A stretch of DNA of 64,000 bases from Acidobacteriota bacterium. GTDB lineage: Bacteria > Acidobacteriota > Terriglobia > Terriglobales > Acidobacteriaceae. The stretch lies in contig JABCZC010000009.1 in NCBI GenBank assembly GCA_013289875.1, positions 1 to 64,000 of the forward strand. The letters are read 5' to 3'. Position numbers and translations under genes: made by a program. The notes under the pieces are model-generated. The model worked only from the letters and a program-made list of their open reading frames with translations. It had not been told where the DNA came from and did no database searches. This document shows, piece by piece, positions 1 through 64,000 of the stretch (its first letter is position 1; each line of letters starts with the position of its first letter).

Positions 1-236
1 ACGATGCGCTCTCGGTGGCAATTGCCCTCGAAGATCACTGTTGCCGCTGCGGCCGTTGCGCTATCCTACGGCTCGATTATTTTTCCACGGCTCGTTTGAA
101 TCTCACTATCGCAGGGGATTGCCTCATCGCATCCAACAAATCGAGGCAGCGCCTAATGAGCATGAGCACTCAGACAACATTTATGGCAGTGCGATCTGTC
201 CAGCAGGGCGGCGGCTCGACACTGGAAGGAACTCTG

Positions 237-416
237 ATGCATCACTTCGACGTATCTTGTGCCAAGTGTCGAGAGACCTACGCTGTATGGGGTCCGGCAC
301 CAGAGATGGATGAGAGTCTTCGTCAAGACCGAGAGAAATGGCTCGCTGAGCTTTTACCCAACGTGTGCCCTTTCCATAGAGACTCGTTTCCAGTTCCGCC
401 TCTCGAAGAGGATTGA
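237..416 (+). CDS. small CxxC/CxxH protein, hypothetical
   Basis: A 59-residue protein of unknown function. It has a CAKC pair near residues 8-11 and a CPFH pair near residues 44-47, an arrangement that could bind one zinc ion. The track opens the frame at base 15. I prefer the ATG at 237 because a GGAAGG ribosome-binding site lies a few bases upstream, and the residues before it look like untranslated sequence. An ATG at 156 is a possible alternative. It is the first gene in the window and has no informative neighbour. A small zinc-ribbon protein is an inference from the cysteine and histidine spacing only. Confidence 0.5.
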   Translation: MHHFDVSCAKCRETYAVWGPAPEMDESLRQDREKWLAELLPNVCPFHRDSFPVPPLEED

Positions 417-1063
417 GGTTTCACCAAACTCAGCACAGGTCTCTCCGCAAACCCATTCTGCGCAGCCGCTCTTGCGAAAGTGCAAGGGGACTAATCGCGC
501 CTTGTGTCCACGACGAGTGTGATCTTCGACTTTGCCCTGCCTCTCAAACCCGGCATGGCAGCCCGGTTGGTTCACGCATCCTGTATCGCGCTACAGACCG
601 AACAACGTGCTTCATGCTTCTGGAGAGCCTCGAGGACGATTCGGGCGAGCGTTCTCAGATATTCCCGATCCTCGCTTGACTGCGGATTGTTATCCGCGAT
701 GACAACCTTTCCAAAAGCGGCTTGGTGAGCCGTCCGCAGGGAAACGCCATGCCTGCAGTCACGCGCCATAATCTTGCCCCCAAATGTGGACACTGATGAT
801 GTAACACGAGGAGGGAACTTATGTTGTGCCGGCCGCGAAGTGCAGCTAAGTAAGAACGGAACCTCGTCCCATGGCTAGTCGTAGTGATCCGGCTCCAACT
901 AGCTCGGCCAAAGCGATCAGCACGGAGCCAACCGGACCCCTTTATCGGGTTGATTCCATTCCGGCGCGTCCACAATTTCGCGGTGAGATCGAAAACCTTG
1001 GAAATCTTAGAATTGGAAATCTTGGAAGAGGTTATCCAAAACGAGAGTTGGACGTGGCGAGCA
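417..1063. other. weakly coding or non-coding stretch
   Basis: Apart from the doubtful minus-strand frame at 572-769, I find no convincing gene here. Many short frames overlap on both strands and none shows a recognisable domain. One strong GGAGGG ribosome-binding site before the ATG at 821 leads into only ten codons. The stretch could be a decayed region. Confidence 0.4.
572..769 (-). CDS. possible small hypothetical protein
   Basis: A possible 65-residue protein on the minus strand that ends in a CSVC pair, with a plausible amphipathic helix just before it. The frame runs further upstream to a GTG at 793. The ATG at 769 is preceded by a G-rich stretch (GGGGGCAAG) that could act as a weak ribosome-binding site. 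I do not recognise the family. The surrounding DNA has several overlapping open frames and no clear coding signal, so this could equally be chance. Confidence 0.3.
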   Translation of the reverse strand: MARDCRHGVSLRTAHQAAFGKVVIADNNPQSSEDREYLRTLARIVLEALQKHEARCSVCSAIQDA

Positions 1064-1222
1064 CTATGGCGTCACGCTCTCTCCTCTGCAACTCGCATGT
1101 CCGCACTGGCACGTAATCTCCACTGATCCCTTCATCGCCTCGCAGTGGGCGCTGCAAAATTTCTCCTTATCCGGTGGTACACATGCACAAGCTGGGTTGC
1201 CGCATTTCCTTATTTTGTCCAT
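1064..1222 (-). CDS. bacterial metallothionein (SmtA/BmtA type)
   Basis: A 52-residue cysteine-rich protein that should bind Zn, Cd or Cu as a thiolate cluster in the cytoplasm. The layout is CGNPACAC, then a short linker, then FCSAHC, a second linker, and CQCGHASC. This gives eight cysteines and two histidines and matches prokaryotic metallothioneins such as SmtA (PF02069). The track frame starts at 1318, but an ideal AAAGGAGA site sits six bases before the ATG at 1222, so I take that start. No SmtB/ArsR-type repressor is adjacent. A terminator-like hairpin lies about 100 bases upstream on the same strand. The identification rests on cysteine spacing and size and is fairly secure. Confidence 0.85.
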   Translation of the reverse strand: MDKIRKCGNPACACVPPDKEKFCSAHCEAMKGSVEITCQCGHASCRGESVTP

Positions 1223-1321
1223 AAATTCTCCTTTATGCATCTCCTGTGCGTTTGACCCCGATGGCCCAGTTCCAAAGTAGGATGCGGATCGGCGCTGATC
1301 GGTAAGCACCTGCGCCATAAA

Positions 1322-1352
1322 AAGGCTGCCGAAGGCGACCGGCAGCCTTCTT
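1322..1352 (-). terminator. intrinsic-terminator-like hairpin upstream of metallothionein
   Basis: A 9-bp perfect stem (AAGGCTGCC / GGCAGCCTT) closes a 10-base loop. Read on the minus strand it is followed directly by a T run and then ATGG. No gene read leftward ends here, because the next gene (DUF1003) points the other way. It may be an attenuator in the metallothionein leader, the terminator of a lost gene, or a weak barrier between the two genes. Confidence 0.55.
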
Positions 1353-1410
1353 CAACGCGCCACTCGTCTGAGGCAGGCATCAAACCAATCGTTAAGACGG
1401 GATTAGGACA

Positions 1411-1917
1411 ATGTCTCAGAGCCATGTACAGGAACATATCGATCTAATTGCGAAGCACGAACAAGATTTCCTGGTAAGACGAACATTGGCGGAGAAACTT
1501 GGCGACTCCATAGCGGGTATCGCCGGAAGTCTTTCCTTCGTTTGTATTCATCTGTTCCTGTTCGCTGGCTGGATAATGATGAACACTTTTTCAGTCGCCC
1601 ACATCCGGCACTTTGATCCCAAGCCCTATTCGCTGCTTGGAACCCTGGTCGCGCTTGAAGCAATCCTGCTGGCAAGTATCATCCTCATGCGGCAGTCGCG
1701 TATGAGCCGACGTGCTGAGGAACGCGACCATCTGATGCTTCAGATCCTGCTCCTGACTGAGAGGGAAATTACCGCGGTTCTCGGCATGGAGCGACAGGTC
1801 GCGGGCAGAGTCGGCCTTAAGAAGATTGCCAATGATCGGGAGATTGAGCAGCTGAGTCAGCACACGTCCATCGACGATGTCGCACAAACCATCAAGGATA
1901 GCCTGCCTTCGGAATAG
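1411..1917 (+). CDS. DUF1003 family membrane protein
   Basis: A 168-residue inner-membrane protein of the DUF1003 family (PF06210). It has a soluble N-terminus, two transmembrane segments at about residues 40-60 and 70-90, and a long charged C-terminal part likely to form a helix or coiled coil. The region between the membrane segments (FDPKPYSLLGTLVALEAI) is typical of the family. The molecular role of the family is not established. The ATG is preceded by a TTAGGA site. It is divergent from the metallothionein and appears to stand alone. Confidence 0.85.
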   Translation: MSQSHVQEHIDLIAKHEQDFLVRRTLAEKLGDSIAGIAGSLSFVCIHLFLFAGWIMMNTFSVAHIRHFDPKPYSLLGTLVALEAILLASIILMRQSRMSRRAEERDHLMLQILLLTEREITAVLGMERQVAGRVGLKKIANDREIEQLSQHTSIDDVAQTIKDSLPSE

Positions 1918-2122
1918 TCAGATCTCGCTGCGCGCGCCTGCGGGAGAAGGCGGGACGACAATTCCCGGCACCTCACGAAATGCATCTCATCCTGTTGTCC
2001 TCAATCGAACCCGCATGCTCGGGCATGGCAGACTACATCGAATTCGTCTTGCAACACGCATTCCCCGCATGAGGTCGTCACTGATCACCCAGTCCACGAC
2101 GTGATATGCTCACCAGTCGTCT

Positions 2123-2551
2123 ATGACTATGACTACGCGCACCACGCCAATTCGTGTCCTTGTTGCCAAGCCCGGGCTCGACGGCCATGATCGCGGGGCC
2201 AAGGTGATTGCCCGGGCATTGCGCGACGCTGGAATGGAGGTCATCTACACCGGTCTGCGCCAGACGCCGGAGATGATCGTCAACGCCGCCTTGCAGGAAG
2301 ATGTGGACTGTGTAGGCCTGAGCATTCTTTCCGGCGCGCACAACGCCATCGTGCCCCGGGTGACTTCGATGCTGAAAGAGCGCGGTGCCTCGGACATCCT
2401 GGTCGTTCTCGGCGGAACCATCCCGCACCAGGACATCGACTTTCTCAAGGCACAGGGCGTAGCCGCGATCTTCGGCCCCGGAACCTCGCTCGACGCGACT
2501 GTGAAATTCATCCGCGAAAACGTCAAGCCTCGCGGCCTCGTCATCGCGTAA
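2123..2551 (+). CDS. stand-alone cobalamin (B12)-binding domain protein
   Basis: A 142-residue protein equal to the C-terminal B12-binding domain, or small subunit, of methylmalonyl-CoA-type mutases. The base-off/His-on motif is seen as DGHDRG at about residues 20-25, followed by the GLSILSGAH segment and the GGTIP loop that line the cobalamin tail. It should dock with a separate catalytic subunit and support a carbon-skeleton rearrangement such as methylmalonyl-CoA to succinyl-CoA. No large subunit or MeaB-type GTPase is nearby, so the substrate cannot be fixed from context. I saw no obvious cobalamin riboswitch upstream. Confidence 0.85.
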
Positions 2552-2566
2552 GCAACCCGTATAGAC

Positions 2567-2902
2567 TTACTGCCGCTCGAAGCTGTCCTTTGCCTGTTCC
2601 GCCGGAGGGGTTGCGGACCCATATTCAGCACCCTCACTCGACCGTGCATAGGCGCTATCGTAGGGCTGGTTGCCGTCCGCACCGGCGGCTGTGGGAGAAC
2701 CCGGAACCGGCGGTTGCCCTTCGCCGTTGCCCACATAGCTCGGATCCTGCTTGCCGGTCGTCGTCTCATCGGAAACGCTTGCCGCCAGGCTGTGCTGCTT
2801 GGTTGTCCGGCCAGTCTCGCATCCGGTCACCAGCAGCCCTGCAACTGCAGCAGCCAGACCCAATCCGGATACCTTCGCCATAAACTTCGTAGACACTCGC
2901 AC
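2567..2902 (-). CDS. small lipoprotein, hypothetical
   Basis: A 111-residue exported lipoprotein. The signal peptide has a basic start, a hydrophobic core (GLGLAAAVAGLLVTGC) and a lipobox cysteine. The mature part is hydrophilic, low in complexity and rich in Gly, Ser, Thr and Pro, and it looks disordered. I choose the GTG at 2902 because a GGAGGG site lies six bases upstream; the track start at 2926 places that site inside the frame. No domain is recognisable. It is divergent from the hydroxyproline genes and probably unrelated to them. Confidence 0.7.
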   Translation of the reverse strand: MRVSTKFMAKVSGLGLAAAVAGLLVTGCETGRTTKQHSLAASVSDETTTGKQDPSYVGNGEGQPPVPGSPTAAGADGNQPYDSAYARSSEGAEYGSATPPAEQAKDSFERQ

Positions 2903-3033
2903 TCTGATCCCTCCGGACAATCTCACAATAAAAAGAATTCAAAATGCCAATGTACCATTTCTGCGCGACCGGAGCCCCGAACCGGTCACACCTTTCAAAT
3001 CCAGCTCCGCAGCGATACTGTAGACATTACGAA

Positions 3034-3990
3034 ATGCCATCCAATACCGTCTTAGGCCGCGTTTCCATCCTCGACTCTCACACCGCCGGAGAGCCGACCC
3101 GCCTCGTCATCGATGGTGGACCCGATCTCGGCAGTGGGCCGCTCGCCGATCGCAGAGATCGCTTCCAGTGTCTGCATGATGATTTCCGCACAGCGATCGT
3201 CAATGAGCCGCGCGGTTCGGACGTAATCGTCGGCGCGCTCCTCTGCGATCCCGTCGATACCACCTGCGCCGCCGGTGTGATCTTCTTCAACAACGTCGGC
3301 TATATCGGCATGTGCGGCCATGGAACCATCGGGCTCATCGTCTCCCTCGCGCATCTCGGCAGAATCGGCCCTGGCATCCATCGCATTGAAACCCCCGTCG
3401 GAGTCGTCGCCGCCGCCCTGCATTCATCCGGCAAAGTCACGGTCGAAAACGTTCCCAGTTTTCGCGCCGGCGTTTCTGTCCCCGTCGACGTGCCGGGTCA
3501 CGGGCAAATCTACGGAGATATCGCCTGGGGCGGCAACTGGTTTTACCTGGTGGAAGAGCGCGGAAAAGTGCTGTCACTCGAAAACGTTGCCGAGCTGACG
3601 GAGTACACCTGGGCCATCCGGCAGGCTCTCGCTGCGCAAAGCATCACCGGACTGAACGGCAAGGAGATTGACCACATCGAACTCTTCAGTTCTTCGCCAG
3701 TCCCCGATGCTCACAGCACCAATTTCGTCTTGTGCCCTGGAAAAGCCTACGACCGCTCGCCCTGCGGCACCGGAACCAGCGCCAAGATGGCCTGCCTCTA
3801 CGCAGAAGGAAAACTTGCGCCCGGCGAAGTCTGGAGACAGGCAGGCATCCTCGGCACGGTCTTCGAAGGAAGCATCCGCGTGGACGGCGACAAAATCATC
3901 CCTAGCATAACTGGAACCGCATATGTAACTTCGGAAGCCACGCTCTTGCTCGACCCGAACGACCCCTTCTGTATGGGGATCCCGAAATGA
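3034..3990 (+). CDS. hypRE: 4-hydroxyproline 2-epimerase (proline racemase family)
   Basis: Interconverts trans-4-hydroxy-L-proline and cis-4-hydroxy-D-proline, the first step of hydroxyproline breakdown in the cytoplasm. This 318-residue protein has both catalytic cysteines of the family, in MCGHGTIG (about Cys94) and SPCGTGTSA (about Cys244). The two cysteines point to a racemase/epimerase rather than trans-3-hydroxyproline dehydratase, which has Ser or Thr at the first site. The track start at 2944 adds an unrelated N-terminus; the ATG at 3034 gives the normal family start ([15 protein letters not shown]). The next gene starts inside its stop codon by an ATGA overlap, so translation is probably coupled. 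The order epimerase, oxidase, deaminase makes 4-hydroxyproline the likely substrate rather than proline. The symbol follows Sinorhizobium usage. Confidence 0.9.
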
Positions 3991-5111
3991 GCACAGCTTA
4001 CGACGTCGTGATTCTCGGCGCGGGCATTGTCGGCGCGGCATGCGCTCTCGAATGCGCACGCGCCGGGATGACCGTTGCGGTGATCGAGAAGAATGCCGTC
4101 GCCAGCGGAGCGACGGGTGCGGCGATGGGCCACGTTGTCATCACGGATGACTCTCCGGCGCAGTTCGCACTCACAAAGTATTCGCAATCCCTCTGGGGCG
4201 CTCTGGCCCCGGAGCTGCCGCTCTCCGTCGAGTACTATCGCCCCGGAACCATCTGGATTGCCGCCGATGAAGAAGAAATGGCCGAGGCCCGGCGAAAATT
4301 CGATAACTTTACCGAACAAGGCGTTCCTTGCGAGACGCTCGACAGCGATGCACTTGCCGCTGCCGAGCCGAACCTGCGCCGCCCACTCACCGGTGGCCTT
4401 CTCGTGCCAAACGACGCCGTGGTTCACGCTCAAAGCGCGGCGGAATATCTCATGGCCGAGGCACGGAAGCTTGGAGCATCCCTCATCACAGGCCACGCGG
4501 TCACCAACGCATCGTATGGCCGCCTTTACCTCGACGACGGAACCATGCTGCCGACAGGCATCCTCATCAACGCTGCAGGAGCGTTTTCACCTGAACTAAC
4601 ACCGGGCATCCCGATCAGGAAACGCAAGGGCCATCTCATCCTCACCGATCGCTATCCGGGCTACGTGAACCATCAGCTCGTCGAGCTGGGCTATCTCAAG
4701 AGCGCGCACTCGTCGGACGGCGACTCTGTCGCCTTCAACATCCAGCCGCGAATCTCCGGGCAATTGCTTATCGGCTCATCGCGACAGTATGACGCAGACG
4801 AACCCGGTGTCGACCAACACATCCTTCGAGCCATGATGGATCGCGCCACGCTCTACATGCCCGGCTTGCCGTCCCTGACTGCTCTTCGGTCCTGGACCGG
4901 ATTTCGCGCCGCAACGCCTGACAAACTGCCGCTTATCGGACCAACCGAAGACCCGACCGTCTTCCTGGCTACCGGCCATGAAGGACTTGGCATCACGACT
5001 TCTCTGGGTACTGCGCGCCTGCTGGTCGACCATCTACTCGGGAGACGCACGGCGATCCCCATCGATCCCTATCTGCCTTCACGGATCAAAACCCTTCAGG
5101 AGACACGATGA
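3987..5111 (+). CDS. hypO: FAD-dependent D-hydroxyproline oxidase/dehydrogenase (DAO family)
   Basis: Expected to oxidise cis-4-hydroxy-D-proline to 1-pyrroline-4-hydroxy-2-carboxylate. This 374-residue protein begins with a classic dinucleotide-binding fold: [17 protein letters not shown] followed by an acidic residue in VIEK. It ends with the DAO-family FAD segment ([19 protein letters not shown]). It overlaps the epimerase by ATGA and the deaminase by ATGA, so the three genes form a tight operon. Whether it passes electrons to oxygen or to the respiratory chain cannot be seen here. On sequence alone it could be another D-amino acid or glycine oxidase; the function is taken from gene order. 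Confidence 0.85.
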
Positions 5112-6031
5112 ACTGGTACGGCGTAATGCCCGCAATGACTACCTGTTTTGACGCGGACCTCCGGGTCGACCACGCCTTCATGACCAGGCACGCGCGATCG
5201 CTGCTCGAGAAGGGCTGTACGGGCATCGTCTCGCTCGGCTCCCTCGGCGAAGCCGCAACCCTCGCCTTCGAGGAAAAGGCAGTCATCCTGAAGACCATGG
5301 TCGCCGCCGCAGATGGCCGCGCGCCCATAGTCGCTGCGATCTCGGCTCTCTCCACCTCAGAAGCCGTCGAGCTTGCAAAAACTGCCGCCGATGCGGGCTG
5401 CTCCGGCCTGATGGTTCTCCCGCCGTATGTCTATCGCGGCGACTGGCGCGAGACAAAGGCGCACATGGCCGCCATCTTTAGCGCGACCCCGCTCAGCTGC
5501 ATGCTCTACAACAATCCCGTCGCCTACGGGACAGACTTTCTCCCCGAGCAGATCCATGAGCTCGCGGCCGAACACCCCAACCTGCACGCCATCAAGGAAT
5601 CGAGCACCGATGTTCGCCGCGTCACCGCGATTCGCGCCATCGACGATGCCCGCCTGCGCATCTTCGTCGGGGTCGACGACGCCATCCTCGAAGGCATTGC
5701 TGCTGGCGCGACCGGTTGGATCGCCGGATTGGTGAATGCGTTTCCCGCGGAGTCCGTGGCCCTCTTCGACTACGCCATGCAGGGGCACACAAGAGATGCA
5801 TTCGAGCTGTACCGCTGGTTCCTGCCCCTGCTCCGCATGGATACCGTGCCCAAATTCATCCAGCTCATCAAGCTCGTGCAGGAGGAGCTGGGCGAGGGCA
5901 ACGCGCGCGTGCGCCCGCCGCGCCTTCAACTTGTCGGCGAGGAATTGAAGGCAGCCCGTAAGATCATCCGCGAGGCTCTGGAGAATCGGCCCGCTGTCGC
6001 CGTTCCATACCCGTTTGCTATCGCTGACTAG
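5108..6031 (+). CDS. hypD: 1-pyrroline-4-hydroxy-2-carboxylate deaminase (DapA family)
   Basis: A DHDPS/NAL-superfamily (beta/alpha)8 enzyme of 307 residues. It should convert 1-pyrroline-4-hydroxy-2-carboxylate to alpha-ketoglutarate semialdehyde with loss of ammonia. The Schiff-base lysine is seen in AIKESS (about Lys163) and the partner tyrosine in MLYNNP (about Tyr134). The GSLGEAATL segment stands where DapA proteins bind the carboxylate. It overlaps the oxidase gene by ATGA. At its 3' end it meets the dehydrogenase gene head-on, and the two stop codons share the palindrome CTAG. Without context it could be annotated as dihydrodipicolinate synthase; the neighbours strongly favour hydroxyproline catabolism. 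Confidence 0.88.
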   Translation: MNWYGVMPAMTTCFDADLRVDHAFMTRHARSLLEKGCTGIVSLGSLGEAATLAFEEKAVILKTMVAAADGRAPIVAAISALSTSEAVELAKTAADAGCSGLMVLPPYVYRGDWRETKAHMAAIFSATPLSCMLYNNPVAYGTDFLPEQIHELAAEHPNLHAIKESSTDVRRVTAIRAIDDARLRIFVGVDDAILEGIAAGATGWIAGLVNAFPAESVALFDYAMQGHTRDAFELYRWFLPLLRMDTVPKFIQLIKLVQEELGEGNARVRPPRLQLVGEELKAARKIIREALENRPAVAVPYPFAIAD

Positions 6032-7599
6032 CCTTTCACCCACGCTCCGTCAATGGACCGCCACGTCGACGGATTGGCGATTTTGTCCCTAAGGATATCC
6101 GGCAGACGCTCCTGCCAGACTCCGTCGTAGCAACGCAACGCGGCAAAACGAACCATGGACGCGGGTATACCAACGGCAGTAAAGCCGGGATGCGAAGTCG
6201 CCGGATACGGTCCGCCATGGTTCATCGCCGGGCTAACGGCGACTCCCGTGGGCATCTTGTCATTGAGGAGCCGCCCCACCTTTCGGCTCAGTCCCGGGGC
6301 GATATCGGCGTACAAAGCATCGTCGGACCTCGACTTGGCCGAATAGATGCTCCCCGTCAAATTTCCTTCGAGCTGCCCGACAATCTCCTGAAGCTCTTCC
6401 GGTGCACTGGCGACGACAGCCAGAGTGGCGTTCCCGAAGACTTCCCTCTGCAGCGCCTCCCCTGTGACGAGAAACTGCCTTGCCGTCGCCCGCAGTAATG
6501 TATTTTCGTGACGGTAGCCGGCCCCCTGGGCTACGCCTCCTCCCGTCACCAGCGCTGCGCCGGCCTTCACCAGCGACTGCACGCCAGAGTGCATCTGGCT
6601 CAATCCGAATGACGAAAGCAGCGGCTGAGGCGACCGTTCCTGAAACACCTTCGCAACCCGATCGAGCAATTCTTCGGCCGAAGAATTTTCCAGCATAAGG
6701 ATCAGATTCGGGCTGGTGCAGAATTGGCCTGCTCCGGCGAGGCAGCTGTCGATCAGCTCCTGCGCAATCTCCGCCAGACGCTCGGCAAGGGCTCCCGGCA
6801 GAAGAACAACCGGATTGATGCTGGACATCTCAAGATAAATCGGTTTCCCTGCATCCTCTGCTGCCCGTTTCAGATGCAGACCCGCAGTGCGGCTTCCTGT
6901 AAAAGCGACTGCCCCCACGCCGGGGTGCGAAACGAGCTTCAGGCCGTCTTCATTCGCGAGATGGTAGATCATCTGCACGGTGGCCGGCGGCAGTCCTGTC
7001 TCGACGACCGCCTTGCGCGCTTCTTCCGCGAGCAGGCGGCTGGTCTCCGGATGCAGCGGATGAGCCTTCGCGATCACCGGATTGCCCGAGGCGATGGCGG
7101 CAGCAAAGTCTCCTCCGCTGATTCCGTTGAAGGCGAAAGGAAAGTTGTTGGGCCCGAAAACCACCACCGGACCGATCGGCTCAAAGCATGACCGGATATT
7201 TCGCTCCAAATCCAGCGTCGCGCGCGCCCAGGACCCCTCCCGCGCAGCCGCCGCGGCCTGCCGCAGCTGATTGACGGTTCGCGGCAGCTCCACATCTTTC
7301 AGCCTTGGAGCGATAGGCAGCCCGGTCTCTTCGTGGGCTGTTCGGGCAATCTTGTCGGCCGACGCTTCAATGTTCCGCGCATAGGCCTCTAGAAAGTCTG
7401 CAATCCGCTCCGGAGCCATCGTTCTTAGCTTCTCTGCGGCCTCACCTGCTGCAAGCACTGCCGCTTCGCAGTCTGCCCATTCGCTGACAGGGAATGCCTG
7501 CGCCAGCGTCTGTCCGGTCGCCGGATTCTGCGCGTGAAATGTCGTCTTGAAATTCGCCTCGCGCCACTTTCCCCCGATCAACACCTGCGCCGCATCCAT
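6028..7599 (-). CDS. hypH: alpha-ketoglutarate semialdehyde dehydrogenase
   Basis: Oxidises alpha-ketoglutarate semialdehyde (2,5-dioxopentanoate) to alpha-ketoglutarate with NAD(P)+, feeding hydroxyproline carbon into the TCA cycle. It is an aldehyde dehydrogenase of about 523 residues, the length expected of the KGSADH group. FGPNNFPFAFN marks the start of the cofactor domain. The general-base Glu lies in YLEMSS and the nucleophile in GQFCTSP (about residue 294 from this start). The track starts at a GTG at 7608; the ATG at 7599 begins the usual family sequence (MDAAQVLIGGKW), and either is possible. It is transcribed towards the other three genes and so needs its own promoter. The same enzyme can also serve D-glucarate or L-arabinose breakdown. 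Confidence 0.88.
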   Translation of the reverse strand: MDAAQVLIGGKWREANFKTTFHAQNPATGQTLAQAFPVSEWADCEAAVLAAGEAAEKLRTMAPERIADFLEAYARNIEASADKIARTAHEETGLPIAPRLKDVELPRTVNQLRQAAAAAREGSWARATLDLERNIRSCFEPIGPVVVFGPNNFPFAFNGISGGDFAAAIASGNPVIAKAHPLHPETSRLLAEEARKAVVETGLPPATVQMIYHLANEDGLKLVSHPGVGAVAFTGSRTAGLHLKRAAEDAGKPIYLEMSSINPVVLLPGALAERLAEIAQELIDSCLAGAGQFCTSPNLILMLENSSAEELLDRVAKVFQERSPQPLLSSFGLSQMHSGVQSLVKAGAALVTGGGVAQGAGYRHENTLLRATARQFLVTGEALQREVFGNATLAVVASAPEELQEIVGQLEGNLTGSIYSAKSRSDDALYADIAPGLSRKVGRLLNDKMPTGVAVSPAMNHGGPYPATSHPGFTAVGIPASMVRFAALRCYDGVWQERLPDILRDKIANPSTWRSIDGAWVKG

Positions 7600-7705
7600 A
7601 GTCTTCACTCTTCTCCGAAAAATGGGTCACAACGAAGATATCAAGCCTGACGCTCGCGTCTCTTCGAATCCCTATAATCGAATCAGCAATCACAATTTAC
7701 CCGCT

Positions 7706-8218
7706 ATGACCCGCGTCCGTCCCGCCACGCCGTCCGATGTCCCGCTCATACGCTCGCTCATTCACGAACTCGCCACATACGAGCGCGCGCCGCATTCGGT
7801 TAAGATCACCGATACTCAGTTGCTCGAGGACGGCTTCGGCGCCGTGCGCTACTATGAGTGCCTGATCGCCGAGCACGAGACCGCAAACGGCGTCGCACCC
7901 GCTGGCTTCGCCCTATTCTTCCCCATCTACTCAACCTGGCAGGGCCGCAGCCTGCACCTCGAAGACTTGTTTGTCCGGCCTGAATTCCGCGGACACGGTA
8001 TCGGCAAGGCTCTCCTCAACCGCGTCGCCGCCATTGCCGTCGAGCGTGGCTGCGCCCGCCTCCAGTGGGACGTGCTCAACTGGAATCAGACCGCCATCGA
8101 CTTCTATCTCGGCCTCGAAGCCATCATGCTCGATGACTGGCGGCGCATGCGCGTTACTGGCAGCGCTCTTGCTGCGCTTGCCGCTTCCCCGGAAGCAGCC
8201 ACCGAGACCACGGCATGA
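7706..8218 (+). CDS. GNAT family N-acetyltransferase
   Basis: A 170-residue acetyltransferase of the GNAT fold. Motif A, which binds the acetyl-CoA pyrophosphate, is seen as EFRGHGIGKALLNRVAAIA, preceded by the beta strand LHLEDLFVRP. The layout resembles the spermidine/diamine acetyltransferase-like branch, but the substrate cannot be read from the sequence. I use the ATG at 7706; the track start at 7547 would overlap the divergent dehydrogenase gene and adds residues without family character. Its stop overlaps the trmFO start (ATGA), so the two are probably co-transcribed. Confidence 0.85.
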   Translation: MTRVRPATPSDVPLIRSLIHELATYERAPHSVKITDTQLLEDGFGAVRYYECLIAEHETANGVAPAGFALFFPIYSTWQGRSLHLEDLFVRPEFRGHGIGKALLNRVAAIAVERGCARLQWDVLNWNQTAIDFYLGLEAIMLDDWRRMRVTGSALAALAASPEAATETTA

Positions 8219-9576
8219 AGATTTGCGTTATTGGCGGCGGCCTAGCCGGGCCCGAAGCTGCCCTCACCCTCGCGCGCCTCGGCCTCGAAGTCGATCTCTA
8301 CGAGATGCGTCCCGTCCGCACCACTCCAGCGCATCAGACCGCCGACTTCGGCGAGCTCGTCTGCTCGAACTCCCTCAAATCCGAGAGCGAAAACACCGCC
8401 CCGTGGCTCCTCAAACAAGAGATGCGCCGCGCCGGATCGCCCCTGCTGCAATGCGCCGATGCGAGCGCTGTGCCCGCGGGCCACGCGCTGGCCGTCGACC
8501 GGGTCGAGTTCTCACGCCTTATCCAGACCGCGATTGAGGCCGAGCCGCGAATCCGCGTCCATCGCGAGGAAGTCACGCAGCTCGATCCAGAGGACGGAAT
8601 CACCATAGTTGCGAGCGGCCCGCTTACATCCTCGGCACTATCGGCGGAAATCGCCCGCCTCACCGGCAGCGAGCATCTCGCCTTCTACGACTCCATCAGC
8701 CCCATCGTCGAAGCCGACACCATCGATATGGCGCGCGTTTACTTTGCCGCCCGCTACGACAAGGGCACAGCCGACTACATTAACTGCCCGCTGTCGAAAG
8801 AGGAATACGACCGCTTCTACGACGCGCTCGTCTCCGCCGAGCAGGTGAAGGAAAAGGAGTGGGAGAAACTCGACTACTTCGAGGGCTGCCTGCCCATCGA
8901 AGAACTGGCTCGTCGCGGCCGCGACACCTTGCGCTTCGGCCCCATGAAGCCCGTCGGCCTGCGCGACCCGCGAACCGGCAAGAATCCCTGGGCCGTCGTT
9001 CAATTGCGCTGCGAAAACCTTCGCGCCGACTCCTACAACCTCGTCGGCTTCCAGAATCATCTGAAATATGCCGAGCAGGCCCGCATCCTGCGCCTCATTC
9101 CTGGCCTTGAAAACGCAAAGTTCCTGCGCTACGGCCAGATTCACCGCAATACTTATATCAACGCGCCGCGCGTCCTCTCCGAGACGCTCAACCTGCGCGA
9201 TTACCCATCCATTTTCTTCGCCGGACAGATTTCCGGCGTCGAAGGATACACCGAATCCATCGCCACCGGCATGCTGGCCGGCCTTTACGCCGCCGCCGCT
9301 GCCCGGGGAACCACGCCAATCCCCGCCCCTCGCCAAACGGCGCTCGGCTCGCTCGTCCACTACATCACGCACTCCGATTCCCGGCGCTTCGACCCAGCCA
9401 ATATCACCTTCGACCTGCTAGCCCCCCTCGACGAAGAAATCCGCCGCCGCATCCGCGACAAAAAAGAGCGGCGCCGCATCCAATGCGATCACGCGCTGGC
9501 CGCATTCGATTCCTGGTGGGCCAGTCAGGAGCGGGCTCAGTCAAATCTGCGTGTCATGGCGGATGTTCAAGCCTAA
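8215..9576 (+). CDS. trmFO: TrmFO, folate-dependent tRNA uracil-54 methyltransferase
   Basis: Forms ribothymidine at position 54 of tRNA using methylenetetrahydrofolate and FAD. The 453-residue protein starts with an FAD-binding motif (VIGGGLAGPEAALTLARLG). It contains family signatures such as FGELVCSNSLKSE, and PMKPVGLRDPRTG around residue 243. Near the C-terminus is GQISGVEGYTESIATGMLAG, also diagnostic. Length and motifs match GidA-related TrmFO proteins. The start overlaps the acetyltransferase stop. Nothing looks damaged. Confidence 0.95.
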   Translation: MKICVIGGGLAGPEAALTLARLGLEVDLYEMRPVRTTPAHQTADFGELVCSNSLKSESENTAPWLLKQEMRRAGSPLLQCADASAVPAGHALAVDRVEFSRLIQTAIEAEPRIRVHREEVTQLDPEDGITIVASGPLTSSALSAEIARLTGSEHLAFYDSISPIVEADTIDMARVYFAARYDKGTADYINCPLSKEEYDRFYDALVSAEQVKEKEWEKLDYFEGCLPIEELARRGRDTLRFGPMKPVGLRDPRTGKNPWAVVQLRCENLRADSYNLVGFQNHLKYAEQARILRLIPGLENAKFLRYGQIHRNTYINAPRVLSETLNLRDYPSIFFAGQISGVEGYTESIATGMLAGLYAAAAARGTTPIPAPRQTALGSLVHYITHSDSRRFDPANITFDLLAPLDEEIRRRIRDKKERRRIQCDHALAAFDSWWASQERAQSNLRVMADVQA

Positions 9577-9711
9577 GGCAGCATATCGAGCAGCCAAATC
9601 TCGTCGCACAGGTGTACAATCCCCGACGCGCTCTTGTCGGCTGAAGAAATTGCAGCTACGCTCAGCGAGAAGGTTTTAAGCAGCTTAGCATTCATCTCAC
9701 GGGAGGTTGTT

Positions 9712-10704
9712 ATGCGAACTTTAAAATATGCAGGACTGCTATCCCTTGCAGCGGCCCTGGGTCTTCTTGCAGGTTGCGCTCGGCATTCCAACAAAGAAAC
9801 TTATTACCTCATCTCGAACAATATTGACCTCGCATATTGGAAAACCGCGATTGAAGGCTTCCAGAAGGCGGCGGCGCTATACGACGTAACCGCGAAAGTC
9901 GACGGCCCGAAGGGCTATAACGCTCAGGAAGAGTTGAAGGATCTGCACGACGCAATCGCCACACATCCGAGCGGCATCCTCATTTCCGTGGCTGATGCAG
10001 CGCTGATGCAGCCGGAAATCGACTCCGCGATCGAGCAGAACATCCCGGTCATCACCATTGACTCCGACGCACCACACAGCCACCGCCTCTTCTTTATCGG
10101 CACCAACAATGTCGAAGCCGGTCGCCTCGGCGGCCGGCGCGTGGTCAGCAGACTCGGCGGAAAGGGGAACGTTGTCTTCTTCACCATGCCTCAACCCAAT
10201 CTGGATGAGCGCCTGAAGGGGTACCAGGAGGTCTTTGCCTCGCACCCCGGGATCAAAGTGATGGACGTCTTCAACATCAACGGAGACGCCGGAACCGCTA
10301 TGGACAAAACGCCGCAATATCTCGTCTTGACAGGGGCCGCCCACGTCGATGCCTTCATCTGTCTGGAAGCTTCCGCTGGTCACGAGGTAGCGACCAAGCT
10401 GAAGGAGAACAAGGTAACGGATCGTCTGCTCATCGCCATGGATGTGGATAAGGATACCCTTCAGGACATCAAGGACGGTGTGATCGACGCGACCATTGCG
10501 CAGAAGCCCTTCACCATGGGCTACTACGGCCTGAGACAACTCGACGAGATATATCACTCTCACCCGAAAACATTCAGCCCCGACTATTCCCAGAACACCT
10601 TCTCGCCCTACCCTGTCTTCGTCGACACTGGGACGGCGGAAGTCGACAAGAATAACGTAGACATTTATATGGAATCTGCCGCGGAGGCTCAGCAGCAGAA
10701 GTAA
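9712..10704 (+). CDS. periplasmic sugar-binding lipoprotein (RbsB-like)
   Basis: A 330-residue solute-binding protein of the type I periplasmic family (Peripla_BP_4, related to ribose-binding protein). It has a lipoprotein signal (GLLSLAAALGLLAGC) with the cysteine near residue 22. In the mature part, HPSGILISVAD, NIPVITIDSD and the GTNNVEAGRLGG segment are characteristic. The start at 9712 has a GGGAGG site five to six bases upstream; the track start at 9634 lacks the signal-peptide logic. No ABC permease or ATPase gene is adjacent, so it must partner with a remote transporter or act as a sensor. The ligand is unknown, with sugars the family norm. Confidence 0.85.
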   Translation: MRTLKYAGLLSLAAALGLLAGCARHSNKETYYLISNNIDLAYWKTAIEGFQKAAALYDVTAKVDGPKGYNAQEELKDLHDAIATHPSGILISVADAALMQPEIDSAIEQNIPVITIDSDAPHSHRLFFIGTNNVEAGRLGGRRVVSRLGGKGNVVFFTMPQPNLDERLKGYQEVFASHPGIKVMDVFNINGDAGTAMDKTPQYLVLTGAAHVDAFICLEASAGHEVATKLKENKVTDRLLIAMDVDKDTLQDIKDGVIDATIAQKPFTMGYYGLRQLDEIYHSHPKTFSPDYSQNTFSPYPVFVDTGTAEVDKNNVDIYMESAAEAQQQK

Positions 10705-10800
10705 AGCGCCGCAGGCGGGAGCTTCACCCGGAGAACCCGAACACGACGAACAAGGGAGAAAGGTCCGGTTTCCGTAGCACGCGTTACCTTAAAGAAAAGA

Positions 10801-11508
10801 ATGTCTGCTACAGATAGCTTGAACGGAACGCGCCAGCGGGCTGTCGTGTGCCTTTCCGGAGGCATGGATTCTGCGGTCTGTGCTGCCCTCGCCGCCCGCG
10901 ACTACCAGCCCTACGCGCTCCACTTCAGCTACGGACAGCGGACCGAAGGCCGCGAGTTGGATAGCGCGCGCCAGGTTGCACAAGCCCTTGATTTCCGCGA
11001 CTTCCTGCACCTCAAAATCGACATCTTCCGGCGCATCGGCGGCTCTGCGCTCACCGACCCGGCGATTGCCGTGCCCAAAGCGCCGGAGCACTCCCCAATT
11101 GGCCAGTCAATTCCCGTCACTTATGTCCCTTTTCGCAACGCGCACTTCCTGGCCGCTGCCGTCAGTTGGGCTGAAGTGCTGGGGGCTGGAACTATCTTTA
11201 TCGGTGCCGTCGAGCAGGATAGCTCCGGCTATCCCGACTGCCGTCCCGCATATTACCAGGCCTTCCAGCAGGTCATTCGCACTGGTACGCGCGAGGGAGA
11301 CATCGAAATCTCGACGCCCCTCATCCATCTTCGGAAGAGCCAGATCGTAACCCTGGGCCTTGAATTAAATGCGCCATTCAATTTAACGTGGTCGTGCTAT
11401 TCAGGCGCGGAAGAAGCGTGTGGCGAATGTGATAGTTGTATTCTGCGTCTGCGTGCCTTCGACGAGGCTGGCACGCCAGATCCGATTCCCTACGTAAGAC
11501 CGATCTGA
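10801..11508 (+). CDS. queC: QueC, 7-cyano-7-deazaguanine synthase
   Basis: Makes preQ0 from 7-carboxy-7-deazaguanine, ammonia and ATP on the way to queuosine in tRNA. The 235-residue protein has the PP-loop ATP motif CLSGGMDSAV at about residues 17-26. It also has the zinc-binding cysteine cluster near the C-terminus (SCYSGAEEACGECDSC). Both features are diagnostic and complete. No queD, queE or queF lies nearby, so the pathway is dispersed. No preQ1 riboswitch was evident in the roughly 100 bases upstream. Confidence 0.95.
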   Translation: MSATDSLNGTRQRAVVCLSGGMDSAVCAALAARDYQPYALHFSYGQRTEGRELDSARQVAQALDFRDFLHLKIDIFRRIGGSALTDPAIAVPKAPEHSPIGQSIPVTYVPFRNAHFLAAAVSWAEVLGAGTIFIGAVEQDSSGYPDCRPAYYQAFQQVIRTGTREGDIEISTPLIHLRKSQIVTLGLELNAPFNLTWSCYSGAEEACGECDSCILRLRAFDEAGTPDPIPYVRPI

Positions 11509-11590
11509 ACCGGCACGGAACGAACGCCGGAGCAAAAAAAGAAAGGACCGTGTCAGCAACTCACACACGGATTCCAGGGAGACAAAGACA

Positions 11591-12685
11591 ATGCGAAAGA
11601 CAAAATTCTGGCTGGTACTAACGTTCGCGGCTGTGGTTTCTGCCGCTCTGCCGGCAATGGCGCAGCAGACCGCCAAGATTCACGGACATGTACAGGATCC
11701 GGCCGGAGTTGCATTAAAAGGGGGCACCGTCAGCCTTTCTGATGACGGAGGTAAGACGAGCAGATACTCCTTCAAGACCGACGATAACGGAAACTACACC
11801 GGCGACGGTATTGCTCCCGGCACCTACAGCATTATTTATCGCAATGCCGATACCCCCCCGGACAAGATTGTGGATGAGTTCAACGAGGTCAAAATTGCGG
11901 CCGGCGCCGACATAACCCAGGACTTCGACATGTCCCGCCCCGAATACCTTTCGAAATTGTCGCCTGAACAAAAGAAAGCTCTTGAGGACATTAAGGCGAA
12001 GAATGCGGAAGTGCTCAAGGAGAATTCCCAGATCAAGAACCTGAACGCTGACCTCATAAAGGCCCGTCAGGACAACAAAGATAAGAACTATACCGAGGCC
12101 GAATCCCTGATGACCCGGGACACGCAGGCCAAGCCCGACGCCGGCGTGTTGTGGGTAGAGCTTGGCGTCGCCCAAAAGGGCCTCAAGAAATACGACGACG
12201 CAGTCACCTCGCTCAAGAAGGCCGTCGAGCTCGAAGCCGCCAGCAAGAAGCCCAATCCCGAAATTCAGGCTGCCGCGAACGATGCCCTCGGTGAGGTCTA
12301 CGCCACCCAGGGCAAGGTGCCCGAGGCCCAGGCCGCCTATGACGCGGCCGTCCAGGCCGATCCCAAGGGCGCAGCGGTGCACTACACCAACGAGGCCATT
12401 ATGATGGACCGCGCCAATCAGATCGACGCGACCGTCGCCGCTGCCGACAAGGCAATTGCCGCCGACCCCACAAAGGCCATCGCCTACTATCTGAAGGGCA
12501 AGGCGCTCATCAATAAAGCCTCCGTCGATCCCAAGACTGGGAAAATCGTCGCTCCTCCAGGTTGCGCCGAAGCCTACCAGAAATATCTCCAGCTCGCCCC
12601 CGACGGTCAATTCTCTGCTGACGCCAAGGCGGTCCTCGCCGAAATGAGCACCACGGTCACCAGTAGCTACAAGGGCAAGAAGTAG
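11591..12685 (+). CDS. exported carboxypeptidase-regulatory-like/TPR protein
   Basis: A 364-residue exported protein. A signal peptide (MRKTKFWLVLTFAAVVSAALPAMA) is followed by a beta-sandwich carboxypeptidase-regulatory-like domain (about residues 28-115; HGHVQDPAGVALKGGTVSL). Next is a charged helical region (about 120-160), then tetratricopeptide-like repeats (about 165-350) seen in AESLMTRDTQAKPDAGVLW and YDDAVTSLKKAVELEA. TPR proteins of this build usually act as scaffolds for protein complexes at the periplasmic side; the partner is not evident. An AGGGAG site lies nine bases before the ATG. It follows queC but probably has its own promoter, and a hairpin follows its stop. Confidence 0.8.
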   Translation: MRKTKFWLVLTFAAVVSAALPAMAQQTAKIHGHVQDPAGVALKGGTVSLSDDGGKTSRYSFKTDDNGNYTGDGIAPGTYSIIYRNADTPPDKIVDEFNEVKIAAGADITQDFDMSRPEYLSKLSPEQKKALEDIKAKNAEVLKENSQIKNLNADLIKARQDNKDKNYTEAESLMTRDTQAKPDAGVLWVELGVAQKGLKKYDDAVTSLKKAVELEAASKKPNPEIQAAANDALGEVYATQGKVPEAQAAYDAAVQADPKGAAVHYTNEAIMMDRANQIDATVAAADKAIAADPTKAIAYYLKGKALINKASVDPKTGKIVAPPGCAEAYQKYLQLAPDGQFSADAKAVLAEMSTTVTSSYKGKK

Positions 12686-12705
12686 TCCCCATCAACACAC
12701 TGCAA

Positions 12706-12740
12706 GGGCGTCGTCTCCCAGACGGCGCCCATTGCCTTTT
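12706..12740 (+). terminator. probable intrinsic terminator
   Basis: A 9-bp stem with one G-U pair (GGGCGTCGT / ACGGCGCCC) and a 7-base loop, followed by ATTGCCTTTT. It lies 20 bases after the stop of the TPR gene and just before the GTG start of moeA, so it probably ends the upstream transcript. Confidence 0.6.
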
Positions 12741-12756
12741 AGCTACAATCGGCTCT

Positions 12757-14019
12757 GTGGAACCCGCTTCGGCTTCGCCCTCTTCCCCTTCGATCGTGCT
12801 GGGCTACAGTGACGCCGCACGCACCGTGCGCGAACAGGCCACCTCCTCCGACGAGCGCCCGCGCGGCACGGAATCTCTCACCCTGCTCGACAGTCTCAGC
12901 CGCATCCTCGCTGCGCCGGTCCTCGCCGACCGTGACCAGCCGCCCTTTCCCCGCTCCACCCGCGACGGATTCGCTTGCCGCTCTGCTGATCTGGCCTCTG
13001 GAGATACCCTACAAATCGTGGGCCAGCTCCGCGCTGGCGAAGTCTGGACCGGCCCCGCGCTCGAACCAGGGCGGGCCATTGAGATCATGACTGGAGCACC
13101 CGTGCCCGCCGGGGCCGATTGCGTCCTGATGGTCGAACACGCTGCGGTTGATGCGAGCAGCATCAGGACAACACGGCAGCTCACCGCGGGCGAAAATGTC
13201 GTCCCCGCCGGAGCCGAAGCACAGGCTGGAGCCACACTCGTCCTAACCGGAACGCGTATCGGCCCGCAGCAGATCGCCGCCGCTGCCGCATGCGGATATG
13301 CAAGCCTGCCCGTCCACACCCGTCCGCGCGTTGCCATCTTGGCTACCGGTGACGAACTCGTTCCCGTGGCCGGCCAACCGCTGCCGCACCAGATTCGTAA
13401 CTCCAACAGTTACTCAATCGCTGCCCAGGTTCTTCAGCATGGCGGCAAACCCGTTCTGCGACCGACCGTGCGCGACAACGTGGCCGCAATCGAATCAGCA
13501 ATTGAGGAAGCCCTCACCTCCGACCTGCTTATCCTGTCCGGCGGAGTCTCCATGGGCAAATACGACTTTGTCGAACAGGCGCTGCTCAACCTTAACGCCG
13601 AATTTTTCTTCACCGGAGTTCGCATGCAACCTGGCCGCCCGGTTGTCTTCGGACGACTGCCCGCCGGTGATGGCTACCGCTATTTCTTTGGACTCCCGGG
13701 CAATCCCGTGTCCACTATGGTCACCTTCGCGCTCTTCGCGGGGCCGCTCATCGGCGCGCTCGCGGGACAAGCCAGCGATCAGCTTGGACCCCGCTTTGTC
13801 GAAGCGCATCTCGCCAGGGACCTGCAGGCGAAACCCGGCCTTACGCAATTCCTTCCCGCGCGAATCGAGAGCGACAGCACCAAAGCCACCGTTCGCCCCA
13901 TCGCATGGCAAGGCTCCGGCGATCAGGCCGCCGCATCGAAGGCAAACTGTTTCCTGGTCGTGCCCGAGCAGGTCGAAAAGCTATCCTTCGGTAGCACCGT
14001 TACAGTGTTTCCGTTTTAA
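12757..14019 (+). CDS. moeA: MoeA, molybdopterin molybdenumtransferase
   Basis: Inserts molybdate into adenylated molybdopterin in the last step of molybdenum cofactor synthesis. This 420-residue protein shows the MoeA order: an N-terminal domain with RSTRDGFACRSADL, then an MPT-binding domain with LATGDELV and LILSGGVSMGKYDFVEQ, then a C-terminal beta domain. The start is a GTG at 12757. The first 30 or so residues are Ser/Pro rich and not conserved in the family, so a later start is conceivable. moaC follows after about 90 bases, so cofactor genes are clustered here. Confidence 0.93.
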   Translation: MEPASASPSSPSIVLGYSDAARTVREQATSSDERPRGTESLTLLDSLSRILAAPVLADRDQPPFPRSTRDGFACRSADLASGDTLQIVGQLRAGEVWTGPALEPGRAIEIMTGAPVPAGADCVLMVEHAAVDASSIRTTRQLTAGENVVPAGAEAQAGATLVLTGTRIGPQQIAAAAACGYASLPVHTRPRVAILATGDELVPVAGQPLPHQIRNSNSYSIAAQVLQHGGKPVLRPTVRDNVAAIESAIEEALTSDLLILSGGVSMGKYDFVEQALLNLNAEFFFTGVRMQPGRPVVFGRLPAGDGYRYFFGLPGNPVSTMVTFALFAGPLIGALAGQASDQLGPRFVEAHLARDLQAKPGLTQFLPARIESDSTKATVRPIAWQGSGDQAAASKANCFLVVPEQVEKLSFGSTVTVFPF

Positions 14020-14112
14020 CGAAACCGGTGGGTCAGTCAGGCCATTTTAGCCCAGAGTATACGTACGCCCTACGCGCTACACCCAAACCCCTACACCCTG
14101 TACCCTATTCCT

Positions 14113-14577
14113 ATGTCCCGGCTTTCGCATTACGACAACGAAGGACAGGCGCACATGGTCGATGTGAGCGAGAAACCCGCCACGCGCCGCGAAGCGCATG
14201 CCTATGCTTTGGTTACACTCTCAGTAGACGTTCTCAACGAACTGCCGCGAAATCCAAAGGGCAATCCCCTTGAAGTTGCCCGCTTCGCCGGAATCCAGGC
14301 CGCCAAACGGACCGCCGACCTGATCCCGATGTGCCATCCCCTGCCGCTGACTTTTGTCGATGTGAAGACCACGATTATCGACGGCGGCATCGAGATTCGC
14401 ACCGTGGCCGCCACCACCGCGGGCACAGGGGTTGAAATGGAGGCGCTCATCGCCGCCTCGATCGCAGCTCTGACCATCTATGACATGTGCAAGGCGCTCG
14501 ACAAGGCCATCGTCATCCGCGAAATACGCCTCGAACGCAAAACCGGTGGCAAAAGCGGAGATTATGTTAGGAGTTAG
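14113..14577 (+). CDS. moaC: MoaC, cyclic pyranopterin monophosphate synthase
   Basis: Works after MoaA to form cyclic pyranopterin monophosphate, the first stable intermediate of the molybdenum cofactor. At 154 residues it has the normal length. Key motifs are present: AKRTADLIPMCHPLPLT around residues 58-75, TGVEMEALIAAS, and TIYDMCKALDK near the C-terminus with the catalytic aspartate and lysine. It lies downstream of moeA in the same direction. The following gene is convergent. Confidence 0.96.
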   Translation: MSRLSHYDNEGQAHMVDVSEKPATRREAHAYALVTLSVDVLNELPRNPKGNPLEVARFAGIQAAKRTADLIPMCHPLPLTFVDVKTTIIDGGIEIRTVAATTAGTGVEMEALIAASIAALTIYDMCKALDKAIVIREIRLERKTGGKSGDYVRS

Positions 14578-14620
14578 CTATTGGTCTGATCGCTAATGGC
14601 TAATCCCTTATGACGAATGG

Positions 14621-15607
14621 CTACACCGCTGTCGCCAGATACACCCCGAACCACTCACGCTCATCCGTCCAGCACTGGGTGATGGCGAACCCTGCGCGCT
14701 CCAGCATCGACAAGACGCCCTGCCCTGTGAATTTGTAACTGTTCTCGGTATGAATTGTCTCGCCGCGCCCGAACTTCACTTCCATCTCAAGTGCTCCAAT
14801 CGACACATGCTGCGCAATCAGGCTCTCCAGGTGCATCTCGATCCGCGAATGCTCGTGGTTCCACCGAGCCCGATGCTGAAACAATCTCGGATTGAAATTC
14901 GCGCCCAGCTCGCGATTGATCCGCTTCAGCACATTCTTATTGAAGGACGCCGTCACGCCTGCTTCATCGTCATAGGCGCGCACCAGCACCGATCGCTCTT
15001 TCACTCGGTCAACGCCAAGCAGTAGCCGGTCTCCAGGCGAGAGGTGCGCTCGCACATCGCGCAACAACGTCTCCGCGTGGGCGGGCTCGAAGTTCCCGAT
15101 ACTCGATCCGATATAAAGCACCATCTTCCGCTTACCGTCTCCGGGAAAATCCGCGACGCCGGTCGTGTAATCGGCGACTCTGGGAGTAACAATCACACCG
15201 GGAATTTCTCTTTCAATGCGTTCCTTCGCCGCAGTCAGAGGACTTTCCGAGACATCGATCGCCAGGTAATCGACGTCCCCCTGCCTGCGGACCGCGGCTT
15301 CGAGCAGCAGCCCGGTCTTCGTGGCCGTGCCCGCGCCCAGCTCAATCATTGTCAGCGCCTGGCCCGACGGCCCGCCAGCCACGCCCAGAATCTCGTCCGC
15401 ATTGTTTGCAAAAATGGTCCGCTCCGTGCGGGTCAGGTAATACTCCGGAAGCTCGGTGATCGCCTCAAAGAGCCGTGATCCTTCTTCATCGTAGAAAAGC
15501 CAGGGTGAAAGTGTCTTCGGCCGCGCTGTTAAACCCGCAAAAACCTCAGCGCCGACCGGAGTCTGCGCCGCTTCCGGCAGCGTGAGAATCGAGGAAAGAC
15601 TGTGCAT
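14621..15607 (-). CDS. egtD: EgtD, L-histidine N-alpha-trimethyltransferase
   Basis: Trimethylates histidine to hercynine with SAM, the first step of ergothioneine synthesis. The 328-residue protein has the family SAM-binding motif IELGAGTATKT at about residues 85-95. It also has the family segments RTERTIFANNADEI and GSSIGNF, and an acidic/aromatic C-terminal domain that holds histidine. I use the ATG at 15607; the track frame extends 56 residues upstream into the egtB 3' end without family character. It is the second gene after egtB with a gap of 38 bases, so one operon is likely. The pairing makes the assignment firm. Confidence 0.92.
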   Translation of the reverse strand: MHSLSSILTLPEAAQTPVGAEVFAGLTARPKTLSPWLFYDEEGSRLFEAITELPEYYLTRTERTIFANNADEILGVAGGPSGQALTMIELGAGTATKTGLLLEAAVRRQGDVDYLAIDVSESPLTAAKERIEREIPGVIVTPRVADYTTGVADFPGDGKRKMVLYIGSSIGNFEPAHAETLLRDVRAHLSPGDRLLLGVDRVKERSVLVRAYDDEAGVTASFNKNVLKRINRELGANFNPRLFQHRARWNHEHSRIEMHLESLIAQHVSIGALEMEVKFGRGETIHTENSYKFTGQGVLSMLERAGFAITQCWTDEREWFGVYLATAV

Positions 15608-15645
15608 AGGGGATCCGGGTGCTCCTAAAAAATGTTGGAAACAAG

Positions 15646-16917
15646 CTAGCGATTCGCCAAACGCATACCGCAAAACTGCCACCGAGTCGCGGACGAGAAA
15701 AAATTCCGGTACGTACTCCGAATATGAGATGCAGGTGTCACGGCCGAACCACCTCGCAGCACCATCTGATTGCACATGAATTTGCCGTTATACTCGCCCA
15801 GCGCGCCCGGCAAAGCCGCAAAGCCGGGATAGCCAAGATACGCGCTGGCCGTCCACTCCCACACATCTCCAAACATTTGCTGCAGACCGCCCTGTTCCCC
15901 GGCCGCCGCCGGATGCAGCAGACCCGACTCAAGCAGATTACCCTCGACAGGCAGCACCGCAGCGGCAACCTCCCATTCCGCCTCCGTCGGCAGCCGCTTC
16001 CCTGCCCAGCGTGCAAAGGCGTCCGCCTCGAAATAGCTCACGTGGCAAACCGGCGTATTCAGAAGCGCCTTCAGCCCCGCCGCTCCGCGCATCGTAAACA
16101 CCCGCCACTCGTCCTCCGCCTGAAACCAGTACAGCGGGGCCCTCCACTGCTGCGCTGTGACCGTGTCCCATCCATCGGACAGCCACAGTTCCGGCCGCTC
16201 GTATCCTCCATCGCGCATGAAGTCAAGATACTCGCCGCACGTCACCAACCGCGAAGCCAGCTCGAACGGCTCCAGGTAAACCTTGTGGCGCGGCTGCTCA
16301 TTGTCGAAGCAGAATCCTTCCCCGCGGTAGCCGATTTCCGCCAGCCCGCCCTGATGGCCTACCCAGATCAGTTCGCCTGCCTTAGATGCGGGCAGTTCCC
16401 CCGTTTCGTATGCCGGATGCATAGGATTCGACCAGAAAGCGTTCTTCATGTCGTAGGCCAGCAGTTCCTGATGCTGCTGTTCGTGATGAAGACCCAGCAC
16501 CACCCGCCGCTCCGCCTCGGACGGCATGCCGCTGTCGATCAACCGCACCATTGCTGTCTCAACATGGCGGCGATACTCCAGGATCTCCGCCAGCGAAGGC
16601 CGGGAAAACGAGCCGCGTAGTTTCTTCAGCGGCTGGTCGGAAACCGCGTTGTAGTAGCTATTGAAAAGCCAGATGAAATCGGGATGAAAAGGGCGGTAGC
16701 CAGCCAGAAACTCCGACAGAAGAAAGGTTTCGAAGAACCACGTCGTATGCGCCAGATGCCATTTGGCTGGGCTGGCTTCCGGACACGACTGCACCATCAT
16801 GTCCTCCGGGGTCAGCGGCTCGCAGAGCTCTTCCGTCTGCTGCCGCACACTACAAAACCTGGGTCCTAACTCCGTGTCCCGTCCCGCGGACCGGTCCAAC
16901 CCGCTGAGAGTACCCAT
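15646..16917 (-). CDS. egtB: EgtB, hercynine sulfoxide synthase (non-haem iron)
   Basis: Joins hercynine to a thiol substrate with oxygen to give the sulfoxide precursor of ergothioneine. The 423-residue protein has an N-terminal DinB-like helical domain that supplies iron ligands. These are His54 (WHLAHT) and His145/His149 in HHEQQHQE. A C-terminal FGE-sulfatase-like domain follows (RLPTEAEWEVAA, GDVWEWTASAY, VLRGGS). Adjacent tyrosines in LFNSYYN (88-89) resemble those I recall for the type II EgtB of Chloracidobacterium, which uses cysteine directly. That would fit the absence of egtA and egtC here. A GAGGAGGAGG site precedes the ATG. It is first in an operon with egtD. Confidence 0.92.
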   Translation of the reverse strand: MGTLSGLDRSAGRDTELGPRFCSVRQQTEELCEPLTPEDMMVQSCPEASPAKWHLAHTTWFFETFLLSEFLAGYRPFHPDFIWLFNSYYNAVSDQPLKKLRGSFSRPSLAEILEYRRHVETAMVRLIDSGMPSEAERRVVLGLHHEQQHQELLAYDMKNAFWSNPMHPAYETGELPASKAGELIWVGHQGGLAEIGYRGEGFCFDNEQPRHKVYLEPFELASRLVTCGEYLDFMRDGGYERPELWLSDGWDTVTAQQWRAPLYWFQAEDEWRVFTMRGAAGLKALLNTPVCHVSYFEADAFARWAGKRLPTEAEWEVAAAVLPVEGNLLESGLLHPAAAGEQGGLQQMFGDVWEWTASAYLGYPGFAALPGALGEYNGKFMCNQMVLRGGSAVTPASHIRSTYRNFFSSATRWQFCGMRLANR

Positions 16918-17150
16918 CGATCCTCCTCCTCTACCTTAGAGAGCGGCCGCCGTTTCGTGTTGCCCGTGAGACTACCAGTAGATGTATCGCCGCCCTAAGA
17001 AGTTCCAGCCTTTTTACCGCTTCCCTTCGCCGCGTCCCTGCCCGCCTGCGTCTTCGACCTGTCTCCGGGCGTCTATCCTGTGAATCCCGTCCTCGCACGA
17101 ACTTACCGGCGGGGTTCGCGTCAGTCTAATTGAGAGATACTTATCTGGTC

Positions 17151-17939
17151 ATGAAATCTTTGCTGCTCGTATTCGTCCTAATCCTCGCCTCGGCTATCTT
17201 TTTGCCCTCCGCTGGCGGACAGGATGCGTCTGCGACGCCGGAGCCTCAAGGCCAGGGGCAAGGCATGGGCGGAGCCTTCGTGGATCATGGTGTCCGTGGG
17301 ACCGTCACGGCGGTCACTGGCGGCAACATCTCGGTCAAAACCGAGCAGGGCGACGTTTACAAGATCGAAACCGGATCCAATACACGCTTCCGCAAGCAGC
17401 GTGATCGCCGCCAGGCCGGGTCCACCGGAACGGCCGATACAAGCTCTGAGAATGCTCAGGTCAAGATCTCGGACATCCACGTCGGCGACATGATTATGGC
17501 TGCCGGCGACAAGGACGACAAAGCCAAAACCGTCGGTGCCGTGATCGTCATGATCATCGACAAGGAGCAGTACGAGAAGGCTCGTGCTGACTTCGGCAAA
17601 ACCTGGACCACCGGCGCGATTCAATCCATCAACGAGACGAAAATCACCATCAAGCGTCCCGACAACGTCATTCAGACCATCATCGTCGACGAAAACACCT
17701 CCTTCCGCAAGCGGCGCGACAGCATCACACTGGCAGACATCAAGGTTGGCGACAACGTAAGCGCCCGAGGCGCACTCCAGAACGGAAGCTTCGTCGCCAC
17801 CGTACTAAGTGTTGGCGGACCCGGCCAGGGAGGCGGACCCGGAGGTGGTCCAGGCGGCTTCGGCGGTGGCGGAGGCAGCCAGAGCGTCACCGGCCCTCAA
17901 CCCGCTAACTCCACGAGCCCTGCCCCGCCGAACCGCTAG
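17151..17939 (+). CDS. secreted DUF5666-type protein with Gly-rich tail
   Basis: A 262-residue exported protein. The signal peptide (MKSLLLVFVLILASAIFLPSAGG) is followed by two copies of a small beta-barrel unit like DUF5666. These are seen in RGTVTAVTGGNISVKTEQGD and TGAIQSINETKITIKRP, each leading into a matching NTRFRKQRD / NTSFRKRRD segment. The C-terminus is a Gly/Pro-rich tail (GGGPGGGPGGFGGGGG). I prefer the ATG at 17151 over the TTG at 17130. The next gene, a TonB-dependent receptor, begins 13 bases after the stop and has a similar Gly-rich tract, which suggests a shared surface location. The biochemical role is unknown. Confidence 0.75.
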   Translation: MKSLLLVFVLILASAIFLPSAGGQDASATPEPQGQGQGMGGAFVDHGVRGTVTAVTGGNISVKTEQGDVYKIETGSNTRFRKQRDRRQAGSTGTADTSSENAQVKISDIHVGDMIMAAGDKDDKAKTVGAVIVMIIDKEQYEKARADFGKTWTTGAIQSINETKITIKRPDNVIQTIIVDENTSFRKRRDSITLADIKVGDNVSARGALQNGSFVATVLSVGGPGQGGGPGGGPGGFGGGGGSQSVTGPQPANSTSPAPPNR

Positions 17940-17952
17940 CTTTCGCACTCTT

Positions 17953-20900
17953 ATGACGCGCCGTCGCATCTCGATCTCGCTTCTGCTGGCCGTGTCGCAA
18001 CTCACCGCGCCGGTCTTTAGCCGCGCCCAGCAGCCCGCCGCGCCCGTTCCAACGCAGCAACCTGCCGCAGCCACGACAGCCCCGCAATCCGGAGCGATCT
18101 TACAGGCGGGCGGCACCATCCATGGCACCGTCAAGTCTGGAACCATTCCCCTCCCTGGCGTAAGCATCACCGCCACCAATACCCTCACTGGGAAAAAATA
18201 TTCGAGCGCCAGCGATGCCCGCGGCAACTACAGCATGACCATTCCGCAGAATGGCCGCTACGTTCTGCGAACCGAACTCGCTGCCTTCGCCCCCACTACC
18301 CAGGAAGCGCTGCTTAATGCCACGTCTCGCGACCAGAAGATCGATTTCACTCTCACCCTCGCCTCGCGCGCCGTCCAGGAAGAGCAGCAGCAGGCCGCTT
18401 CGACGCGTCAATACTCCGGCCGCGGGACACAGAGCCTGTCCCTGGCCGATGCCGCCACTGGTTTGATCGCAGCTGCCGGTGGAGACTCATCCACCGCAAC
18501 CACCGCTCTTCCCTCGCTTGCGTCGAATCCCGACGTCTCCAGCGAATCTGTCGCTGTCGCCGGCCAAAACGGCTCCACCAATCCTTTCGCCGGAATCAAC
18601 TTCGGCGACGGACCGCCGCCCCCGGGCGCTGCCGACGCAAGCTATGGCGGACCCGGAGGAGGCGGCCCAGGTGGCGGAGCTCCAGGTGGCGGAGGTCCAG
18701 GTGGTGCCGGCGGAGGGGGTGGCGGTGGCTTCGGTGGAGGAGGCGGTTTTGGAGGTGGCGGGGGCGGCGGACGCGGCTTTGGTGGCCGCGGCAACTTCCG
18801 CAATTTCAACCCAAATCAGCCCCACGGCGCTTTCTTCTGGAACGGTGGCAACTCCGCCCTCAACGCCCAGCCGTACGCACTGCGCGGCCAACCCCTCGCC
18901 CAGCCCAGCTACGCCTCCAACCGCTTCGGACTCACCTTCATTGGCGCGCCCTACATCCCGCACCTGATCACGCATGACACAAAGGACTTTATTTTCTTCA
19001 CCCTCTCCGGCCAGCGGTCGTCATCGCCCTTCGACGAGTACGGAACCGTGCCCCTGGCTGCCGAGCGCATGGGGAACTTTCAGGATCTGACCACGCCCGA
19101 GGGTACGCCTATCACTATTTACGATCCCGGCTGCTACCCCGGCGACCCCAACAAGGGCAAGCCCTTCCCGCAGAACACCGTCCCTGCACAATGCATCTCT
19201 CCGCAAGCCACAGCTCTGCTGAATTACATCCCCCCGGCCAATTTGCCCGGTGCGTCTCAGAACTACCGCCGCCTGGCCACTGCCCAGACCAACACCACCA
19301 CCATCGGGGCGCGTCTGATTCACAACTTCGGAGCGGGCGGAAACAACGCCGCCCTCGGCAACTTCGTCCGCCAGCGACTCGGCCAGGGCGGCAGCCCCGG
19401 TCTGCACCAGAACATCAATTTCAACTTCAACTACAGCCACACAGCTTCCGACAGCCTCAACCTCTTCCCCGACCTCGGAGGCGCCACCCAGAGCACCCAG
19501 TACTCCCTCCAGGCTGGATACTCGCTGAGCAAGGGCCACCTCGCCAACAGCCTGAACGTCAACTGGAACCGGACGAATTCCCAGACGCGCAACTATTTCA
19601 CGAACACAACCGACGTCGCCGGCCAGATCGGCCTCAACGGACTCCCCACCAATCCACTCCTCTACGGCCTGCCCGATATCACTCTCAACCAGTTCACCAG
19701 CCTTGGCGAGGTGCAGCCAGCCTTCCAGATCAACCAGACCATTTCGCTCTCTGAGTCTCTTTCCTGGATTCACAAGAAGCACAACGTCCGAGTGGGCGGC
19801 GACTACCGCCGCGTGCACCTCGACATGGTTGGCCTGACCAACTCCACCGGGAGCTACACCTTCACCGGCGTCTACACCGAGGCGCCCGGAACTAGCTCGA
19901 GCGCTCCTGGCGGAACCTCGACCTCCGGCTCCTCCCTTGCCGACATGCTCCTCGGCTTCCCCCAGCAGACCAGCCTGCAGGCGCCATACCAAAAGGCCTA
20001 CCTCCGCGAAAATGTCATCGACGCGTACGCTCAGGACGACTGGCGGGCGCTGCCCAATCTGACCATCAACGCCGGCCTGCGCTATGAATACTTCTCGCCT
20101 TATTCGGAAAAGAACAATCGTCTCGCCACACTGGACACCGGCCTCGATTACACCCTGGCCACGACCGTCCTGCCCAACACCGACGGACCCTACACCGGGT
20201 ACTATCCGAACACTCTGGTCTACCCCGAAAAGAATGATTTCTCCCCGCGCATCGGCATCGCCTGGCACCCGATCAAGGACACCGTCGTCCGAGCCGGGTA
20301 TGGCATTAACTTCGCCATCGGCCAGTACGTGAAATTCGTGCAGGACTTCGCCTTCCAGCCGCCGTGGGCCAACGTCCAGACCAACAGCAACGAGCTCACC
20401 GGCCTGCCCACCTACACTCTCGTCAATGGCTTCACCGCAACGCCCCCCTCGGAAGGCAACTACTCGGTCAACAAGAATTACCGCCTGCCCTACGTGCAGG
20501 TCTGGAACCTCGACGTTCAACGAACACTCCCCATGGGCATCGTCCTCAACGTTGGCTACAACGGCTCGAAGGGCACACGGTTAGACATCGTCGACGCCCC
20601 GGGCCGTTTCGGCACCAGTGTGCCGAACGTTCTTTACGACTACGAGAACGATGTGGCCTTCTCCAACTTCAATGCCCTCGCCGTGCGCCTGCGCAAGCGC
20701 ATGCAGAACGGCGTCGCCCTCGGCGCGACCTATACTTACTCCCACTCCATCGACGACGCCAGCTCCATTGGCGGCAACGGAGGAACTGGCGTCACCGTCG
20801 CCCAGAACTGGCAGGATCTGCTCGCCGAAGAATCGAACTCCAGCTTCGACATCCGCCAGCAGCTCAAAGGCGACTTCGTCTATGAGCTTCCCTTCGGCCC

Positions 20901-21396
20901 CGACACCCACCTGCTCACCAGCGGTAATTTTCTCTCGCACGCTGTCAGCGGTCTGTCAGTATCCGGCACCTTCGATTTCGCCACCGGATCGCCGCTCACT
21001 CCACATTACGAAGCTGCTATCGCCGACGTCGCCCGCGGCAGTACAGGCTCTCTGCGCCCCAACCGCGTGCCTGGTGTCTCTTTGACGGCGGGTGGAGGCT
21101 CGCTCGACAACTGGTTTAACAAGGCGGCCTTTGAAAATCCGCCGAGCGACGGTTACGGAACTGCTTCGCGCTTCTCGATTCCCGGCCCCGGAACCGTCTC
21201 GGTCAACATGTCGCTTTCGAAAACCCACCGCTTCTCGGAAATGCGCACGTTCGAAGTCCGGGCCACTGCCAGCAACGTCTTCAACACCGTCCAGTATTCG
21301 GGCGTCGACACCACACTCGGCTCCGCAACCTACGGCGAGGTGATTTCGGCCGCCAGCATGCGGCAGTTCACCTTCCTGGCTCGCTTTCGCTATTAA
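17953..21396 (+). CDS. TonB-dependent receptor with carboxypeptidase-regulatory-like domain (Oar-like)
   Basis: A very large outer-membrane beta-barrel (1147 residues) of the acidobacterial Oar-like kind. In order it has a signal peptide (RRRISISLLLAVSQLTAPVFS), a Pro/Ala/Gln-rich stretch, and a carboxypeptidase-regulatory-like domain (about residues 55-135; GTVKSGTIPLPGVSITATNT). A long glycine-rich tract follows (about 230-280), then plug- and barrel-like sequence rich in Asn, Tyr and Ser to the end. The last residues (FLARFRY) carry the C-terminal aromatic typical of outer-membrane barrels. The track start at 17809 lies in the previous gene; the ATG at 17953 begins the signal peptide. Uptake of a plant-derived oligomer is possible, but the substrate is not readable. 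Confidence 0.88.
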   Translation: MTRRRISISLLLAVSQLTAPVFSRAQQPAAPVPTQQPAAATTAPQSGAILQAGGTIHGTVKSGTIPLPGVSITATNTLTGKKYSSASDARGNYSMTIPQNGRYVLRTELAAFAPTTQEALLNATSRDQKIDFTLTLASRAVQEEQQQAASTRQYSGRGTQSLSLADAATGLIAAAGGDSSTATTALPSLASNPDVSSESVAVAGQNGSTNPFAGINFGDGPPPPGAADASYGGPGGGGPGGGAPGGGGPGGAGGGGGGGFGGGGGFGGGGGGGRGFGGRGNFRNFNPNQPHGAFFWNGGNSALNAQPYALRGQPLAQPSYASNRFGLTFIGAPYIPHLITHDTKDFIFFTLSGQRSSSPFDEYGTVPLAAERMGNFQDLTTPEGTPITIYDPGCYPGDPNKGKPFPQNTVPAQCISPQATALLNYIPPANLPGASQNYRRLATAQTNTTTIGARLIHNFGAGGNNAALGNFVRQRLGQGGSPGLHQNINFNFNYSHTASDSLNLFPDLGGATQSTQYSLQAGYSLSKGHLANSLNVNWNRTNSQTRNYFTNTTDVAGQIGLNGLPTNPLLYGLPDITLNQFTSLGEVQPAFQINQTISLSESLSWIHKKHNVRVGGDYRRVHLDMVGLTNSTGSYTFTGVYTEAPGTSSSAPGGTSTSGSSLADMLLGFPQQTSLQAPYQKAYLRENVIDAYAQDDWRALPNLTINAGLRYEYFSPYSEKNNRLATLDTGLDYTLATTVLPNTDGPYTGYYPNTLVYPEKNDFSPRIGIAWHPIKDTVVRAGYGINFAIGQYVKFVQDFAFQPPWANVQTNSNELTGLPTYTLVNGFTATPPSEGNYSVNKNYRLPYVQVWNLDVQRTLPMGIVLNVGYNGSKGTRLDIVDAPGRFGTSVPNVLYDYENDVAFSNFNALAVRLRKRMQNGVALGATYTYSHSIDDASSIGGNGGTGVTVAQNWQDLLAEESNSSFDIRQQLKGDFVYELPFGPDTHLLTSGNFLSHAVSGLSVSGTFDFATGSPLTPHYEAAIADVARGSTGSLRPNRVPGVSLTAGGGSLDNWFNKAAFENPPSDGYGTASRFSIPGPGTVSVNMSLSKTHRFSEMRTFEVRATASNVFNTVQYSGVDTTLGSATYGEVISAASMRQFTFLARFRY

Positions 21397-21408
21397 GGAG
21401 ACTCGAAC

Positions 21409-23640
21409 ATGACAAGCCGTCTCCAGACCCTCACCCTCGCAGCAGCCATCGCGTTCGCTGTCGTCCCCGGGCTCTTCGCCCAGCAGCCCCCGGCCCAGCA
21501 ATCGGCTCCCCTGCAATCAATAGACCAGCAGCAGCAGCCCAGCCAGTCGTCATTCTCGCTGAAGATCAACAGCGACATAGTGCTCACCAATGTCGTTGTG
21601 CGCGACAAGAAGACGGGCGAAGTCGTTCGCGGACTCACCGCCAAAGACTTCACCATCCTCGAAAACGGTAAGGCGCAACAGCTTTCCAGCTTCGATTTTG
21701 AAAGCGTCGACCAGGCCGCTCCGCTCAACGAAGCCACCATCACCGGACAGTCCGGCACCAGCATCTTCAACGCCAAAAACGGCGTTGCCAAACCCGAAGA
21801 GCTCCGCAACCACCGCCTCATCGTGATGTTCTTCGACATCACCTCCATGCAGCCCGAGGACCTCGATCGCTCGCAGAAAGCCGCCCGCAACTACATCAAC
21901 CGCCAGATGCAGCCCGCCGACCTGGTCGCCGTCGTCTCGCTTGATACTTCTCTGTCACTCGACCAGGACTTCACCCAGAACAAGCAGCTCTTGCTCGCCG
22001 CCGTTAATTCCTACTCCGGCGATCAAAGCTCTGGCTTTCAGGCCGGAGCCACCAGCACTACCAACCAGGTCGAGGACACTACCTCCTTCACCGCCGACGA
22101 GCAGGAGTACAACGACCTCAACACCGACCGCGAACTCTTCGCCATTGCGTCTGTCTCCAAATCGCTCGCCTACATCACCGAAAAGAAATCCATGCTCTAC
22201 TTCTCCGGCGGAATCCAGCGTGATGGCATCGAGAATCAGGCGTCATTGCGCTCCGCCATCAACGCCGCCGTGCGCGCCAACTTATCCATCTACAGTGTCG
22301 ATACGCGTGGCCTGCAGGCCATCTCGCCGCTCGGTGACGCCACCACCGGCAGCCTGCGCGGCACCTCCGGATACAACGGCGCGGCCCTCCAGAACAATCT
22401 CGACGCCAACTTCAACACCCAGGAAGTCATGGCCACACTCTCGTCGGACACCGGCGGCAAGGCCTTCTTCGACTCGAACGACTTCTCACCGGCCTTCGAA
22501 CGCATCCAGCATGACACCTCGGCCTACTACGTCCTCGGTTTCCGCTCCACGGATACGAGAAGAGACGGCCGCTATCGCAAGCTCACCGTTAAGATCAACC
22601 GAGCTGACGTGAAGCTCGAATACCGCCCCGGCTACTACGCCCCAGCCGACTACCAGCACTCCACACACGAAGATCGCGAGCGTCAGCTCGAAGACCAACT
22701 CGCCAGCGACCTGCCCGCAACCGACGTAGCCGTCTACATGGAGACGCTCTACTTCCGCACTGACGACACGCACTATTACGTCCCCGTCTCCATCGTCGTG
22801 CCCGGCTCGCAGATTCCCTTCGTCAAGGGCGGAGACAAGGACAAAGCCACTCTCGACATCATCGGCCAGGTCAAAGATCTGCAGGGTCACTCGATCGGTC
22901 AGGCGCGCGAGACCGTGAAGCTCTCCATCGACCAGGCCCAGCAGGTCCGCCAGAAAAACGTGCAGTACTCCACCGGATTCACTCTTCCCATTGGCAAGTT
23001 CCATCTCAAATTTGTCGTGCGCGAAAACGAAACCGGCCGCATGGGTTCCTTCGAGACCGACATCAATGTCCCCGACCAGCGCAAAATCCCTCTCAAGATG
23101 AGTTCCATCGTCCTCGCCAGCCAGCGCATCCCGGCTGCGAAGCATGCCGACAGCCCCCTCGTCCATGATGGTGAGCAGCTTGTTCCCAACCTGCCGCACG
23201 TCTTCCGCCAGGACCAGCACCTTTACTTCCTATACGAGGTTTACGCCCCCTCGCACGCCACGCCGGCTGCTGATCCCGCGGCCAAAGACCAGAAGCCCGC
23301 GGCAAAAGGCCCCAATGCACCCGTCCGCGTCCTCACCAGCATTGAATTCCTGAACGGAAGCACCAAAGCCTTCGAAACTCCGCTTGTCGAAGCCAAAGCC
23401 CTCAACGTGCCTGCGCGCGATGCCGTCGCCTTCCAGTTCGACGTGCCCCTCACCAGCCTCAAGCCGGGTCTATATACGTGCCAGGTGAACGTGATCGACG
23501 ACGCCGGAGGCAGCTTCAGCTTCCCCCGCACCGCCGTGCTGATTCGCGAGGCCGCGCAGGCGACCACTCCGCCCTCGACCCCAACATCACCCAGTTCGCC
23601 TGCGCCCGCCGCAGGCAGCCCCGCTGCACCCGGGCGGTAG
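21409..23640 (+). CDS. secreted VWFA-related protein (acidobacterial type)
   Basis: A 743-residue exported protein carrying the VWFA-related domain known from Acidobacteria (TIGR03436 type). After a signal peptide (LQTLTLAAAIAFAVVPGLFA) and a Gln/Pro-rich linker comes an Ig-like segment (INSDIVLTNVVVRDKKTG). The VWA-like fold follows at about residues 130-340; FFDITSMQPEDL occupies the metal-site position but lacks a full DxSxS. Downstream are beta-rich domains and a Pro/Ser/Thr-rich tail. A GGAG site lies eight bases before the ATG. The gene starts 12 bases after the receptor, so the three genes from 17151 are probably one operon. Function in this phylum is undescribed beyond the domain name. 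Confidence 0.85.
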   Translation: MTSRLQTLTLAAAIAFAVVPGLFAQQPPAQQSAPLQSIDQQQQPSQSSFSLKINSDIVLTNVVVRDKKTGEVVRGLTAKDFTILENGKAQQLSSFDFESVDQAAPLNEATITGQSGTSIFNAKNGVAKPEELRNHRLIVMFFDITSMQPEDLDRSQKAARNYINRQMQPADLVAVVSLDTSLSLDQDFTQNKQLLLAAVNSYSGDQSSGFQAGATSTTNQVEDTTSFTADEQEYNDLNTDRELFAIASVSKSLAYITEKKSMLYFSGGIQRDGIENQASLRSAINAAVRANLSIYSVDTRGLQAISPLGDATTGSLRGTSGYNGAALQNNLDANFNTQEVMATLSSDTGGKAFFDSNDFSPAFERIQHDTSAYYVLGFRSTDTRRDGRYRKLTVKINRADVKLEYRPGYYAPADYQHSTHEDRERQLEDQLASDLPATDVAVYMETLYFRTDDTHYYVPVSIVVPGSQIPFVKGGDKDKATLDIIGQVKDLQGHSIGQARETVKLSIDQAQQVRQKNVQYSTGFTLPIGKFHLKFVVRENETGRMGSFETDINVPDQRKIPLKMSSIVLASQRIPAAKHADSPLVHDGEQLVPNLPHVFRQDQHLYFLYEVYAPSHATPAADPAAKDQKPAAKGPNAPVRVLTSIEFLNGSTKAFETPLVEAKALNVPARDAVAFQFDVPLTSLKPGLYTCQVNVIDDAGGSFSFPRTAVLIREAAQATTPPSTPTSPSSPAPAAGSPAAPGR

Positions 23641-23969
23641 AAGTAGAGTTCCGGAGCAAATTCATTTAGTCCTTCGGTTTGCGGAGACATCGTTGCTGCT
23701 GCCACAGGATGAGGCGGCTGTTGCCCGATGGACGAACCCGCTGCAACTGGCAGAGATGCTGTTCATGCTGTGGCTTCTGATCAGAGGAGCCACCCCTCAA
23801 GACGCAACGAAGCAGGTTGGACAAGATACTGGCCCGGTCCCGCACTCAGCGCTCGTCGCTTGGCAGCAGACGCTTTCTTCTCGAAGGCCGCGGTCTCTGA
23901 TCTGAAGTCATGAATCCCTTCGCTTCTCGGACGAATCTGTAACTTGGTAGCTGTCGAGGAGAAATAGAG
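23641..23969. other. intergenic stretch, no convincing gene
   Basis: About 330 bases between the VWFA gene and the rhodanese gene. Two overlapping short frames (23693-23905 and 23728-23913) lack ribosome-binding sites and recognisable motifs. I see no hairpin with a T run, tRNA or repeat. The promoter of the rhodanese gene probably lies in its right half. Confidence 0.5.
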
Positions 23970-24413
23970 ATGGCTGTCATCCTGTCCTCAACGATTGCTG
24001 TTCTGCTATTGATCGGTTTCTGGGTCAAAAGCAGGAAAAACCGGCGTGAATTGGAAGAACACAGCATCACGCCAGAAGCCCTTTACGCACTGCTGGCCTC
24101 ACATTCGGATGTGCTTGTCTTCGATGTCCGTCAACCGCTCGATTTGCTTGCCGACTCGGAGATTATTCCGGGCGCAACCAGGCTATCGCCAAAGGAAGTC
24201 ATACAAAATCCGTCGCTGATCCCGAAAGAGAAGGACTCGGTCGTCTACTGTACGTGTCCAAGCGATGAGACAAGCCAGACTATCTTGCATCGAGCTCTCG
24301 CCTTGAAGTTTTTCCAAATCAAATTTCTCAAAGGCGGGCTGGAGGCATGGAAAGCAAAGGGTTATCCCGTGGAGCCATACAATAAGCCCTTCCGGCTCGA
24401 CACTGGCACCTGA
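23970..24413 (+). CDS. membrane-anchored rhodanese-like protein
   Basis: A 147-residue protein with one N-terminal transmembrane segment (VILSSTIAVLLLIGFWV) and a rhodanese domain. The domain shows the entry motif VFDVRQPLDLLADSEIIPGA and an active-site loop YCTCPSDETS containing the catalytic-type cysteine. It ends with the family segment FLKGGLEAWKAKGYPV. Single-domain rhodaneses carry sulfur as a persulfide or act as redox sensors; the substrate is unknown. The domain probably faces the cytoplasm or periplasm next to the membrane. A GGAGA site precedes the ATG. It is convergent with the DUF2784 gene. Confidence 0.87.
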   Translation: MAVILSSTIAVLLLIGFWVKSRKNRRELEEHSITPEALYALLASHSDVLVFDVRQPLDLLADSEIIPGATRLSPKEVIQNPSLIPKEKDSVVYCTCPSDETSQTILHRALALKFFQIKFLKGGLEAWKAKGYPVEPYNKPFRLDTGT

Positions 24414-24465
24414 GCTCTGCCCTTCGCGGAATTTCGCCACCGACACGCGCTATCCACCGACCGCG

Positions 24466-24831
24466 CTATAAGGAGCAGTGATGCCACGCCCTCCAGAGCC
24501 GTCGCGCATAGACTCCAAGATTGAAGACGCACACTGTCACTCCAAAACCCGTGACCACCCACGCCGGAAGATCCGGATAGATCGTCGCCTCCAGATAGTG
24601 CACCAGAAACCCGCCCGTCCATGTATGCATTCCTGCTCTGGCTTCGAGCCACTGCTCGACCAACGTCAGTGGACACGGCCACGGACCAACCTCAACGATA
24701 ATTCCCCAGATCAGCGACGCCACATGGAACGCCGTCCACCAGGGGCGCCCGCGCGTCCACAGCGCTCCCGCGATCGCCCAGAGAATCCAGGCCAGATGCA
24801 GAACAAGCACCGCTGCCGCGAGCGCGTCCAT
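24466..24831 (-). CDS. DUF2784 family membrane protein
   Basis: A 121-residue integral membrane protein with about three to four hydrophobic segments. It shows the DUF2784 pattern: an N-terminal helix with VLHLAWILWAIAGAL, then WWTAFHVASLIWGIIVEV, then CPLTLVEQWLEARAG. A GGFLVHYLEATIYPDLP segment precedes the last helix. No function is established for the family. It is transcribed away from the GH5 gene, with a gap of about 70 bases between the two starts. Confidence 0.85.
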   Translation of the reverse strand: MDALAAAVLVLHLAWILWAIAGALWTRGRPWWTAFHVASLIWGIIVEVGPWPCPLTLVEQWLEARAGMHTWTGGFLVHYLEATIYPDLPAWVVTGFGVTVCVFNLGVYARRLWRAWHHCSL

Positions 24832-24899
24832 CGTGCGATCCCATTTGCGATCTTACTTCCGACTTCCTCCATCGTGTAAAGTACCTTCGAGGTACAGCA

Positions 24900-26159
24900 G
24901 TGATCGCAACAAAACCGATGGCCTCCCGCCGCTCCCACCTGTTCCTGCTGATCGGCGCGCTGGCTCTCGCCATCTCTGCCCATGCCGCGGCAAATGGCTT
25001 CGTCCACACCAACGGATCGCAGCTCGTCGATGGCCAAGGCCATGCGCTGAACCTGCGCGGCACCAGTCTCGGTAACTGGATGGTCCCCGAAGGCTATATG
25101 TTTCGTTTGGAGCAGGGCCCGCAATCAGGACGTGAGATTGAAGCCCTCGTCAATGAACTGTTAGGCCCGACGGCAGCCACGCAATTCTGGCATGATTACC
25201 GCGACCGCTACGTCACCCGCGCCGACATCCAGTTCCTCCATCACGCCGGATACAACTCCATCCGCATACCCATCGACTACAGGTTCTTCACTCCCGGCAA
25301 CGAAGAAGGCTTCACCCTCCCCGAGGGCTTCACTCTTTTAGACCGCGTCATCGGATGGGCCCAAGAAGCCGGCCTCTACGTCGTGCTCGACATGCACGCC
25401 GCTCCGTGTGGCCAGACCGGCACGAATATTGACAACAGCTGGGGATATCCCTGGCTCTTCGAAAGCCCCGAGTGCCAGCAGCAGATCATCGATATCTGGA
25501 AGAGTATCGCCGCTCACTACCGCGACTCGAAAACCGTCCTCGGCTACGACCTGCTCAACGAACCGATCCCGCATTTTCCACAGCTTCAGATCTACAACGC
25601 GCGCCTTGAACCGCTCTACCGCCGCATCGTGGCAGGCGTCCGTGAGGTCGACACCCACCACGTAGTCATTCTCGGCGGAGCCCAGTGGGACACCAACTTC
25701 AGCGTCTTCGGGCCGCCTTTTGACTCCAACGTGATGTACACCTTCCACAAATACTGGACGCCGCCCGAACAGCCCGCCATCCAGCCCTATCTCGACTTCC
25801 GTGATCGCTATCACGTGCCCCTCTGGCTGGGAGAATCCGGAGAAAACACTGACGCCTGGGTCAGCCAGTTCCGGCAGCTGCTCGAAAAGAACCAGATAGG
25901 CTGGGCCTTCTGGCCATACAAGAAGATGGAAAGGACCTCGGCGCCGGTTTCTTTCAACCGCCCCCAGTACTGGGATGAGATTGTCGCCTTCGCCAAAACC
26001 CGCGGCAGCACGGGAGATGCTGAAAAGCAGATTGCACGCCGCCCTCCCATGGATCACATCCGCGCGGCCTTTGCCGACCTGCTCCAAAATATCGAGTTCC
26101 AGCATTGCACGCAGAACGCGGACTACCTCGCGGCGCTCGGGCTCTCCTCCGTAAACTAA
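24900..26159 (+). CDS. exported glycoside hydrolase family 5 enzyme
   Basis: A 419-residue endo-type beta-glycanase of GH5. A signal peptide (about residues 9-30, ending AHAA) leads into the (beta/alpha)8 domain. The acid/base glutamate is in YDLLNEP (Glu221) and the nucleophile in WLGESGEN (Glu312). NSIRIPIDYRFF and DMHAAPCGQ are other family features. It should act outside the cytoplasm on beta-1,4- or beta-1,3/1,4-glucan, mannan or xyloglucan; the subfamily is not certain. The start is a GTG at 24900; an ATG at 24918 also keeps the signal peptide. Neighbouring hydrolases at 27030 (GH42) and 44746 (GH28-like) support a plant-polymer lifestyle. Confidence 0.88.
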   Translation: MIATKPMASRRSHLFLLIGALALAISAHAAANGFVHTNGSQLVDGQGHALNLRGTSLGNWMVPEGYMFRLEQGPQSGREIEALVNELLGPTAATQFWHDYRDRYVTRADIQFLHHAGYNSIRIPIDYRFFTPGNEEGFTLPEGFTLLDRVIGWAQEAGLYVVLDMHAAPCGQTGTNIDNSWGYPWLFESPECQQQIIDIWKSIAAHYRDSKTVLGYDLLNEPIPHFPQLQIYNARLEPLYRRIVAGVREVDTHHVVILGGAQWDTNFSVFGPPFDSNVMYTFHKYWTPPEQPAIQPYLDFRDRYHVPLWLGESGENTDAWVSQFRQLLEKNQIGWAFWPYKKMERTSAPVSFNRPQYWDEIVAFAKTRGSTGDAEKQIARRPPMDHIRAAFADLLQNIEFQHCTQNADYLAALGLSSVN

Positions 26160-26166
26160 GAGTCCT

Positions 26167-26502
26167 CTATTTATCCGTATCGTCGAACGCAAACCTTCCC
26201 AGCACGATTGGGCGCGATGTCGGCGGCTTGGTGCTTGCCACATCCACCGGATAGGGCTGCTGTCCATACGTCGGAAAGCCCCAGATCCTTCCTGTCCGCA
26301 TGTCCACCGCCACCTTCCCGTAGATCTGGCTGGTGCCGTCTGGAGCACGCAGCATAAAGACGCCCGGCTCAAAATACAGCGGATAATCCGCCATGACCTG
26401 CGCCTGCGCGGGCCGCGGCGTAACAAATGGTTCGATGGCGATCGCCAGCAGCGCAATCGCAATCAGCAGCAACAGAACATTGGTTGTAGCGGCACTCTTC
26501 AT
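26167..26502 (-). CDS. exported or anchored hypothetical protein
   Basis: A 111-residue protein with an N-terminal hydrophobic segment (TNVLLLLIAIALLAIAIEPF) that could be a signal anchor or a signal peptide cleaved after PAQA. The remaining 75 residues are polar, with GKVAVDMRTGRIWGFPTYGQ as the most structured-looking part. I do not recognise a domain. An AAGGAG site lies five bases before the ATG, so expression is likely. It is convergent with the GH5 gene, with seven bases between stops. Function unknown. Confidence 0.7.
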   Translation of the reverse strand: MKSAATTNVLLLLIAIALLAIAIEPFVTPRPAQAQVMADYPLYFEPGVFMLRAPDGTSQIYGKVAVDMRTGRIWGFPTYGQQPYPVDVASTKPPTSRPIVLGRFAFDDTDK

Positions 26503-26596
26503 TTCGCTCCTTCTTTGGGCGGCATTGCGACATTCAACCCCGCCACCAATCTAAACCCGGCAATGCTAGTCTTGGTTTTCAGTCAGGGAGAAGCCT

Positions 26597-26941
26597 ATGG
26601 CCGACGAACCGCCCGAAAGGCCGCGTGTTCCACTGCCCGCCGGATATCGCCCGGGCATTATTACCGCCATTACCGTACTGCTGGGCTTCTCGCTCCTCTT
26701 CTTTCGCTACTTTGACTTCGAACTCCCTGGCGAATGGACCCCCGCCTCAACCGTCGCTGCCATCCTCATGGGTCTATCGATCCTCATGCAATTTGTCTCC
26801 CTTTGGAGATCACTCCAGGTCAAGGATGACGACGAGGCCGAGTACGCCATTACCCTCCGCTGGTTTCTTTCTTCCGCCATCGTTCTCCTCGCCAGCCTGG
26901 CGCTGGCCGGGCTCTCAATCTCTCATATCTTCAATTTCTGA
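26597..26941 (+). CDS. small three-helix membrane protein, hypothetical
   Basis: A 114-residue integral membrane protein. Three hydrophobic segments lie at about residues 22-38, 52-68 and 90-110, with a charged loop (QVKDDDEAEYAI) before the last. The N-terminus is Pro/Glu-rich and probably cytoplasmic. A GGGAG site lies six bases before the ATG. No family is recognised. It stands between a divergent hypothetical gene and the GH42 gene in the same direction, which starts about 90 bases later. Confidence 0.7.
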   Translation: MADEPPERPRVPLPAGYRPGIITAITVLLGFSLLFFRYFDFELPGEWTPASTVAAILMGLSILMQFVSLWRSLQVKDDDEAEYAITLRWFLSSAIVLLASLALAGLSISHIFNF

Positions 26942-27029
26942 TCATCCATCGATCGCCCGGAAGTGACAGGCTCGCCACGCATCCTGCAAAATGTCTTTTG
27001 CTCTTTTCCAGCTATTCAAGGACCGAACC

Positions 27030-29165
27030 GTGAAACGTTTTCTCAGTAAGCTCTTCGTTGCATCCACCTCCTGCTCGCTCGCCTTTTGCGCAACGGCGCA
27101 AACCGCGCCCCCGCCGGTCACGCAGGCTCCGCACTTCTCCACCATCCTTTACGGAGCCGCCTACTACAGCGAATACAACCCCTACGAGCGCCTGGATAAA
27201 GACGTCGCCCTCATGCAGCAGGCCGGCCTCACCGTCGTGCGCATGGGCGAATCCACATGGAGTCTCTGGGAGCCCGAAGACGGCCACTTTGAATACGCCT
27301 GGATGGATCACGTCGTCGAGGCCATGGGCAAGGCCGGGATCAAGGTCATCATGGGCACCCCGACCTACTCCATTCCCACCTGGCTGTACCACGAGCATCC
27401 CGAAATCCTCGCCCGCCCTCTCGGCGGCGCTGAAACCTTCTACGGCATGCGCCAGAACATGGACATCGACAGCCCCGTCTATCGCTATTACGCCCAGCGC
27501 CTCATTCGTAATATGGTCGAGCACTACCGCAACAATCCCACTGTCATCGGATGGCAGATCGACAACGAAACCCACTCCTACGACGCCTCCAACAACGACG
27601 TCTTCGTTGGCTTCGTCAATCACTTGAAAAAGAAGTTCGGCACCACCGACGCCCTCAATAAAGCCTGGGGACTCAACTACTGGGGCCAGGACGTCAACGG
27701 CTGGGAGAACATGCCCACCCGCGACAGCACCATCAGCACCGGATACAAACTCGAGTGGTCGCGCTGGCAGCAGATGCGCGTCACCGACTTTCTCGCCTGG
27801 CAGGCCGCCCTCGTCCGCGAATACCGCCGCCCCGACCAGTTCGTGATGCAGGATTTCGCCGGAGCCATGCATACAGACGTCAACGAATTCGAGATCGCCA
27901 GATATCTCGACGTCTCCGGCACTAACCCCTATCACGGCACGCAGGACCACATGGATGGAGCGGCACAGGCGCTCGTCGGCGATTACATCCGCTCGCTCCG
28001 GCACCAGAACTATCTCGTCACCGAAACCAACGCCCAAACCATCGGCTGGGATTCCGGCTTCCAGTATCCGCCTTATGACGGCCAGATCCGCCTCGACGTT
28101 TACACTCACATCTCCAGCGGAGCCAACATGGTCGAGTACTGGCACTGGTCTTCGATCCCTTCAGGGCAGGAAGTCTACTGGAAGGGCGTTCTCGGCCACG
28201 ATCTCGAGCCCAACCGCGTCTACGCCGAAGTCTCGCGCACGGCGCACGAGCTCCAGAAGATCGGCCCACAGCTCGCGAACATGAAGATCACCAACCAGGT
28301 CGCGATCCTCTACAGCATCGACTCCTGGAATGGCCTGAATGCCATGCCCTTCGCGCACCAGCCTCCGGTAGCCTGGCACTCTGACCTCGCCACGGCAGAC
28401 TACGTCGGCCTCGTCCGCCAGTTCCACCACGTGCTCTACAACGCCAACATCGGCTGCGACTTCGTATTTCCCGAAGATCCCGACTTCTCGCGGTACAAGG
28501 TCCTCATCGTCCCCGCGCTCTACGTCGCCGACGACGCGCTGCTCCAGAAAATCTCCGACTACGTCAAGCAGGGCGGCCACGTCCTCATGACCTTCAAGAG
28601 CGGATTCACCAACGAGAACAACGCCATCCGCTGGGTGCGCGCTCCCGGACCGTTGCGCGAAGCCGCCGGCTTCAGCTACCAGGAATTCTCCAATCTCGAA
28701 AAGCCGCTCGCACTCAAGGGCGACCCCTACAAGGCCGGCGATGAAAACCAAGTCATGTACTGGGCCGAGTTCCTCATGCCCAACCATGCCAAGACCCTCG
28801 CGACCTATGACCATCCTTTCTATGGACAGTGGCCCGCAATAACACAGAACCAGTACGGTTCCGGCACCCTTACCTATGAGGGAACATTCCTCTCCAACAC
28901 GCTGCAGAAGGCCGTCGTCCTTGACGTACTCCGTCAAGCCGGCCTCACCGGACCTGCCCAGCAGTTACCGCCGGCCGTACGCGAGAAAGATGGCGTGAGC
29001 GCCTCCGGAAAGAACATTCACTATTACCTGAACTACTCCGGCAATCCGCAGACGTTTGCGTACTCACACGGCTCCGGCTCCGATTTGCTCACTGGCAAGA
29101 CGGTAGCTTCGTCCGACCAGCTCACGATCGGACCCTGGGACCTCGCCATCATCGAGGAGCCTTAG
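27030..29165 (+). CDS. exported beta-galactosidase, GH42 family
   Basis: A 711-residue GH42 enzyme that should release terminal beta-galactose. A signal peptide (MKRFLSKLFVASTSCSLAFCATAQ) directs export, whereas many GH42 enzymes are cytoplasmic. The catalytic (beta/alpha)8 domain has the acid/base in IGWQIDNETH (Glu180) and the nucleophile in LVTETNAQTIGW (Glu332). A GATase-like trimerisation domain (about 430-610) and a small C-terminal beta domain follow. I choose the GTG at 27030 because an AAGGA site lies seven bases upstream and the signal peptide starts there; the ATG at 26991 adds 13 residues. With GH5 and GH28-like genes nearby it may trim galactan side chains of plant cell walls (inference). 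Confidence 0.9.
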   Translation: MKRFLSKLFVASTSCSLAFCATAQTAPPPVTQAPHFSTILYGAAYYSEYNPYERLDKDVALMQQAGLTVVRMGESTWSLWEPEDGHFEYAWMDHVVEAMGKAGIKVIMGTPTYSIPTWLYHEHPEILARPLGGAETFYGMRQNMDIDSPVYRYYAQRLIRNMVEHYRNNPTVIGWQIDNETHSYDASNNDVFVGFVNHLKKKFGTTDALNKAWGLNYWGQDVNGWENMPTRDSTISTGYKLEWSRWQQMRVTDFLAWQAALVREYRRPDQFVMQDFAGAMHTDVNEFEIARYLDVSGTNPYHGTQDHMDGAAQALVGDYIRSLRHQNYLVTETNAQTIGWDSGFQYPPYDGQIRLDVYTHISSGANMVEYWHWSSIPSGQEVYWKGVLGHDLEPNRVYAEVSRTAHELQKIGPQLANMKITNQVAILYSIDSWNGLNAMPFAHQPPVAWHSDLATADYVGLVRQFHHVLYNANIGCDFVFPEDPDFSRYKVLIVPALYVADDALLQKISDYVKQGGHVLMTFKSGFTNENNAIRWVRAPGPLREAAGFSYQEFSNLEKPLALKGDPYKAGDENQVMYWAEFLMPNHAKTLATYDHPFYGQWPAITQNQYGSGTLTYEGTFLSNTLQKAVVLDVLRQAGLTGPAQQLPPAVREKDGVSASGKNIHYYLNYSGNPQTFAYSHGSGSDLLTGKTVASSDQLTIGPWDLAIIEEP

Positions 29166-29263
29166 GACAGACCTGCAGAAAAATTCAGGATGAATACTGT
29201 AGTTCCCGGGGTGTGTGAGAGCCGGGCAGAAGCCTATGGTGTAACTAGCCGAAAGGAGACACC

Positions 29264-29731
29264 GTGACCATCCGCCCGCCCCTCCCTCCCTTCACCCGCG
29301 AGACCGCGATTCAGAAAGTACGCCTGGCAGAAGATGGCTGGAATTCTCGTGATCCGGAAAAAGTGGCCCTCGCGTATGCGCTCGATTCCCGCTGGCGAAA
29401 CCGCGCCGAATTCGTGAACGGAAGGCAGGACATCATCGCTTTCCTTACGCGCAAGTGGGCAAAGGAGCTCGATTACCGTTTGATCAAGGAGCTTTGGGCC
29501 TTTGACGGAAATCGCATCGCAGTGCGCTTCGCGTATGAATGGCACGATGACTCAGGCAATTGGTATCGGTCGTACGGAAACGAAAACTGGGAATTCAACG
29601 ATGACGGACTGATGCGAACGAGGCACGCATGCATCAACGACCTGCCGATCAAGGAATCTGACCGCAAATATCATTGGCCGCTTGGACGCCGCCCGGACGG
29701 CCATCCCGGATTAAGCGACCTCGGACTCTGA
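29264..29731 (+). CDS. DUF1348 (SnoaL/NTF2-like) protein
   Basis: A 155-residue protein of the DUF1348 family, an NTF2/SnoaL-type cone fold. The family core is clear: [26 protein letters not shown]-like [18 protein letters not shown], and [21 protein letters not shown]. The C-terminal RRHACIND-like segment reads [12 protein letters not shown]. Members are soluble and of unknown activity. The GTG at 29264 has an AAAGGAG site five bases upstream. It is the first of three closely spaced genes with DUF302 and protoglobin, probably an operon. Confidence 0.85.
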
Positions 29732-29779
29732 ATTCTCACCACGCCTTTACGTCAACTTGACAGCAGTAAGGACAAATCT

Positions 29780-30175
29780 ATGACACTCGGGAAAGACAAC
29801 GGAATAGTTCAGATACACAGCAATCACTCGGTCGATCAGACAGTAGAGAAGCTCAAGGCGATTCTGCAAGCCAAGGGAGTCACTCTCTTCGCCCTTGTCG
29901 ACCACAGCGGAGAAGCGGAAAAGGTGGGAATGACGATGCCTCCCACGAAGCTGCTGATCTTCGGGAGCCCTAAGGCCGGCACTCCATTGATGTTGGCTGC
30001 TCCCAGCATCGCGATCGATCTGCCGCTCAAGATCCTGGTCGCAGAAGATAGCCACGGAAAGGTCTGGATTTCCTACAACAGTCCGGAATATCTCCAGGAG
30101 CGGCATAACCTGCCGAAGGATCTGCTGCAAAACATCACAGTCGTGGGTACATTGGCAGCAAAAGCGGGCGAATAG
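29780..30175 (+). CDS. DUF302 family protein
   Basis: A 131-residue soluble protein of the DUF302 family. The alpha/beta family pattern is seen in SVDQTVEKLKAILQAKGVTLFALVDH, then PPTKLLIFGSPKAGTPLM and DLPLKILVAEDSHGKVWISY. No signal peptide is evident. DUF302 domains occur alone or fused to redox proteins, and no activity is established. It lies 48 bases after the DUF1348 gene and about 50 bases before the protoglobin gene, which suggests joint expression. Confidence 0.87.
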   Translation: MTLGKDNGIVQIHSNHSVDQTVEKLKAILQAKGVTLFALVDHSGEAEKVGMTMPPTKLLIFGSPKAGTPLMLAAPSIAIDLPLKILVAEDSHGKVWISYNSPEYLQERHNLPKDLLQNITVVGTLAAKAGE

Positions 30176-30225
30176 CTCACGCAAATCAACGGTCGATGGT
30201 ATCAACTCAAAACGGAGAATCATCT

Positions 30226-30831
30226 GTGAGAAAGGTTGCCGAGCACATCGACGGATACACCTATGGAGCGGCCGAAGTTGCTGTCTCGCCCGTCTCGACG
30301 CAAGAACTCGAAAACTTAAAAGTCAGCGTGGGATTTACCGACGAAGACCAGCGATATTTAAAACTTGCCGGCGAGGTACTCGCGCACCAGACTCAGCAGA
30401 TCGTTCACCATTGGCGCAGTGACATCATTGCCGGCATTCCGAACCTCGCCCGGCACTCCCGCACGCCCGAAGGAGACGCAATCCCCGACTACCTAGCAAA
30501 GAGCAATCTCCGCTTTGAGCAATGGATTCTGGATACATGCCTGCGATCGTACGATCAGGACTGGATCAACTATCAACAGGAAATTGCGTTGCGGCACACG
30601 AGCCTCAAAAAAAATAAGGTCGACGGCGTTCGGTCGACACCGTATGTTCCGCTGCGGGACATCATCGCCTTTACTGCAGTGATGAACGAGACCATCAAGC
30701 CCTATCTCGCGGCCAAAGGACATTCGGTCGAAGAGGTGGACAAGATGCATCGAGCCTGGTGTAAGTCCTTGCAATTGCAGGTAGCACTCTGGACCCGGCC
30801 GTATACCAACTCCGGGCTAGAGGAGTGGTAA
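30226..30831 (+). CDS. protoglobin (single-domain haem protein)
   Basis: A 201-residue haem protein of the protoglobin family, close in pattern to the Methanosarcina acetivorans protein. Matching segments are HIDGYTYG at the N-terminus, GFTDEDQRYLKLAGEVLA, FEQWILDTCLRSYDQDWINY, and KPYLAAKGHSVEEVDKMHRAW. The proximal haem histidine should be His124 in EIALRHT. Protoglobins bind O2, CO and NO, and some act on nitrogen oxides or carbenes; no signalling domain is attached here. I take the GTG at 30226, which has a GGAG site eight bases upstream and gives the family N-terminus; the track start at 30196 is an alternative. It is the last gene of the probable DUF1348-DUF302 operon. Confidence 0.9.
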   Translation: MRKVAEHIDGYTYGAAEVAVSPVSTQELENLKVSVGFTDEDQRYLKLAGEVLAHQTQQIVHHWRSDIIAGIPNLARHSRTPEGDAIPDYLAKSNLRFEQWILDTCLRSYDQDWINYQQEIALRHTSLKKNKVDGVRSTPYVPLRDIIAFTAVMNETIKPYLAAKGHSVEEVDKMHRAWCKSLQLQVALWTRPYTNSGLEEW

Positions 30832-30858
30832 TGCGCCCGGACGCCAAGCTTCGCGTAG

Positions 30859-31059
30859 CTAAAGCTGGGTGAGGCCTGATCCCTGTTTCCTGCTCCCTGA
30901 CCCCTCTTCCGTGTTCCGCCATGGACAATGCCGGCAACCCGACCCGCAGCAGTATCCTCGCTTTCGGTGATAGGCCTCGGTAAAAACCAGGTAGGGACCA
31001 TCCATGTAATAGTCTTCGCCTTCCACCAGCGGCTGAGCGTTTTCAGGCAAGCGCGCCAC
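30859..31059 (-). CDS. DUF5522 family small Cys-rich protein
   Basis: A 66-residue protein with the DUF5522 signature: EGEDYYMDGPYLVFTEAYH followed by RGYCCGSGCRHCPW. The cysteine cluster (CCGSGCRHC) could bind a metal. The GTG at 31059 lies inside the end of the lhr gene and overlaps it by 17 bases, so translation may be coupled to lhr. The track start (TTG at 31098) reaches further into lhr and is less likely. The last 15 residues are not conserved in style. Function unknown; the family is often found next to housekeeping genes. Confidence 0.75.
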   Translation of the reverse strand: MARLPENAQPLVEGEDYYMDGPYLVFTEAYHRKRGYCCGSGCRHCPWRNTEEGSGSRKQGSGLTQL

Positions 31060-34000
31060 CCTCAATCGTCGGCGGCAACGCAAACAGGCGGCTTGCAATC
31101 GGAGTCTCGTCAGGCACGGCAGTACTCGCCGGTGCAGCAGGCAATGGATATGTCACCGTCTTGCCCGGAATGCATGCAACGCGCTCACCCGGAATCACCA
31201 CCGCAACCAGGTTCATCGGATCGGCAGCGGCAAACGTAATCGGCGCTCGCTGCCCCGCGTCTTTCAGACGCAGTTCACGCAACGACTCCAGCGCCTCCGG
31301 CAGCGCGAACTGCTCGCCGCCAAACCCCGACACAAACCGTCCGCCGCGCACTACGCCCCGCGCTTCCAGTCGCCGATACATCCAGAGCAGGTCCCTCCAG
31401 CGCGGCATCGCGGTCTCGCGCTCCATCAAATCGCGAAAGACTACGCCGTAGCGCCGCAGCAGCGCCATGCACGCCGACTCCACCTGCGCCTCGCGCCGCA
31501 CCGCGGCCTCGCCCACCGTCTCCTGCACAGGATTCGACATACACAACATGCTCCAGCGCCCCGCCGCGTTGCGGGAATGTGCCGCGGGCTTCACCCGGGC
31601 CGGGCTTGCGAACATTTGCTTCCTGCGCGGATCGACCAGCATACGCAGGCAGTCGAATCCATCCGCCGTCACCAGGCCCGCTGCGACCAGTTCCCAAAGC
31701 GCATGGCTGACGTCATCTGCTGGCGCGCCCAGCACCCGGGCAATATCGCCCGGAAACATCGCGCCGCGCTCTCCCAGATGTGATCGCAGCTTGTTGGCAA
31801 GCTCGCTGAGCGAGACTGTGAGATTCGCCTCCGGAATTTGTCTCTGTGACAGGCACAAATCCATCCACAGTGCCTCCTCCCTCAGGAAAAACGTAATCGG
31901 AGCCATGCCCGTGGGGATAATCCTCTTCGGCCCCCCGCTCTCAACCGAGGCAAATGCGGGATGCGGCGAAATGCGTCCCCAGCCGACCACGCCCGTCAGC
32001 GTGAGGGTATCCAGCCAGCGCGGATCGTAATTTGCCACTCTCTGCGGAAAAATCGACCGCTCCCACTCAACCGCCGGAGCCTCAAAGCCCTCCAACCCGC
32101 GAATCGTTTCGAGCAATCCCGGCTCGCCCGTGAGCTGCCTCTGTGCGCCGAGATGCTGCCAATCGAGCACCCACCGCATGTAGTCTGCCGGACTTACGGG
32201 AGCCACCTGCTTGCGCAGCGAGTGCAGCGTGCGTTTGTGGATGCGTTGCAGCAATCGCCGCTCGCACCACTCCACATCTTCCTCCGCAATCGCACCCGCC
32301 GTCGGCGAAGTCTCGAAGCAACCCCGCAGAATCGTTCCCGACATCTCCAGACGCAGCATCTGCTTCCATATATCGCCAGCACGCACGCCCAGCCGGTCGC
32401 CGAGACAACGCGAAGTCACCGGCCCGAGCAGCGCCATCCATCCCCGAACGGCTGTGCGCAGAACATCTTCAGCAGTGGTGTGAACAGCGGCAATCGCCGC
32501 TACCTCGTGAGCGAAGCCAGCCTCCGGCCACAGCATGCGAAGATCTTCTACCCGTTCCACCGCGACGAAATAATTCCGATTACCCGCCCAGGCAAGCGTC
32601 CCACGCCCCTGGCGCTCCAGCCGCGCGTACCACTCTCCCCACTCAGCCGTGCGCGCATCGGCCGCAATCTCGTCCGGAACAATAATCAACGAACACAGCA
32701 GATCGTGAAACTCGTGCTCGTCCCGCGAATCCGGCCACACCTGCTCGCGAACCTCCGCAATCGCGTCGGGAGAGAGCCGTCCCGCCTCGCCCAGTTCCTT
32801 ATCCGGAAGCTGACCGCGCATCGCCACCGCCCGCGCACGTCGCTCCTCCAGCGGCGCATCGTCAAGATAGGCATACGGATTCGCGTTCAGCAGCTCATGT
32901 GAAAACACCGACGGCGTGGTCGTATCCACCGCCAGGCAGCGGATGCGTCCATCGTGCATCGCCTCGAGAACTGCCTTCAATCCTTCGAGGTCCATTGCCT
33001 CGCCGAGCACATCTCGCATTACTTCGCGCACCAGAAGATGGTCCGGGATTTGAATATCGCCCTCAATGTTCTCTTGGCACGCCGCAACCTGTGGAAAAAC
33101 GCTGGCCAGCAGATCGTCCGAGCGCATTCTCTGGATTTGCGGAGCCACCTTCTTGCCCTTTTGAAACCGTAACAGTTGCAAACTGCGGCTGGCATCCCAG
33201 CGCCATCGCGCCTTGAAGATCGGCGAGGCCAGCGAAGCCTGCTCCAGCAGTTCCGTCACTGTATGCGTGGTCAGGAAGTGAAATACATCACTGAGCGGAA
33301 AGCTGTGCTGCTCGGCCAGCGAGATATTTAGCCCGTTATCCGTGGCCGCCGCCTGCAATTCAAAATTGAATCCCCGGCAGAAGCGTTTGCGCAGCGCGAG
33401 ACCCCAGGCCTTGTTGATCCGCCCGCCAAATGGCGCATGCAGAATCAACTGCATGCCGCCGCCCTCGTCAAAAAATCGTTCTGCAACAATGGTAGTTACA
33501 GATGGAACCGTCCCCAGCACAGCCCGCCCCGCAGCGACGTACCCAATCATCTGCTCCGCGGCGCAATCGTCGACCGCGCATGCCTCTTTCAACCAGGCCA
33601 CCGTCTCCGCAACTTCCGGATCCGATTGACTGATATATCCCGGCGCAACTTCTTTCGTTCTGTGGTCAATCTCCTCACGCAGCTCCGACACGAACTCCGA
33701 CAGCTCCATCGTCCGCTGCGGAGCCTCGCCCGTCCAGAACGGTACCGACGGCGGCTGCCCATGCGCATCTTCAACCAGCACTCGCCCGCTGTTGGACTCG
33801 ACCCGCTGAATGCGCCAGCTAGTATTGCCCAGCAGAATGATGTCGCCCGGCGATGACTCGACGGCGAAATCCTCGTCGAGCGTCGCAATCTGAACCCCCT
33901 CCGGCTGCATGATCACCTGAAACAGCGGTGTATCCGGAATCGTTCCCCCATTTGTCACCGCCGCCAGCCTCGCTCCGCGTCTCGCCTGGATGCGCCCATG

Positions 34001-35497
34001 CACCCGGTCGCGCAGCAGATACGCGCCATGCCGTCCCCGGCTCGACTCGATACCCTCCGTCAGCAGGAACAGCGCCTCTTCAAACTCCTCCCAGCACAAG
34101 TCGCGATAGGGCTGCGCGCGCCGGAAAAGCTCGAACAGCCGCCGCTCCTCCCACGGCTCCGCCGCGCACGCCGCAACGATCTGCTGCATCAGCACATCCG
34201 CAGACTTTTTAGGAATCTCCAACCGGTCGAGCACCCCGCTCCGCATCGCTCGCACTAGCGCCGCCTGCTCCATCAGGTCGTCGCGTGTCGTCGCAAATAA
34301 TCGTCCCTTTGGAATCGCCCCGCGCCAGTGTCCCGCACGCCCCACCCGCTGCATGGCCGTGGCAATGGCTCGCGGTGTATTGATCTGGCACACCAGGTCC
34401 ACCGTCCCGATATCAATACCCAGCTCCAGCGACGCAGTCGCCACCAGGATGCGAATCTCGCCCGCTTTCAGCTTCCGCTCGGCCTCGTGCCGCAGCTTGC
34501 GCGAGAGACTCCCATGATGCGCCGAGACATTCTCCTCACCCAGCCGCTCAGCCAGCGCAAACGCCAGCCGCTCCACCATCTTTCGCGTGTTCACAAACAC
34601 CAGCGTGGAGCGATGCTCCAGCGCTAGCTCCGCCAGCCGCGTATGGACACTCTCCCAAATTGATTGCGTGGCCACTGCGCCAAGTTCATCTGACGGCACC
34701 TCTACGCGTAAATCCATCGCACGCCGCTGGCCCGCCTGCACAATCTCTACCTCGCCTGCGCGCTCCCCGGCCAGAAACTCTGCGACTAATTCAATGGGAT
34801 TTTGCGTCGCCGACAGACCAATCCTCTGCGGCGCATCATGCCCGCCTACAAAATCCGCCGCGTTCAGAGGATTCTCCCCGCACACCAGCGCGTCGAATCT
34901 CTCTAGCGTCAGCGCCAGATGCGAACCCCGCTTGTCATCGGCCACCGCGTGGATCTCATCCACGATCACCGTGCGCACCCGCCGCAGATTCTGCCGGCTC
35001 TTCTCTGACGTCAGCAGAATGTACAGCGACTCGGGAGTCGTCACTAGGATGTGCGGAGGCTGCTTCAGCATTGCCCTTCGCTCAGCGGGCAGCGTATCGC
35101 CAGTGCGAACCGCCGTCCTTATCGGCGCGCATAGATATCCCCGCTCCAGTGCGAGTTGCTGAATCTCGCGCAGCGGCGTCTCCAGATTCTTCTGCACGTC
35201 GTTTGAAAGCGCCTTCAGCGGCGAGACATACACGACCTCTGTCGCGCATTCCAGTCTGCCGTCAATTGCCTTTCTCAGCAGCCCATCGATCGCAATCAGA
35301 AACGCCGCGAGCGTCTTGCCCGAACCCGTAGGCGCGGAGATCAGCGTCGGCTTGCCCGCCAGAATATGCGGCCAACCCTGCTCCTGCGGCTCCGTTGGAG
35401 TTTGGAAGCGCCGCACAAACCACTCCCGCACCACCGGGTGCGCCCATTTGAGGCTCTCGGCAACAGCGTCGCGGAGAGGCAGCACAGGAGAAAGCAT
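31043..35497 (-). CDS. lhr: Lhr-type long DEAD/DEAH helicase
   Basis: A 1484-residue ATP-dependent helicase of the long Lhr type. The N-terminal RecA pair shows Walker A APTGSGKT (about residues 55-62), motif II DEIH, motif III-like LSATQNP, and motifs V-VI around TASLELGIDIGTVDLVCQ and QRVGRAGH. A winged-helix and Lhr-core region follows, and then a long C-terminal extension of about 600 residues with repeated helical and winged-helix patterns. Lhr unwinds RNA:DNA hybrids and is tied to DNA repair; some homologues include a uracil-glycosylase-like activity in the C-terminal part, which I cannot confirm here. The gene is intact. The DUF5522 gene overlaps its 3' end. Confidence 0.92.
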   Translation of the reverse strand: MLSPVLPLRDAVAESLKWAHPVVREWFVRRFQTPTEPQEQGWPHILAGKPTLISAPTGSGKTLAAFLIAIDGLLRKAIDGRLECATEVVYVSPLKALSNDVQKNLETPLREIQQLALERGYLCAPIRTAVRTGDTLPAERRAMLKQPPHILVTTPESLYILLTSEKSRQNLRRVRTVIVDEIHAVADDKRGSHLALTLERFDALVCGENPLNAADFVGGHDAPQRIGLSATQNPIELVAEFLAGERAGEVEIVQAGQRRAMDLRVEVPSDELGAVATQSIWESVHTRLAELALEHRSTLVFVNTRKMVERLAFALAERLGEENVSAHHGSLSRKLRHEAERKLKAGEIRILVATASLELGIDIGTVDLVCQINTPRAIATAMQRVGRAGHWRGAIPKGRLFATTRDDLMEQAALVRAMRSGVLDRLEIPKKSADVLMQQIVAACAAEPWEERRLFELFRRAQPYRDLCWEEFEEALFLLTEGIESSRGRHGAYLLRDRVHGRIQARRGARLAAVTNGGTIPDTPLFQVIMQPEGVQIATLDEDFAVESSPGDIILLGNTSWRIQRVESNSGRVLVEDAHGQPPSVPFWTGEAPQRTMELSEFVSELREEIDHRTKEVAPGYISQSDPEVAETVAWLKEACAVDDCAAEQMIGYVAAGRAVLGTVPSVTTIVAERFFDEGGGMQLILHAPFGGRINKAWGLALRKRFCRGFNFELQAAATDNGLNISLAEQHSFPLSDVFHFLTTHTVTELLEQASLASPIFKARWRWDASRSLQLLRFQKGKKVAPQIQRMRSDDLLASVFPQVAACQENIEGDIQIPDHLLVREVMRDVLGEAMDLEGLKAVLEAMHDGRIRCLAVDTTTPSVFSHELLNANPYAYLDDAPLEERRARAVAMRGQLPDKELGEAGRLSPDAIAEVREQVWPDSRDEHEFHDLLCSLIIVPDEIAADARTAEWGEWYARLERQGRGTLAWAGNRNYFVAVERVEDLRMLWPEAGFAHEVAAIAAVHTTAEDVLRTAVRGWMALLGPVTSRCLGDRLGVRAGDIWKQMLRLEMSGTILRGCFETSPTAGAIAEEDVEWCERRLLQRIHKRTLHSLRKQVAPVSPADYMRWVLDWQHLGAQRQLTGEPGLLETIRGLEGFEAPAVEWERSIFPQRVANYDPRWLDTLTLTGVVGWGRISPHPAFASVESGGPKRIIPTGMAPITFFLREEALWMDLCLSQRQIPEANLTVSLSELANKLRSHLGERGAMFPGDIARVLGAPADDVSHALWELVAAGLVTADGFDCLRMLVDPRRKQMFASPARVKPAAHSRNAAGRWSMLCMSNPVQETVGEAAVRREAQVESACMALLRRYGVVFRDLMERETAMPRWRDLLWMYRRLEARGVVRGGRFVSGFGGEQFALPEALESLRELRLKDAGQRAPITFAAADPMNLVAVVIPGERVACIPGKTVTYPLPAAPASTAVPDETPIASRLFALPPTIEGGALA

Positions 35498-35640
35498 GCC
35501 TCATTCTAGTCCGATTTTCGTTTCCTCTTCGCCTGAACCTGTCCGCATTCTTAACAAAACCCTTACAACCCGCTTCCCCCATCTTTATGTCCGCCGCGCT
35601 CGAATAAGAGATGCCGGTTTCAAAGGCCGGCGGAGGAATC

Positions 35641-35874
35641 ATGGGTTCATTTCGTACATGCCGGCCGCTGCTCGTCGACGCCACGCAGTGCAAGGAAGAT
35701 CAAACCATCACCACCGATCTCGGCTTCCGCCACGTTAAGCCTGGTGACTGGGTCGTTCGCGGAGAAGACGGCGAGTGCTACATCGTCGACGACGCCTTTT
35801 TTCAGCGCACATTCACCCCGCTCCAAACCTGGCCCTGGGAAAACAACCAGGAGGCCCGCAACTACGGCTGCTGA
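35641..35874 (+). CDS. small phage-like PGDWVV protein
   Basis: A 77-residue soluble protein. The segment RPLLVDATQC, then HVKPGDWVVRGEDGECYIVDDAFFQRTFTPL, follows a pattern I know from small phage and prophage proteins (K-P-x-x-V-E-A, then GDW-I-x-G-x-x-GE-x-Y). Their function is unknown. A GGAGG site lies four bases before the ATG at 35641; the track ATG at 35611 has no such site. No other phage gene is nearby, so it is either a domesticated relic or a shared fold. It precedes the GT39-type gene by about 40 bases. Confidence 0.7.
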   Translation: MGSFRTCRPLLVDATQCKEDQTITTDLGFRHVKPGDWVVRGEDGECYIVDDAFFQRTFTPLQTWPWENNQEARNYGC

Positions 35875-35916
35875 AGCCATCCGCTATCCCCGCGCCGGAA
35901 CGTAAGATGTGGAGAT

Positions 35917-37272
35917 ATGCCCACACCCGGCGCGCGACAATCTACACTATCCGCCTTCCGCGCCCCACTCACCATATTCTGGACCGGCCTCCTTATCCGC
36001 GTCCTCTACATCACCATCGCGCACACCTACCGCTTCAGCCCTTTTGAAGACCACTTCACCTTCGGCTACGAGATGGCTCGCGTCGCACGCGCCCTGGTCA
36101 CCGGCTATGGCTATGCCGACCCCTTCAGCGGACACACCGGCCCCACCTCCTGGGTGCCCCCACTCTATCCGCTGCTCATCGCCGCCGTCTTCAAGCTCAC
36201 CGGCGTCTACGCGCCGCTCTCCGCCTGGATTCTCCTCACCCTCAACAGCGTCTTCTCCGCAGCCACCGCGCTCGCCGTCTATGAAATCGCAGCGCGCTGT
36301 TACAACCGTAAAGTCGCCCTCTGGTCCGCGTGGATCTGGGCGCTCTATCCCGCGGCCATGCAATACGCCACACGCTGGGTGTGGGAAACATCGCTCACCA
36401 CCTTCCTCTTCACCGCCGTGCTCGTCCTGGCCCTGCGCATGCGCGCTGTCGGCGAAGCCGCTCCCGAACCCAAACGGCAAACCACCAGCCAATGGCTGCT
36501 CTTCGCGCTGCTCTGGGCGCTCATCGCGCTCTCCAACTCCACGCTGCTCCTCTTTCTCCCTGTCTGCGGCATCTGGCTCATCGACTCGAACAAACTGGGT
36601 GCCCCACCTTCGCGGGGCAAAGCGGAGCTAAAGTGGGTTCCTAGATCCGTGTACCTCGTCCGCGCTATCCTCGCCGCCATCCTCTTCCTCGCCTGCATCG
36701 CACCCTGGATCTACCGTAACTGGATCGCCCTGCACGCCTTCATCCCCATGCGCTCGAACCTCGGCGCAGAGCTCTATGCCGGAAACGGCCCCGGCTCCTA
36801 TGGATTTCGCTATGGAGCGCTCATCGGCCTGCCCGAGCAGGACGCGCAGCATCGCCTCTACGTCCGGCTCGGCGAGATCGCCTACGTCAAACAGCGCGGC
36901 GAGTTGGCCAAGGCCTGGATTCGCGCCCATCCCGAACGCTTCATCACCCTCTCGCTCAAACGCTTCTATTTCTTCTGGGCCAGCGTCCCGCATCCCTCGG
37001 ACAAGCACTGGCTCCTCGACTTCGTGCGGCAGGTGAACTACTGTCTGCCCTCAATCACCGGCATCCTTGGCCTTGTTCTCTCGCTTAGACAACGAATCCC
37101 AGCCTCAGGCCTCTTCACCTGGGCATTTGTGCTTCTCCCGGTTACGTATTACTTCGTCACCGTGGAAGCCCGCTTCCGCCATCCACTCGAACCGCTGATC
37201 GTCATCTTCTCTGTATATCTCTTCCAATCGGCAACGTCACACCCTCGCGCAAAAACATTGTTGTCATCCTGA
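35917..37272 (+). CDS. ArnT/PMT-like membrane glycosyltransferase (copy 1)
   Basis: A 451-residue polytopic membrane protein like the GT39/ArnT-type glycosyltransferases that use polyprenyl-phosphate sugars on the periplasmic side. It shows about ten hydrophobic segments. Between the first two lies an acidic loop (FSPFEDHFTFGYEMARVARAL) in the place of the catalytic Asp/Glu of this fold, followed by GPTSWVPPLYPLLIAAVF. Copy 2 follows directly and is similar throughout. A palindromic repeat is embedded in frame at 36597-36648, coding for GAPPSRGKAELKWVPRS. The stop codon falls in a second kind of repeat at 37261. The sugar and acceptor are unknown. Confidence 0.82.
   Translation: MPTPGARQSTLSAFRAPLTIFWTGLLIRVLYITIAHTYRFSPFEDHFTFGYEMARVARALVTGYGYADPFSGHTGPTSWVPPLYPLLIAAVFKLTGVYAPLSAWILLTLNSVFSAATALAVYEIAARCYNRKVALWSAWIWALYPAAMQYATRWVWETSLTTFLFTAVLVLALRMRAVGEAAPEPKRQTTSQWLLFALLWALIALSNSTLLLFLPVCGIWLIDSNKLGAPPSRGKAELKWVPRSVYLVRAILAAILFLACIAPWIYRNWIALHAFIPMRSNLGAELYAGNGPGSYGFRYGALIGLPEQDAQHRLYVRLGEIAYVKQRGELAKAWIRAHPERFITLSLKRFYFFWASVPHPSDKHWLLDFVRQVNYCLPSITGILGLVLSLRQRIPASGLFTWAFVLLPVTYYFVTVEARFRHPLEPLIVIFSVYLFQSATSHPRAKTLLSS
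36597..36648. repeat. in-frame palindromic repeat, copy 1
   Basis: A 52-base element with arms CCCACCTT (36603-36610) and AAAGTGGG (36630-36637; one mismatch from the perfect complement). It lies wholly inside the coding frame of the first GT39-type gene. The same element, better conserved, is at the matching position of the second gene. It looks like a REP-like element that became coding. Confidence 0.75.
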
Positions 37273-37326
37273 GTGGAGTTTGACGCGCTTCTTGCGTCAA
37301 ACGCAGTCGAAGGACATGCTTTTTTC
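37261..37326. repeat. interspersed GTCATCCTGAG repeat with hairpin
   Basis: This element starts GTCATCCTGAG, contains a perfect 8-bp inverted repeat TTTGACGC / GCGTCAAA (37279-37286 and 37294-37301), then CAGTCGAAGGACATGC and a T run. From memory, elements with this beginning and end are scattered in Acidobacteria genomes. It fills most of the gap between the two GT39-type genes and provides the stop codon of the first. Confidence 0.65.
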
Positions 37327-37368
37327 CAGCCTCGCCCGGCCTCGACTCCACCTCAGCTAAACTGACCT

Positions 37369-38742
37369 TTGCCTGCTTCTAAAACCATTCCGCCCGATCC
37401 CGCCTCGAAACATTTTCGCGCCCCCTGGCTCATTTTCTGGACGGCCTTCATCCTCCGCGTCCTCACCATCACCCTCGCCCACACCTACCGCATCCGCCCC
37501 TTTCAAGATCACTTCCAGTTCGGCTGGGAGATGGGCCGCATCGCGCGTTCTCTCATCGGCGGCTACGGCTACGCCGACCCCTTCGTTGGCCACACTGGAC
37601 CCACCGCCTGGGTCCCGCCGCTTTACCCCCTGCTCATGGCCGCGGTCTTCAAGCTCTTCGGCGTCTATACGGCAATGTCCGCGTGGGTCCTGCTGACCAT
37701 CAACAGCGTCTTCTCCGCCGCCATCGCCCCGGCCGTCTATGAAATCGCCGCCCGCTGCTACAACCGCACGGTGGCGATATGGTCGGCGTGGCTCTGGGCG
37801 CTGTATCCGGCTGCGATGCAGTACGCCGTGCACTGGGTGTGGGAGATGTCTCTCACCACTCTGCTCTTCACCTGGACACTCATGCTGGCGCTGCGCATGC
37901 GCGGCATCGGCGAACCCGCCCCCGAGCAAAATCCGGCCAACACTCGGCGGTGGCTGGGGTTCGGAGTTTTGTGGGGTCTCATCTCCCTTTCAAATGCGAC
38001 CCTGCTCCTCTTTCTCCCCATTTGCGGTATCTGGATCTTCATCGCGCCCCCGAGCGAGCCGGGTGCCCCACCTTCGCGGAGCGAAGCGAAGCTAAGGTGG
38101 GTTTCCAGATCCTTGCATCTCGCCCGTGCCGCTGTCACCGGTCTTCTCTTCTTCGCGTTTCTCTTTCCCTGGATCTGGCGGAACTGGACCGTCTTCCACG
38201 CCTTCATCCCGATTCGCTCCAACCTGGGAGCGGAGATGTACGCGGGCAGCGGGCCCGGATCAAACGGCTTCGCCTTCATCGCGACCCTTCCTCTGGTCGA
38301 GCGCGATCCCGAGACCCTGGCCTATAAGTCTCTGGGCGAGATCGCCTATGTGAAGCAGCAGGGTGAGAAAGCGAAGGCCTACGTCGCCGCGCACCGGTGG
38401 CACTACGCCCGCATCTCTCTCAAGCGTTTTTACTTTTTCTGGGTCGGCGTACCGCACCCGGCCGAGAGCTCTCCGTGGGGCGAGTACTTCCGCGAGCTGA
38501 ACTATTGTTTTCTGAGTATCACCGGCTGCCTCGGCCTCGCCTTGTCTCTAAAAAACCGCGTGCCCGCCGCGGGACTATTTGCCTGGGCCTTCCTGCTCTT
38601 GCCACTCACCTACTACTTCATCACCGTCCAGGCCCGCTTTCGACACCCGCTCGAACCACTCATCGCTATCCTTACGGTCTATCTCTTCCAATCGGCCCGC
38701 CCCAGCCGCCCTTCATCCGCTTCTGCGCGTCCCACGCCTTGA
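37369..38742 (+). CDS. ArnT/PMT-like membrane glycosyltransferase (copy 2)
   Basis: A 457-residue polytopic membrane protein, a tandem paralogue of the previous gene. Shared landmarks include FQDHFQFGWEMGRIARSL, GYGYADPF, GHTGPTAWVPPLYPLL, EIAARCYNR, IRSNLGAEMYAG and the C-terminal RFRHPLEPLI. A palindromic repeat is embedded at the same place as in copy 1 (38061-38112, coding for GAPPSRSEAKLRWVSRS). The only start that gives the full N-terminus is a TTG at 37369; no internal Met occurs before the first acidic loop. The last 71 bases overlap the 3' end of the convergent GT2 gene. The two copies may glycosylate different acceptors or use different donors. Confidence 0.82.
   Translation: MPASKTIPPDPASKHFRAPWLIFWTAFILRVLTITLAHTYRIRPFQDHFQFGWEMGRIARSLIGGYGYADPFVGHTGPTAWVPPLYPLLMAAVFKLFGVYTAMSAWVLLTINSVFSAAIAPAVYEIAARCYNRTVAIWSAWLWALYPAAMQYAVHWVWEMSLTTLLFTWTLMLALRMRGIGEPAPEQNPANTRRWLGFGVLWGLISLSNATLLLFLPICGIWIFIAPPSEPGAPPSRSEAKLRWVSRSLHLARAAVTGLLFFAFLFPWIWRNWTVFHAFIPIRSNLGAEMYAGSGPGSNGFAFIATLPLVERDPETLAYKSLGEIAYVKQQGEKAKAYVAAHRWHYARISLKRFYFFWVGVPHPAESSPWGEYFRELNYCFLSITGCLGLALSLKNRVPAAGLFAWAFLLLPLTYYFITVQARFRHPLEPLIAILTVYLFQSARPSRPSSASARPTP
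38061..38112. repeat. in-frame palindromic repeat, copy 2
   Basis: A 52-base element of the same length as copy 1, with perfect 8-bp arms CCCACCTT (38067-38074) and AAGGTGGG (38094-38101). It lies in frame in the second GT39-type gene. Since both paralogues carry it at the same site, insertion probably came before the duplication. Confidence 0.78.
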
Positions 38743-39478
38743 CATATTTCCAGTGGATATACACCGAGTGATTCAGGTGGTACACCAGCCCTTCCAGTCC
38801 ATCGAGAAATCCCAGCCGAAAGAAGTAATTCTTAACAAACGTCGCGACAGGATTCACCACCGCCAGCCACAGCATCGCCGCCGGCGACCTGGCCTTCCGC
38901 TTGTTCACCAGCGCATAAACATTCTCTGAGCTGTAGTCGTTCATGTGGCTCAGGTAAAGCTCAAAGCTGGGATAAGCGTAGTGAATCAGGTCGCGCCTCA
39001 GCTTCCCCTTCGGCCCGTCGAACTGCGGAGTCCCGTGCGGGCCCACGTTCGTCTCCATCTGCGCGCTGCCCCGGCGCCACAGCCGCAGTTTGTGGTCGGG
39101 ATAGAACCCTCCATGCCGGATCCATCGCGTCATGAAAAGGTTTAGCCGCGGAACCCAGTAGGCTTCGTATTCCGGATTCTCGATCGTTTGCCGAATTTCC
39201 TCCGCCAGCTCCGGACTCACCAGCTCATCCGCGTCCAGCAGCAGAATCCAGTCGCTCGTACACTTGCCGATGGCAATCGCCTTCTGCTCGGGATGCCCAC
39301 GAAAATCTCGATTGAACGAATGCTTCGCCCCGAACGACTTCGCGATCTCCGGCGTCCGGTCCACCGACCCCGAGTCGACGATGACGATCTCATCTGCCCA
39401 CTTTACCGCTTCCAGCGTCCTGGGCAGATTCTTCTCCTCGTTCGTAGCGATCATCGCCACCGAGAGCGTTACTGGCAT
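38672..39478 (-). CDS. glycosyltransferase family 2 (LPS-core WaaE-like)
   Basis: A 268-residue GT-A fold glycosyltransferase of family 2. It begins with LSVAMIATNEEKNLPRTLEA and ADEIVIVDSGSVDRT. The metal/nucleotide motif is ILLLDADE at about residue 90, and FYPDHKLRLWRRG follows. The pattern matches the LPS-core beta-glucosyltransferase branch (WaaE/KdtX-like), and the C-terminal amphipathic segment could touch the membrane. I use the ATG at 39478; the track GTG at 39496 is possible. It converges on the second GT39-type gene with a 71-base overlap. The neighbours suggest a small cell-surface glycan locus. Confidence 0.87.
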   Translation of the reverse strand: MPVTLSVAMIATNEEKNLPRTLEAVKWADEIVIVDSGSVDRTPEIAKSFGAKHSFNRDFRGHPEQKAIAIGKCTSDWILLLDADELVSPELAEEIRQTIENPEYEAYWVPRLNLFMTRWIRHGGFYPDHKLRLWRRGSAQMETNVGPHGTPQFDGPKGKLRRDLIHYAYPSFELYLSHMNDYSSENVYALVNKRKARSPAAMLWLAVVNPVATFVKNYFFRLGFLDGLEGLVYHLNHSVYIHWKYVKAWDAQKRMKGGWGGPIGRDRP

Positions 39479-39588
39479 GCTTACTGTAGACCTCACTTCC
39501 TAACATCTACTTTGCCATGCCTCAAACGCAACCTGCCGAAACCTCAGTCCACTTCGACGAATGAAAGATCTGATGGGGGAGGGGTACC

Positions 39589-41544
39589 TCACCCGCGCGC
39601 AAACACTACTACTCCGTTGGCCGGAATCACCACGTTCGCCGATGTCCCGAAGCCATGCATGGGAGGTCCTGACGCCCACACGCCTCCTCCATTGCCCGCC
39701 ACCTGGGGATTTACCCAGTTGTCGTAGACATCGCTGTTGAAGACTTCCGTCCAGAATCCGCCTGAAGGAAAGCCGATCTGGTAGCCCCACCAGGTTGAGT
39801 CCGAAAGCGTCCCCACGACGATCACGTCATACCCCGAGTCCAGCCAGCGATGGTAGGCGATCACCCGGTTCTGGTCGTGGACATGAAATGGATTCACGTT
39901 GTCGCCGCGGATCGCGGGCTGGTTCCACCGCAACCGGATCAGGTCCTGAGTGAAGCGCAGATGGTTGACCATGGCTTGGTCAGCCCCATCCACGCCGGCC
40001 CACCAGATCAGGTTGGGAGATGTGGGGTCCCAGTTCCACTGCTTGTCTTCAAGAAACTCCTGCCCCATGAAGATGTGAGGTATCCCCGGAGCAGTCATCA
40101 GCAGCCCCGTCGCAAACCGCGAACGGCTCCGCGCATACCAGGAGCGCGAGTTCGAACCGTCGGACAGAGCGGGAATACGGGGCTCTCGCCCGATTGCCAC
40201 CAGGTCGTGGTTCTCCACGCAGGGAACCGCCATCCAGCCGTGGCCGAGACCCTGCGGATAGAGATTGCCGGCGATCGAATCGAAGTCGACGTTAGCCCAC
40301 CCACCCTGCGAGGCCTGTGCGATCGCGTTGCGGACGGCGGTTCGCAGCCCGTCAGCTTGCGCCACATCAAAGCCAGTCCCGCCCCAGCTCGTCGGCGTCA
40401 GGATCTGTGATGTCGTCCGAAAATAATCGGGATTATCGCCCTCCCAGTATTCGGCGTTCAAGATCAGCCGAGGCTTGAGATAGTGAACCGTGTTCGTGAA
40501 ATTGCAGCAAAAGCTCCAACCCGAATCCTGGTTCATCGCCAGAAGATCGCTGATCTCGTCGCAGCGAAATCCGTCGGCGTGGAACTCCTGAATGTAGTGG
40601 CTGGCGTTATTGATGAGGAACTGGCTCACCGCCTCATTCCACAGGGCAAACGACAGCCCTCCAGCGGTCGATTGATCGGTAAAGTACAAGCTCTGATTCG
40701 GATTGTAGGGATCGTCGGCGCGATCGGCGAAGTAGATACTGTCGTCGTCGCCTTCAAACCCGCCCGCGTGGTTGTACACCAGGTCGAAGGTCACGGCGAT
40801 GCCGTAGAGGTGGCACAGATCCACCATCGCTTTCAGCTGCGCCGGTCCCGTGCTGATGTCGTTGAACGATAAGGGTGAACATCCTTTGTTCCCCAGCATC
40901 CGATTGATATTCCCGAGGTATCCATTGAGAGCGTTCGGATCAGTCACAACGAAGGGAAAATCCGGCGAGAAGAGGTCGGCGCCCTTATAGCCCATCGAGA
41001 CATCGGACTCCATTTCGTCCACGGGTAGGGGTTGCAGCACGTTGATGCCGAGCGCCTGCAGATACTCGATCTTCCCGATGACATCAAGGAAGGTGGAGGC
41101 TTTCCCCGGCGCACTCGGTGCATATGTCCCGATATGCAGCTGGTAGATGATCATGTCCGAGAAGTTGGGTGTGACGAACTGTGCGTCGTGCCACGGATAG
41201 GCGTCACTGGAACGGATCAGGCAGCAGCAGATCGGGAACGGCTGGTCGGTCGCCATCTCTCGCGCATAGGGATCGCGCTTGTAGCCGCTTGAGCCACTGC
41301 CTACAACCCAGTAATGATAGGGGTCGCTATCCTTCGCGTCAGCAATGAATCCCGTCCAGTACCCGTTGCCATCCTTGGCCATGAGCAAATCGTCGGTCTG
41401 GCCGGATTGCCACGTTCCTCCGAAGGAACCGTTGACATAGACGGCACTCGCTCGCGGCGCCCACAAGCGGAAGGTGGCGCCGCCGCCGTCCACGAGATTT
41501 GCTCCCATCGGAGTCGTAGGAAGGATATTCGCCTGAGAAAGCAT
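39589..41544 (-). CDS. GH13 alpha-glucan enzyme, branching-enzyme-like
   Basis: A 651-residue GH13 protein resembling 1,4-alpha-glucan branching enzymes or isoamylase-like enzymes. An N-terminal CBM48-like domain (about residues 10-105; GATFRLWAPRASAVYVNGSF) precedes the (beta/alpha)8 domain. The catalytic residues are seen as FHADGFRCDE (nucleophile Asp329), LILNAEYWEG (acid/base Glu365) and CVENHD (Asp447). A C-terminal all-beta domain follows. No signal peptide is visible, so it is probably cytoplasmic. An ideal CAGGAGGT site precedes the ATG. It is not beside glgA, glgC or treS genes, so its role in glycogen or maltodextrin metabolism is open. CCC (106-108) and CC (346-347) cysteine runs are unusual. 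Confidence 0.87.
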   Translation of the reverse strand: MLSQANILPTTPMGANLVDGGGATFRLWAPRASAVYVNGSFGGTWQSGQTDDLLMAKDGNGYWTGFIADAKDSDPYHYWVVGSGSSGYKRDPYAREMATDQPFPICCCLIRSSDAYPWHDAQFVTPNFSDMIIYQLHIGTYAPSAPGKASTFLDVIGKIEYLQALGINVLQPLPVDEMESDVSMGYKGADLFSPDFPFVVTDPNALNGYLGNINRMLGNKGCSPLSFNDISTGPAQLKAMVDLCHLYGIAVTFDLVYNHAGGFEGDDDSIYFADRADDPYNPNQSLYFTDQSTAGGLSFALWNEAVSQFLINNASHYIQEFHADGFRCDEISDLLAMNQDSGWSFCCNFTNTVHYLKPRLILNAEYWEGDNPDYFRTTSQILTPTSWGGTGFDVAQADGLRTAVRNAIAQASQGGWANVDFDSIAGNLYPQGLGHGWMAVPCVENHDLVAIGREPRIPALSDGSNSRSWYARSRSRFATGLLMTAPGIPHIFMGQEFLEDKQWNWDPTSPNLIWWAGVDGADQAMVNHLRFTQDLIRLRWNQPAIRGDNVNPFHVHDQNRVIAYHRWLDSGYDVIVVGTLSDSTWWGYQIGFPSGGFWTEVFNSDVYDNWVNPQVAGNGGGVWASGPPMHGFGTSANVVIPANGVVVFARG

Positions 41545-41721
41545 TATGACCTCCTGAATAACTGATATCTGAATCTGAATTGGGATGAAATCGAAAGCTG
41601 GAACAGCGACGCAGTGGGTTGAGAGTAGCCTACCTCAGATTTGCGCACTGTCTGATGAAATGTCGAAATTCTCAACCGAGTCCTCAGGCCGGTTGGCGTG
41701 AAATCATGGCAGAATAGCGCG

Positions 41722-42573
41722 ATGGCAAGCATCCAGCCCCCACCCATCCCGGACTTTCTGTACGGTACCGCATGGAAGGAAGAACGCACCGCAACTCTGA
41801 CCGAGCTTGCCATTGGCATGGGATTTCGGGGCATCGACACAGCCAATCAGCGACGGCATTACTTCGAGGCCGGAGTTGGCCAGGGGCTTGCCACTGCCTA
41901 TCGCACAGGAGTGGCACGCCGCGGGGATCTCTTTCTGCAGACGAAATTCACGTATCAACGCGGTCAGGACCAACGGTTGCCTTACGATCCTGCGGCCCGC
42001 GTCTCCCTTCAGGTTGCTCAGTCGATGACCAGTTCGCTCGAACATCTGGGGACAGACTACGTCGACAGCTACATATTGCATGGACCCTCCTCCAGCTTCG
42101 AGTGGACAAATGCGGACGCGGAGGTCTGGGAGGCGATAAGAGACGAGCGCGATGCCGGCCGTACCCGTCTCATCGGCGTAAGTAATGTTTCACTCCGACA
42201 TCTTGAACAGATGGCGCGCATCCACAACGAAGCTCCTGCATTCGTGCAAAACCGCTGCTTCGCCCGCCTTGGCTGGGATCGCGACGTGCGCATCTTCTGC
42301 CAAAAGCGAAAGATCGTCTATCAGGGATTCTCATTGCTGACTGCGAACCTGGAGGTGCTGCACCATCCAGTGATCGCCGGCATCGCCTCGCACTCTGACG
42401 TTACTCCGGCGCAGGTGGTATTCGCTTTCGCTCGCGCGGTCGGGATGTTGCCAATGACCGGGACCTCCAATGCCGATCACATGACCCAGGACCTGGCCAG
42501 TCGCGACTTGGTCCTCTCGCCGGACACGGTGAGGAAGATTGAGTTCCTGAGTGCCAACGGGCAAGACGCATGA
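41722..42573 (+). CDS. aldo/keto reductase
   Basis: A 283-residue NADPH-dependent oxidoreductase of the aldo-keto reductase superfamily. The catalytic tetrad is readable as Asp in GIDTANQ, Tyr in RRHYFEAGVG, Lys in LQTKFTY and His in YILHGPSS. Cofactor-binding segments IGVSNVS and the C-terminal MTGTSNADHMTQD are present. The ATG at 41722 gives the family start (PPIPDFLYGTAWKEE); the track GTG at 41698 adds eight unrelated residues. The substrate is unknown. It is divergent from the GH13 gene and about 100 bases before the serine hydrolase. Confidence 0.9.
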   Translation: MASIQPPPIPDFLYGTAWKEERTATLTELAIGMGFRGIDTANQRRHYFEAGVGQGLATAYRTGVARRGDLFLQTKFTYQRGQDQRLPYDPAARVSLQVAQSMTSSLEHLGTDYVDSYILHGPSSSFEWTNADAEVWEAIRDERDAGRTRLIGVSNVSLRHLEQMARIHNEAPAFVQNRCFARLGWDRDVRIFCQKRKIVYQGFSLLTANLEVLHHPVIAGIASHSDVTPAQVVFAFARAVGMLPMTGTSNADHMTQDLASRDLVLSPDTVRKIEFLSANGQDA

Positions 42574-42678
42574 CTGGCGATTTGACGGTGATTGCTAGAA
42601 TAATCCGACTCTCGATTTGTAACCTGGATGATTAACCGGGTGATTCGGCGATCCTCATCTTCCGCATCGGAGAACTGC

Positions 42679-44673
42679 ATGCACCCTTTTCGCGTAGCAG
42701 CGTTTTCTATGGCCTTCGTTTTTTTTCAGTTCGCCCAGGCGCAGGCACCTCAACAAATCGTTCCGTCTTCTCCGACTGCGCCGGCTCAGTCGATGGATGA
42801 CAAGACGCCTCAGGCGATTCCGTCGTCTAGGCATGCGCTCGAATCCCTCGATCTGGAAGCCTTCTTTGACGGAATCGTTCCTCTGCAGATGGAGCGCTCC
42901 GACATCGCGGGCGCGTCCGTGCTGGTTATGAAAGATGGACAGCTCCTGCTGCAGAAAGGTTACGGATACTCCGATGAAAAGAAAAAGACTGCAGTGGATC
43001 CGGTAACCACGATCTTTCGCCTGGCATCGATCTCTAAGCTCTTCACATGGGTCTCCGTGATGCAGCTTCAGGAACAGGGTAAGCTCGACCTCGATACCGA
43101 TGTGAATCGCTATCTGGACTTCCAGATACGGCCCGCATTTGGCAAGCCGATTACCCTGCGCAACCTGATGACGCACACGGGCGGCTTCGAAGAGGAGAGC
43201 CGGGACATCATAATTACGAATCCGAAGCAGGTCGTTTCGCTGCGCGATTTTCTGATTGCCAATCAGCCCATGCGCTTGTTTCCTCCCGGTAAGATACCGG
43301 GATATTCGAACTATGGGGTGGGCCTCGCGAGCTATATCGTTCAGAGGGTAAGTCAGGAACCGTTTGAGCAATATGTAGAAGAGCATATCTTCGCGCCACT
43401 GGGCATGACACACTCGACGTTTTATCAGCCGCCACCGAAGGCGCTGGCGAGCTTGCCGTCGGAAGGGTACCGCGGCGATACGGAGAAACCGCCGGTGGGA
43501 TTCGAGATTTTCAACCCTGTGGGCGCGGGTGGACTGTCGTCGACCGCTACCGACATGGGACGGTTTGGGCTCGCGCTGCTCAACGGCGGCGAGTTGGATG
43601 GAAGCCGCATCTTGAAGCCGGAGACATTGGCGGCGATGTGGACTCCGCAGTTTCGCGCCAGCGATCAGATGCCGGCGCAGTGCATGGGCTTTTACCAGAC
43701 CTGGCGCAACAATCTGCGCTGGATCGGCCACGAAGGCGACCTAATTGCGTTTCACAGCCTCTTCTTCGTTGAGCCGAAAGAGAAGCTTGTGCTCTTCGTC
43801 TCCTACAACTCCGCCGGCGGTGGTAACAAGCCGCGACCCGAGATCATCGATATGTTTTCGGATCGCTACTATCCGAGCGACAGGAAGCAGGCCTTTATCA
43901 GCCTGCCTCGCAAGGAGGTCGCCGCCATCGAAGGAACCTATCAGTCAACACGACGTTCGGAGAGCACCCGACTGGCTTCCGGCAATCTCTTCGAACAGCG
44001 CAGTGCGACGGTCGATAAAGATGGCATCCTTCACATTGAGGACGTCAAGGATCTGCGCGGGCATCCGATCAAGTGGAAGCCGATCGGCAAGGACCTCTGG
44101 CAGGAGGTCGATGGGCAGCAGCGGCTGTTCGCTATCCGCGATGACCAGGGAAAAGTCGTCCGGCTCGCTATTGATTTCCCGGGAATACAGGCGGAGCGCG
44201 TGCCATGGTACGAGAATGGCAGACTGCTGCTGAGTGCCGTCGGAGGCAGTCTGGCTATACTGGCGGCGGTCGTACTGGCCTCTTTGGCGCGTACCGGTAT
44301 GAGGATGTTTCTACGCAAACGCCCACGTCCCGCGCCACAACCCGGGACCCGCTGGCTGCCCTTCATATCCAAGCTGGCCGCGTGGATCTGGGTATCGCTT
44401 CTCTCGACGATCTTTATCTTCTTCGCAATGGCCGGCGACGACCTGAACCCGCCGACGCCAGCGTGGGATAAATATTCTTACCTCATCAACGGAGTCACGG
44501 CGCTGGCGCTGTTCATAAGCCTGTTTGCGATTGTTTCAGGAATTCGCATATGGCGCCGGACTGAACTAAGAAAGATCACGAAGGTAAAGTTCTCGCTCGT
44601 GGCCCTGGCATGCCTGATCCTGAGCTGGTTTGCAATCCAATGGCATGTGATTGGACCGGTGACGCGGCTCTGA
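42679..44673 (+). CDS. serine hydrolase (class C beta-lactamase fold) with C-terminal membrane segments
   Basis: A 664-residue exported serine hydrolase of the beta-lactamase/penicillin-binding-protein-like family (PF00144). After a signal peptide (VAAFSMAFVFFQFAQAQ) comes the catalytic domain, with the nucleophile in ASISKLF (Ser117, SxxK) and the YxN motif in GYSNYGVG. A beta-rich middle domain follows (about 420-510). Four hydrophobic segments lie near the C-terminus, between about residues 515 and 660. Such proteins are usually peptidases or esterases acting on D-amino-acid peptides, not true beta-lactamases. The ATG at 42679 has a CGGAGA site upstream and the signal peptide; the track start at 42628 is rejected. 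Confidence 0.87.
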   Translation: MHPFRVAAFSMAFVFFQFAQAQAPQQIVPSSPTAPAQSMDDKTPQAIPSSRHALESLDLEAFFDGIVPLQMERSDIAGASVLVMKDGQLLLQKGYGYSDEKKKTAVDPVTTIFRLASISKLFTWVSVMQLQEQGKLDLDTDVNRYLDFQIRPAFGKPITLRNLMTHTGGFEEESRDIIITNPKQVVSLRDFLIANQPMRLFPPGKIPGYSNYGVGLASYIVQRVSQEPFEQYVEEHIFAPLGMTHSTFYQPPPKALASLPSEGYRGDTEKPPVGFEIFNPVGAGGLSSTATDMGRFGLALLNGGELDGSRILKPETLAAMWTPQFRASDQMPAQCMGFYQTWRNNLRWIGHEGDLIAFHSLFFVEPKEKLVLFVSYNSAGGGNKPRPEIIDMFSDRYYPSDRKQAFISLPRKEVAAIEGTYQSTRRSESTRLASGNLFEQRSATVDKDGILHIEDVKDLRGHPIKWKPIGKDLWQEVDGQQRLFAIRDDQGKVVRLAIDFPGIQAERVPWYENGRLLLSAVGGSLAILAAVVLASLARTGMRMFLRKRPRPAPQPGTRWLPFISKLAAWIWVSLLSTIFIFFAMAGDDLNPPTPAWDKYSYLINGVTALALFISLFAIVSGIRIWRRTELRKITKVKFSLVALACLILSWFAIQWHVIGPVTRL

Positions 44674-44745
44674 GCTGGCAGTTAAAGAAACACGAAGACA
44701 CAGATGGACTTTTTCAATCGGTCGGGTAGCCCGACGGGAGCGAGC

Positions 44746-46353
44746 ATGACGGTTCAACGCAGAGAGTTGTTGAAGTTGGCGGGAAGCGGCCTGGGCCTGG
44801 CAGCGGTGCCGCTGGCGGCGGTGGCGGCGAACCATCCAGGGACGGGTGCGGATAGCCAGGGAAGCCTTGCGGGTTGGCTCAACGTTCGCAGCTTTGGAGC
44901 GGTGGGCGATGGCCAGACTCCGGATACAGCGGCCATCAACAAGGCCATTGACGCAGCAGCGGTGGCCGGCGGAGGAACAGTCTTTTTCCCGGCAGGCGTC
45001 TACGCGAGTTACTCGATCCACCTCAAGAGCAATGTCTGCCTCTACCTCGATCAGGGCGCAGCCATTCTGGCGGCCTCTACGCCGTTCGAAGGCATGACAA
45101 CCGGCGGGTACGACGCCGCCGAGCCACAGGGGGCGTGGGAGCCGTATCAGGACTATGGGCACAACCACTGGCACAACAGCCTGATCTGGGGCGAATCGAT
45201 CCATGATGTGTCGATCCTCGGGCCAGGGCTGATCTGGGGCAAAGGGTTGAGCCGCGGCCATGATGAGAAGGCGTTGCCCGACACCACCAAACCGGGGGTG
45301 GGCAACAAGGCTATCGCACTCAAGAATTGCTACAACGTGATCCTCCGCGATTTTTCGATTCTGCAGGGCGGGTGGTTCGGCATTCTGGCTACGGGCGTGG
45401 ATAACCTGACCATCGACAACCTGAAGATCGATACGAACCGCGATGGTATGGACATTGACTGCTGCCGGAATGTCCGCGTGTCGAACTGCACGGTGAATTC
45501 GCCGTGGGACGACGCCATCTGCCCGAAGAGCTCGTTTGCCCTGGGCTATGCGCGGCCGACGGAAAATGTGACGATCACCAATTGCTACGTGACCGGCGAC
45601 TACGAGCTTGGCTCGCTGCTGGATGGCACCTGGAAGCGCAGGCCGCCAGGCCCTAAGAATTGGGCGACTGGACGCATCAAGCTGGGAACCGAATCGAACG
45701 GCGGCTTCCGCAACATCACCATTTCAAACTGCGTCTTTGAGAACTGCCGCGGTTTCGCGCTCGAGACCGTGGATGGCGCATTGTGCGAAGACATCACGTT
45801 TACCGGCATCGCCATGCGCGGGGTCGGGTATGCGCCACTCTTCCTGCGCCTGGGAACACGGATGCGCGGGCCGCAGGGCACGCCGGTCGGCATACTGAAG
45901 CGCGTGATCCTGAGCAACATCGTTAGCTCGGGTGCCGGCATCATTCCATCGATTTTGAGCGGAGTGCCGGGACGCAATATCGAAGACATCAAGATCAGCG
46001 ATGTGTATTTCGAGCAGGTCGGAGGTGGTTCGGCGGCGCTGGCCGCGATTGAGCCGCCTCTGAAGGAAAATGCCTATCCCGAGCCGAATATGTTCGGCGA
46101 TCTGCCTGCAAGCGGAATCTTTATTCGCCATGTGCGCAACCTCGAGGTGAGTAACGTGGAGATTGCGACGGCGCAGGCCGATGCGCGACCGGCCTTCTGG
46201 CTGGCCGATGTAGATGGAGCGGACTTCTTCCGTGTGCGCGTACCGGGCGGGGCACCGGCCTTCGATCTGCGGCGGGTGAAAAACTTCCACAGCTTCGGCA
46301 GTCGCTCGATTGCGGACGTGTCGCTGGACAACGTGGAGACGAAAAAGATATAG
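44746..46353 (+). CDS. exported GH28-like polygalacturonase/pectin hydrolase
   Basis: A 535-residue right-handed beta-helix protein with a GH28/pectate-lyase-superfamily layout. A twin-arginine-type signal (VQRRELLKLAGSGLGLAAVPLAA) is followed by the family opening LNVRSFGAVGDGQTPDTAAINKAI. Active-site motifs are TNRDGMDID (N-x-D-G), PWDDAIC (DD) and GRIKLGT (RIK). The usual GHG is not obvious, so it may belong to a rhamnogalacturonan- or oligogalacturonide-acting branch. The ATG at 44746 has a GGGAG site and starts the Tat signal; the track start at 44704 does not. Export through Tat implies folding before secretion. Confidence 0.85.
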   Translation: MTVQRRELLKLAGSGLGLAAVPLAAVAANHPGTGADSQGSLAGWLNVRSFGAVGDGQTPDTAAINKAIDAAAVAGGGTVFFPAGVYASYSIHLKSNVCLYLDQGAAILAASTPFEGMTTGGYDAAEPQGAWEPYQDYGHNHWHNSLIWGESIHDVSILGPGLIWGKGLSRGHDEKALPDTTKPGVGNKAIALKNCYNVILRDFSILQGGWFGILATGVDNLTIDNLKIDTNRDGMDIDCCRNVRVSNCTVNSPWDDAICPKSSFALGYARPTENVTITNCYVTGDYELGSLLDGTWKRRPPGPKNWATGRIKLGTESNGGFRNITISNCVFENCRGFALETVDGALCEDITFTGIAMRGVGYAPLFLRLGTRMRGPQGTPVGILKRVILSNIVSSGAGIIPSILSGVPGRNIEDIKISDVYFEQVGGGSAALAAIEPPLKENAYPEPNMFGDLPASGIFIRHVRNLEVSNVEIATAQADARPAFWLADVDGADFFRVRVPGGAPAFDLRRVKNFHSFGSRSIADVSLDNVETKKI

Positions 46354-46372
46354 CTGGACGAGACTCCCCGAA

Positions 46373-47362
46373 CTACTTATCCCTTGCGACGACGAAGTCT
46401 GGAACCCACAGCAGGGCCCGCTTGAAATCGGAGTCGGGGAGATCGGCGAGGGCTGCGCGTGCGGCTTCGGCGTACTGGAAGGCCGTGTTCATCGCGTAGT
46501 CGACCGATCCGTGGCGAGTGAGGATGGCGAGAATCTCGGCGTGCGTAACGACCTCGAAATTCTGGTCGATGAGGACGGTTTGAATCGCGGCGCGCTCGGC
46601 ATCGCTGCCGTTTTCAAGGGCGTGGATGACCGCGAGCGTCGCCTTGCCTTCGCGCAGATCGCTGGCTACAGGTTTGCCCAGCACTTCTTCCGTCGCAGTG
46701 AGGTCGAGCACGTCGTCGACGATCTGAAACGCCATTCCCAAAGAACGGCCATAGTCGCCCATCCGCTCCTCTGTGACGTCGGTGGCCAGCGCCAGGACGG
46801 AACCGAGCCGCATGGAGACTTCAAACAGGCAGGCCGTCTTGCGATAGATAAGCGAGTTGTACTCGTCCTCTGAGATCGACTGGCCGAGCTTCTCCATCTG
46901 CAGCAGTTCGCCTTCGACCATCTGCTGGGTGAGTCCGATGAGCAGGTCGAGAACCCGAAAATTGCGCTCGTCAAGAGCGACCTTGAAGGCCTGCATGTAC
47001 AGCCAGTCGCCGGCGAGCACGCACTTGGCATTGCCCCAGGTGGTGTTGGCTGAGGGGCGGCCGCGGCGGGTGTCGGCGGCGTCGATAATGTCGTCGTGGA
47101 CGAGCGTGGCGCTGTGCACCATCTCGACAACCGCGCCCAGGCGGATCATGCCATCGCCGCTGTACCCCTGGGACTTAGCGGAGAGCAGCAGGAGCGATGG
47201 GCGGATACGCTTGCCGCCGCCTTCGCGCAGGTAGCCGGAGATTTCAGTAATGGCCGCGACGGAGGAAACAGCGTCGGAGCAGAATTCGCGCTCGATGGCG
47301 CGCAGATCATCGCTGAGGAGATCGAAGACTTCTTTCGCCGTCGCTATGGCCAGTGTGCTCAC
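46373..47362 (-). CDS. polyprenyl diphosphate synthase (IspB-like)
   Basis: A 329-residue trans-prenyltransferase that extends isopentenyl diphosphate chains, probably for the side chain of a respiratory quinone. Both aspartate-rich motifs are intact: LVHDDIIDAADTRRG and FQIVDDVLDLTA. The substrate region GGGKRIRPSLLLLSA is also present. Product length cannot be told from sequence alone; octaprenyl or longer is usual for this branch. The start is a GTG at 47362. The yajQ gene starts a leftward run with it (stop 28 bases upstream), so they may share a transcript. Confidence 0.92.
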   Translation of the reverse strand: MSTLAIATAKEVFDLLSDDLRAIEREFCSDAVSSVAAITEISGYLREGGGKRIRPSLLLLSAKSQGYSGDGMIRLGAVVEMVHSATLVHDDIIDAADTRRGRPSANTTWGNAKCVLAGDWLYMQAFKVALDERNFRVLDLLIGLTQQMVEGELLQMEKLGQSISEDEYNSLIYRKTACLFEVSMRLGSVLALATDVTEERMGDYGRSLGMAFQIVDDVLDLTATEEVLGKPVASDLREGKATLAVIHALENGSDAERAAIQTVLIDQNFEVVTHAEILAILTRHGSVDYAMNTAFQYAEAARAALADLPDSDFKRALLWVPDFVVARDK

Positions 47363-47389
47363 TCGGGCTGGTTGGGTTCCGGGCCTTTC

Positions 47390-47890
47390 CTAGTTTGAAC
47401 GATAATTCGTGAATTGCATGTCGATGCCGAAGTCGTGACCCCTCAAAAGAGCAATGACCTCTTGTAGAGTATCGCGATCCTTGCCGCTGATGCGCACCGT
47501 ATCACCCTGAATCGACGCCTGAGCCTTTTTCTTCGAGTCTTTGACGAGCCGGACAATTTCTTTCGCCTTCTCCGAAGCGATGCCCTGCTGGAGGGTGATC
47601 TTCTGGCGGACGCTGGAGCCGGAGGCCGGTTCGACCTTGCCGTAGGTCAGGTTCTTGAGCGAGATGCCGCGCTTGACCAGCTTCTGTTGAAGGATTTCTG
47701 TTACGGCCTTCAGCTTGTATTCGTCGGCGGAGGCGAGCTGAATGGCGTCGTCGCCTTCGAGCCTGATCTCGGAGTGCGTGTTCTTCAGGTCGAAGCGATT
47801 GTGGACCTCTTTCGAAGCCTGGTCGATCGCGTTGCGGACCTCCTGGATGTCGACTTTGGAGACAATATCGAAGGAATTATCAGCTGCCAT
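47390..47890 (-). CDS. yajQ: YajQ family cyclic-di-GMP/nucleotide-binding protein
   Basis: A 166-residue protein of the YajQ (UPF0234) family. It starts DNSFDIVSKVDIQEVRNAID and continues through NRFDLKNTHSEI and DTVRISGKDRDTLQEVIALLR to the family end DFGIDMQFTNYR. Two ferredoxin-like domains are expected. Some homologues bind cyclic-di-GMP and act on transcription, others bind tRNA or GTP; the role here is not known. An AGGAGG site eight bases before the ATG supports the start. Confidence 0.95.
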   Translation of the reverse strand: MAADNSFDIVSKVDIQEVRNAIDQASKEVHNRFDLKNTHSEIRLEGDDAIQLASADEYKLKAVTEILQQKLVKRGISLKNLTYGKVEPASGSSVRQKITLQQGIASEKAKEIVRLVKDSKKKAQASIQGDTVRISGKDRDTLQEVIALLRGHDFGIDMQFTNYRSN

Positions 47891-47939
47891 GGGTTGTTCC
47901 TCCTGCTTAGATTATCCGCTTCCCGCATTCGTCCCGGGG

Positions 47940-48770
47940 TCAACGAGCATTATCCGTTACCACTGTTGTACCGAAAAACCGGTGAAAGTTTTCAGTCGTA
48001 CGGAAAGCGACCTCGTACGGCGCAATTGATTTCACCTCGGCGACCTTGGTGGCGACCTCGGCGACCCAGGCCGGTTCGTTACGTTTGCCGCGGTTAGGAA
48101 CGGGGGCGAGAAAGGGCGCGTCTGTCTCGATCAGGACGAGATCGAGTGGGACCTGCGCGAGCACATCGCGGATGGGCTTCGCTTTGGGAAAAGTGATGTT
48201 ACCGGCAAAGGAGATGAGGAAGCCGAGGTCCATCGCGCGGCGTGCGTGCGTCCACTCGCCGGTGAAGCAGTGCAGGATGCCACCGAGCGCAGTGGAAGAC
48301 CACTCGGATTCGATCGTCGCGAGCGTGTCGTCCCAGGCGTTGGTTGAATTGTCCGAAGGCCGGCAGTGGATGATGATCGGCTTCCTGTGTGCCGCAGCGA
48401 TCTCCATCTGCCGCGTGAAGACGGCTTTCTGCACCTCGCGGGGGGAGTGATCGTAGTAATAATCAAGACCGATTTCGCCACAGGCGACGACTTCGGGTTC
48501 GTCCAGAAGGCCGTCCAGCTTGGCATAGGCAGCGTGATCGGCGAGTCGCGCCTCGTGAGGATGGACTCCAGCGCTCGCGTAAATGGCCGGGATGCCAGGC
48601 CGATTTGCGTACTCCCGGGCAAGGTCGAGTGCCTGGTGCATGGTGTCCGGTCCATCTCCGATGCCGATGGAGAGAATGGTTCGAACGCCGGCGTCCCAGG
48701 CGCGGGCGAGCAATGCGTCACGGTCCTCGGAATAGCGCGGGCTATCGAGATGAGCGTGGGAATCGATCAT
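47940..48770 (-). CDS. tatD: TatD family metal-dependent DNase
   Basis: A 276-residue (beta/alpha)8 metal-dependent hydrolase with 3'-5' DNase or deoxyribonuclease activity in the family. The N-terminal metal motif is IDSHAHLD. Others are ASAGVHPHEA, CGEIGLDYYYDHSP, PIIIHCRPS and LIETDAPFLAP, all intact. I use the ATG at 48770, which places the HxH motif at residues 5-7; the track start at 48872 lies inside the metG gene. It follows metG after 19 bases in the same direction, a common pairing, so the two are probably co-transcribed. Confidence 0.93.
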   Translation of the reverse strand: MIDSHAHLDSPRYSEDRDALLARAWDAGVRTILSIGIGDGPDTMHQALDLAREYANRPGIPAIYASAGVHPHEARLADHAAYAKLDGLLDEPEVVACGEIGLDYYYDHSPREVQKAVFTRQMEIAAAHRKPIIIHCRPSDNSTNAWDDTLATIESEWSSTALGGILHCFTGEWTHARRAMDLGFLISFAGNITFPKAKPIRDVLAQVPLDLVLIETDAPFLAPVPNRGKRNEPAWVAEVATKVAEVKSIAPYEVAFRTTENFHRFFGTTVVTDNAR

Positions 48771-48789
48771 TATCTGAAAGTGCTCACCA

Positions 48790-50883
48790 TTACTTGAGCC
48801 GTGCGCCGATCTCGATCTCTTCAAGGAAGCCCGCGAGGACGGGTTTGCCCGCTTCGCCAAGGGATGCAGCAACGATCATCCCGTTCGATTCGAGGCCCCG
48901 CAGCTTGCGGGGCGCGAGGTTGGCGACGATGACCACCTTGCGGCCGATGAGCGTCTCGGGCGCGTAGGCCTCGGCGATTCCGGCCAAGATCTGACGTGTT
49001 TCGTAACCGAGATCGACTTCGAGACGCAGAAGTTTGTCGGCTTTGGGGACACGCTCCGCGACCTTAATCTGCGCAACGCGGAGTTCGACCTTGAGGAAGT
49101 CGTCGATGGTGATTTTTTCGGGGACCGGCGTAGTTGCCATGGGTGCGGCGGTGGCCGGACCGGACGCGGCGGGAGCGATGGAAGGAGGCGCGGATTCTTC
49201 TCCGGCTGCGGCGGCGAGACCGTCGGTCTCAGCAGGCGCGGGAACGGCGGTCTGGGTAGTTTCGATGGGCGCTGATGCGCTTAGAGGAATCTTGCTTTCA
49301 GTGACAGTGGCGTTGGCTTGTTCGATTTCCTGCATACGAGTAATTGCGTCCTTTTCTGCGCGTGGGAAGACGGGGCCGATTTCGCCAAGCTGTGTTCCGG
49401 GTTTCAGGCCGCCCCAGGTTAGATTCTTCAGGTCGGCCTTTTGGATGTCGCCGAGGCCGAGCTGAGTCCAGACTTTAGATGCCGCGTCGGGAATGACCGG
49501 ATAGACAAGCGCGGTGATGATGCGGATGGCTTCGGCGGCTGTGTATAGAACAGTGGCGCGGAACGCGCGCTGCTGTTCGTCGGTGATGCTGTCGGGCTGC
49601 TTCCATGGAGCGCTCGCGGTGAGGTAGCCGTCGACCGCGGCAACCATCGTCCATGCGCTTTCCAGCGCGCGTGAGAAGTCCAGCGCGTCGATGGAACGGT
49701 TGAAGGCTGCGATTGCATTCGGAGCCTCGGTCGCGATCGAATCCGCCTGAAGGCCTGTTGCCTCCGGAACAACCCCATCGAAATACTTCCCGATCATGGT
49801 TAGCGTGCGGCTGACGAGATTTCCATAGCCATTGGCGAGGTCGGAGTTGTATCGCTGCACGAGCGCGTCGAAGGAGAAGCTGCCGTCCTGTCCGAAGACG
49901 ACCTCGCGCAGCAGAAAGTAGCGAAGCGCATCGGCTCCAAGGACATCGAGGATGGTTTCCGCGCGGACGATGTTGCCGCGCGACTTCGACATCTTGCTCT
50001 CTTCAAACAGCAGCCAGCCGTGAGCGACGATACTTTTGGGCGGCGGTAGTCCTGCGGCCATCAGAAACGCAGGCCAGTAGACGCAGTGGAAGCGAGTGAT
50101 CTCTTTGCCGACGATGTGCAGGTCGGCGGGCCAGTATTTCTCAAACTTTGCCTTGTCTGCCGGGTCGTCGCTGCCATAGCCGATGGCACTGATGTAGTTA
50201 ATCAGTGCGTCCATCCAGACGTAGATGACGTGCTTCTCGTCGCCGGGAACGGGGATGCCCCACTTGAAGCTGGTGCGGCTTACGGACTGGTCCTTGAGGC
50301 CGGCTTTGACGAACGAGATGACTTCGTTGCGGCGCGTCTCGGGCCGGATGAATTCTGGGTGGGCCTCGTAGTATTCGAGCAGCGTGCGCTCGAAGGCCGA
50401 TAGCTTGAAGAAATAATTTTCCTCGTTGACGGTCTCGGTGATGCGGCCGCAGTCGGGACAGGGCGCGCCCGGCGGAACGTCGACAAAAGCCTCGTCGGAG
50501 ACGCAGTACTGGCCGGTGTAGGAGCCCTTGTAGATGTATCCGCGTTCCCTGAGCAGCGTGAAGAGCTTTTCTACTCCGCGCTTGTGGCGCGGCTCTGTGG
50601 TGCGAATGAAGTCGTCATAGGTGAGGCCCATGCGATCCCAAAGGGCCCGGAACTGCGCCGCTACCTGGTCGGTAAACTCCTGCGGGCTGCAGTTTGCCTT
50701 CTCGGCCGAGCGCTGAATCTTCTGTCCATGCTCGTCGGTTCCGGTGAGGAAGAAGGTGTCGACGCCCTGGGCGCGTTTGCGCCGCGCGATCACATCCGCA
50801 ACAACCGTGGTGTAGGTGGTTCCGATGTGCGGGCGCGCGTTGACGTAATAAATGGGAGTGGTGAGATAGAACTTATTTGACAT
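48790..50883 (-). CDS. metG: methionyl-tRNA synthetase with C-terminal tRNA-binding domain
   Basis: Charges tRNA-Met. The 697-residue enzyme has the class I motifs HIGTTY (about residues 19-24) and KMSKSRGN, and a zinc-knuckle CPDC within the connective peptide. An anticodon-binding helical domain follows. A long Ala/Pro-rich linker (about residues 535-590) then leads to a Trbp111-like OB-fold (TIDDFLKVELRVAQIKVAE to the end). The ATG at 50883 gives the family N-terminus SNKFYLTTPIYYVNARPHIG; the track GTG at 50928 adds 15 residues. It is divergent from argS with about 160 bases between starts. Confidence 0.95.
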   Translation of the reverse strand: MSNKFYLTTPIYYVNARPHIGTTYTTVVADVIARRKRAQGVDTFFLTGTDEHGQKIQRSAEKANCSPQEFTDQVAAQFRALWDRMGLTYDDFIRTTEPRHKRGVEKLFTLLRERGYIYKGSYTGQYCVSDEAFVDVPPGAPCPDCGRITETVNEENYFFKLSAFERTLLEYYEAHPEFIRPETRRNEVISFVKAGLKDQSVSRTSFKWGIPVPGDEKHVIYVWMDALINYISAIGYGSDDPADKAKFEKYWPADLHIVGKEITRFHCVYWPAFLMAAGLPPPKSIVAHGWLLFEESKMSKSRGNIVRAETILDVLGADALRYFLLREVVFGQDGSFSFDALVQRYNSDLANGYGNLVSRTLTMIGKYFDGVVPEATGLQADSIATEAPNAIAAFNRSIDALDFSRALESAWTMVAAVDGYLTASAPWKQPDSITDEQQRAFRATVLYTAAEAIRIITALVYPVIPDAASKVWTQLGLGDIQKADLKNLTWGGLKPGTQLGEIGPVFPRAEKDAITRMQEIEQANATVTESKIPLSASAPIETTQTAVPAPAETDGLAAAAGEESAPPSIAPAASGPATAAPMATTPVPEKITIDDFLKVELRVAQIKVAERVPKADKLLRLEVDLGYETRQILAGIAEAYAPETLIGRKVVIVANLAPRKLRGLESNGMIVAASLGEAGKPVLAGFLEEIEIGARLK

Positions 50884-51046
50884 GCGAGGCAGTAGATGCG
50901 CGCTCTTGCGATTGAATTCTTCTTTCACAATCTTAACAGGATGTATGGGTTGGCCGAGCGGCGGTGGGTCAACGGATGGAGGGAAGAGTGTGTAGAATCA
51001 GCCAAGAAAATCAGAGAATTTTGAGAAGCGTGCAGGTGTTGCGAAC

Positions 51047-53071
51047 GTGTATCTAAGAGAGCAGAAAAAGCTTGAAGAGCGGCTACGCGCGGTCCTGCGC
51101 AACTTGTATCAGATCGAGCCCGAGAACCTGGTGATTGAGCAGCCTCCCGAGATTAAATTCGGCGAGTATGCCCTGCCGGTAGCATTTGAGCTCGCGCGCA
51201 AGCTGCGAAGGGCTCCCCGCAAAATCGCCGAGGAACTGGTCTCAGCGCTAGGCTCGGTCGAGGGCTTTGCAGGCTTCGAGGTCGCCGGCGCGGGATATAT
51301 CAACGCGCGCCTGGATCGCGGCGCGGCGATGCAGGAGATTGCCGCAAGCAGCGAGCTTGAGACGTCGAGCGAGCATCTGCATTCGCTGGTCGAGCACACC
51401 AGTATCAATCCCAACAAGGCCGCCCACGTGGGGCATCTGCGCAATGCGATTCTGGGCGACACGTTTGTGCGGCTACTGCGCGCGGCGGGACAGAAGGTGG
51501 ATGTCCAGAATTACATCGACAACACCGGCGTGCAGGTGGCCGATATCGTTGTCGGCCTAATGCATCTGGAAGGCTTGTCGCTAAGCGGTGTGCAGGCGCT
51601 GATGGCGCGGCTCTCCGATGCCGGCGAACGGATCGATTTCTACTGCTGGGATCTGTATGCGCGCGCATCGCAGTGGTACGAGGCGGATCCCTCGCAAAAA
51701 GAGGCACGGAAAAAGATTCGGCTGGACACGCTGCACGCGATCGAGCAGGGTGGAAACGACGCCGCGCAGATCGGCGAGCTGATTTCGACGGCGGTACTCC
51801 GGCGGCATCTGGAGACGATGTTGCGGCTGGATATCGAGTATGACTTTCTGCCGCGTGAGAGTGAGATTCTGCGTCTGCACTTTTGGGAGAGCGCATTCGA
51901 GCAACTGAAGGCCAAGGGCGTGCTCTACTTCGAGACTGACGGCAAGAACAAGGGCTGCTGGGTGATGAAGCGCGGCACTGGCCGCACGGGCAACGCGCTT
52001 CGCGATGAAGCGGTTGATGACCTTGAAGAGCCAGCTGCTTCCGACGGTCCCGACGAAGACGCCAAAGTCATTGTTCGCTCAAACGGCACGGTGACCTACG
52101 TCGGCAAGGACATCGCCTATCATCTTTGGAAGTTCGGGTTGCTGGGGCGCGACTTCGGATACCGGAGATTCTTCGAATACCCCGACCGCGAGTGCTGGAT
52201 ATCGGCGGAGAGCAGCGAAGACGATCATCCGCACTTTGGCGAAGCCCAGGCCATCTACAACGTGATCGATTCGCGACAGGCCGATCCGCAGGCGAATGTG
52301 ATCGAGGCACTGCGCGGTCTCGGATACTCCGAGCAGGCCGCACACTACACCCATTTCTCTTACGAGATGGTTGCATTGACGCCGCGCTGCGCGCTCGAGC
52401 TGGGCTACGAGGTTTCTGAAGAAGATCAGGGGCGGCCTTATATCGAGGTTTCGGGGCGCAAGGGCTTCGGAGTAAAAGCCGACGACCTCATCGACAAGCT
52501 GATCGCCGCCACGCAGCAGGAAGTAGACGAGCGGCATCCGGAACGGGACGCAGGGAAGCGGGAGCAGATCGCGAAAGAAATCGCCGTCGGCGCGCTGCGC
52601 TACTTCATGCTGAAGTACACGCGAAATTCGGTGATCGCCTTCGACTTCAAGGATGCGCTCAGCTTTGAAGGCGAGACCGGGCCGTACATACAATACGCGG
52701 TGGTGCGGACGCGCAGCATCTTTCGTAAGGGCGAGACGACTCCCGAACAAGCGCTCGCTGACGTGGCCGGCGTGGATGCAGCGCCCTATCTGGCTGGCGA
52801 GGACGCAGACAGTATCTGGCAGCTATGGCTGCGCGCGGCGAAAACCTCTCTGCTGCTCGAGCAATGCATCGCCACGGCTGAGCCTGCCTATCTCGCGAGG
52901 CATGCATTTCAGCTGGCGCAGGACTTCAGCAACTTCTACCGCAGGCACCACATTCTGACCGAGGGCGATCCGGCCAAGAAAAAGCTTCTCCTGGCAACGG
53001 CGGCGGTGGCGCAGCGAGAGCTAATCCGGTCGCTGAGTCGGCTGGGAATCAGTGCTCCCGAAGTGATGTAG
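51047..53071 (+). CDS. argS: arginyl-tRNA synthetase
   Basis: Charges tRNA-Arg. The 674-residue protein has the N-terminal additional domain (about residues 1-105) with IKFGEYALPVAFELARKL. The class I HIGH region is HTSINPNKAAHVGHLRNAILGD. The YVGKDIAYHLWKFG segment and the helical anticodon domain with FSNFYRRHHIL come later. ArgS enzymes often lack a canonical KMSKS, and here VSGRKGFGVKADDL occupies that place. The start is a GTG at 51047. It is convergent with the pstS-like gene, with 30 bases between stops. Confidence 0.94.
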   Translation: MYLREQKKLEERLRAVLRNLYQIEPENLVIEQPPEIKFGEYALPVAFELARKLRRAPRKIAEELVSALGSVEGFAGFEVAGAGYINARLDRGAAMQEIAASSELETSSEHLHSLVEHTSINPNKAAHVGHLRNAILGDTFVRLLRAAGQKVDVQNYIDNTGVQVADIVVGLMHLEGLSLSGVQALMARLSDAGERIDFYCWDLYARASQWYEADPSQKEARKKIRLDTLHAIEQGGNDAAQIGELISTAVLRRHLETMLRLDIEYDFLPRESEILRLHFWESAFEQLKAKGVLYFETDGKNKGCWVMKRGTGRTGNALRDEAVDDLEEPAASDGPDEDAKVIVRSNGTVTYVGKDIAYHLWKFGLLGRDFGYRRFFEYPDRECWISAESSEDDHPHFGEAQAIYNVIDSRQADPQANVIEALRGLGYSEQAAHYTHFSYEMVALTPRCALELGYEVSEEDQGRPYIEVSGRKGFGVKADDLIDKLIAATQQEVDERHPERDAGKREQIAKEIAVGALRYFMLKYTRNSVIAFDFKDALSFEGETGPYIQYAVVRTRSIFRKGETTPEQALADVAGVDAAPYLAGEDADSIWQLWLRAAKTSLLLEQCIATAEPAYLARHAFQLAQDFSNFYRRHHILTEGDPAKKKLLLATAAVAQRELIRSLSRLGISAPEVM

Positions 53072-53101
53072 AGCGTCTTTTGTGCCGGTGACAGTTACGT
53101 G

Positions 53102-54151
53102 CTACTGGATCGGCTGACCAGCGGCTGTCATTTGATTGATCTGTTGCTGATCGAACTGCTTCATCCCGTCGGGCAGCGGCGCGTAGTTGAGCGATCCAGC
53201 GGTAGGTTGGCCGTCGGTAATGATGTATTGAACAAAGTTCTTGAGCGCAGCCCGCTTGGCCTTGTCCGGCCCATCCTTCGGGATGATGAGAAATGTCAGC
53301 GTCGAGATCGGATAGGCATCGATTGCCACTGCCGGCGGATTGACGATCGGTTGCCGGGGGTCCTGGGAGAGCTGGGCGGTAAAGGCGTTGATGGCCGCGG
53401 TCGTACTCTGCGCGGTTGGGGCAATGTAATTGCCGGCTTGATTCTTGATCTTCGCGACGGGAAGGTGATTCTGCTCTGCGTAGGTCAGTTCCACGTAACC
53501 GATGGCGCCTGGAGACTGGCGAAGCTGGCCGGTAACACCTTCGCTGCCCTTGCCACCGAGTCCGAGCGGCCACTGCACGCTGTTGCCCTTGCCGACCTTC
53601 GATTGCCAGTCAGGGCTGACGGCAGAGAGATAGGTCGTGAAGGCATCGGTGGTTCCGCTGCCCTCGGCACGATGGACGACCACAATGGGCATTGAAGGAA
53701 GCGTCACGCCCGGGTTGTCCTTGGCGAGGCGCGGGTCATTCCACGTTTTGACGGTCCCGAGAAAGATTCCGGCGAGGGTTTCGGGGGAAAGCTGGAGCGG
53801 TTGCGTCACCTCAGTCATGTTGTAGGTAATGCAGACCGGACCGGCCGTCTCCGGTATCTGGATGACCGGGGTCATGCCCGATAGCTGTTGGTCGGAAAGA
53901 GGCGCGTCGGAGGCGCCGAAGTCCACTGTGCCGGCCTTCACTTGCTGTACTCCTCCACCGGAGCCGATGGACTGGTAATTGATTTGGACGCTGGGGTGGG
54001 CTTGGGAGAAATCATTGATCCAGCGGGTCATGACAGGATAGACAAAGCTGCTGCCGGCTCCAGAAAGCTGGACATTGCTGGAGGATTTGCAGCCGGTGAG
54101 GGCCAGTGCGGCGAGGACGAGCAGGGATGCGGCACGAATTCGGCTATGCAT
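53102..54151 (-). CDS. pstS: PstS-like phosphate-binding lipoprotein
   Basis: A 349-residue periplasmic phosphate-binding protein. The signal ends in a lipobox (LLVLAALALTGC), so it should be tethered to the inner membrane. Phosphate-site segments are LSGAGSSFVYPVMTRWI, QSIGSGGGVQQV, VDFGASDAPLS and HRAEGSGTTDAFTTYL. The family end GYPISTLTF-like segment reads AIDAYPISTLTFLII. A GGAGGAAAG site precedes the ATG. No pstC, pstA, pstB or phoU gene is adjacent, and I did not detect a clear Pho box. It may partner with a remote Pst system or act as a scavenging orphan. Confidence 0.9.
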   Translation of the reverse strand: MHSRIRAASLLVLAALALTGCKSSSNVQLSGAGSSFVYPVMTRWINDFSQAHPSVQINYQSIGSGGGVQQVKAGTVDFGASDAPLSDQQLSGMTPVIQIPETAGPVCITYNMTEVTQPLQLSPETLAGIFLGTVKTWNDPRLAKDNPGVTLPSMPIVVVHRAEGSGTTDAFTTYLSAVSPDWQSKVGKGNSVQWPLGLGGKGSEGVTGQLRQSPGAIGYVELTYAEQNHLPVAKIKNQAGNYIAPTAQSTTAAINAFTAQLSQDPRQPIVNPPAVAIDAYPISTLTFLIIPKDGPDKAKRAALKNFVQYIITDGQPTAGSLNYAPLPDGMKQFDQQQINQMTAAGQPIQ

Positions 54152-54376
54152 TCTTTCCTCCAGGGCAGGAGATCTTCAGGCGAATGCGATGAGCAGATGC
54201 GGGCCTGGGTTGGTTCTACAGGCTCAACGACTTGATCTCGCCACTCAATTTAGCATTCTGTAGCTTTGGATTCGACAGAGCAATCCCGGCTCGCAAAGAT
54301 TCACCGGATTTTTGCTTACCCGCCGGCTCGTGCTGTCCTGGGATGGTGTTGAGTAAACCGATCTCTATGGCTAAGG

Positions 54377-55069
54377 CTACACTTTGAAGGGGAGCACGTC
54401 GCGACAGGTGTCGTAAATATGGCGGTGTGCATCCTGGGGGGATTCCATTAGCTGGACCGCACTCGATGATTTGCCGCCCAGATGCGTGCATGCGACGCCG
54501 ACAAGGCGGATGCGATATCCCTGCCGCCGGACTTCGCAACTCAGCCAATAGTCGTAGCAAAAATACCCGATCGGCGTTCCGACCGGCCATCCGCCGGTCT
54601 TCTCGAGAATTTCGCGCCGGACGAACATGGCGAACCCATCCAGCACCGCAACATCGCACGCTCTTGTGAATCTCTTTCCGTGGCGTTCCGCGTCGAACAT
54701 ATTCGAGCGGAAGTCGGAGCGCCCGAGTTGAGTCAGGCGATATGGCGTCTGATAGAGACTCTCCGACCCATGCCGGAGAGCGCCGCCAAATCCGACCATC
54801 CCCACCTCCGGATCGTCGAACTCCTTGATCACCCGGGCAAACCATTCTTCGTCTCGCACTATGACATCGTCGTGAACATATCCGAGGATGGAAGATGAAG
54901 TGGATTCCAGTCCCTGCTGATAGGCCTGAAGAATGCTGAGATGACCCTGCGCGCTGTGGATCAGGTGAAGGTGCGCTCCCGAAGTCACGTCTTCGGTGGG
55001 AAACCAGGAGCGGACGCACTTCTCCCATCCGGACCACTTCAGCGTCGCGACGATGAGTGTCAGATCCAT
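54377..55069 (-). CDS. GT2-like glycosyltransferase, short form
   Basis: A 230-residue glycosyltransferase-like protein with a GT-A core. It opens LTLIVATLKWSGWEKCV. A GYVHDDVIVRDEEWF segment matches the DxD/DD nucleotide-sugar site, and DGFAMFVRREILEKTGGW and GYFCYDYWLSCEVRRQGYR match the acceptor-side region of family 2 enzymes. No membrane segment is present. The start has a GAGG site about seven bases upstream. It lies between pstS and proC without an evident functional link; the sugar and acceptor are unknown. Confidence 0.8.
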   Translation of the reverse strand: MDLTLIVATLKWSGWEKCVRSWFPTEDVTSGAHLHLIHSAQGHLSILQAYQQGLESTSSSILGYVHDDVIVRDEEWFARVIKEFDDPEVGMVGFGGALRHGSESLYQTPYRLTQLGRSDFRSNMFDAERHGKRFTRACDVAVLDGFAMFVRREILEKTGGWPVGTPIGYFCYDYWLSCEVRRQGYRIRLVGVACTHLGGKSSSAVQLMESPQDAHRHIYDTCRDVLPFKV

Positions 55070-55102
55070 GAAGCCGCCTCGGGGAGCCGCCTCGGCGGAC
55101 AG

Positions 55103-55942
55103 TTAGCCCGCGGCGAGTTCTTTTGCTCGCTGCGTGGCACGCATGACAGCTTTGATGAGGGTGACGCGCAGGCCACCTTCTTCGAGCTCCAGGATGCCGT
55201 CGATGGTGCATCCGGCAGGCGTGGTTACCGCGTCCTTGAGCAGCGCGGGATGGTAACCCGTTTCCAGCACCATGCGGGCTGCGCCGTAGGTGGTCTGGGC
55301 GGCGAGTAGCGTGGCGATGTCGCGGGGCAGTCCAACCTTGACTCCGGCCTCGGCGAGCGATTCGAGAATGATGTAGATGTAGGCTGGACCGCTGGCTGAG
55401 AGGCCGGTGACAGCGTCCATGTGCTTCTCGTCGACGATGACGGTGCGGCCAATGGTCTCGAAGATGCGGGTGGCGAAGGCCATTTGCGGCTCGGTGACGT
55501 AGCGGCCGCGGCAGAGCGCGGAGATGCCCGCACCCAGCATGGATGGTGTGTTGGGCATGGAGCGGATGACGGGAATTTCGATGCCTGCGGCCTGTTCGAT
55601 GGCAGCTGTTTTTACGGAGGCGGCGAAGGAAATGAGTAGTTTGCCGGTGGTGAGCGCCGGGCTGATCTGCGCGATCAGATCGGGGATCTGGAAGGGTTTG
55701 ACGCCGAGCAGGATAACATCGGCCTGCTCGACTACGGCGCGGTTGTCGGTCGAGACTTGGACACCCCACTGCGCGGAGAGCGCCGCGGCGCGGTCGGCGT
55801 GGGCGACGGTGGCGAGAAGTTGGTCAGGGTGCAGGATCTGTTGTTTGAGGAAGGCCTGGATGAGAATTCCGCCCATCTTGCCGGCTCCGAGCACGGCGAC
55901 ACGTAACTTTGAGAGATCCTGGTCGATTGCTGCGGTGTTCAT
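55103..55942 (-). CDS. proC: pyrroline-5-carboxylate reductase
   Basis: Last step of proline synthesis: reduces pyrroline-5-carboxylate with NAD(P)H. The 279-residue protein has the nucleotide motif VAVLGAGKMGGILIQAFL near residue 15, VIRSMPNTPSMLGAG in the middle, and the C-terminal signature AVTGLSASGPAYIYIILESLAEAGVK. SPGGTTI-like TPAGCTIDGILELEEGGLR is also present. The ATG at 55942 replaces the track start at 56374, whose first 140 residues read through another gene. It is downstream of the DUF885 gene in the same direction. Confidence 0.94.
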   Translation of the reverse strand: MNTAAIDQDLSKLRVAVLGAGKMGGILIQAFLKQQILHPDQLLATVAHADRAAALSAQWGVQVSTDNRAVVEQADVILLGVKPFQIPDLIAQISPALTTGKLLISFAASVKTAAIEQAAGIEIPVIRSMPNTPSMLGAGISALCRGRYVTEPQMAFATRIFETIGRTVIVDEKHMDAVTGLSASGPAYIYIILESLAEAGVKVGLPRDIATLLAAQTTYGAARMVLETGYHPALLKDAVTTPAGCTIDGILELEEGGLRVTLIKAVMRATQRAKELAAG

Positions 55943-56007
55943 GGTCTTTCCAGAGTACAGGAGCGGGTGTTTTGAGGCTGACTGTCCAGTACCTATAAAA
56001 TGGGCAG

Positions 56008-57840
56008 CTATTTGGATTTCTGGGCGGCGATCCAAGTGTCGATACGCCCTTCGAGGATGTCCATGGGCAGAGCGCCAGAGTCGAGGACCTGGTCGTGGAA
56101 GGCGCGGATGTCGAATTTTGCGCCAAGGGTTTGCTGGGCGCGAGTACGGAGTTCGAGGATTTTCAGCTGGCCGATCTTGTAGCCGAGCGCCTGACCCGGC
56201 CAGGCGACGTACCGGTCGACCTCGGCCTGGATGTTGGTGTCGTCCATTGAGGAATGGTCGCGGAAGTAGGAGAGCATCTCGTCGCGCTTCCAGTGCATGG
56301 AGTGAACCCCGGTGTCGATGACCAGGCGGATGGCGCGCCAGGTGTCGGCTTCGAGGCGTCCGTAGTCGGACCATGGGTCCTGGTAGAAGCCGATCTCTTT
56401 GCCGAGGCGCTCGGAGTAGAGAGCCCAGCCTTCGGTGTAGGCAGTGTAGTAGGTGTAGCTGCGGAACTCGGGAAGACCCGTGAGCTCCTGCGCAATGGAG
56501 ATCTGCAGGTGATGGCCGGGAATCCCTTCGTGATAGCTGATGGATTCTACGTTGGTGAGCGCGCGGTCCTTGAACTTGTAGAAGTTGACGTAAACGGTTC
56601 CGGGACGCTTGCCGTCCGCGGTGCCCTGCACGTAGTAGGCCTGGGTCTGGTCCTGCTGCATGTATTCGGGAACGGGCAGGACGACGAGGGGAGCCCTGGG
56701 TAACGTTCCGAAGAGCTCAGGTAGCTTCGGCCGCATCTGGTCGAGATAGTGGCTGTAAAGTCCGATGAGCTGATCGGTCGACTGCGCGTGCAGTTTGGGA
56801 TTGGACGGAATGGAAGCGCGCAGGGACGCGAGATCTTTAAAGCCGAGCTTCTGCGCGATGACCAGCATCTCGGCTTCGTCGCGCTTCACCTCGTCGAGCC
56901 CGAGCTGGTGGATGGCGGCCGGCGCGAGGCTGGTGGTGGTGCTCTGGCGTACGAGGAAGGCGTAGTACTTGTCTCCGTCGGGGAGGGACCAAAGGCCGGG
57001 ATCGGCCCGGCCTGCAGGGATGTACGACGCCGTGAGAAAGCGTCCGAATTGCGCGTAGGCGGGCAGGACCTGCTTCTGGATCGCTTCGAGAACGGCGGCC
57101 TTGATGCGGGTCTGGTCTTCGGCAGAGATGCTTGCCGGGAATTTTTGCAAGGGACGCGCGAAGGGCGAGTCCTCAGGCTTCTGCTGTGCGATGGCATTGA
57201 CCTGAACGAGGACCTTTTCGAGAAGATATTTCGGCGGGACGCGGTTATCTTCGACGCCGGTCATCATGTTGGTGCTGATCTGCTGAAAGACGGTGGGGAT
57301 TTTCGAGAGACGCGAGGTGTAGTCGTCGTAATCTTTGACGGTTTCGAAGGTGAGGAGCGGAACCAGCTGGGGCAGCTCGATGTGCGGGCCCCACATCTGC
57401 GTGACGGGCATCTCCCACGGCTTGAATTCGGCTTCCTCCTGCTGCTCGACGAGCTTGCGCACCATCAAATCGTGGCTGAGGATCTCCTGATCGGTCAGGC
57501 CGGTGGTATCGATGGCGGCGAGTCGAACGATGTAGTCGCGGCCGCGAGCAAGCTGGTCGTTGTAGGCGGCGACAGAGTAGTCGGAGAGCTGGTCGTTGTA
57601 GCGCTTGTCGCCGATGGAGGATGCAAACTCCGGGGAGTGGCGGAGTTGCTCCTCCCACATCTCGGCGAAGAGCGCATTGAGCGCGGCGCGGCGGTCTTCG
57701 AGGGTGAGGGGGATAGCTGGTGACGTTGGGCCGGGCAATCTCTGGGTTCCGGCTGATTTGCTGACGGATTTGGGAAAGGTTTGAGCGAGGAGCGGCAGCG
57801 AAAGGAAGGCGGCGAGGCCGAACGCAAAGAGTTTCTTCAT
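56008..57840 (-). CDS. exported DUF885 family protein (putative metallopeptidase)
   Basis: A 610-residue exported protein of the DUF885 family. A signal peptide (MKKLFAFGLAAFLSLPLLAQT) is followed by an all-helical body. The likely metal site is SYHEGIPGHHLQI at about residues 440-450, an HExxxHH variant of a gluzincin motif. The GWALYSERLGKEIGFYQDPW segment after it is typical of the family. The biochemical activity is not established; a peptidase is the common guess. It begins 23 bases after the stop of the sigma-54-activator-like gene and may share its transcript. A clear ribosome-binding site was not seen. Confidence 0.85.
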   Translation of the reverse strand: MKKLFAFGLAAFLSLPLLAQTFPKSVSKSAGTQRLPGPTSPAIPLTLEDRRAALNALFAEMWEEQLRHSPEFASSIGDKRYNDQLSDYSVAAYNDQLARGRDYIVRLAAIDTTGLTDQEILSHDLMVRKLVEQQEEAEFKPWEMPVTQMWGPHIELPQLVPLLTFETVKDYDDYTSRLSKIPTVFQQISTNMMTGVEDNRVPPKYLLEKVLVQVNAIAQQKPEDSPFARPLQKFPASISAEDQTRIKAAVLEAIQKQVLPAYAQFGRFLTASYIPAGRADPGLWSLPDGDKYYAFLVRQSTTTSLAPAAIHQLGLDEVKRDEAEMLVIAQKLGFKDLASLRASIPSNPKLHAQSTDQLIGLYSHYLDQMRPKLPELFGTLPRAPLVVLPVPEYMQQDQTQAYYVQGTADGKRPGTVYVNFYKFKDRALTNVESISYHEGIPGHHLQISIAQELTGLPEFRSYTYYTAYTEGWALYSERLGKEIGFYQDPWSDYGRLEADTWRAIRLVIDTGVHSMHWKRDEMLSYFRDHSSMDDTNIQAEVDRYVAWPGQALGYKIGQLKILELRTRAQQTLGAKFDIRAFHDQVLDSGALPMDILEGRIDTWIAAQKSK

Positions 57841-57862
57841 GAGGAGCTACGGCGATGGCCGC

Positions 57863-58903
57863 TTAGCGCAGTGTAGATGATGCCGGAGGGAGTGGGTAGC
57901 TGGAGGCGCCCGGAGCACTCGCGCTGGTGGAATTGGAGCTGCCGGTTTCGAGCAGTCGATAGAGGGTGGAGCGGCTGATGCCGAGCATACGTGCTGCGCG
58001 AAGCTTGTTGCCGGCCACGCGGGCGAGCACAACATTGATGTGGCGCAGGATGGCGCGATCGAGGTTGGGGTCATCCTCGGCGGGCACGGAGACGAATGTC
58101 TGGGACAAAGGTGTTGGGGAAAGCACCGGGACATCGATGGGCCGAATCCACTGGCCTTCGCACTCGAGGGCCGCGCTGTGGATGACGCTCTGGAGTTCGC
58201 GCACGTTGCCCGGCCACAGATGCGAACTAAGGCGAGGCAGGGTGAGCGGGGCAAGTCCGCGGACCGGCTTGCCGTGCGTGGCGGAGAAGCGTTGCGCGAA
58301 GTAATCGGCCAGCAGGGCGACATCGTCGCGCCGATCGCGCAGGGGCGGGATGGCAAAGCGAATGGCGGTGAGGCGGTGGCACAGATCGGCCCGGAAAGCG
58401 GGGGAAGCGGAGAGCTTACGCAACGGATGGTTGGAGCTGAAGAAGAGTTGCCGGGGAATGGAGTCCACAGTATGGCGCGCGTGCTGATGATCGAGCCACT
58501 GCAGAAGGGCGAGCAGACGTGCCTGCTGTTCGAGTGAGAGCTCTTCGACGTGGGTCAAGAAAAGGGTGCCCCCGCGGGCGTCTCTCATTACTGGCATGAG
58601 CGGGACGAGCGAGGGGCCGTGTTGGAAGAACTGTACTGCGGGACACGGAACGAGGGGCGCCGCGGACACCGGGCCGAGATCATGGAGCGTCTGCGCGGCG
58701 AGTGCTTTGCCCGCGCCGCTCTCGCCTTCCACCGTAGCAATGCGCAAATGGCGCGAGGTGGTGCGCATCTGTGAGAAGAGCCTCTGCATGACCGGGCTGC
58801 GCCCGACCATAGCTCCGAGGGTCCACTCGGGATGATCGGCAATTACATGCGGCGTAGACGCAGCGGGGGCCGACACTTCTTCTATGCGTTGCGGTGAATA
58901 CAA
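57863..58903 (-). CDS. degenerate sigma-54-dependent activator-like protein
   Basis: A 346-residue AAA+ protein related to bacterial enhancer-binding proteins, without a receiver or sensor domain. Walker A is GESGAGKA instead of the usual GESGTGKE. The loop with the sigma-54 contact motif GAFTGA is missing. The Walker B region reads GGTLFLTHVEELS where GGTLFLDEI is expected, so the catalytic acidic pair is lost. Arg-finger-like FRADLCHRL, LPPLRDRRDDV and WPGNVRELQ are kept, as is a C-terminal Fis-type helix-turn-helix (AARMLGISRSTLYRLLE). It probably binds DNA but should not activate sigma-54 in the normal way. The start is a TTG at 58903. It follows the ABC ATPase gene by 66 bases. Confidence 0.85.
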   Translation of the reverse strand: MYSPQRIEEVSAPAASTPHVIADHPEWTLGAMVGRSPVMQRLFSQMRTTSRHLRIATVEGESGAGKALAAQTLHDLGPVSAAPLVPCPAVQFFQHGPSLVPLMPVMRDARGGTLFLTHVEELSLEQQARLLALLQWLDHQHARHTVDSIPRQLFFSSNHPLRKLSASPAFRADLCHRLTAIRFAIPPLRDRRDDVALLADYFAQRFSATHGKPVRGLAPLTLPRLSSHLWPGNVRELQSVIHSAALECEGQWIRPIDVPVLSPTPLSQTFVSVPAEDDPNLDRAILRHINVVLARVAGNKLRAARMLGISRSTLYRLLETGSSNSTSASAPGASSYPLPPASSTLR

Positions 58904-58969
58904 GGCCCTGTTCCTCTGGGATATGGTCCCCTGCGAATACAGGGCTTATCGGCAGAGGCGCGGGAAAAT

Positions 58970-59812
58970 TTAGGGAGTCAGGATCTGTTCGCCCCTGCCA
59001 TGCCCGCTCTTGGTGGAGTGCCCTGCCTGCCCGGGATGACGGATGCGGGAGGATGGCTCGTCGGAGAAAATCTTTCCGTCGCGAATATGGACGATGCGGT
59101 GGGCGAACTCGGCGATATCCGGTTCGTGGGTCACGAGCACGATCGTGTTGCCTTTGGAATGCAGATCGTCGAACAGGGCCATGATTTCATCGCCCGTCTT
59201 CGAATCGAGGTTGCCAGTGGGCTCGTCGGCCAGGATGATGGATGGCCGGTTGATGAGCGCGCGGGCGATGGCCACGCGCTGGCGTTGTCCGCCGGAGAGC
59301 TCGTTCGGCTTGTGGTGCATGCGTCCGTCAAGATTGACCGCTCTCAGAGCCGTTTGAGCGCGCTCCAGACGCTGCGCGGCAGGCGTGCCGTTGTAGATCA
59401 GGGGCAGTTCAACGTTATGCAGAGCGGTGGCGCGGGCCAGAAGGTTGAAGGTCTGGAAGACGAAACCGATTTCTTTATTGCGGATCCGGGCGAGCTCGTC
59501 GTCGTTCAGCTCGCTGACCAGATGTCCATTGAGCCAGTACTTGCCCTGACTGGGAGAGTCGAGGCAGCCGATGAGGTTCATGAGCGTCGATTTGCCGGAG
59601 CCTGAAGGGCCCATGATCGCGACGTATTCATTGTGCCGGATGCTGAGCGAGATGCCTTGAAGAGCATGCACCTGCTGCTCCGAGCCCATGTCGTAGGTCT
59701 TCCAGATATCCTCGACAACGATCACGTCACCCTCGGGCACAGCCGAGCGGGTCTTCTCTTCCGCGTAAGGGGCCGTAATGGGATTCGTATCGGTGGTGGT
59801 CTCGGTCGTCAT
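58970..59812 (-). CDS. ABC transporter ATPase, MacB/LolD-like
   Basis: A 280-residue ATP-binding subunit of the MacB/LolD/FtsE-type branch. Walker A is GPSGSGKST at about residues 68-76, the signature is [15 protein letters not shown], Walker B is [15 protein letters not shown], and the H-loop reads [14 protein letters not shown]. About 30 N-terminal and 25 C-terminal residues extend beyond the domain; the C-terminal part is basic and Gly/His-rich. An AGGAG site precedes the ATG. It lies about 220 bases after the MacA-like adaptor gene. No FtsX/MacB permease is between or beside them. The transported substrate is unknown. Confidence 0.88.
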
Positions 59813-60036
59813 CCGGTGCTCCTGTTCAGCCCGTGGGATTAAGCAACTTCAGGGTTTTTCGTGCCATACGCTAAGAATACAGGGTGGCGGTTTCCCAGGG
59901 GGAAAAGCCGCCTGATTTTGTCAACCGCATCCAGTGACCATGATTTTGCTGTAGGCGCTGTAATTTCGCATTGGCGCACATCTCTGTACGCTTTGGACGC
60001 GCACGCGGTTCCAACGGTAATCCGCGCACCCGAGAA

Positions 60037-61401
60037 CTACGATCCCGAGGACTCGCTATCCTTGGGAGGCGCGACAGGCGTAGTGTCACGCTTCACCAGG
60101 GCGTTATTTTTGAGGTCGCGCAATACATGGAAGGTTCCGGTGACAATTTCGTCGCCGGGCTTCACGCCGCTGGTGACTTCGATGTCGGTCGTGCCGGTGA
60201 TGCCGGTAGTGACGGGGACGAAGTGGGCGCGCAATTTGCCCTTTTCATCTGCCAGAACGAAGACGCCCTGAACCTGCTTCTGCGTGGGATCGGGGGCCGC
60301 GTCTGGCTTTGCTCCCGGCACATCAGGAGCGCGCATGGCAAGCGCCTGAATGGGAATGGCGATTACGTCGTTTTTCCTGGCGGTCTCGATTTTCGCGGTG
60401 GTTGAAAGGCCCGGACGAAGTTCGTCAGAGGGATTGTCCAGAGTGATGACAACCTTGAAATCCTTGGCTTCTTCCTGACCGCTGGTGGACTGGCTGGTGG
60501 CCACGCCTGTCGACCGCAGCAGAGCCTGGTCTCCGACCTCGGTGACGTGCCCTTTGAAGACCTTTCCCGGGAGTGCATCTACGGTGACGTCGGCAGTCTG
60601 GCCTAGGGCTACGTTGACGATGTCAGTTTCGTCGACCTTGACCTCGGCGGTGATGACCGACATATCGGCCAGCGTCATCAGGGTCGAGCCCTGGGCGTTC
60701 TGAATGCCTTCAACGACGGTTTCGCCTTCGCGGACAGGCAAGTTGGTTACGATGCCATCAAACGGGGCGACGGCCACAGTTTTGCCGAGGAGATCGATGT
60801 TGGCGCGCAGCGTGGCCTGCTGGGTATTCAGATGGCCGCGTCCGGATTGCGTCTGGGCCTTGGCCTGGGCGAGCGCGGCGTTGGATTGCGAGACGGTAGC
60901 GACAGCCAGATCGTAGGCCGCCTTCTTCGCGTCATAATCCTGCTTGGACATGACCTGGGCATCGAAGAGTCCCTTGGCGCGATCGTAGTCGAGCTTTTTC
61001 TGCTCCAGATCGGCTTTGGCGTGCTCGACGTTGGCCTCCTGGGTTTTTTCGGCGGCAATGTCAGCGGCGATATCCGTCTCAGCGGCGGCAATCGAGGCCT
61101 TCTGGCCTTCGACATTTGCGCCCTGCTGAACGTTTTCAATGCTGGCGACTTCCTCGCCTTTCGTGACCTTGTCGCCTTCCTTTACATAGAGATGCGTGAG
61201 GCGGCCAAAGGCAGTGGCTCCGAGGTTGACGTAAGTCTTGGGCTTGATCTGCCCCGTGCCGCTGACCGTCGAGACGAGGTCTTTGCGAACAGCCTTCCCG
61301 GTGATCACTTTGGTGTATCCGGATTGGGCGCGGACCACGGTGAATCCAACAATGGCTGCCACGGCGAGAACAATGACAACAACCACAATAATTTTCTTCA
61401 A
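60037..61401 (-). CDS. MacA-like periplasmic adaptor (membrane fusion protein)
   Basis: A 454-residue periplasmic adaptor of the HlyD/MacA family that would bridge an inner-membrane ABC pump to an outer-membrane channel. One N-terminal anchor (KKIIVVVVIVLAVAAIVGFTVV) is followed by the lipoyl/barrel half (ATAFGRLTHLYVKEGDKVTKGE). A long alpha-helical hairpin comes next (about residues 95-185, Ala/Gln/Lys-rich). The second lipoyl half is VAPFDGIVTNLPVREGETV, and the beta-barrel and membrane-proximal domains end the protein. The start is a TTG at 61401 with an AGGGA site seven bases upstream. The ABC ATPase follows on the same strand. Confidence 0.87.
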   Translation of the reverse strand: MKKIIVVVVIVLAVAAIVGFTVVRAQSGYTKVITGKAVRKDLVSTVSGTGQIKPKTYVNLGATAFGRLTHLYVKEGDKVTKGEEVASIENVQQGANVEGQKASIAAAETDIAADIAAEKTQEANVEHAKADLEQKKLDYDRAKGLFDAQVMSKQDYDAKKAAYDLAVATVSQSNAALAQAKAQTQSGRGHLNTQQATLRANIDLLGKTVAVAPFDGIVTNLPVREGETVVEGIQNAQGSTLMTLADMSVITAEVKVDETDIVNVALGQTADVTVDALPGKVFKGHVTEVGDQALLRSTGVATSQSTSGQEEAKDFKVVITLDNPSDELRPGLSTTAKIETARKNDVIAIPIQALAMRAPDVPGAKPDAAPDPTQKQVQGVFVLADEKGKLRAHFVPVTTGITGTTDIEVTSGVKPGDEIVTGTFHVLRDLKNNALVKRDTTPVAPPKDSESSGS

Positions 61402-61699
61402 GCTCGTTTCCCTATAGGCGGATTTGCCAGCATCGCCTTTGGGGGGGAACTACGCAAAATCGGGACCAACGGTTCCCGACCTGGTAGTGGAGCGCCAGCG
61501 ACGCCGATGAAGTTCACACGGCGAATTCAACCCTAATGATATCAGGCTGACAGTGAAATTCAGTCGATCGGCGGTTTTGTTTCGGACGTCACAGAGAAAG
61601 ACGCGATGGTCCGGATGGTTCAAGAATGCAACAGAACGCTTGTATCTGACGTTACGAGTCCGTAAAATCAGAGAGCTGTATAGGAGCAGTAAGCGGCGT

Positions 61700-63415
61700 A
61701 TGTCAAAGGGACGTTTTTCCTTCATTCTTGCGGTTGGGTTCGGTGCGCTCGCGGCAATTCCTTGTGTACAGGGTCAGCAGCCTGCCCAGACCAATGCGCA
61801 GGCTACGCCGGACTCGCAGAATCAAGATCCTTTGAACCGGCAGCTTTCCGACAAGGAGCGCTTCAAGCAGCAAAAGGAACTCAAGAAGGAGCTGCACGGA
61901 ACTTACAAGAAATGGGTGGACGAAGATGTCCACTGGATTATTACTGACCAGGAACTGAAGGCTTTCAAGAGCCTGAGCAACGACGAGGAACGAGACGCTT
62001 TCATCGAGCAGTTCTGGCAGCGGCGTAATCCGAGTCCGGATTCTCCGGAGAACGAGTTCCGCGAAGAGCACTATCGGCGCATCGCTTATGCGAACGAACA
62101 TTTCGCTGCCGGCAAGCCGGGCTGGAAGACGGACCGCGGCCACATGTACATCGCTTTTGGCAAGCCGGACAGCATCGACTCCCACCCCAGCGGCGGGATG
62201 TACGATCGGCCGATGTCTGAAGGCGGCGGCCAGACTTCGACCTTTCCTTTTGAGGTATGGCATTACCGCTATCTGGAAGGCGTTGGCGACAACATCGACA
62301 TTGAATTTGTCGATACCTGCATGTGCGGCGACTACCACATGACAATCGACCGCTCGGAGAAGGACGCACTGCTGCATGTTCCGGGGGCAGGCGCGACGCT
62401 CTACGAGCAGATGGGAATGGCCAAACAGTCGGAACGCTTCCAGGGGGGATTGGAGAACCTCGGGAAAGGCCCGGATAGTGCAATGACTCAGGGCAAGGAG
62501 TTCGATCGTCTGGAGCAGTTTGCGAAGCTGCAAGCTCCGCCGCCGGTCAAGTTCAAGGATCTTGAATCGTTCCTGTCCAACCACAAACTATTGACGGGTC
62601 CAATTTTCCCATTCGATGTGCGGACGGATTTCGTGAAGGTGACTGACGACACGGTACTGGTGCCGGTCACGCTGCAGATAAAGAATCGCGATATCACTTT
62701 CAACACGAAGGATGGCGTTGCGAAGGGCCAGGTGAACATCCTGGGCCGGGTTTCGACGATCACCGACCATATCGTGCAGACCTTTGAAGAGACGGTGGAA
62801 GTTGAACAGCCTGCGGAGTTGCTGCCGCAGACCCTTGACCGCTCCGAGCTTTACTGGAAGGCCCTGCCATTGCGGCCGGGACGTTACCGCATCGACGTGG
62901 CGATCAAGGATGTAAACAATGTCGACCACGTTGGCATATGGGCGCAGGGAATCACAGTACCGAAGTACGACGATGATCGTCTGTCGGCCTCGTCGCTGAT
63001 ATTGTCGGACAAGATGTATCGAGTGCCCTCGAAGGAGATCGGCACGGGCAACTTCATCATCGGCAACACCTACATCCGTCCCCGGGTAACGGCCAACGCG
63101 GCGACGCCGGTCAGCTTCCATCGCGACCAGAAGTTGAGCTTCTGGATGCAGGTGTACAACCTGGGCATCGACGAAAAGAGCAAGCAGAATTCAGCGAAGA
63201 TCACGTATCAGATCATCGATACTGCGACGAATAAGCCGCTTCTTGATACAGAAGAAGATTCGAAGACTTTGAGCGCAAATTCCGACCAGGTGACGGTGGA
63301 GAAAAGCGTCCCCCTTGCCAGCCTTCAGCCTGGGAAGTACCTTGTGAAGATAATGGTGAACGACAGCGTCTCGAAGCAGGAGATTGCTCAGACCGCCCCC
63401 TTCACCGTAGAGTAG
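61700..63415 (+). CDS. exported GWxTD domain protein
   Basis: A 571-residue exported protein with the GWxTD domain known mainly from Acidobacteria and Bacteroidota. A signal peptide (FSFILAVGFGALAAIPCVQG) is followed by a charged linker. The domain proper follows (about residues 70-190): KKWVDEDVHWIITDQE, FIEQFWQRRNPSPDSPENEF and KPGWKTDRGHMYIAFGKPD. The C-terminal half is beta-rich. No activity is assigned to the domain. The ATG at 61700 starts the signal peptide; the track start at 61553 adds 49 unrelated basic residues. The next gene, an exported carboxypeptidase-regulatory-like protein, starts about 95 bases later in the same direction. Confidence 0.86.
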   Translation: MSKGRFSFILAVGFGALAAIPCVQGQQPAQTNAQATPDSQNQDPLNRQLSDKERFKQQKELKKELHGTYKKWVDEDVHWIITDQELKAFKSLSNDEERDAFIEQFWQRRNPSPDSPENEFREEHYRRIAYANEHFAAGKPGWKTDRGHMYIAFGKPDSIDSHPSGGMYDRPMSEGGGQTSTFPFEVWHYRYLEGVGDNIDIEFVDTCMCGDYHMTIDRSEKDALLHVPGAGATLYEQMGMAKQSERFQGGLENLGKGPDSAMTQGKEFDRLEQFAKLQAPPPVKFKDLESFLSNHKLLTGPIFPFDVRTDFVKVTDDTVLVPVTLQIKNRDITFNTKDGVAKGQVNILGRVSTITDHIVQTFEETVEVEQPAELLPQTLDRSELYWKALPLRPGRYRIDVAIKDVNNVDHVGIWAQGITVPKYDDDRLSASSLILSDKMYRVPSKEIGTGNFIIGNTYIRPRVTANAATPVSFHRDQKLSFWMQVYNLGIDEKSKQNSAKITYQIIDTATNKPLLDTEEDSKTLSANSDQVTVEKSVPLASLQPGKYLVKIMVNDSVSKQEIAQTAPFTVE

Positions 63416-63509
63416 GCGAAAATACTGGACAAGCTGCCGGAGAGCAGCAACTCCAAACGTTGACCGTCATTTGGAGCAAAGGGCCAGGGAGCAATAAACG
63501 ACTGACTAA

Positions 63510-64000
63510 GTGAACCGAAGGTTTTCCATTTCCGCCCCTGTTCTTGCGCTGCTTCTCGCGGCCCTGTCACTGCCCGCCTACGCCGGTACAGATGGATCGG
63601 TGAGCGGTGTGGTGCGAGATGGCAAAGGCACCCCGCAAATCGGAACCCTGGTTCAGCTGCTGCGTCCCGATCTTTCCGTCATCGCACAAACATTTACGGA
63701 CGATCATGGACGGTACGAACTGGCCAGCGTGCTACCCGGTGTGTATGGAGTCAAGGCCACAGGGTCGCTTTTTCTGCCTACGCTTCGCGAGAACCTGCAC
63801 ATTACGGCCAGTTCCAAAGTCGTCGTCAACCTGACGCTGAGCACCCTGTACGAGGCGTTCCGCTGGCTGCCGGCGCAGCCGCGCCAGGCGGATGAGCCTC
63901 AGGATGACTGGACCTGGACGCTTCGCTTGTCAGCCAACCGGCCGTTGCTCCGCCTGCTTGAAGATGGTCCCCTGGTGGTAGTGACGGAAGCAGAAGGTCA
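63510..64000 (+). CDS. exported carboxypeptidase-regulatory-like protein, truncated by window end
   Basis: The first 163 codons of a gene absent from the ORF track because it runs off the window. From the GTG at 63510 it reads a signal peptide (SAPVLALLLAALSLPAYA) and then a carboxypeptidase-regulatory-like beta-sandwich at about residues 30-110 (GSVSGVVRDGKGTPQIGTLV, DDHGRYELASVLPGVYGVKA). A region with paired tryptophans (DDWTWTLRL) follows. There is no internal stop. It could be the N-terminus of an outer-membrane barrel or another surface protein. No strong ribosome-binding site precedes the GTG. Confidence 0.75.
   Translation, partial: MNRRFSISAPVLALLLAALSLPAYAGTDGSVSGVVRDGKGTPQIGTLVQLLRPDLSVIAQTFTDDHGRYELASVLPGVYGVKATGSLFLPTLRENLHITASSKVVVNLTLSTLYEAFRWLPAQPRQADEPQDDWTWTLRLSANRPLLRLLEDGPLVVVTEAEG

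Follow-up and report, generated by a model that had tools for sequence, protein, structure and literature searches.

Three genes for exported proteins are arranged in one direction

The window, i.e. the whole stretch of 64,000 nucleotides that was analyzed, belongs to a draft genome that has members of Silvibacterium as close relatives. On its forward strand three genes follow one another directly. The first (positions 17151–17939) is an accessory gene and encodes an exported double-DUF5666 protein of 262 amino acids (PF18914, E = 4e-11). The sequence reads 13 bases (17940–17952) from its end to the start of the second gene (17953–21396), which encodes an Oar-family outer-membrane barrel of 1147 amino acids that is devoid of a plug (PF25183, E = 3e-163). 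After a further gap of 12 bases (21397–21408), in which a GGAG ribosome-binding-like site can be read, the third gene (21409–23640) encodes the partner of the Oar protein, an exported protein of 743 amino acids with a VWA domain and tandem Ig-like domains (TIGR03436, E = 9.5e-71), which is called VWFA here. By eye, the N-termini of all three proteins look like Sec signal peptides, and start codons were chosen with a simple signal-peptide score. Both gaps were scanned for terminator-like sites on the forward strand, and none was found in either of them.

A first-pass annotation of this DNA had described three exported, co-directional proteins of the DUF5666, Oar-type barrel and VWFA families, separated by 13 and 12 bases. 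The open reading frames and the sequence confirmed the arrangement, and the matches to PF18914, PF25183 and TIGR03436 confirmed the families. It had also been proposed that the genes form one operon and one envelope module. This is strongly supported by the conserved order, strand and short gaps in relatives, and also by the co-occurrence of the DUF5666 gene with the Oar-VWFA pair and the existence of a second, paralogous module that parallels the first (see below).

Upstream of the three genes, egtD- and egtB-like genes for ergothioneine synthesis are read in the opposite direction (14621–16917, reverse strand), and they are neighbors in many relatives. The divergent egtB/egtD genes and an upstream VIT-family gene were considered as parts of the module and were rejected; the VIT-family gene reflects neighborhood synteny only, and the same is probably true for egtB/egtD.

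The Oar and VWFA genes form a conserved pair

In all 126 loci that hold both genes, the two are encoded on the same strand, with the Oar-type barrel gene immediately preceding the VWFA gene, and the distance was below 600 bases in 123 of them (median gap 17 bases); most of these loci belong to one phylum and many to one family, and a few share a genome or stem from nearly identical ones, so that the counts are not independent. When loci were fetched via the VWFA protein, an Oar-family gene with the same orientation was found directly 5′ of it in every case in which the contig extended far enough, and the adjacency was also seen in other families and classes. In a sample of 119 genomes, which covers the phylum evenly, the strongest matches to VWFA (18 above 430 bits) and to Oar (18 above 850 bits) were the identical 18 adjacent places, and the next-best matches reached 329 bits for VWFA and 562 bits for Oar. 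The draft genome itself contains 19 VWFA matches and 43 Oar matches, and outside of the module no VWFA gene adjoins any Oar gene. Because it is conserved across relatives, the adjacency is far beyond chance. Whether the three families are neighbors in related genomes had been named as a check of the original proposal; the search was performed, and the adjacency was found.

The phylogenetic trees of the two proteins were congruent. Their distances correlated with a coefficient of 0.92, a value that is inflated by the relatedness of the genomes, so that more weight was given to the duplicated pair described below, and 30 of the 49 well-supported splits of the Oar tree were also present in the VWFA tree. 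Among the best 80 loci of one scan of a genome collection, only a single one (L081) carried a label from outside the Acidobacteriota. It is situated on a contig labelled Verrucomicrobia, has a typical Acidobacteriaceae module with 59% identity, and probably represents a mislabelled metagenome-assembled genome (MAG).

Several genomes contain a second Oar-VWFA pair (type B), which is about 35% identical to the first pair (type A) and in which the two genes are again adjacent. The second pairs are separated from the first pairs in both trees. In all eight type B loci examined (L155, L156, L157, L158, L142, L201, L202 and L203) proteins with a DUF3738 domain are encoded upstream of the pair. In L202 and L158 the DUF3738 domain is part of a fusion with an M56 peptidase of the BlaR1 type, which suggests a linked regulator.

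The DUF5666 gene is a lineage-restricted third member

In most Acidobacteriaceae loci the DUF5666 gene is located directly upstream of the Oar gene. Its co-occurrence with the pair was analyzed in the draft genome and 36 relatives of the same family, 20 of them with and 17 without the pair. An orthologous DUF5666 gene was present in 18 of the 20 genomes with the pair (adjacent in 17) and in none of the 17 genomes without it (Fisher p = 1e-8, uncorrected for relatedness). A clade that includes MAGs labelled Terracidiphilus has the pair and no adjacent DUF5666 gene. In L026 the DUF5666 gene is found a few kilobases beyond the 3′ end of the VWFA gene; it is encoded on the opposite strand and has a gene for a secreted TPR protein as its neighbor. 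In more distant genomes, a protein with a single DUF5666 domain precedes Oar (L141 and L144), or a double DUF5666 gene is divergent from Oar (L138). DUF5666 is thus a lineage-restricted third member of the module. Because of this restriction, and because DUF3738 proteins occur instead in the second type, the Oar-VWFA pair is the core of the module, and the exported protein encoded in front of it is an accessory that can be exchanged.

The first-pass annotation had recognized two DUF5666 domains. The second one is strong in Pfam (PF18914 at residues 154–217, 43.5 bits compared with a gathering score of 27), while the first copy is weak but can be seen in the alignment, so that Pfam strongly detects just one domain. 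The shared Gly-rich tracts that had been noted in the DUF5666 and Oar proteins are indeed present in both; they are conserved only in Oar, whereas the C-terminus of the DUF5666 protein varies, and, judged from the alignments, no conserved link between the two proteins can be derived from them. With DUF5666 and CusF-like small proteins the module protein has in common a PF18914 match above the cut-off and a weak similarity to CusF, and it differs from them by its two tandem copies and its constant position in front of a plugless Oar. Metal binding was considered in view of the resemblance to CusF and was rejected; the match was below the threshold, and no conserved pattern of metal ligands was seen by eye.

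A gene for a secreted TPR protein was found 3′ of the VWFA gene in more than 20 loci of Edaphobacter/Granulicella-type genomes. It was rejected as a fourth core gene, since its relatives sit away from the pair in most genomes. The TPR gene of L026 mentioned above (12592–14249, reverse strand) is one example of the linkage of TPR genes to DUF5666 or VWFA genes in some lineages.

The Oar barrel has lost the plug and the TonB box

The defining feature of TonB-dependent transporters is a plug by which the barrel is gated, and transporters of the Oar type have the order CarboxypepD_reg domain, TonB box, plug and barrel. The module Oar consists of an N-terminal CarboxypepD_reg extension (residues 55–135, positions 18115–18357; PF13620, E = 7.2e-12; pLDDT 86–92), a low-complexity linker and a barrel that starts at about residue 288, with the PF25183 match spanning residues 288–1138. 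The linker (residues 144–283, positions 18382–18801) takes the place of the TonB box and the plug and is predicted to be disordered, with a pLDDT below 50 throughout. In the AlphaFold model residues 51–135 and about 285–1147 are ordered, residues 144–283 are unstructured, and no plug is visible. The best Foldseek matches of the barrel are TonB-dependent transporters (E = 8e-22). Among the features of the Oar subclass of these transporters, the 22-strand-type barrel and the CarboxypepD_reg extension were thus found, and the plug and the TonB box were not.

The Pfam family PF07715 finds only two of six known plugs and misses many true Oar plugs. Because it is too insensitive for the Oar family, a family-specific plug model was built from paralogues, first from those of the draft genome. 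This model detected 34 of the 37 other Oar-family genes of the draft genome at E < 1e-5 and two more weakly, and the one remaining miss is a marginal family match of 18.8 bits. The module Oar of the draft genome gave no match to the model, unlike every other long Oar-family gene of that genome, and none of 109 module Oars in related loci matched it. Without filters, the best E-value for a plug in the module Oars was 0.1, and a profile-profile comparison of the linker with the plug gave a probability of 0.2%. A TonB-box-like pattern, which is loosely defined, was present in 1 of 97 module Oars versus all eight full-length paralogues. The designation of the protein as a TonB receptor in the first-pass annotation therefore did not hold, as TonB box and plug were absent in the searches, the profile comparison and the AlphaFold model.

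Within the linker a motif around ESVAVAGQNGSTN is conserved (residues 197–209, positions 18541–18579; alignment A1), in which Gly204 is invariant (65 of 65 sequences). The motif may descend from the V-x-G segment of the plug. The linker is rich in glycine at about residues 224–283, and this richness is conserved in type A Oars. The type B linker is not conserved in this respect and is mostly shorter (84–121 residues in L155, L156, L157 and L161).

Three genomes that do not belong to the close relatives (L195:4005-7661, L196:7882-11541 and L197:5897-9661) encode plugless Oars that have another N-terminal region of about 270 amino acids and have kept the VWFA neighbor. The region replaces the CarboxypepD_reg domain and did not match any Pfam family; a LolA-like nature, which had been guessed from the sequence, was dropped, as neither Pfam nor a sequence search of the PDB returned a match. 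In L135 a second Oar-like open reading frame (944–4168) lies directly upstream of the module Oar and has no match to the plug model; it could be a further Oar without a plug or one that has diverged.

The partner protein combines a VWA domain with Ig-like domains

The acidobacterial VWFA model TIGR03436 matches residues 51–412 of the partner protein with 238.9 bits, compared with a curated cut-off of 81.25. The AlphaFold model (mean pLDDT 80) shows a VWA fold that is followed by beta-sandwiches at about residues 440–713, and the best Foldseek matches are tandem Fn3/Ig proteins, which are generic at that TM-score. Asp143 of the VWA fold is invariant. Instead of the canonical MIDAS motif DxSxS, the protein has D-x-[T/S]-x-[M/L] at residues 143–147, without the last serine. 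No lipobox was found in the 743-residue protein of the window, and a lipobox-like pattern occurred in 4 of 67 VWFA N-termini.

The VWFA domain is common to the module members and other TIGR03436 proteins. In contrast to the latter, the module proteins have about 300 additional C-terminal residues, which form the Ig-like domains, and they are fixed to a plugless Oar, whereas the other TIGR03436 proteins of the draft genome are not beside any Oar. Elsewhere in the window, the C-terminal half of a GWxTD-domain protein (61553–63415, forward strand) resembles the C-terminal region of the VWFA proteins of the module (match at about 1e-12), and the Ig-like part may thus be a module that both have in common.

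A putative Ton-independent export or display device

The components belong to known families, and the barrel is without the two defining features of TonB-dependent transporters. The pair, which a small helper gene frequently precedes, has the look of a device for export or display at the cell surface that has not been described so far. In a collection of open-access papers no description of the module was found, and searches there for DUF5666, for acidobacterial VWFA together with TonB and for plugless TonB transporters gave nothing on it. SusC/SusD also combines a TonB-family barrel with a dedicated, co-encoded exported partner, a comparison that concerns the way of working only; SusC has retained both plug and TonB box, and the protein with which it pairs is a lipoprotein; neither is true of the module pair. 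The Oar of Myxococcus xanthus shares with the module Oars the CarboxypepD_reg extension and the 22-strand-type PF25183/TonB-receptor barrel. It has a plug with a TonB box that is needed for function, whereas the module Oars are without both and, unlike the M. xanthus protein, have a fixed VWFA neighbor.

An export role is plausible because the M. xanthus Oar is required for the secretion of PopC (PMC6434023). Without its plug, that Oar accumulates poorly and PopC is not secreted (PMC6434023), and therefore a plugless Oar cannot simply be an open exporter. Something else must take over the role of the plug, for which both the linker motif and the partner are candidates. Because an Oar is needed for the export of PopC and because the loss of the plug is tied to one dedicated partner, the reading that we judge most likely, albeit at somewhat less than even chances, is a conserved acidobacterial surface device in which a Ton-independent barrel exports and/or displays the VWA-Ig protein. 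The barrel would not depend on TonB and would serve as both conduit and anchor in the outer membrane; at rest, the flexible linker, which contains the conserved motif, and/or the partner would fill its lumen. The VWA-Ig protein would pass through the barrel or dock in it and would be kept at the surface, where its VWA domain could bind a ligand, and DUF5666 might be a periplasmic assembly or binding helper. With equal reserve, we propose an undescribed outer-membrane translocation system of the Acidobacteriota, with a plugless Ton-independent barrel, a VWA-Ig protein as cargo or gate, the exchangeable accessories DUF5666 and DUF3738, and two paralogous types. Several points count against export or display: the VWA-Ig fold is bulky for a barrel of 35–40 Å, export would proceed without a recognized energy source, and VWFA proteins of the same length exist without a neighboring Oar.

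The loss of plug and TonB box and the gain of an obligate partner in a large natural clade provide a clean case for studying how barrels are sealed, energized and reused. The module also allows one to ask whether export of the Oar type, as in M. xanthus, has a Ton-independent form, and it offers a testable function for three abundant, unexplained acidobacterial families (VWFA, DUF5666 and DUF3738) in a major soil phylum.

The coincidence of plug loss with one obligate partner gene could also mean that VWFA itself is the missing plug or lid, which closes the barrel in trans from the periplasm or the surface and opens for the import of large substrates. Elsewhere, barrels are closed by SusD-type lids or separate plug proteins, the receptor-type barrel has been retained, and the motif remaining in the linker could bind the partner. 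Yet import needs energy and the TonB box is absent, and we are not aware of a VWA protein with a gating role in any barrel. We regard such a gate as unlikely, with roughly one chance in a few.

A little less probable still is a static adhesion scaffold, in which the barrel would be an anchor with large loops, filled by the linker, that holds VWFA as an adhesin without any transport. The adhesin-like VWA-Ig architecture, the disordered Gly-rich filler and the missing TonB box fit such a scaffold, but a full transporter-type barrel would be costly as a mere anchor, for which a lipoprotein would suffice.

An ordinary TonB-dependent Oar with a plug too diverged to detect, next to unrelated secreted proteins by inherited synteny, would agree with the dozens of Oars and VWFAs present in Acidobacteria and with the many true plugs missed by PF07715, but it is very improbable, because the sensitive family-specific model finds the plug in all long paralogues and in no module Oar, neither AlphaFold nor the profile comparison reveals one, and the adjacency of the pair holds across classes despite differing surrounding genes.
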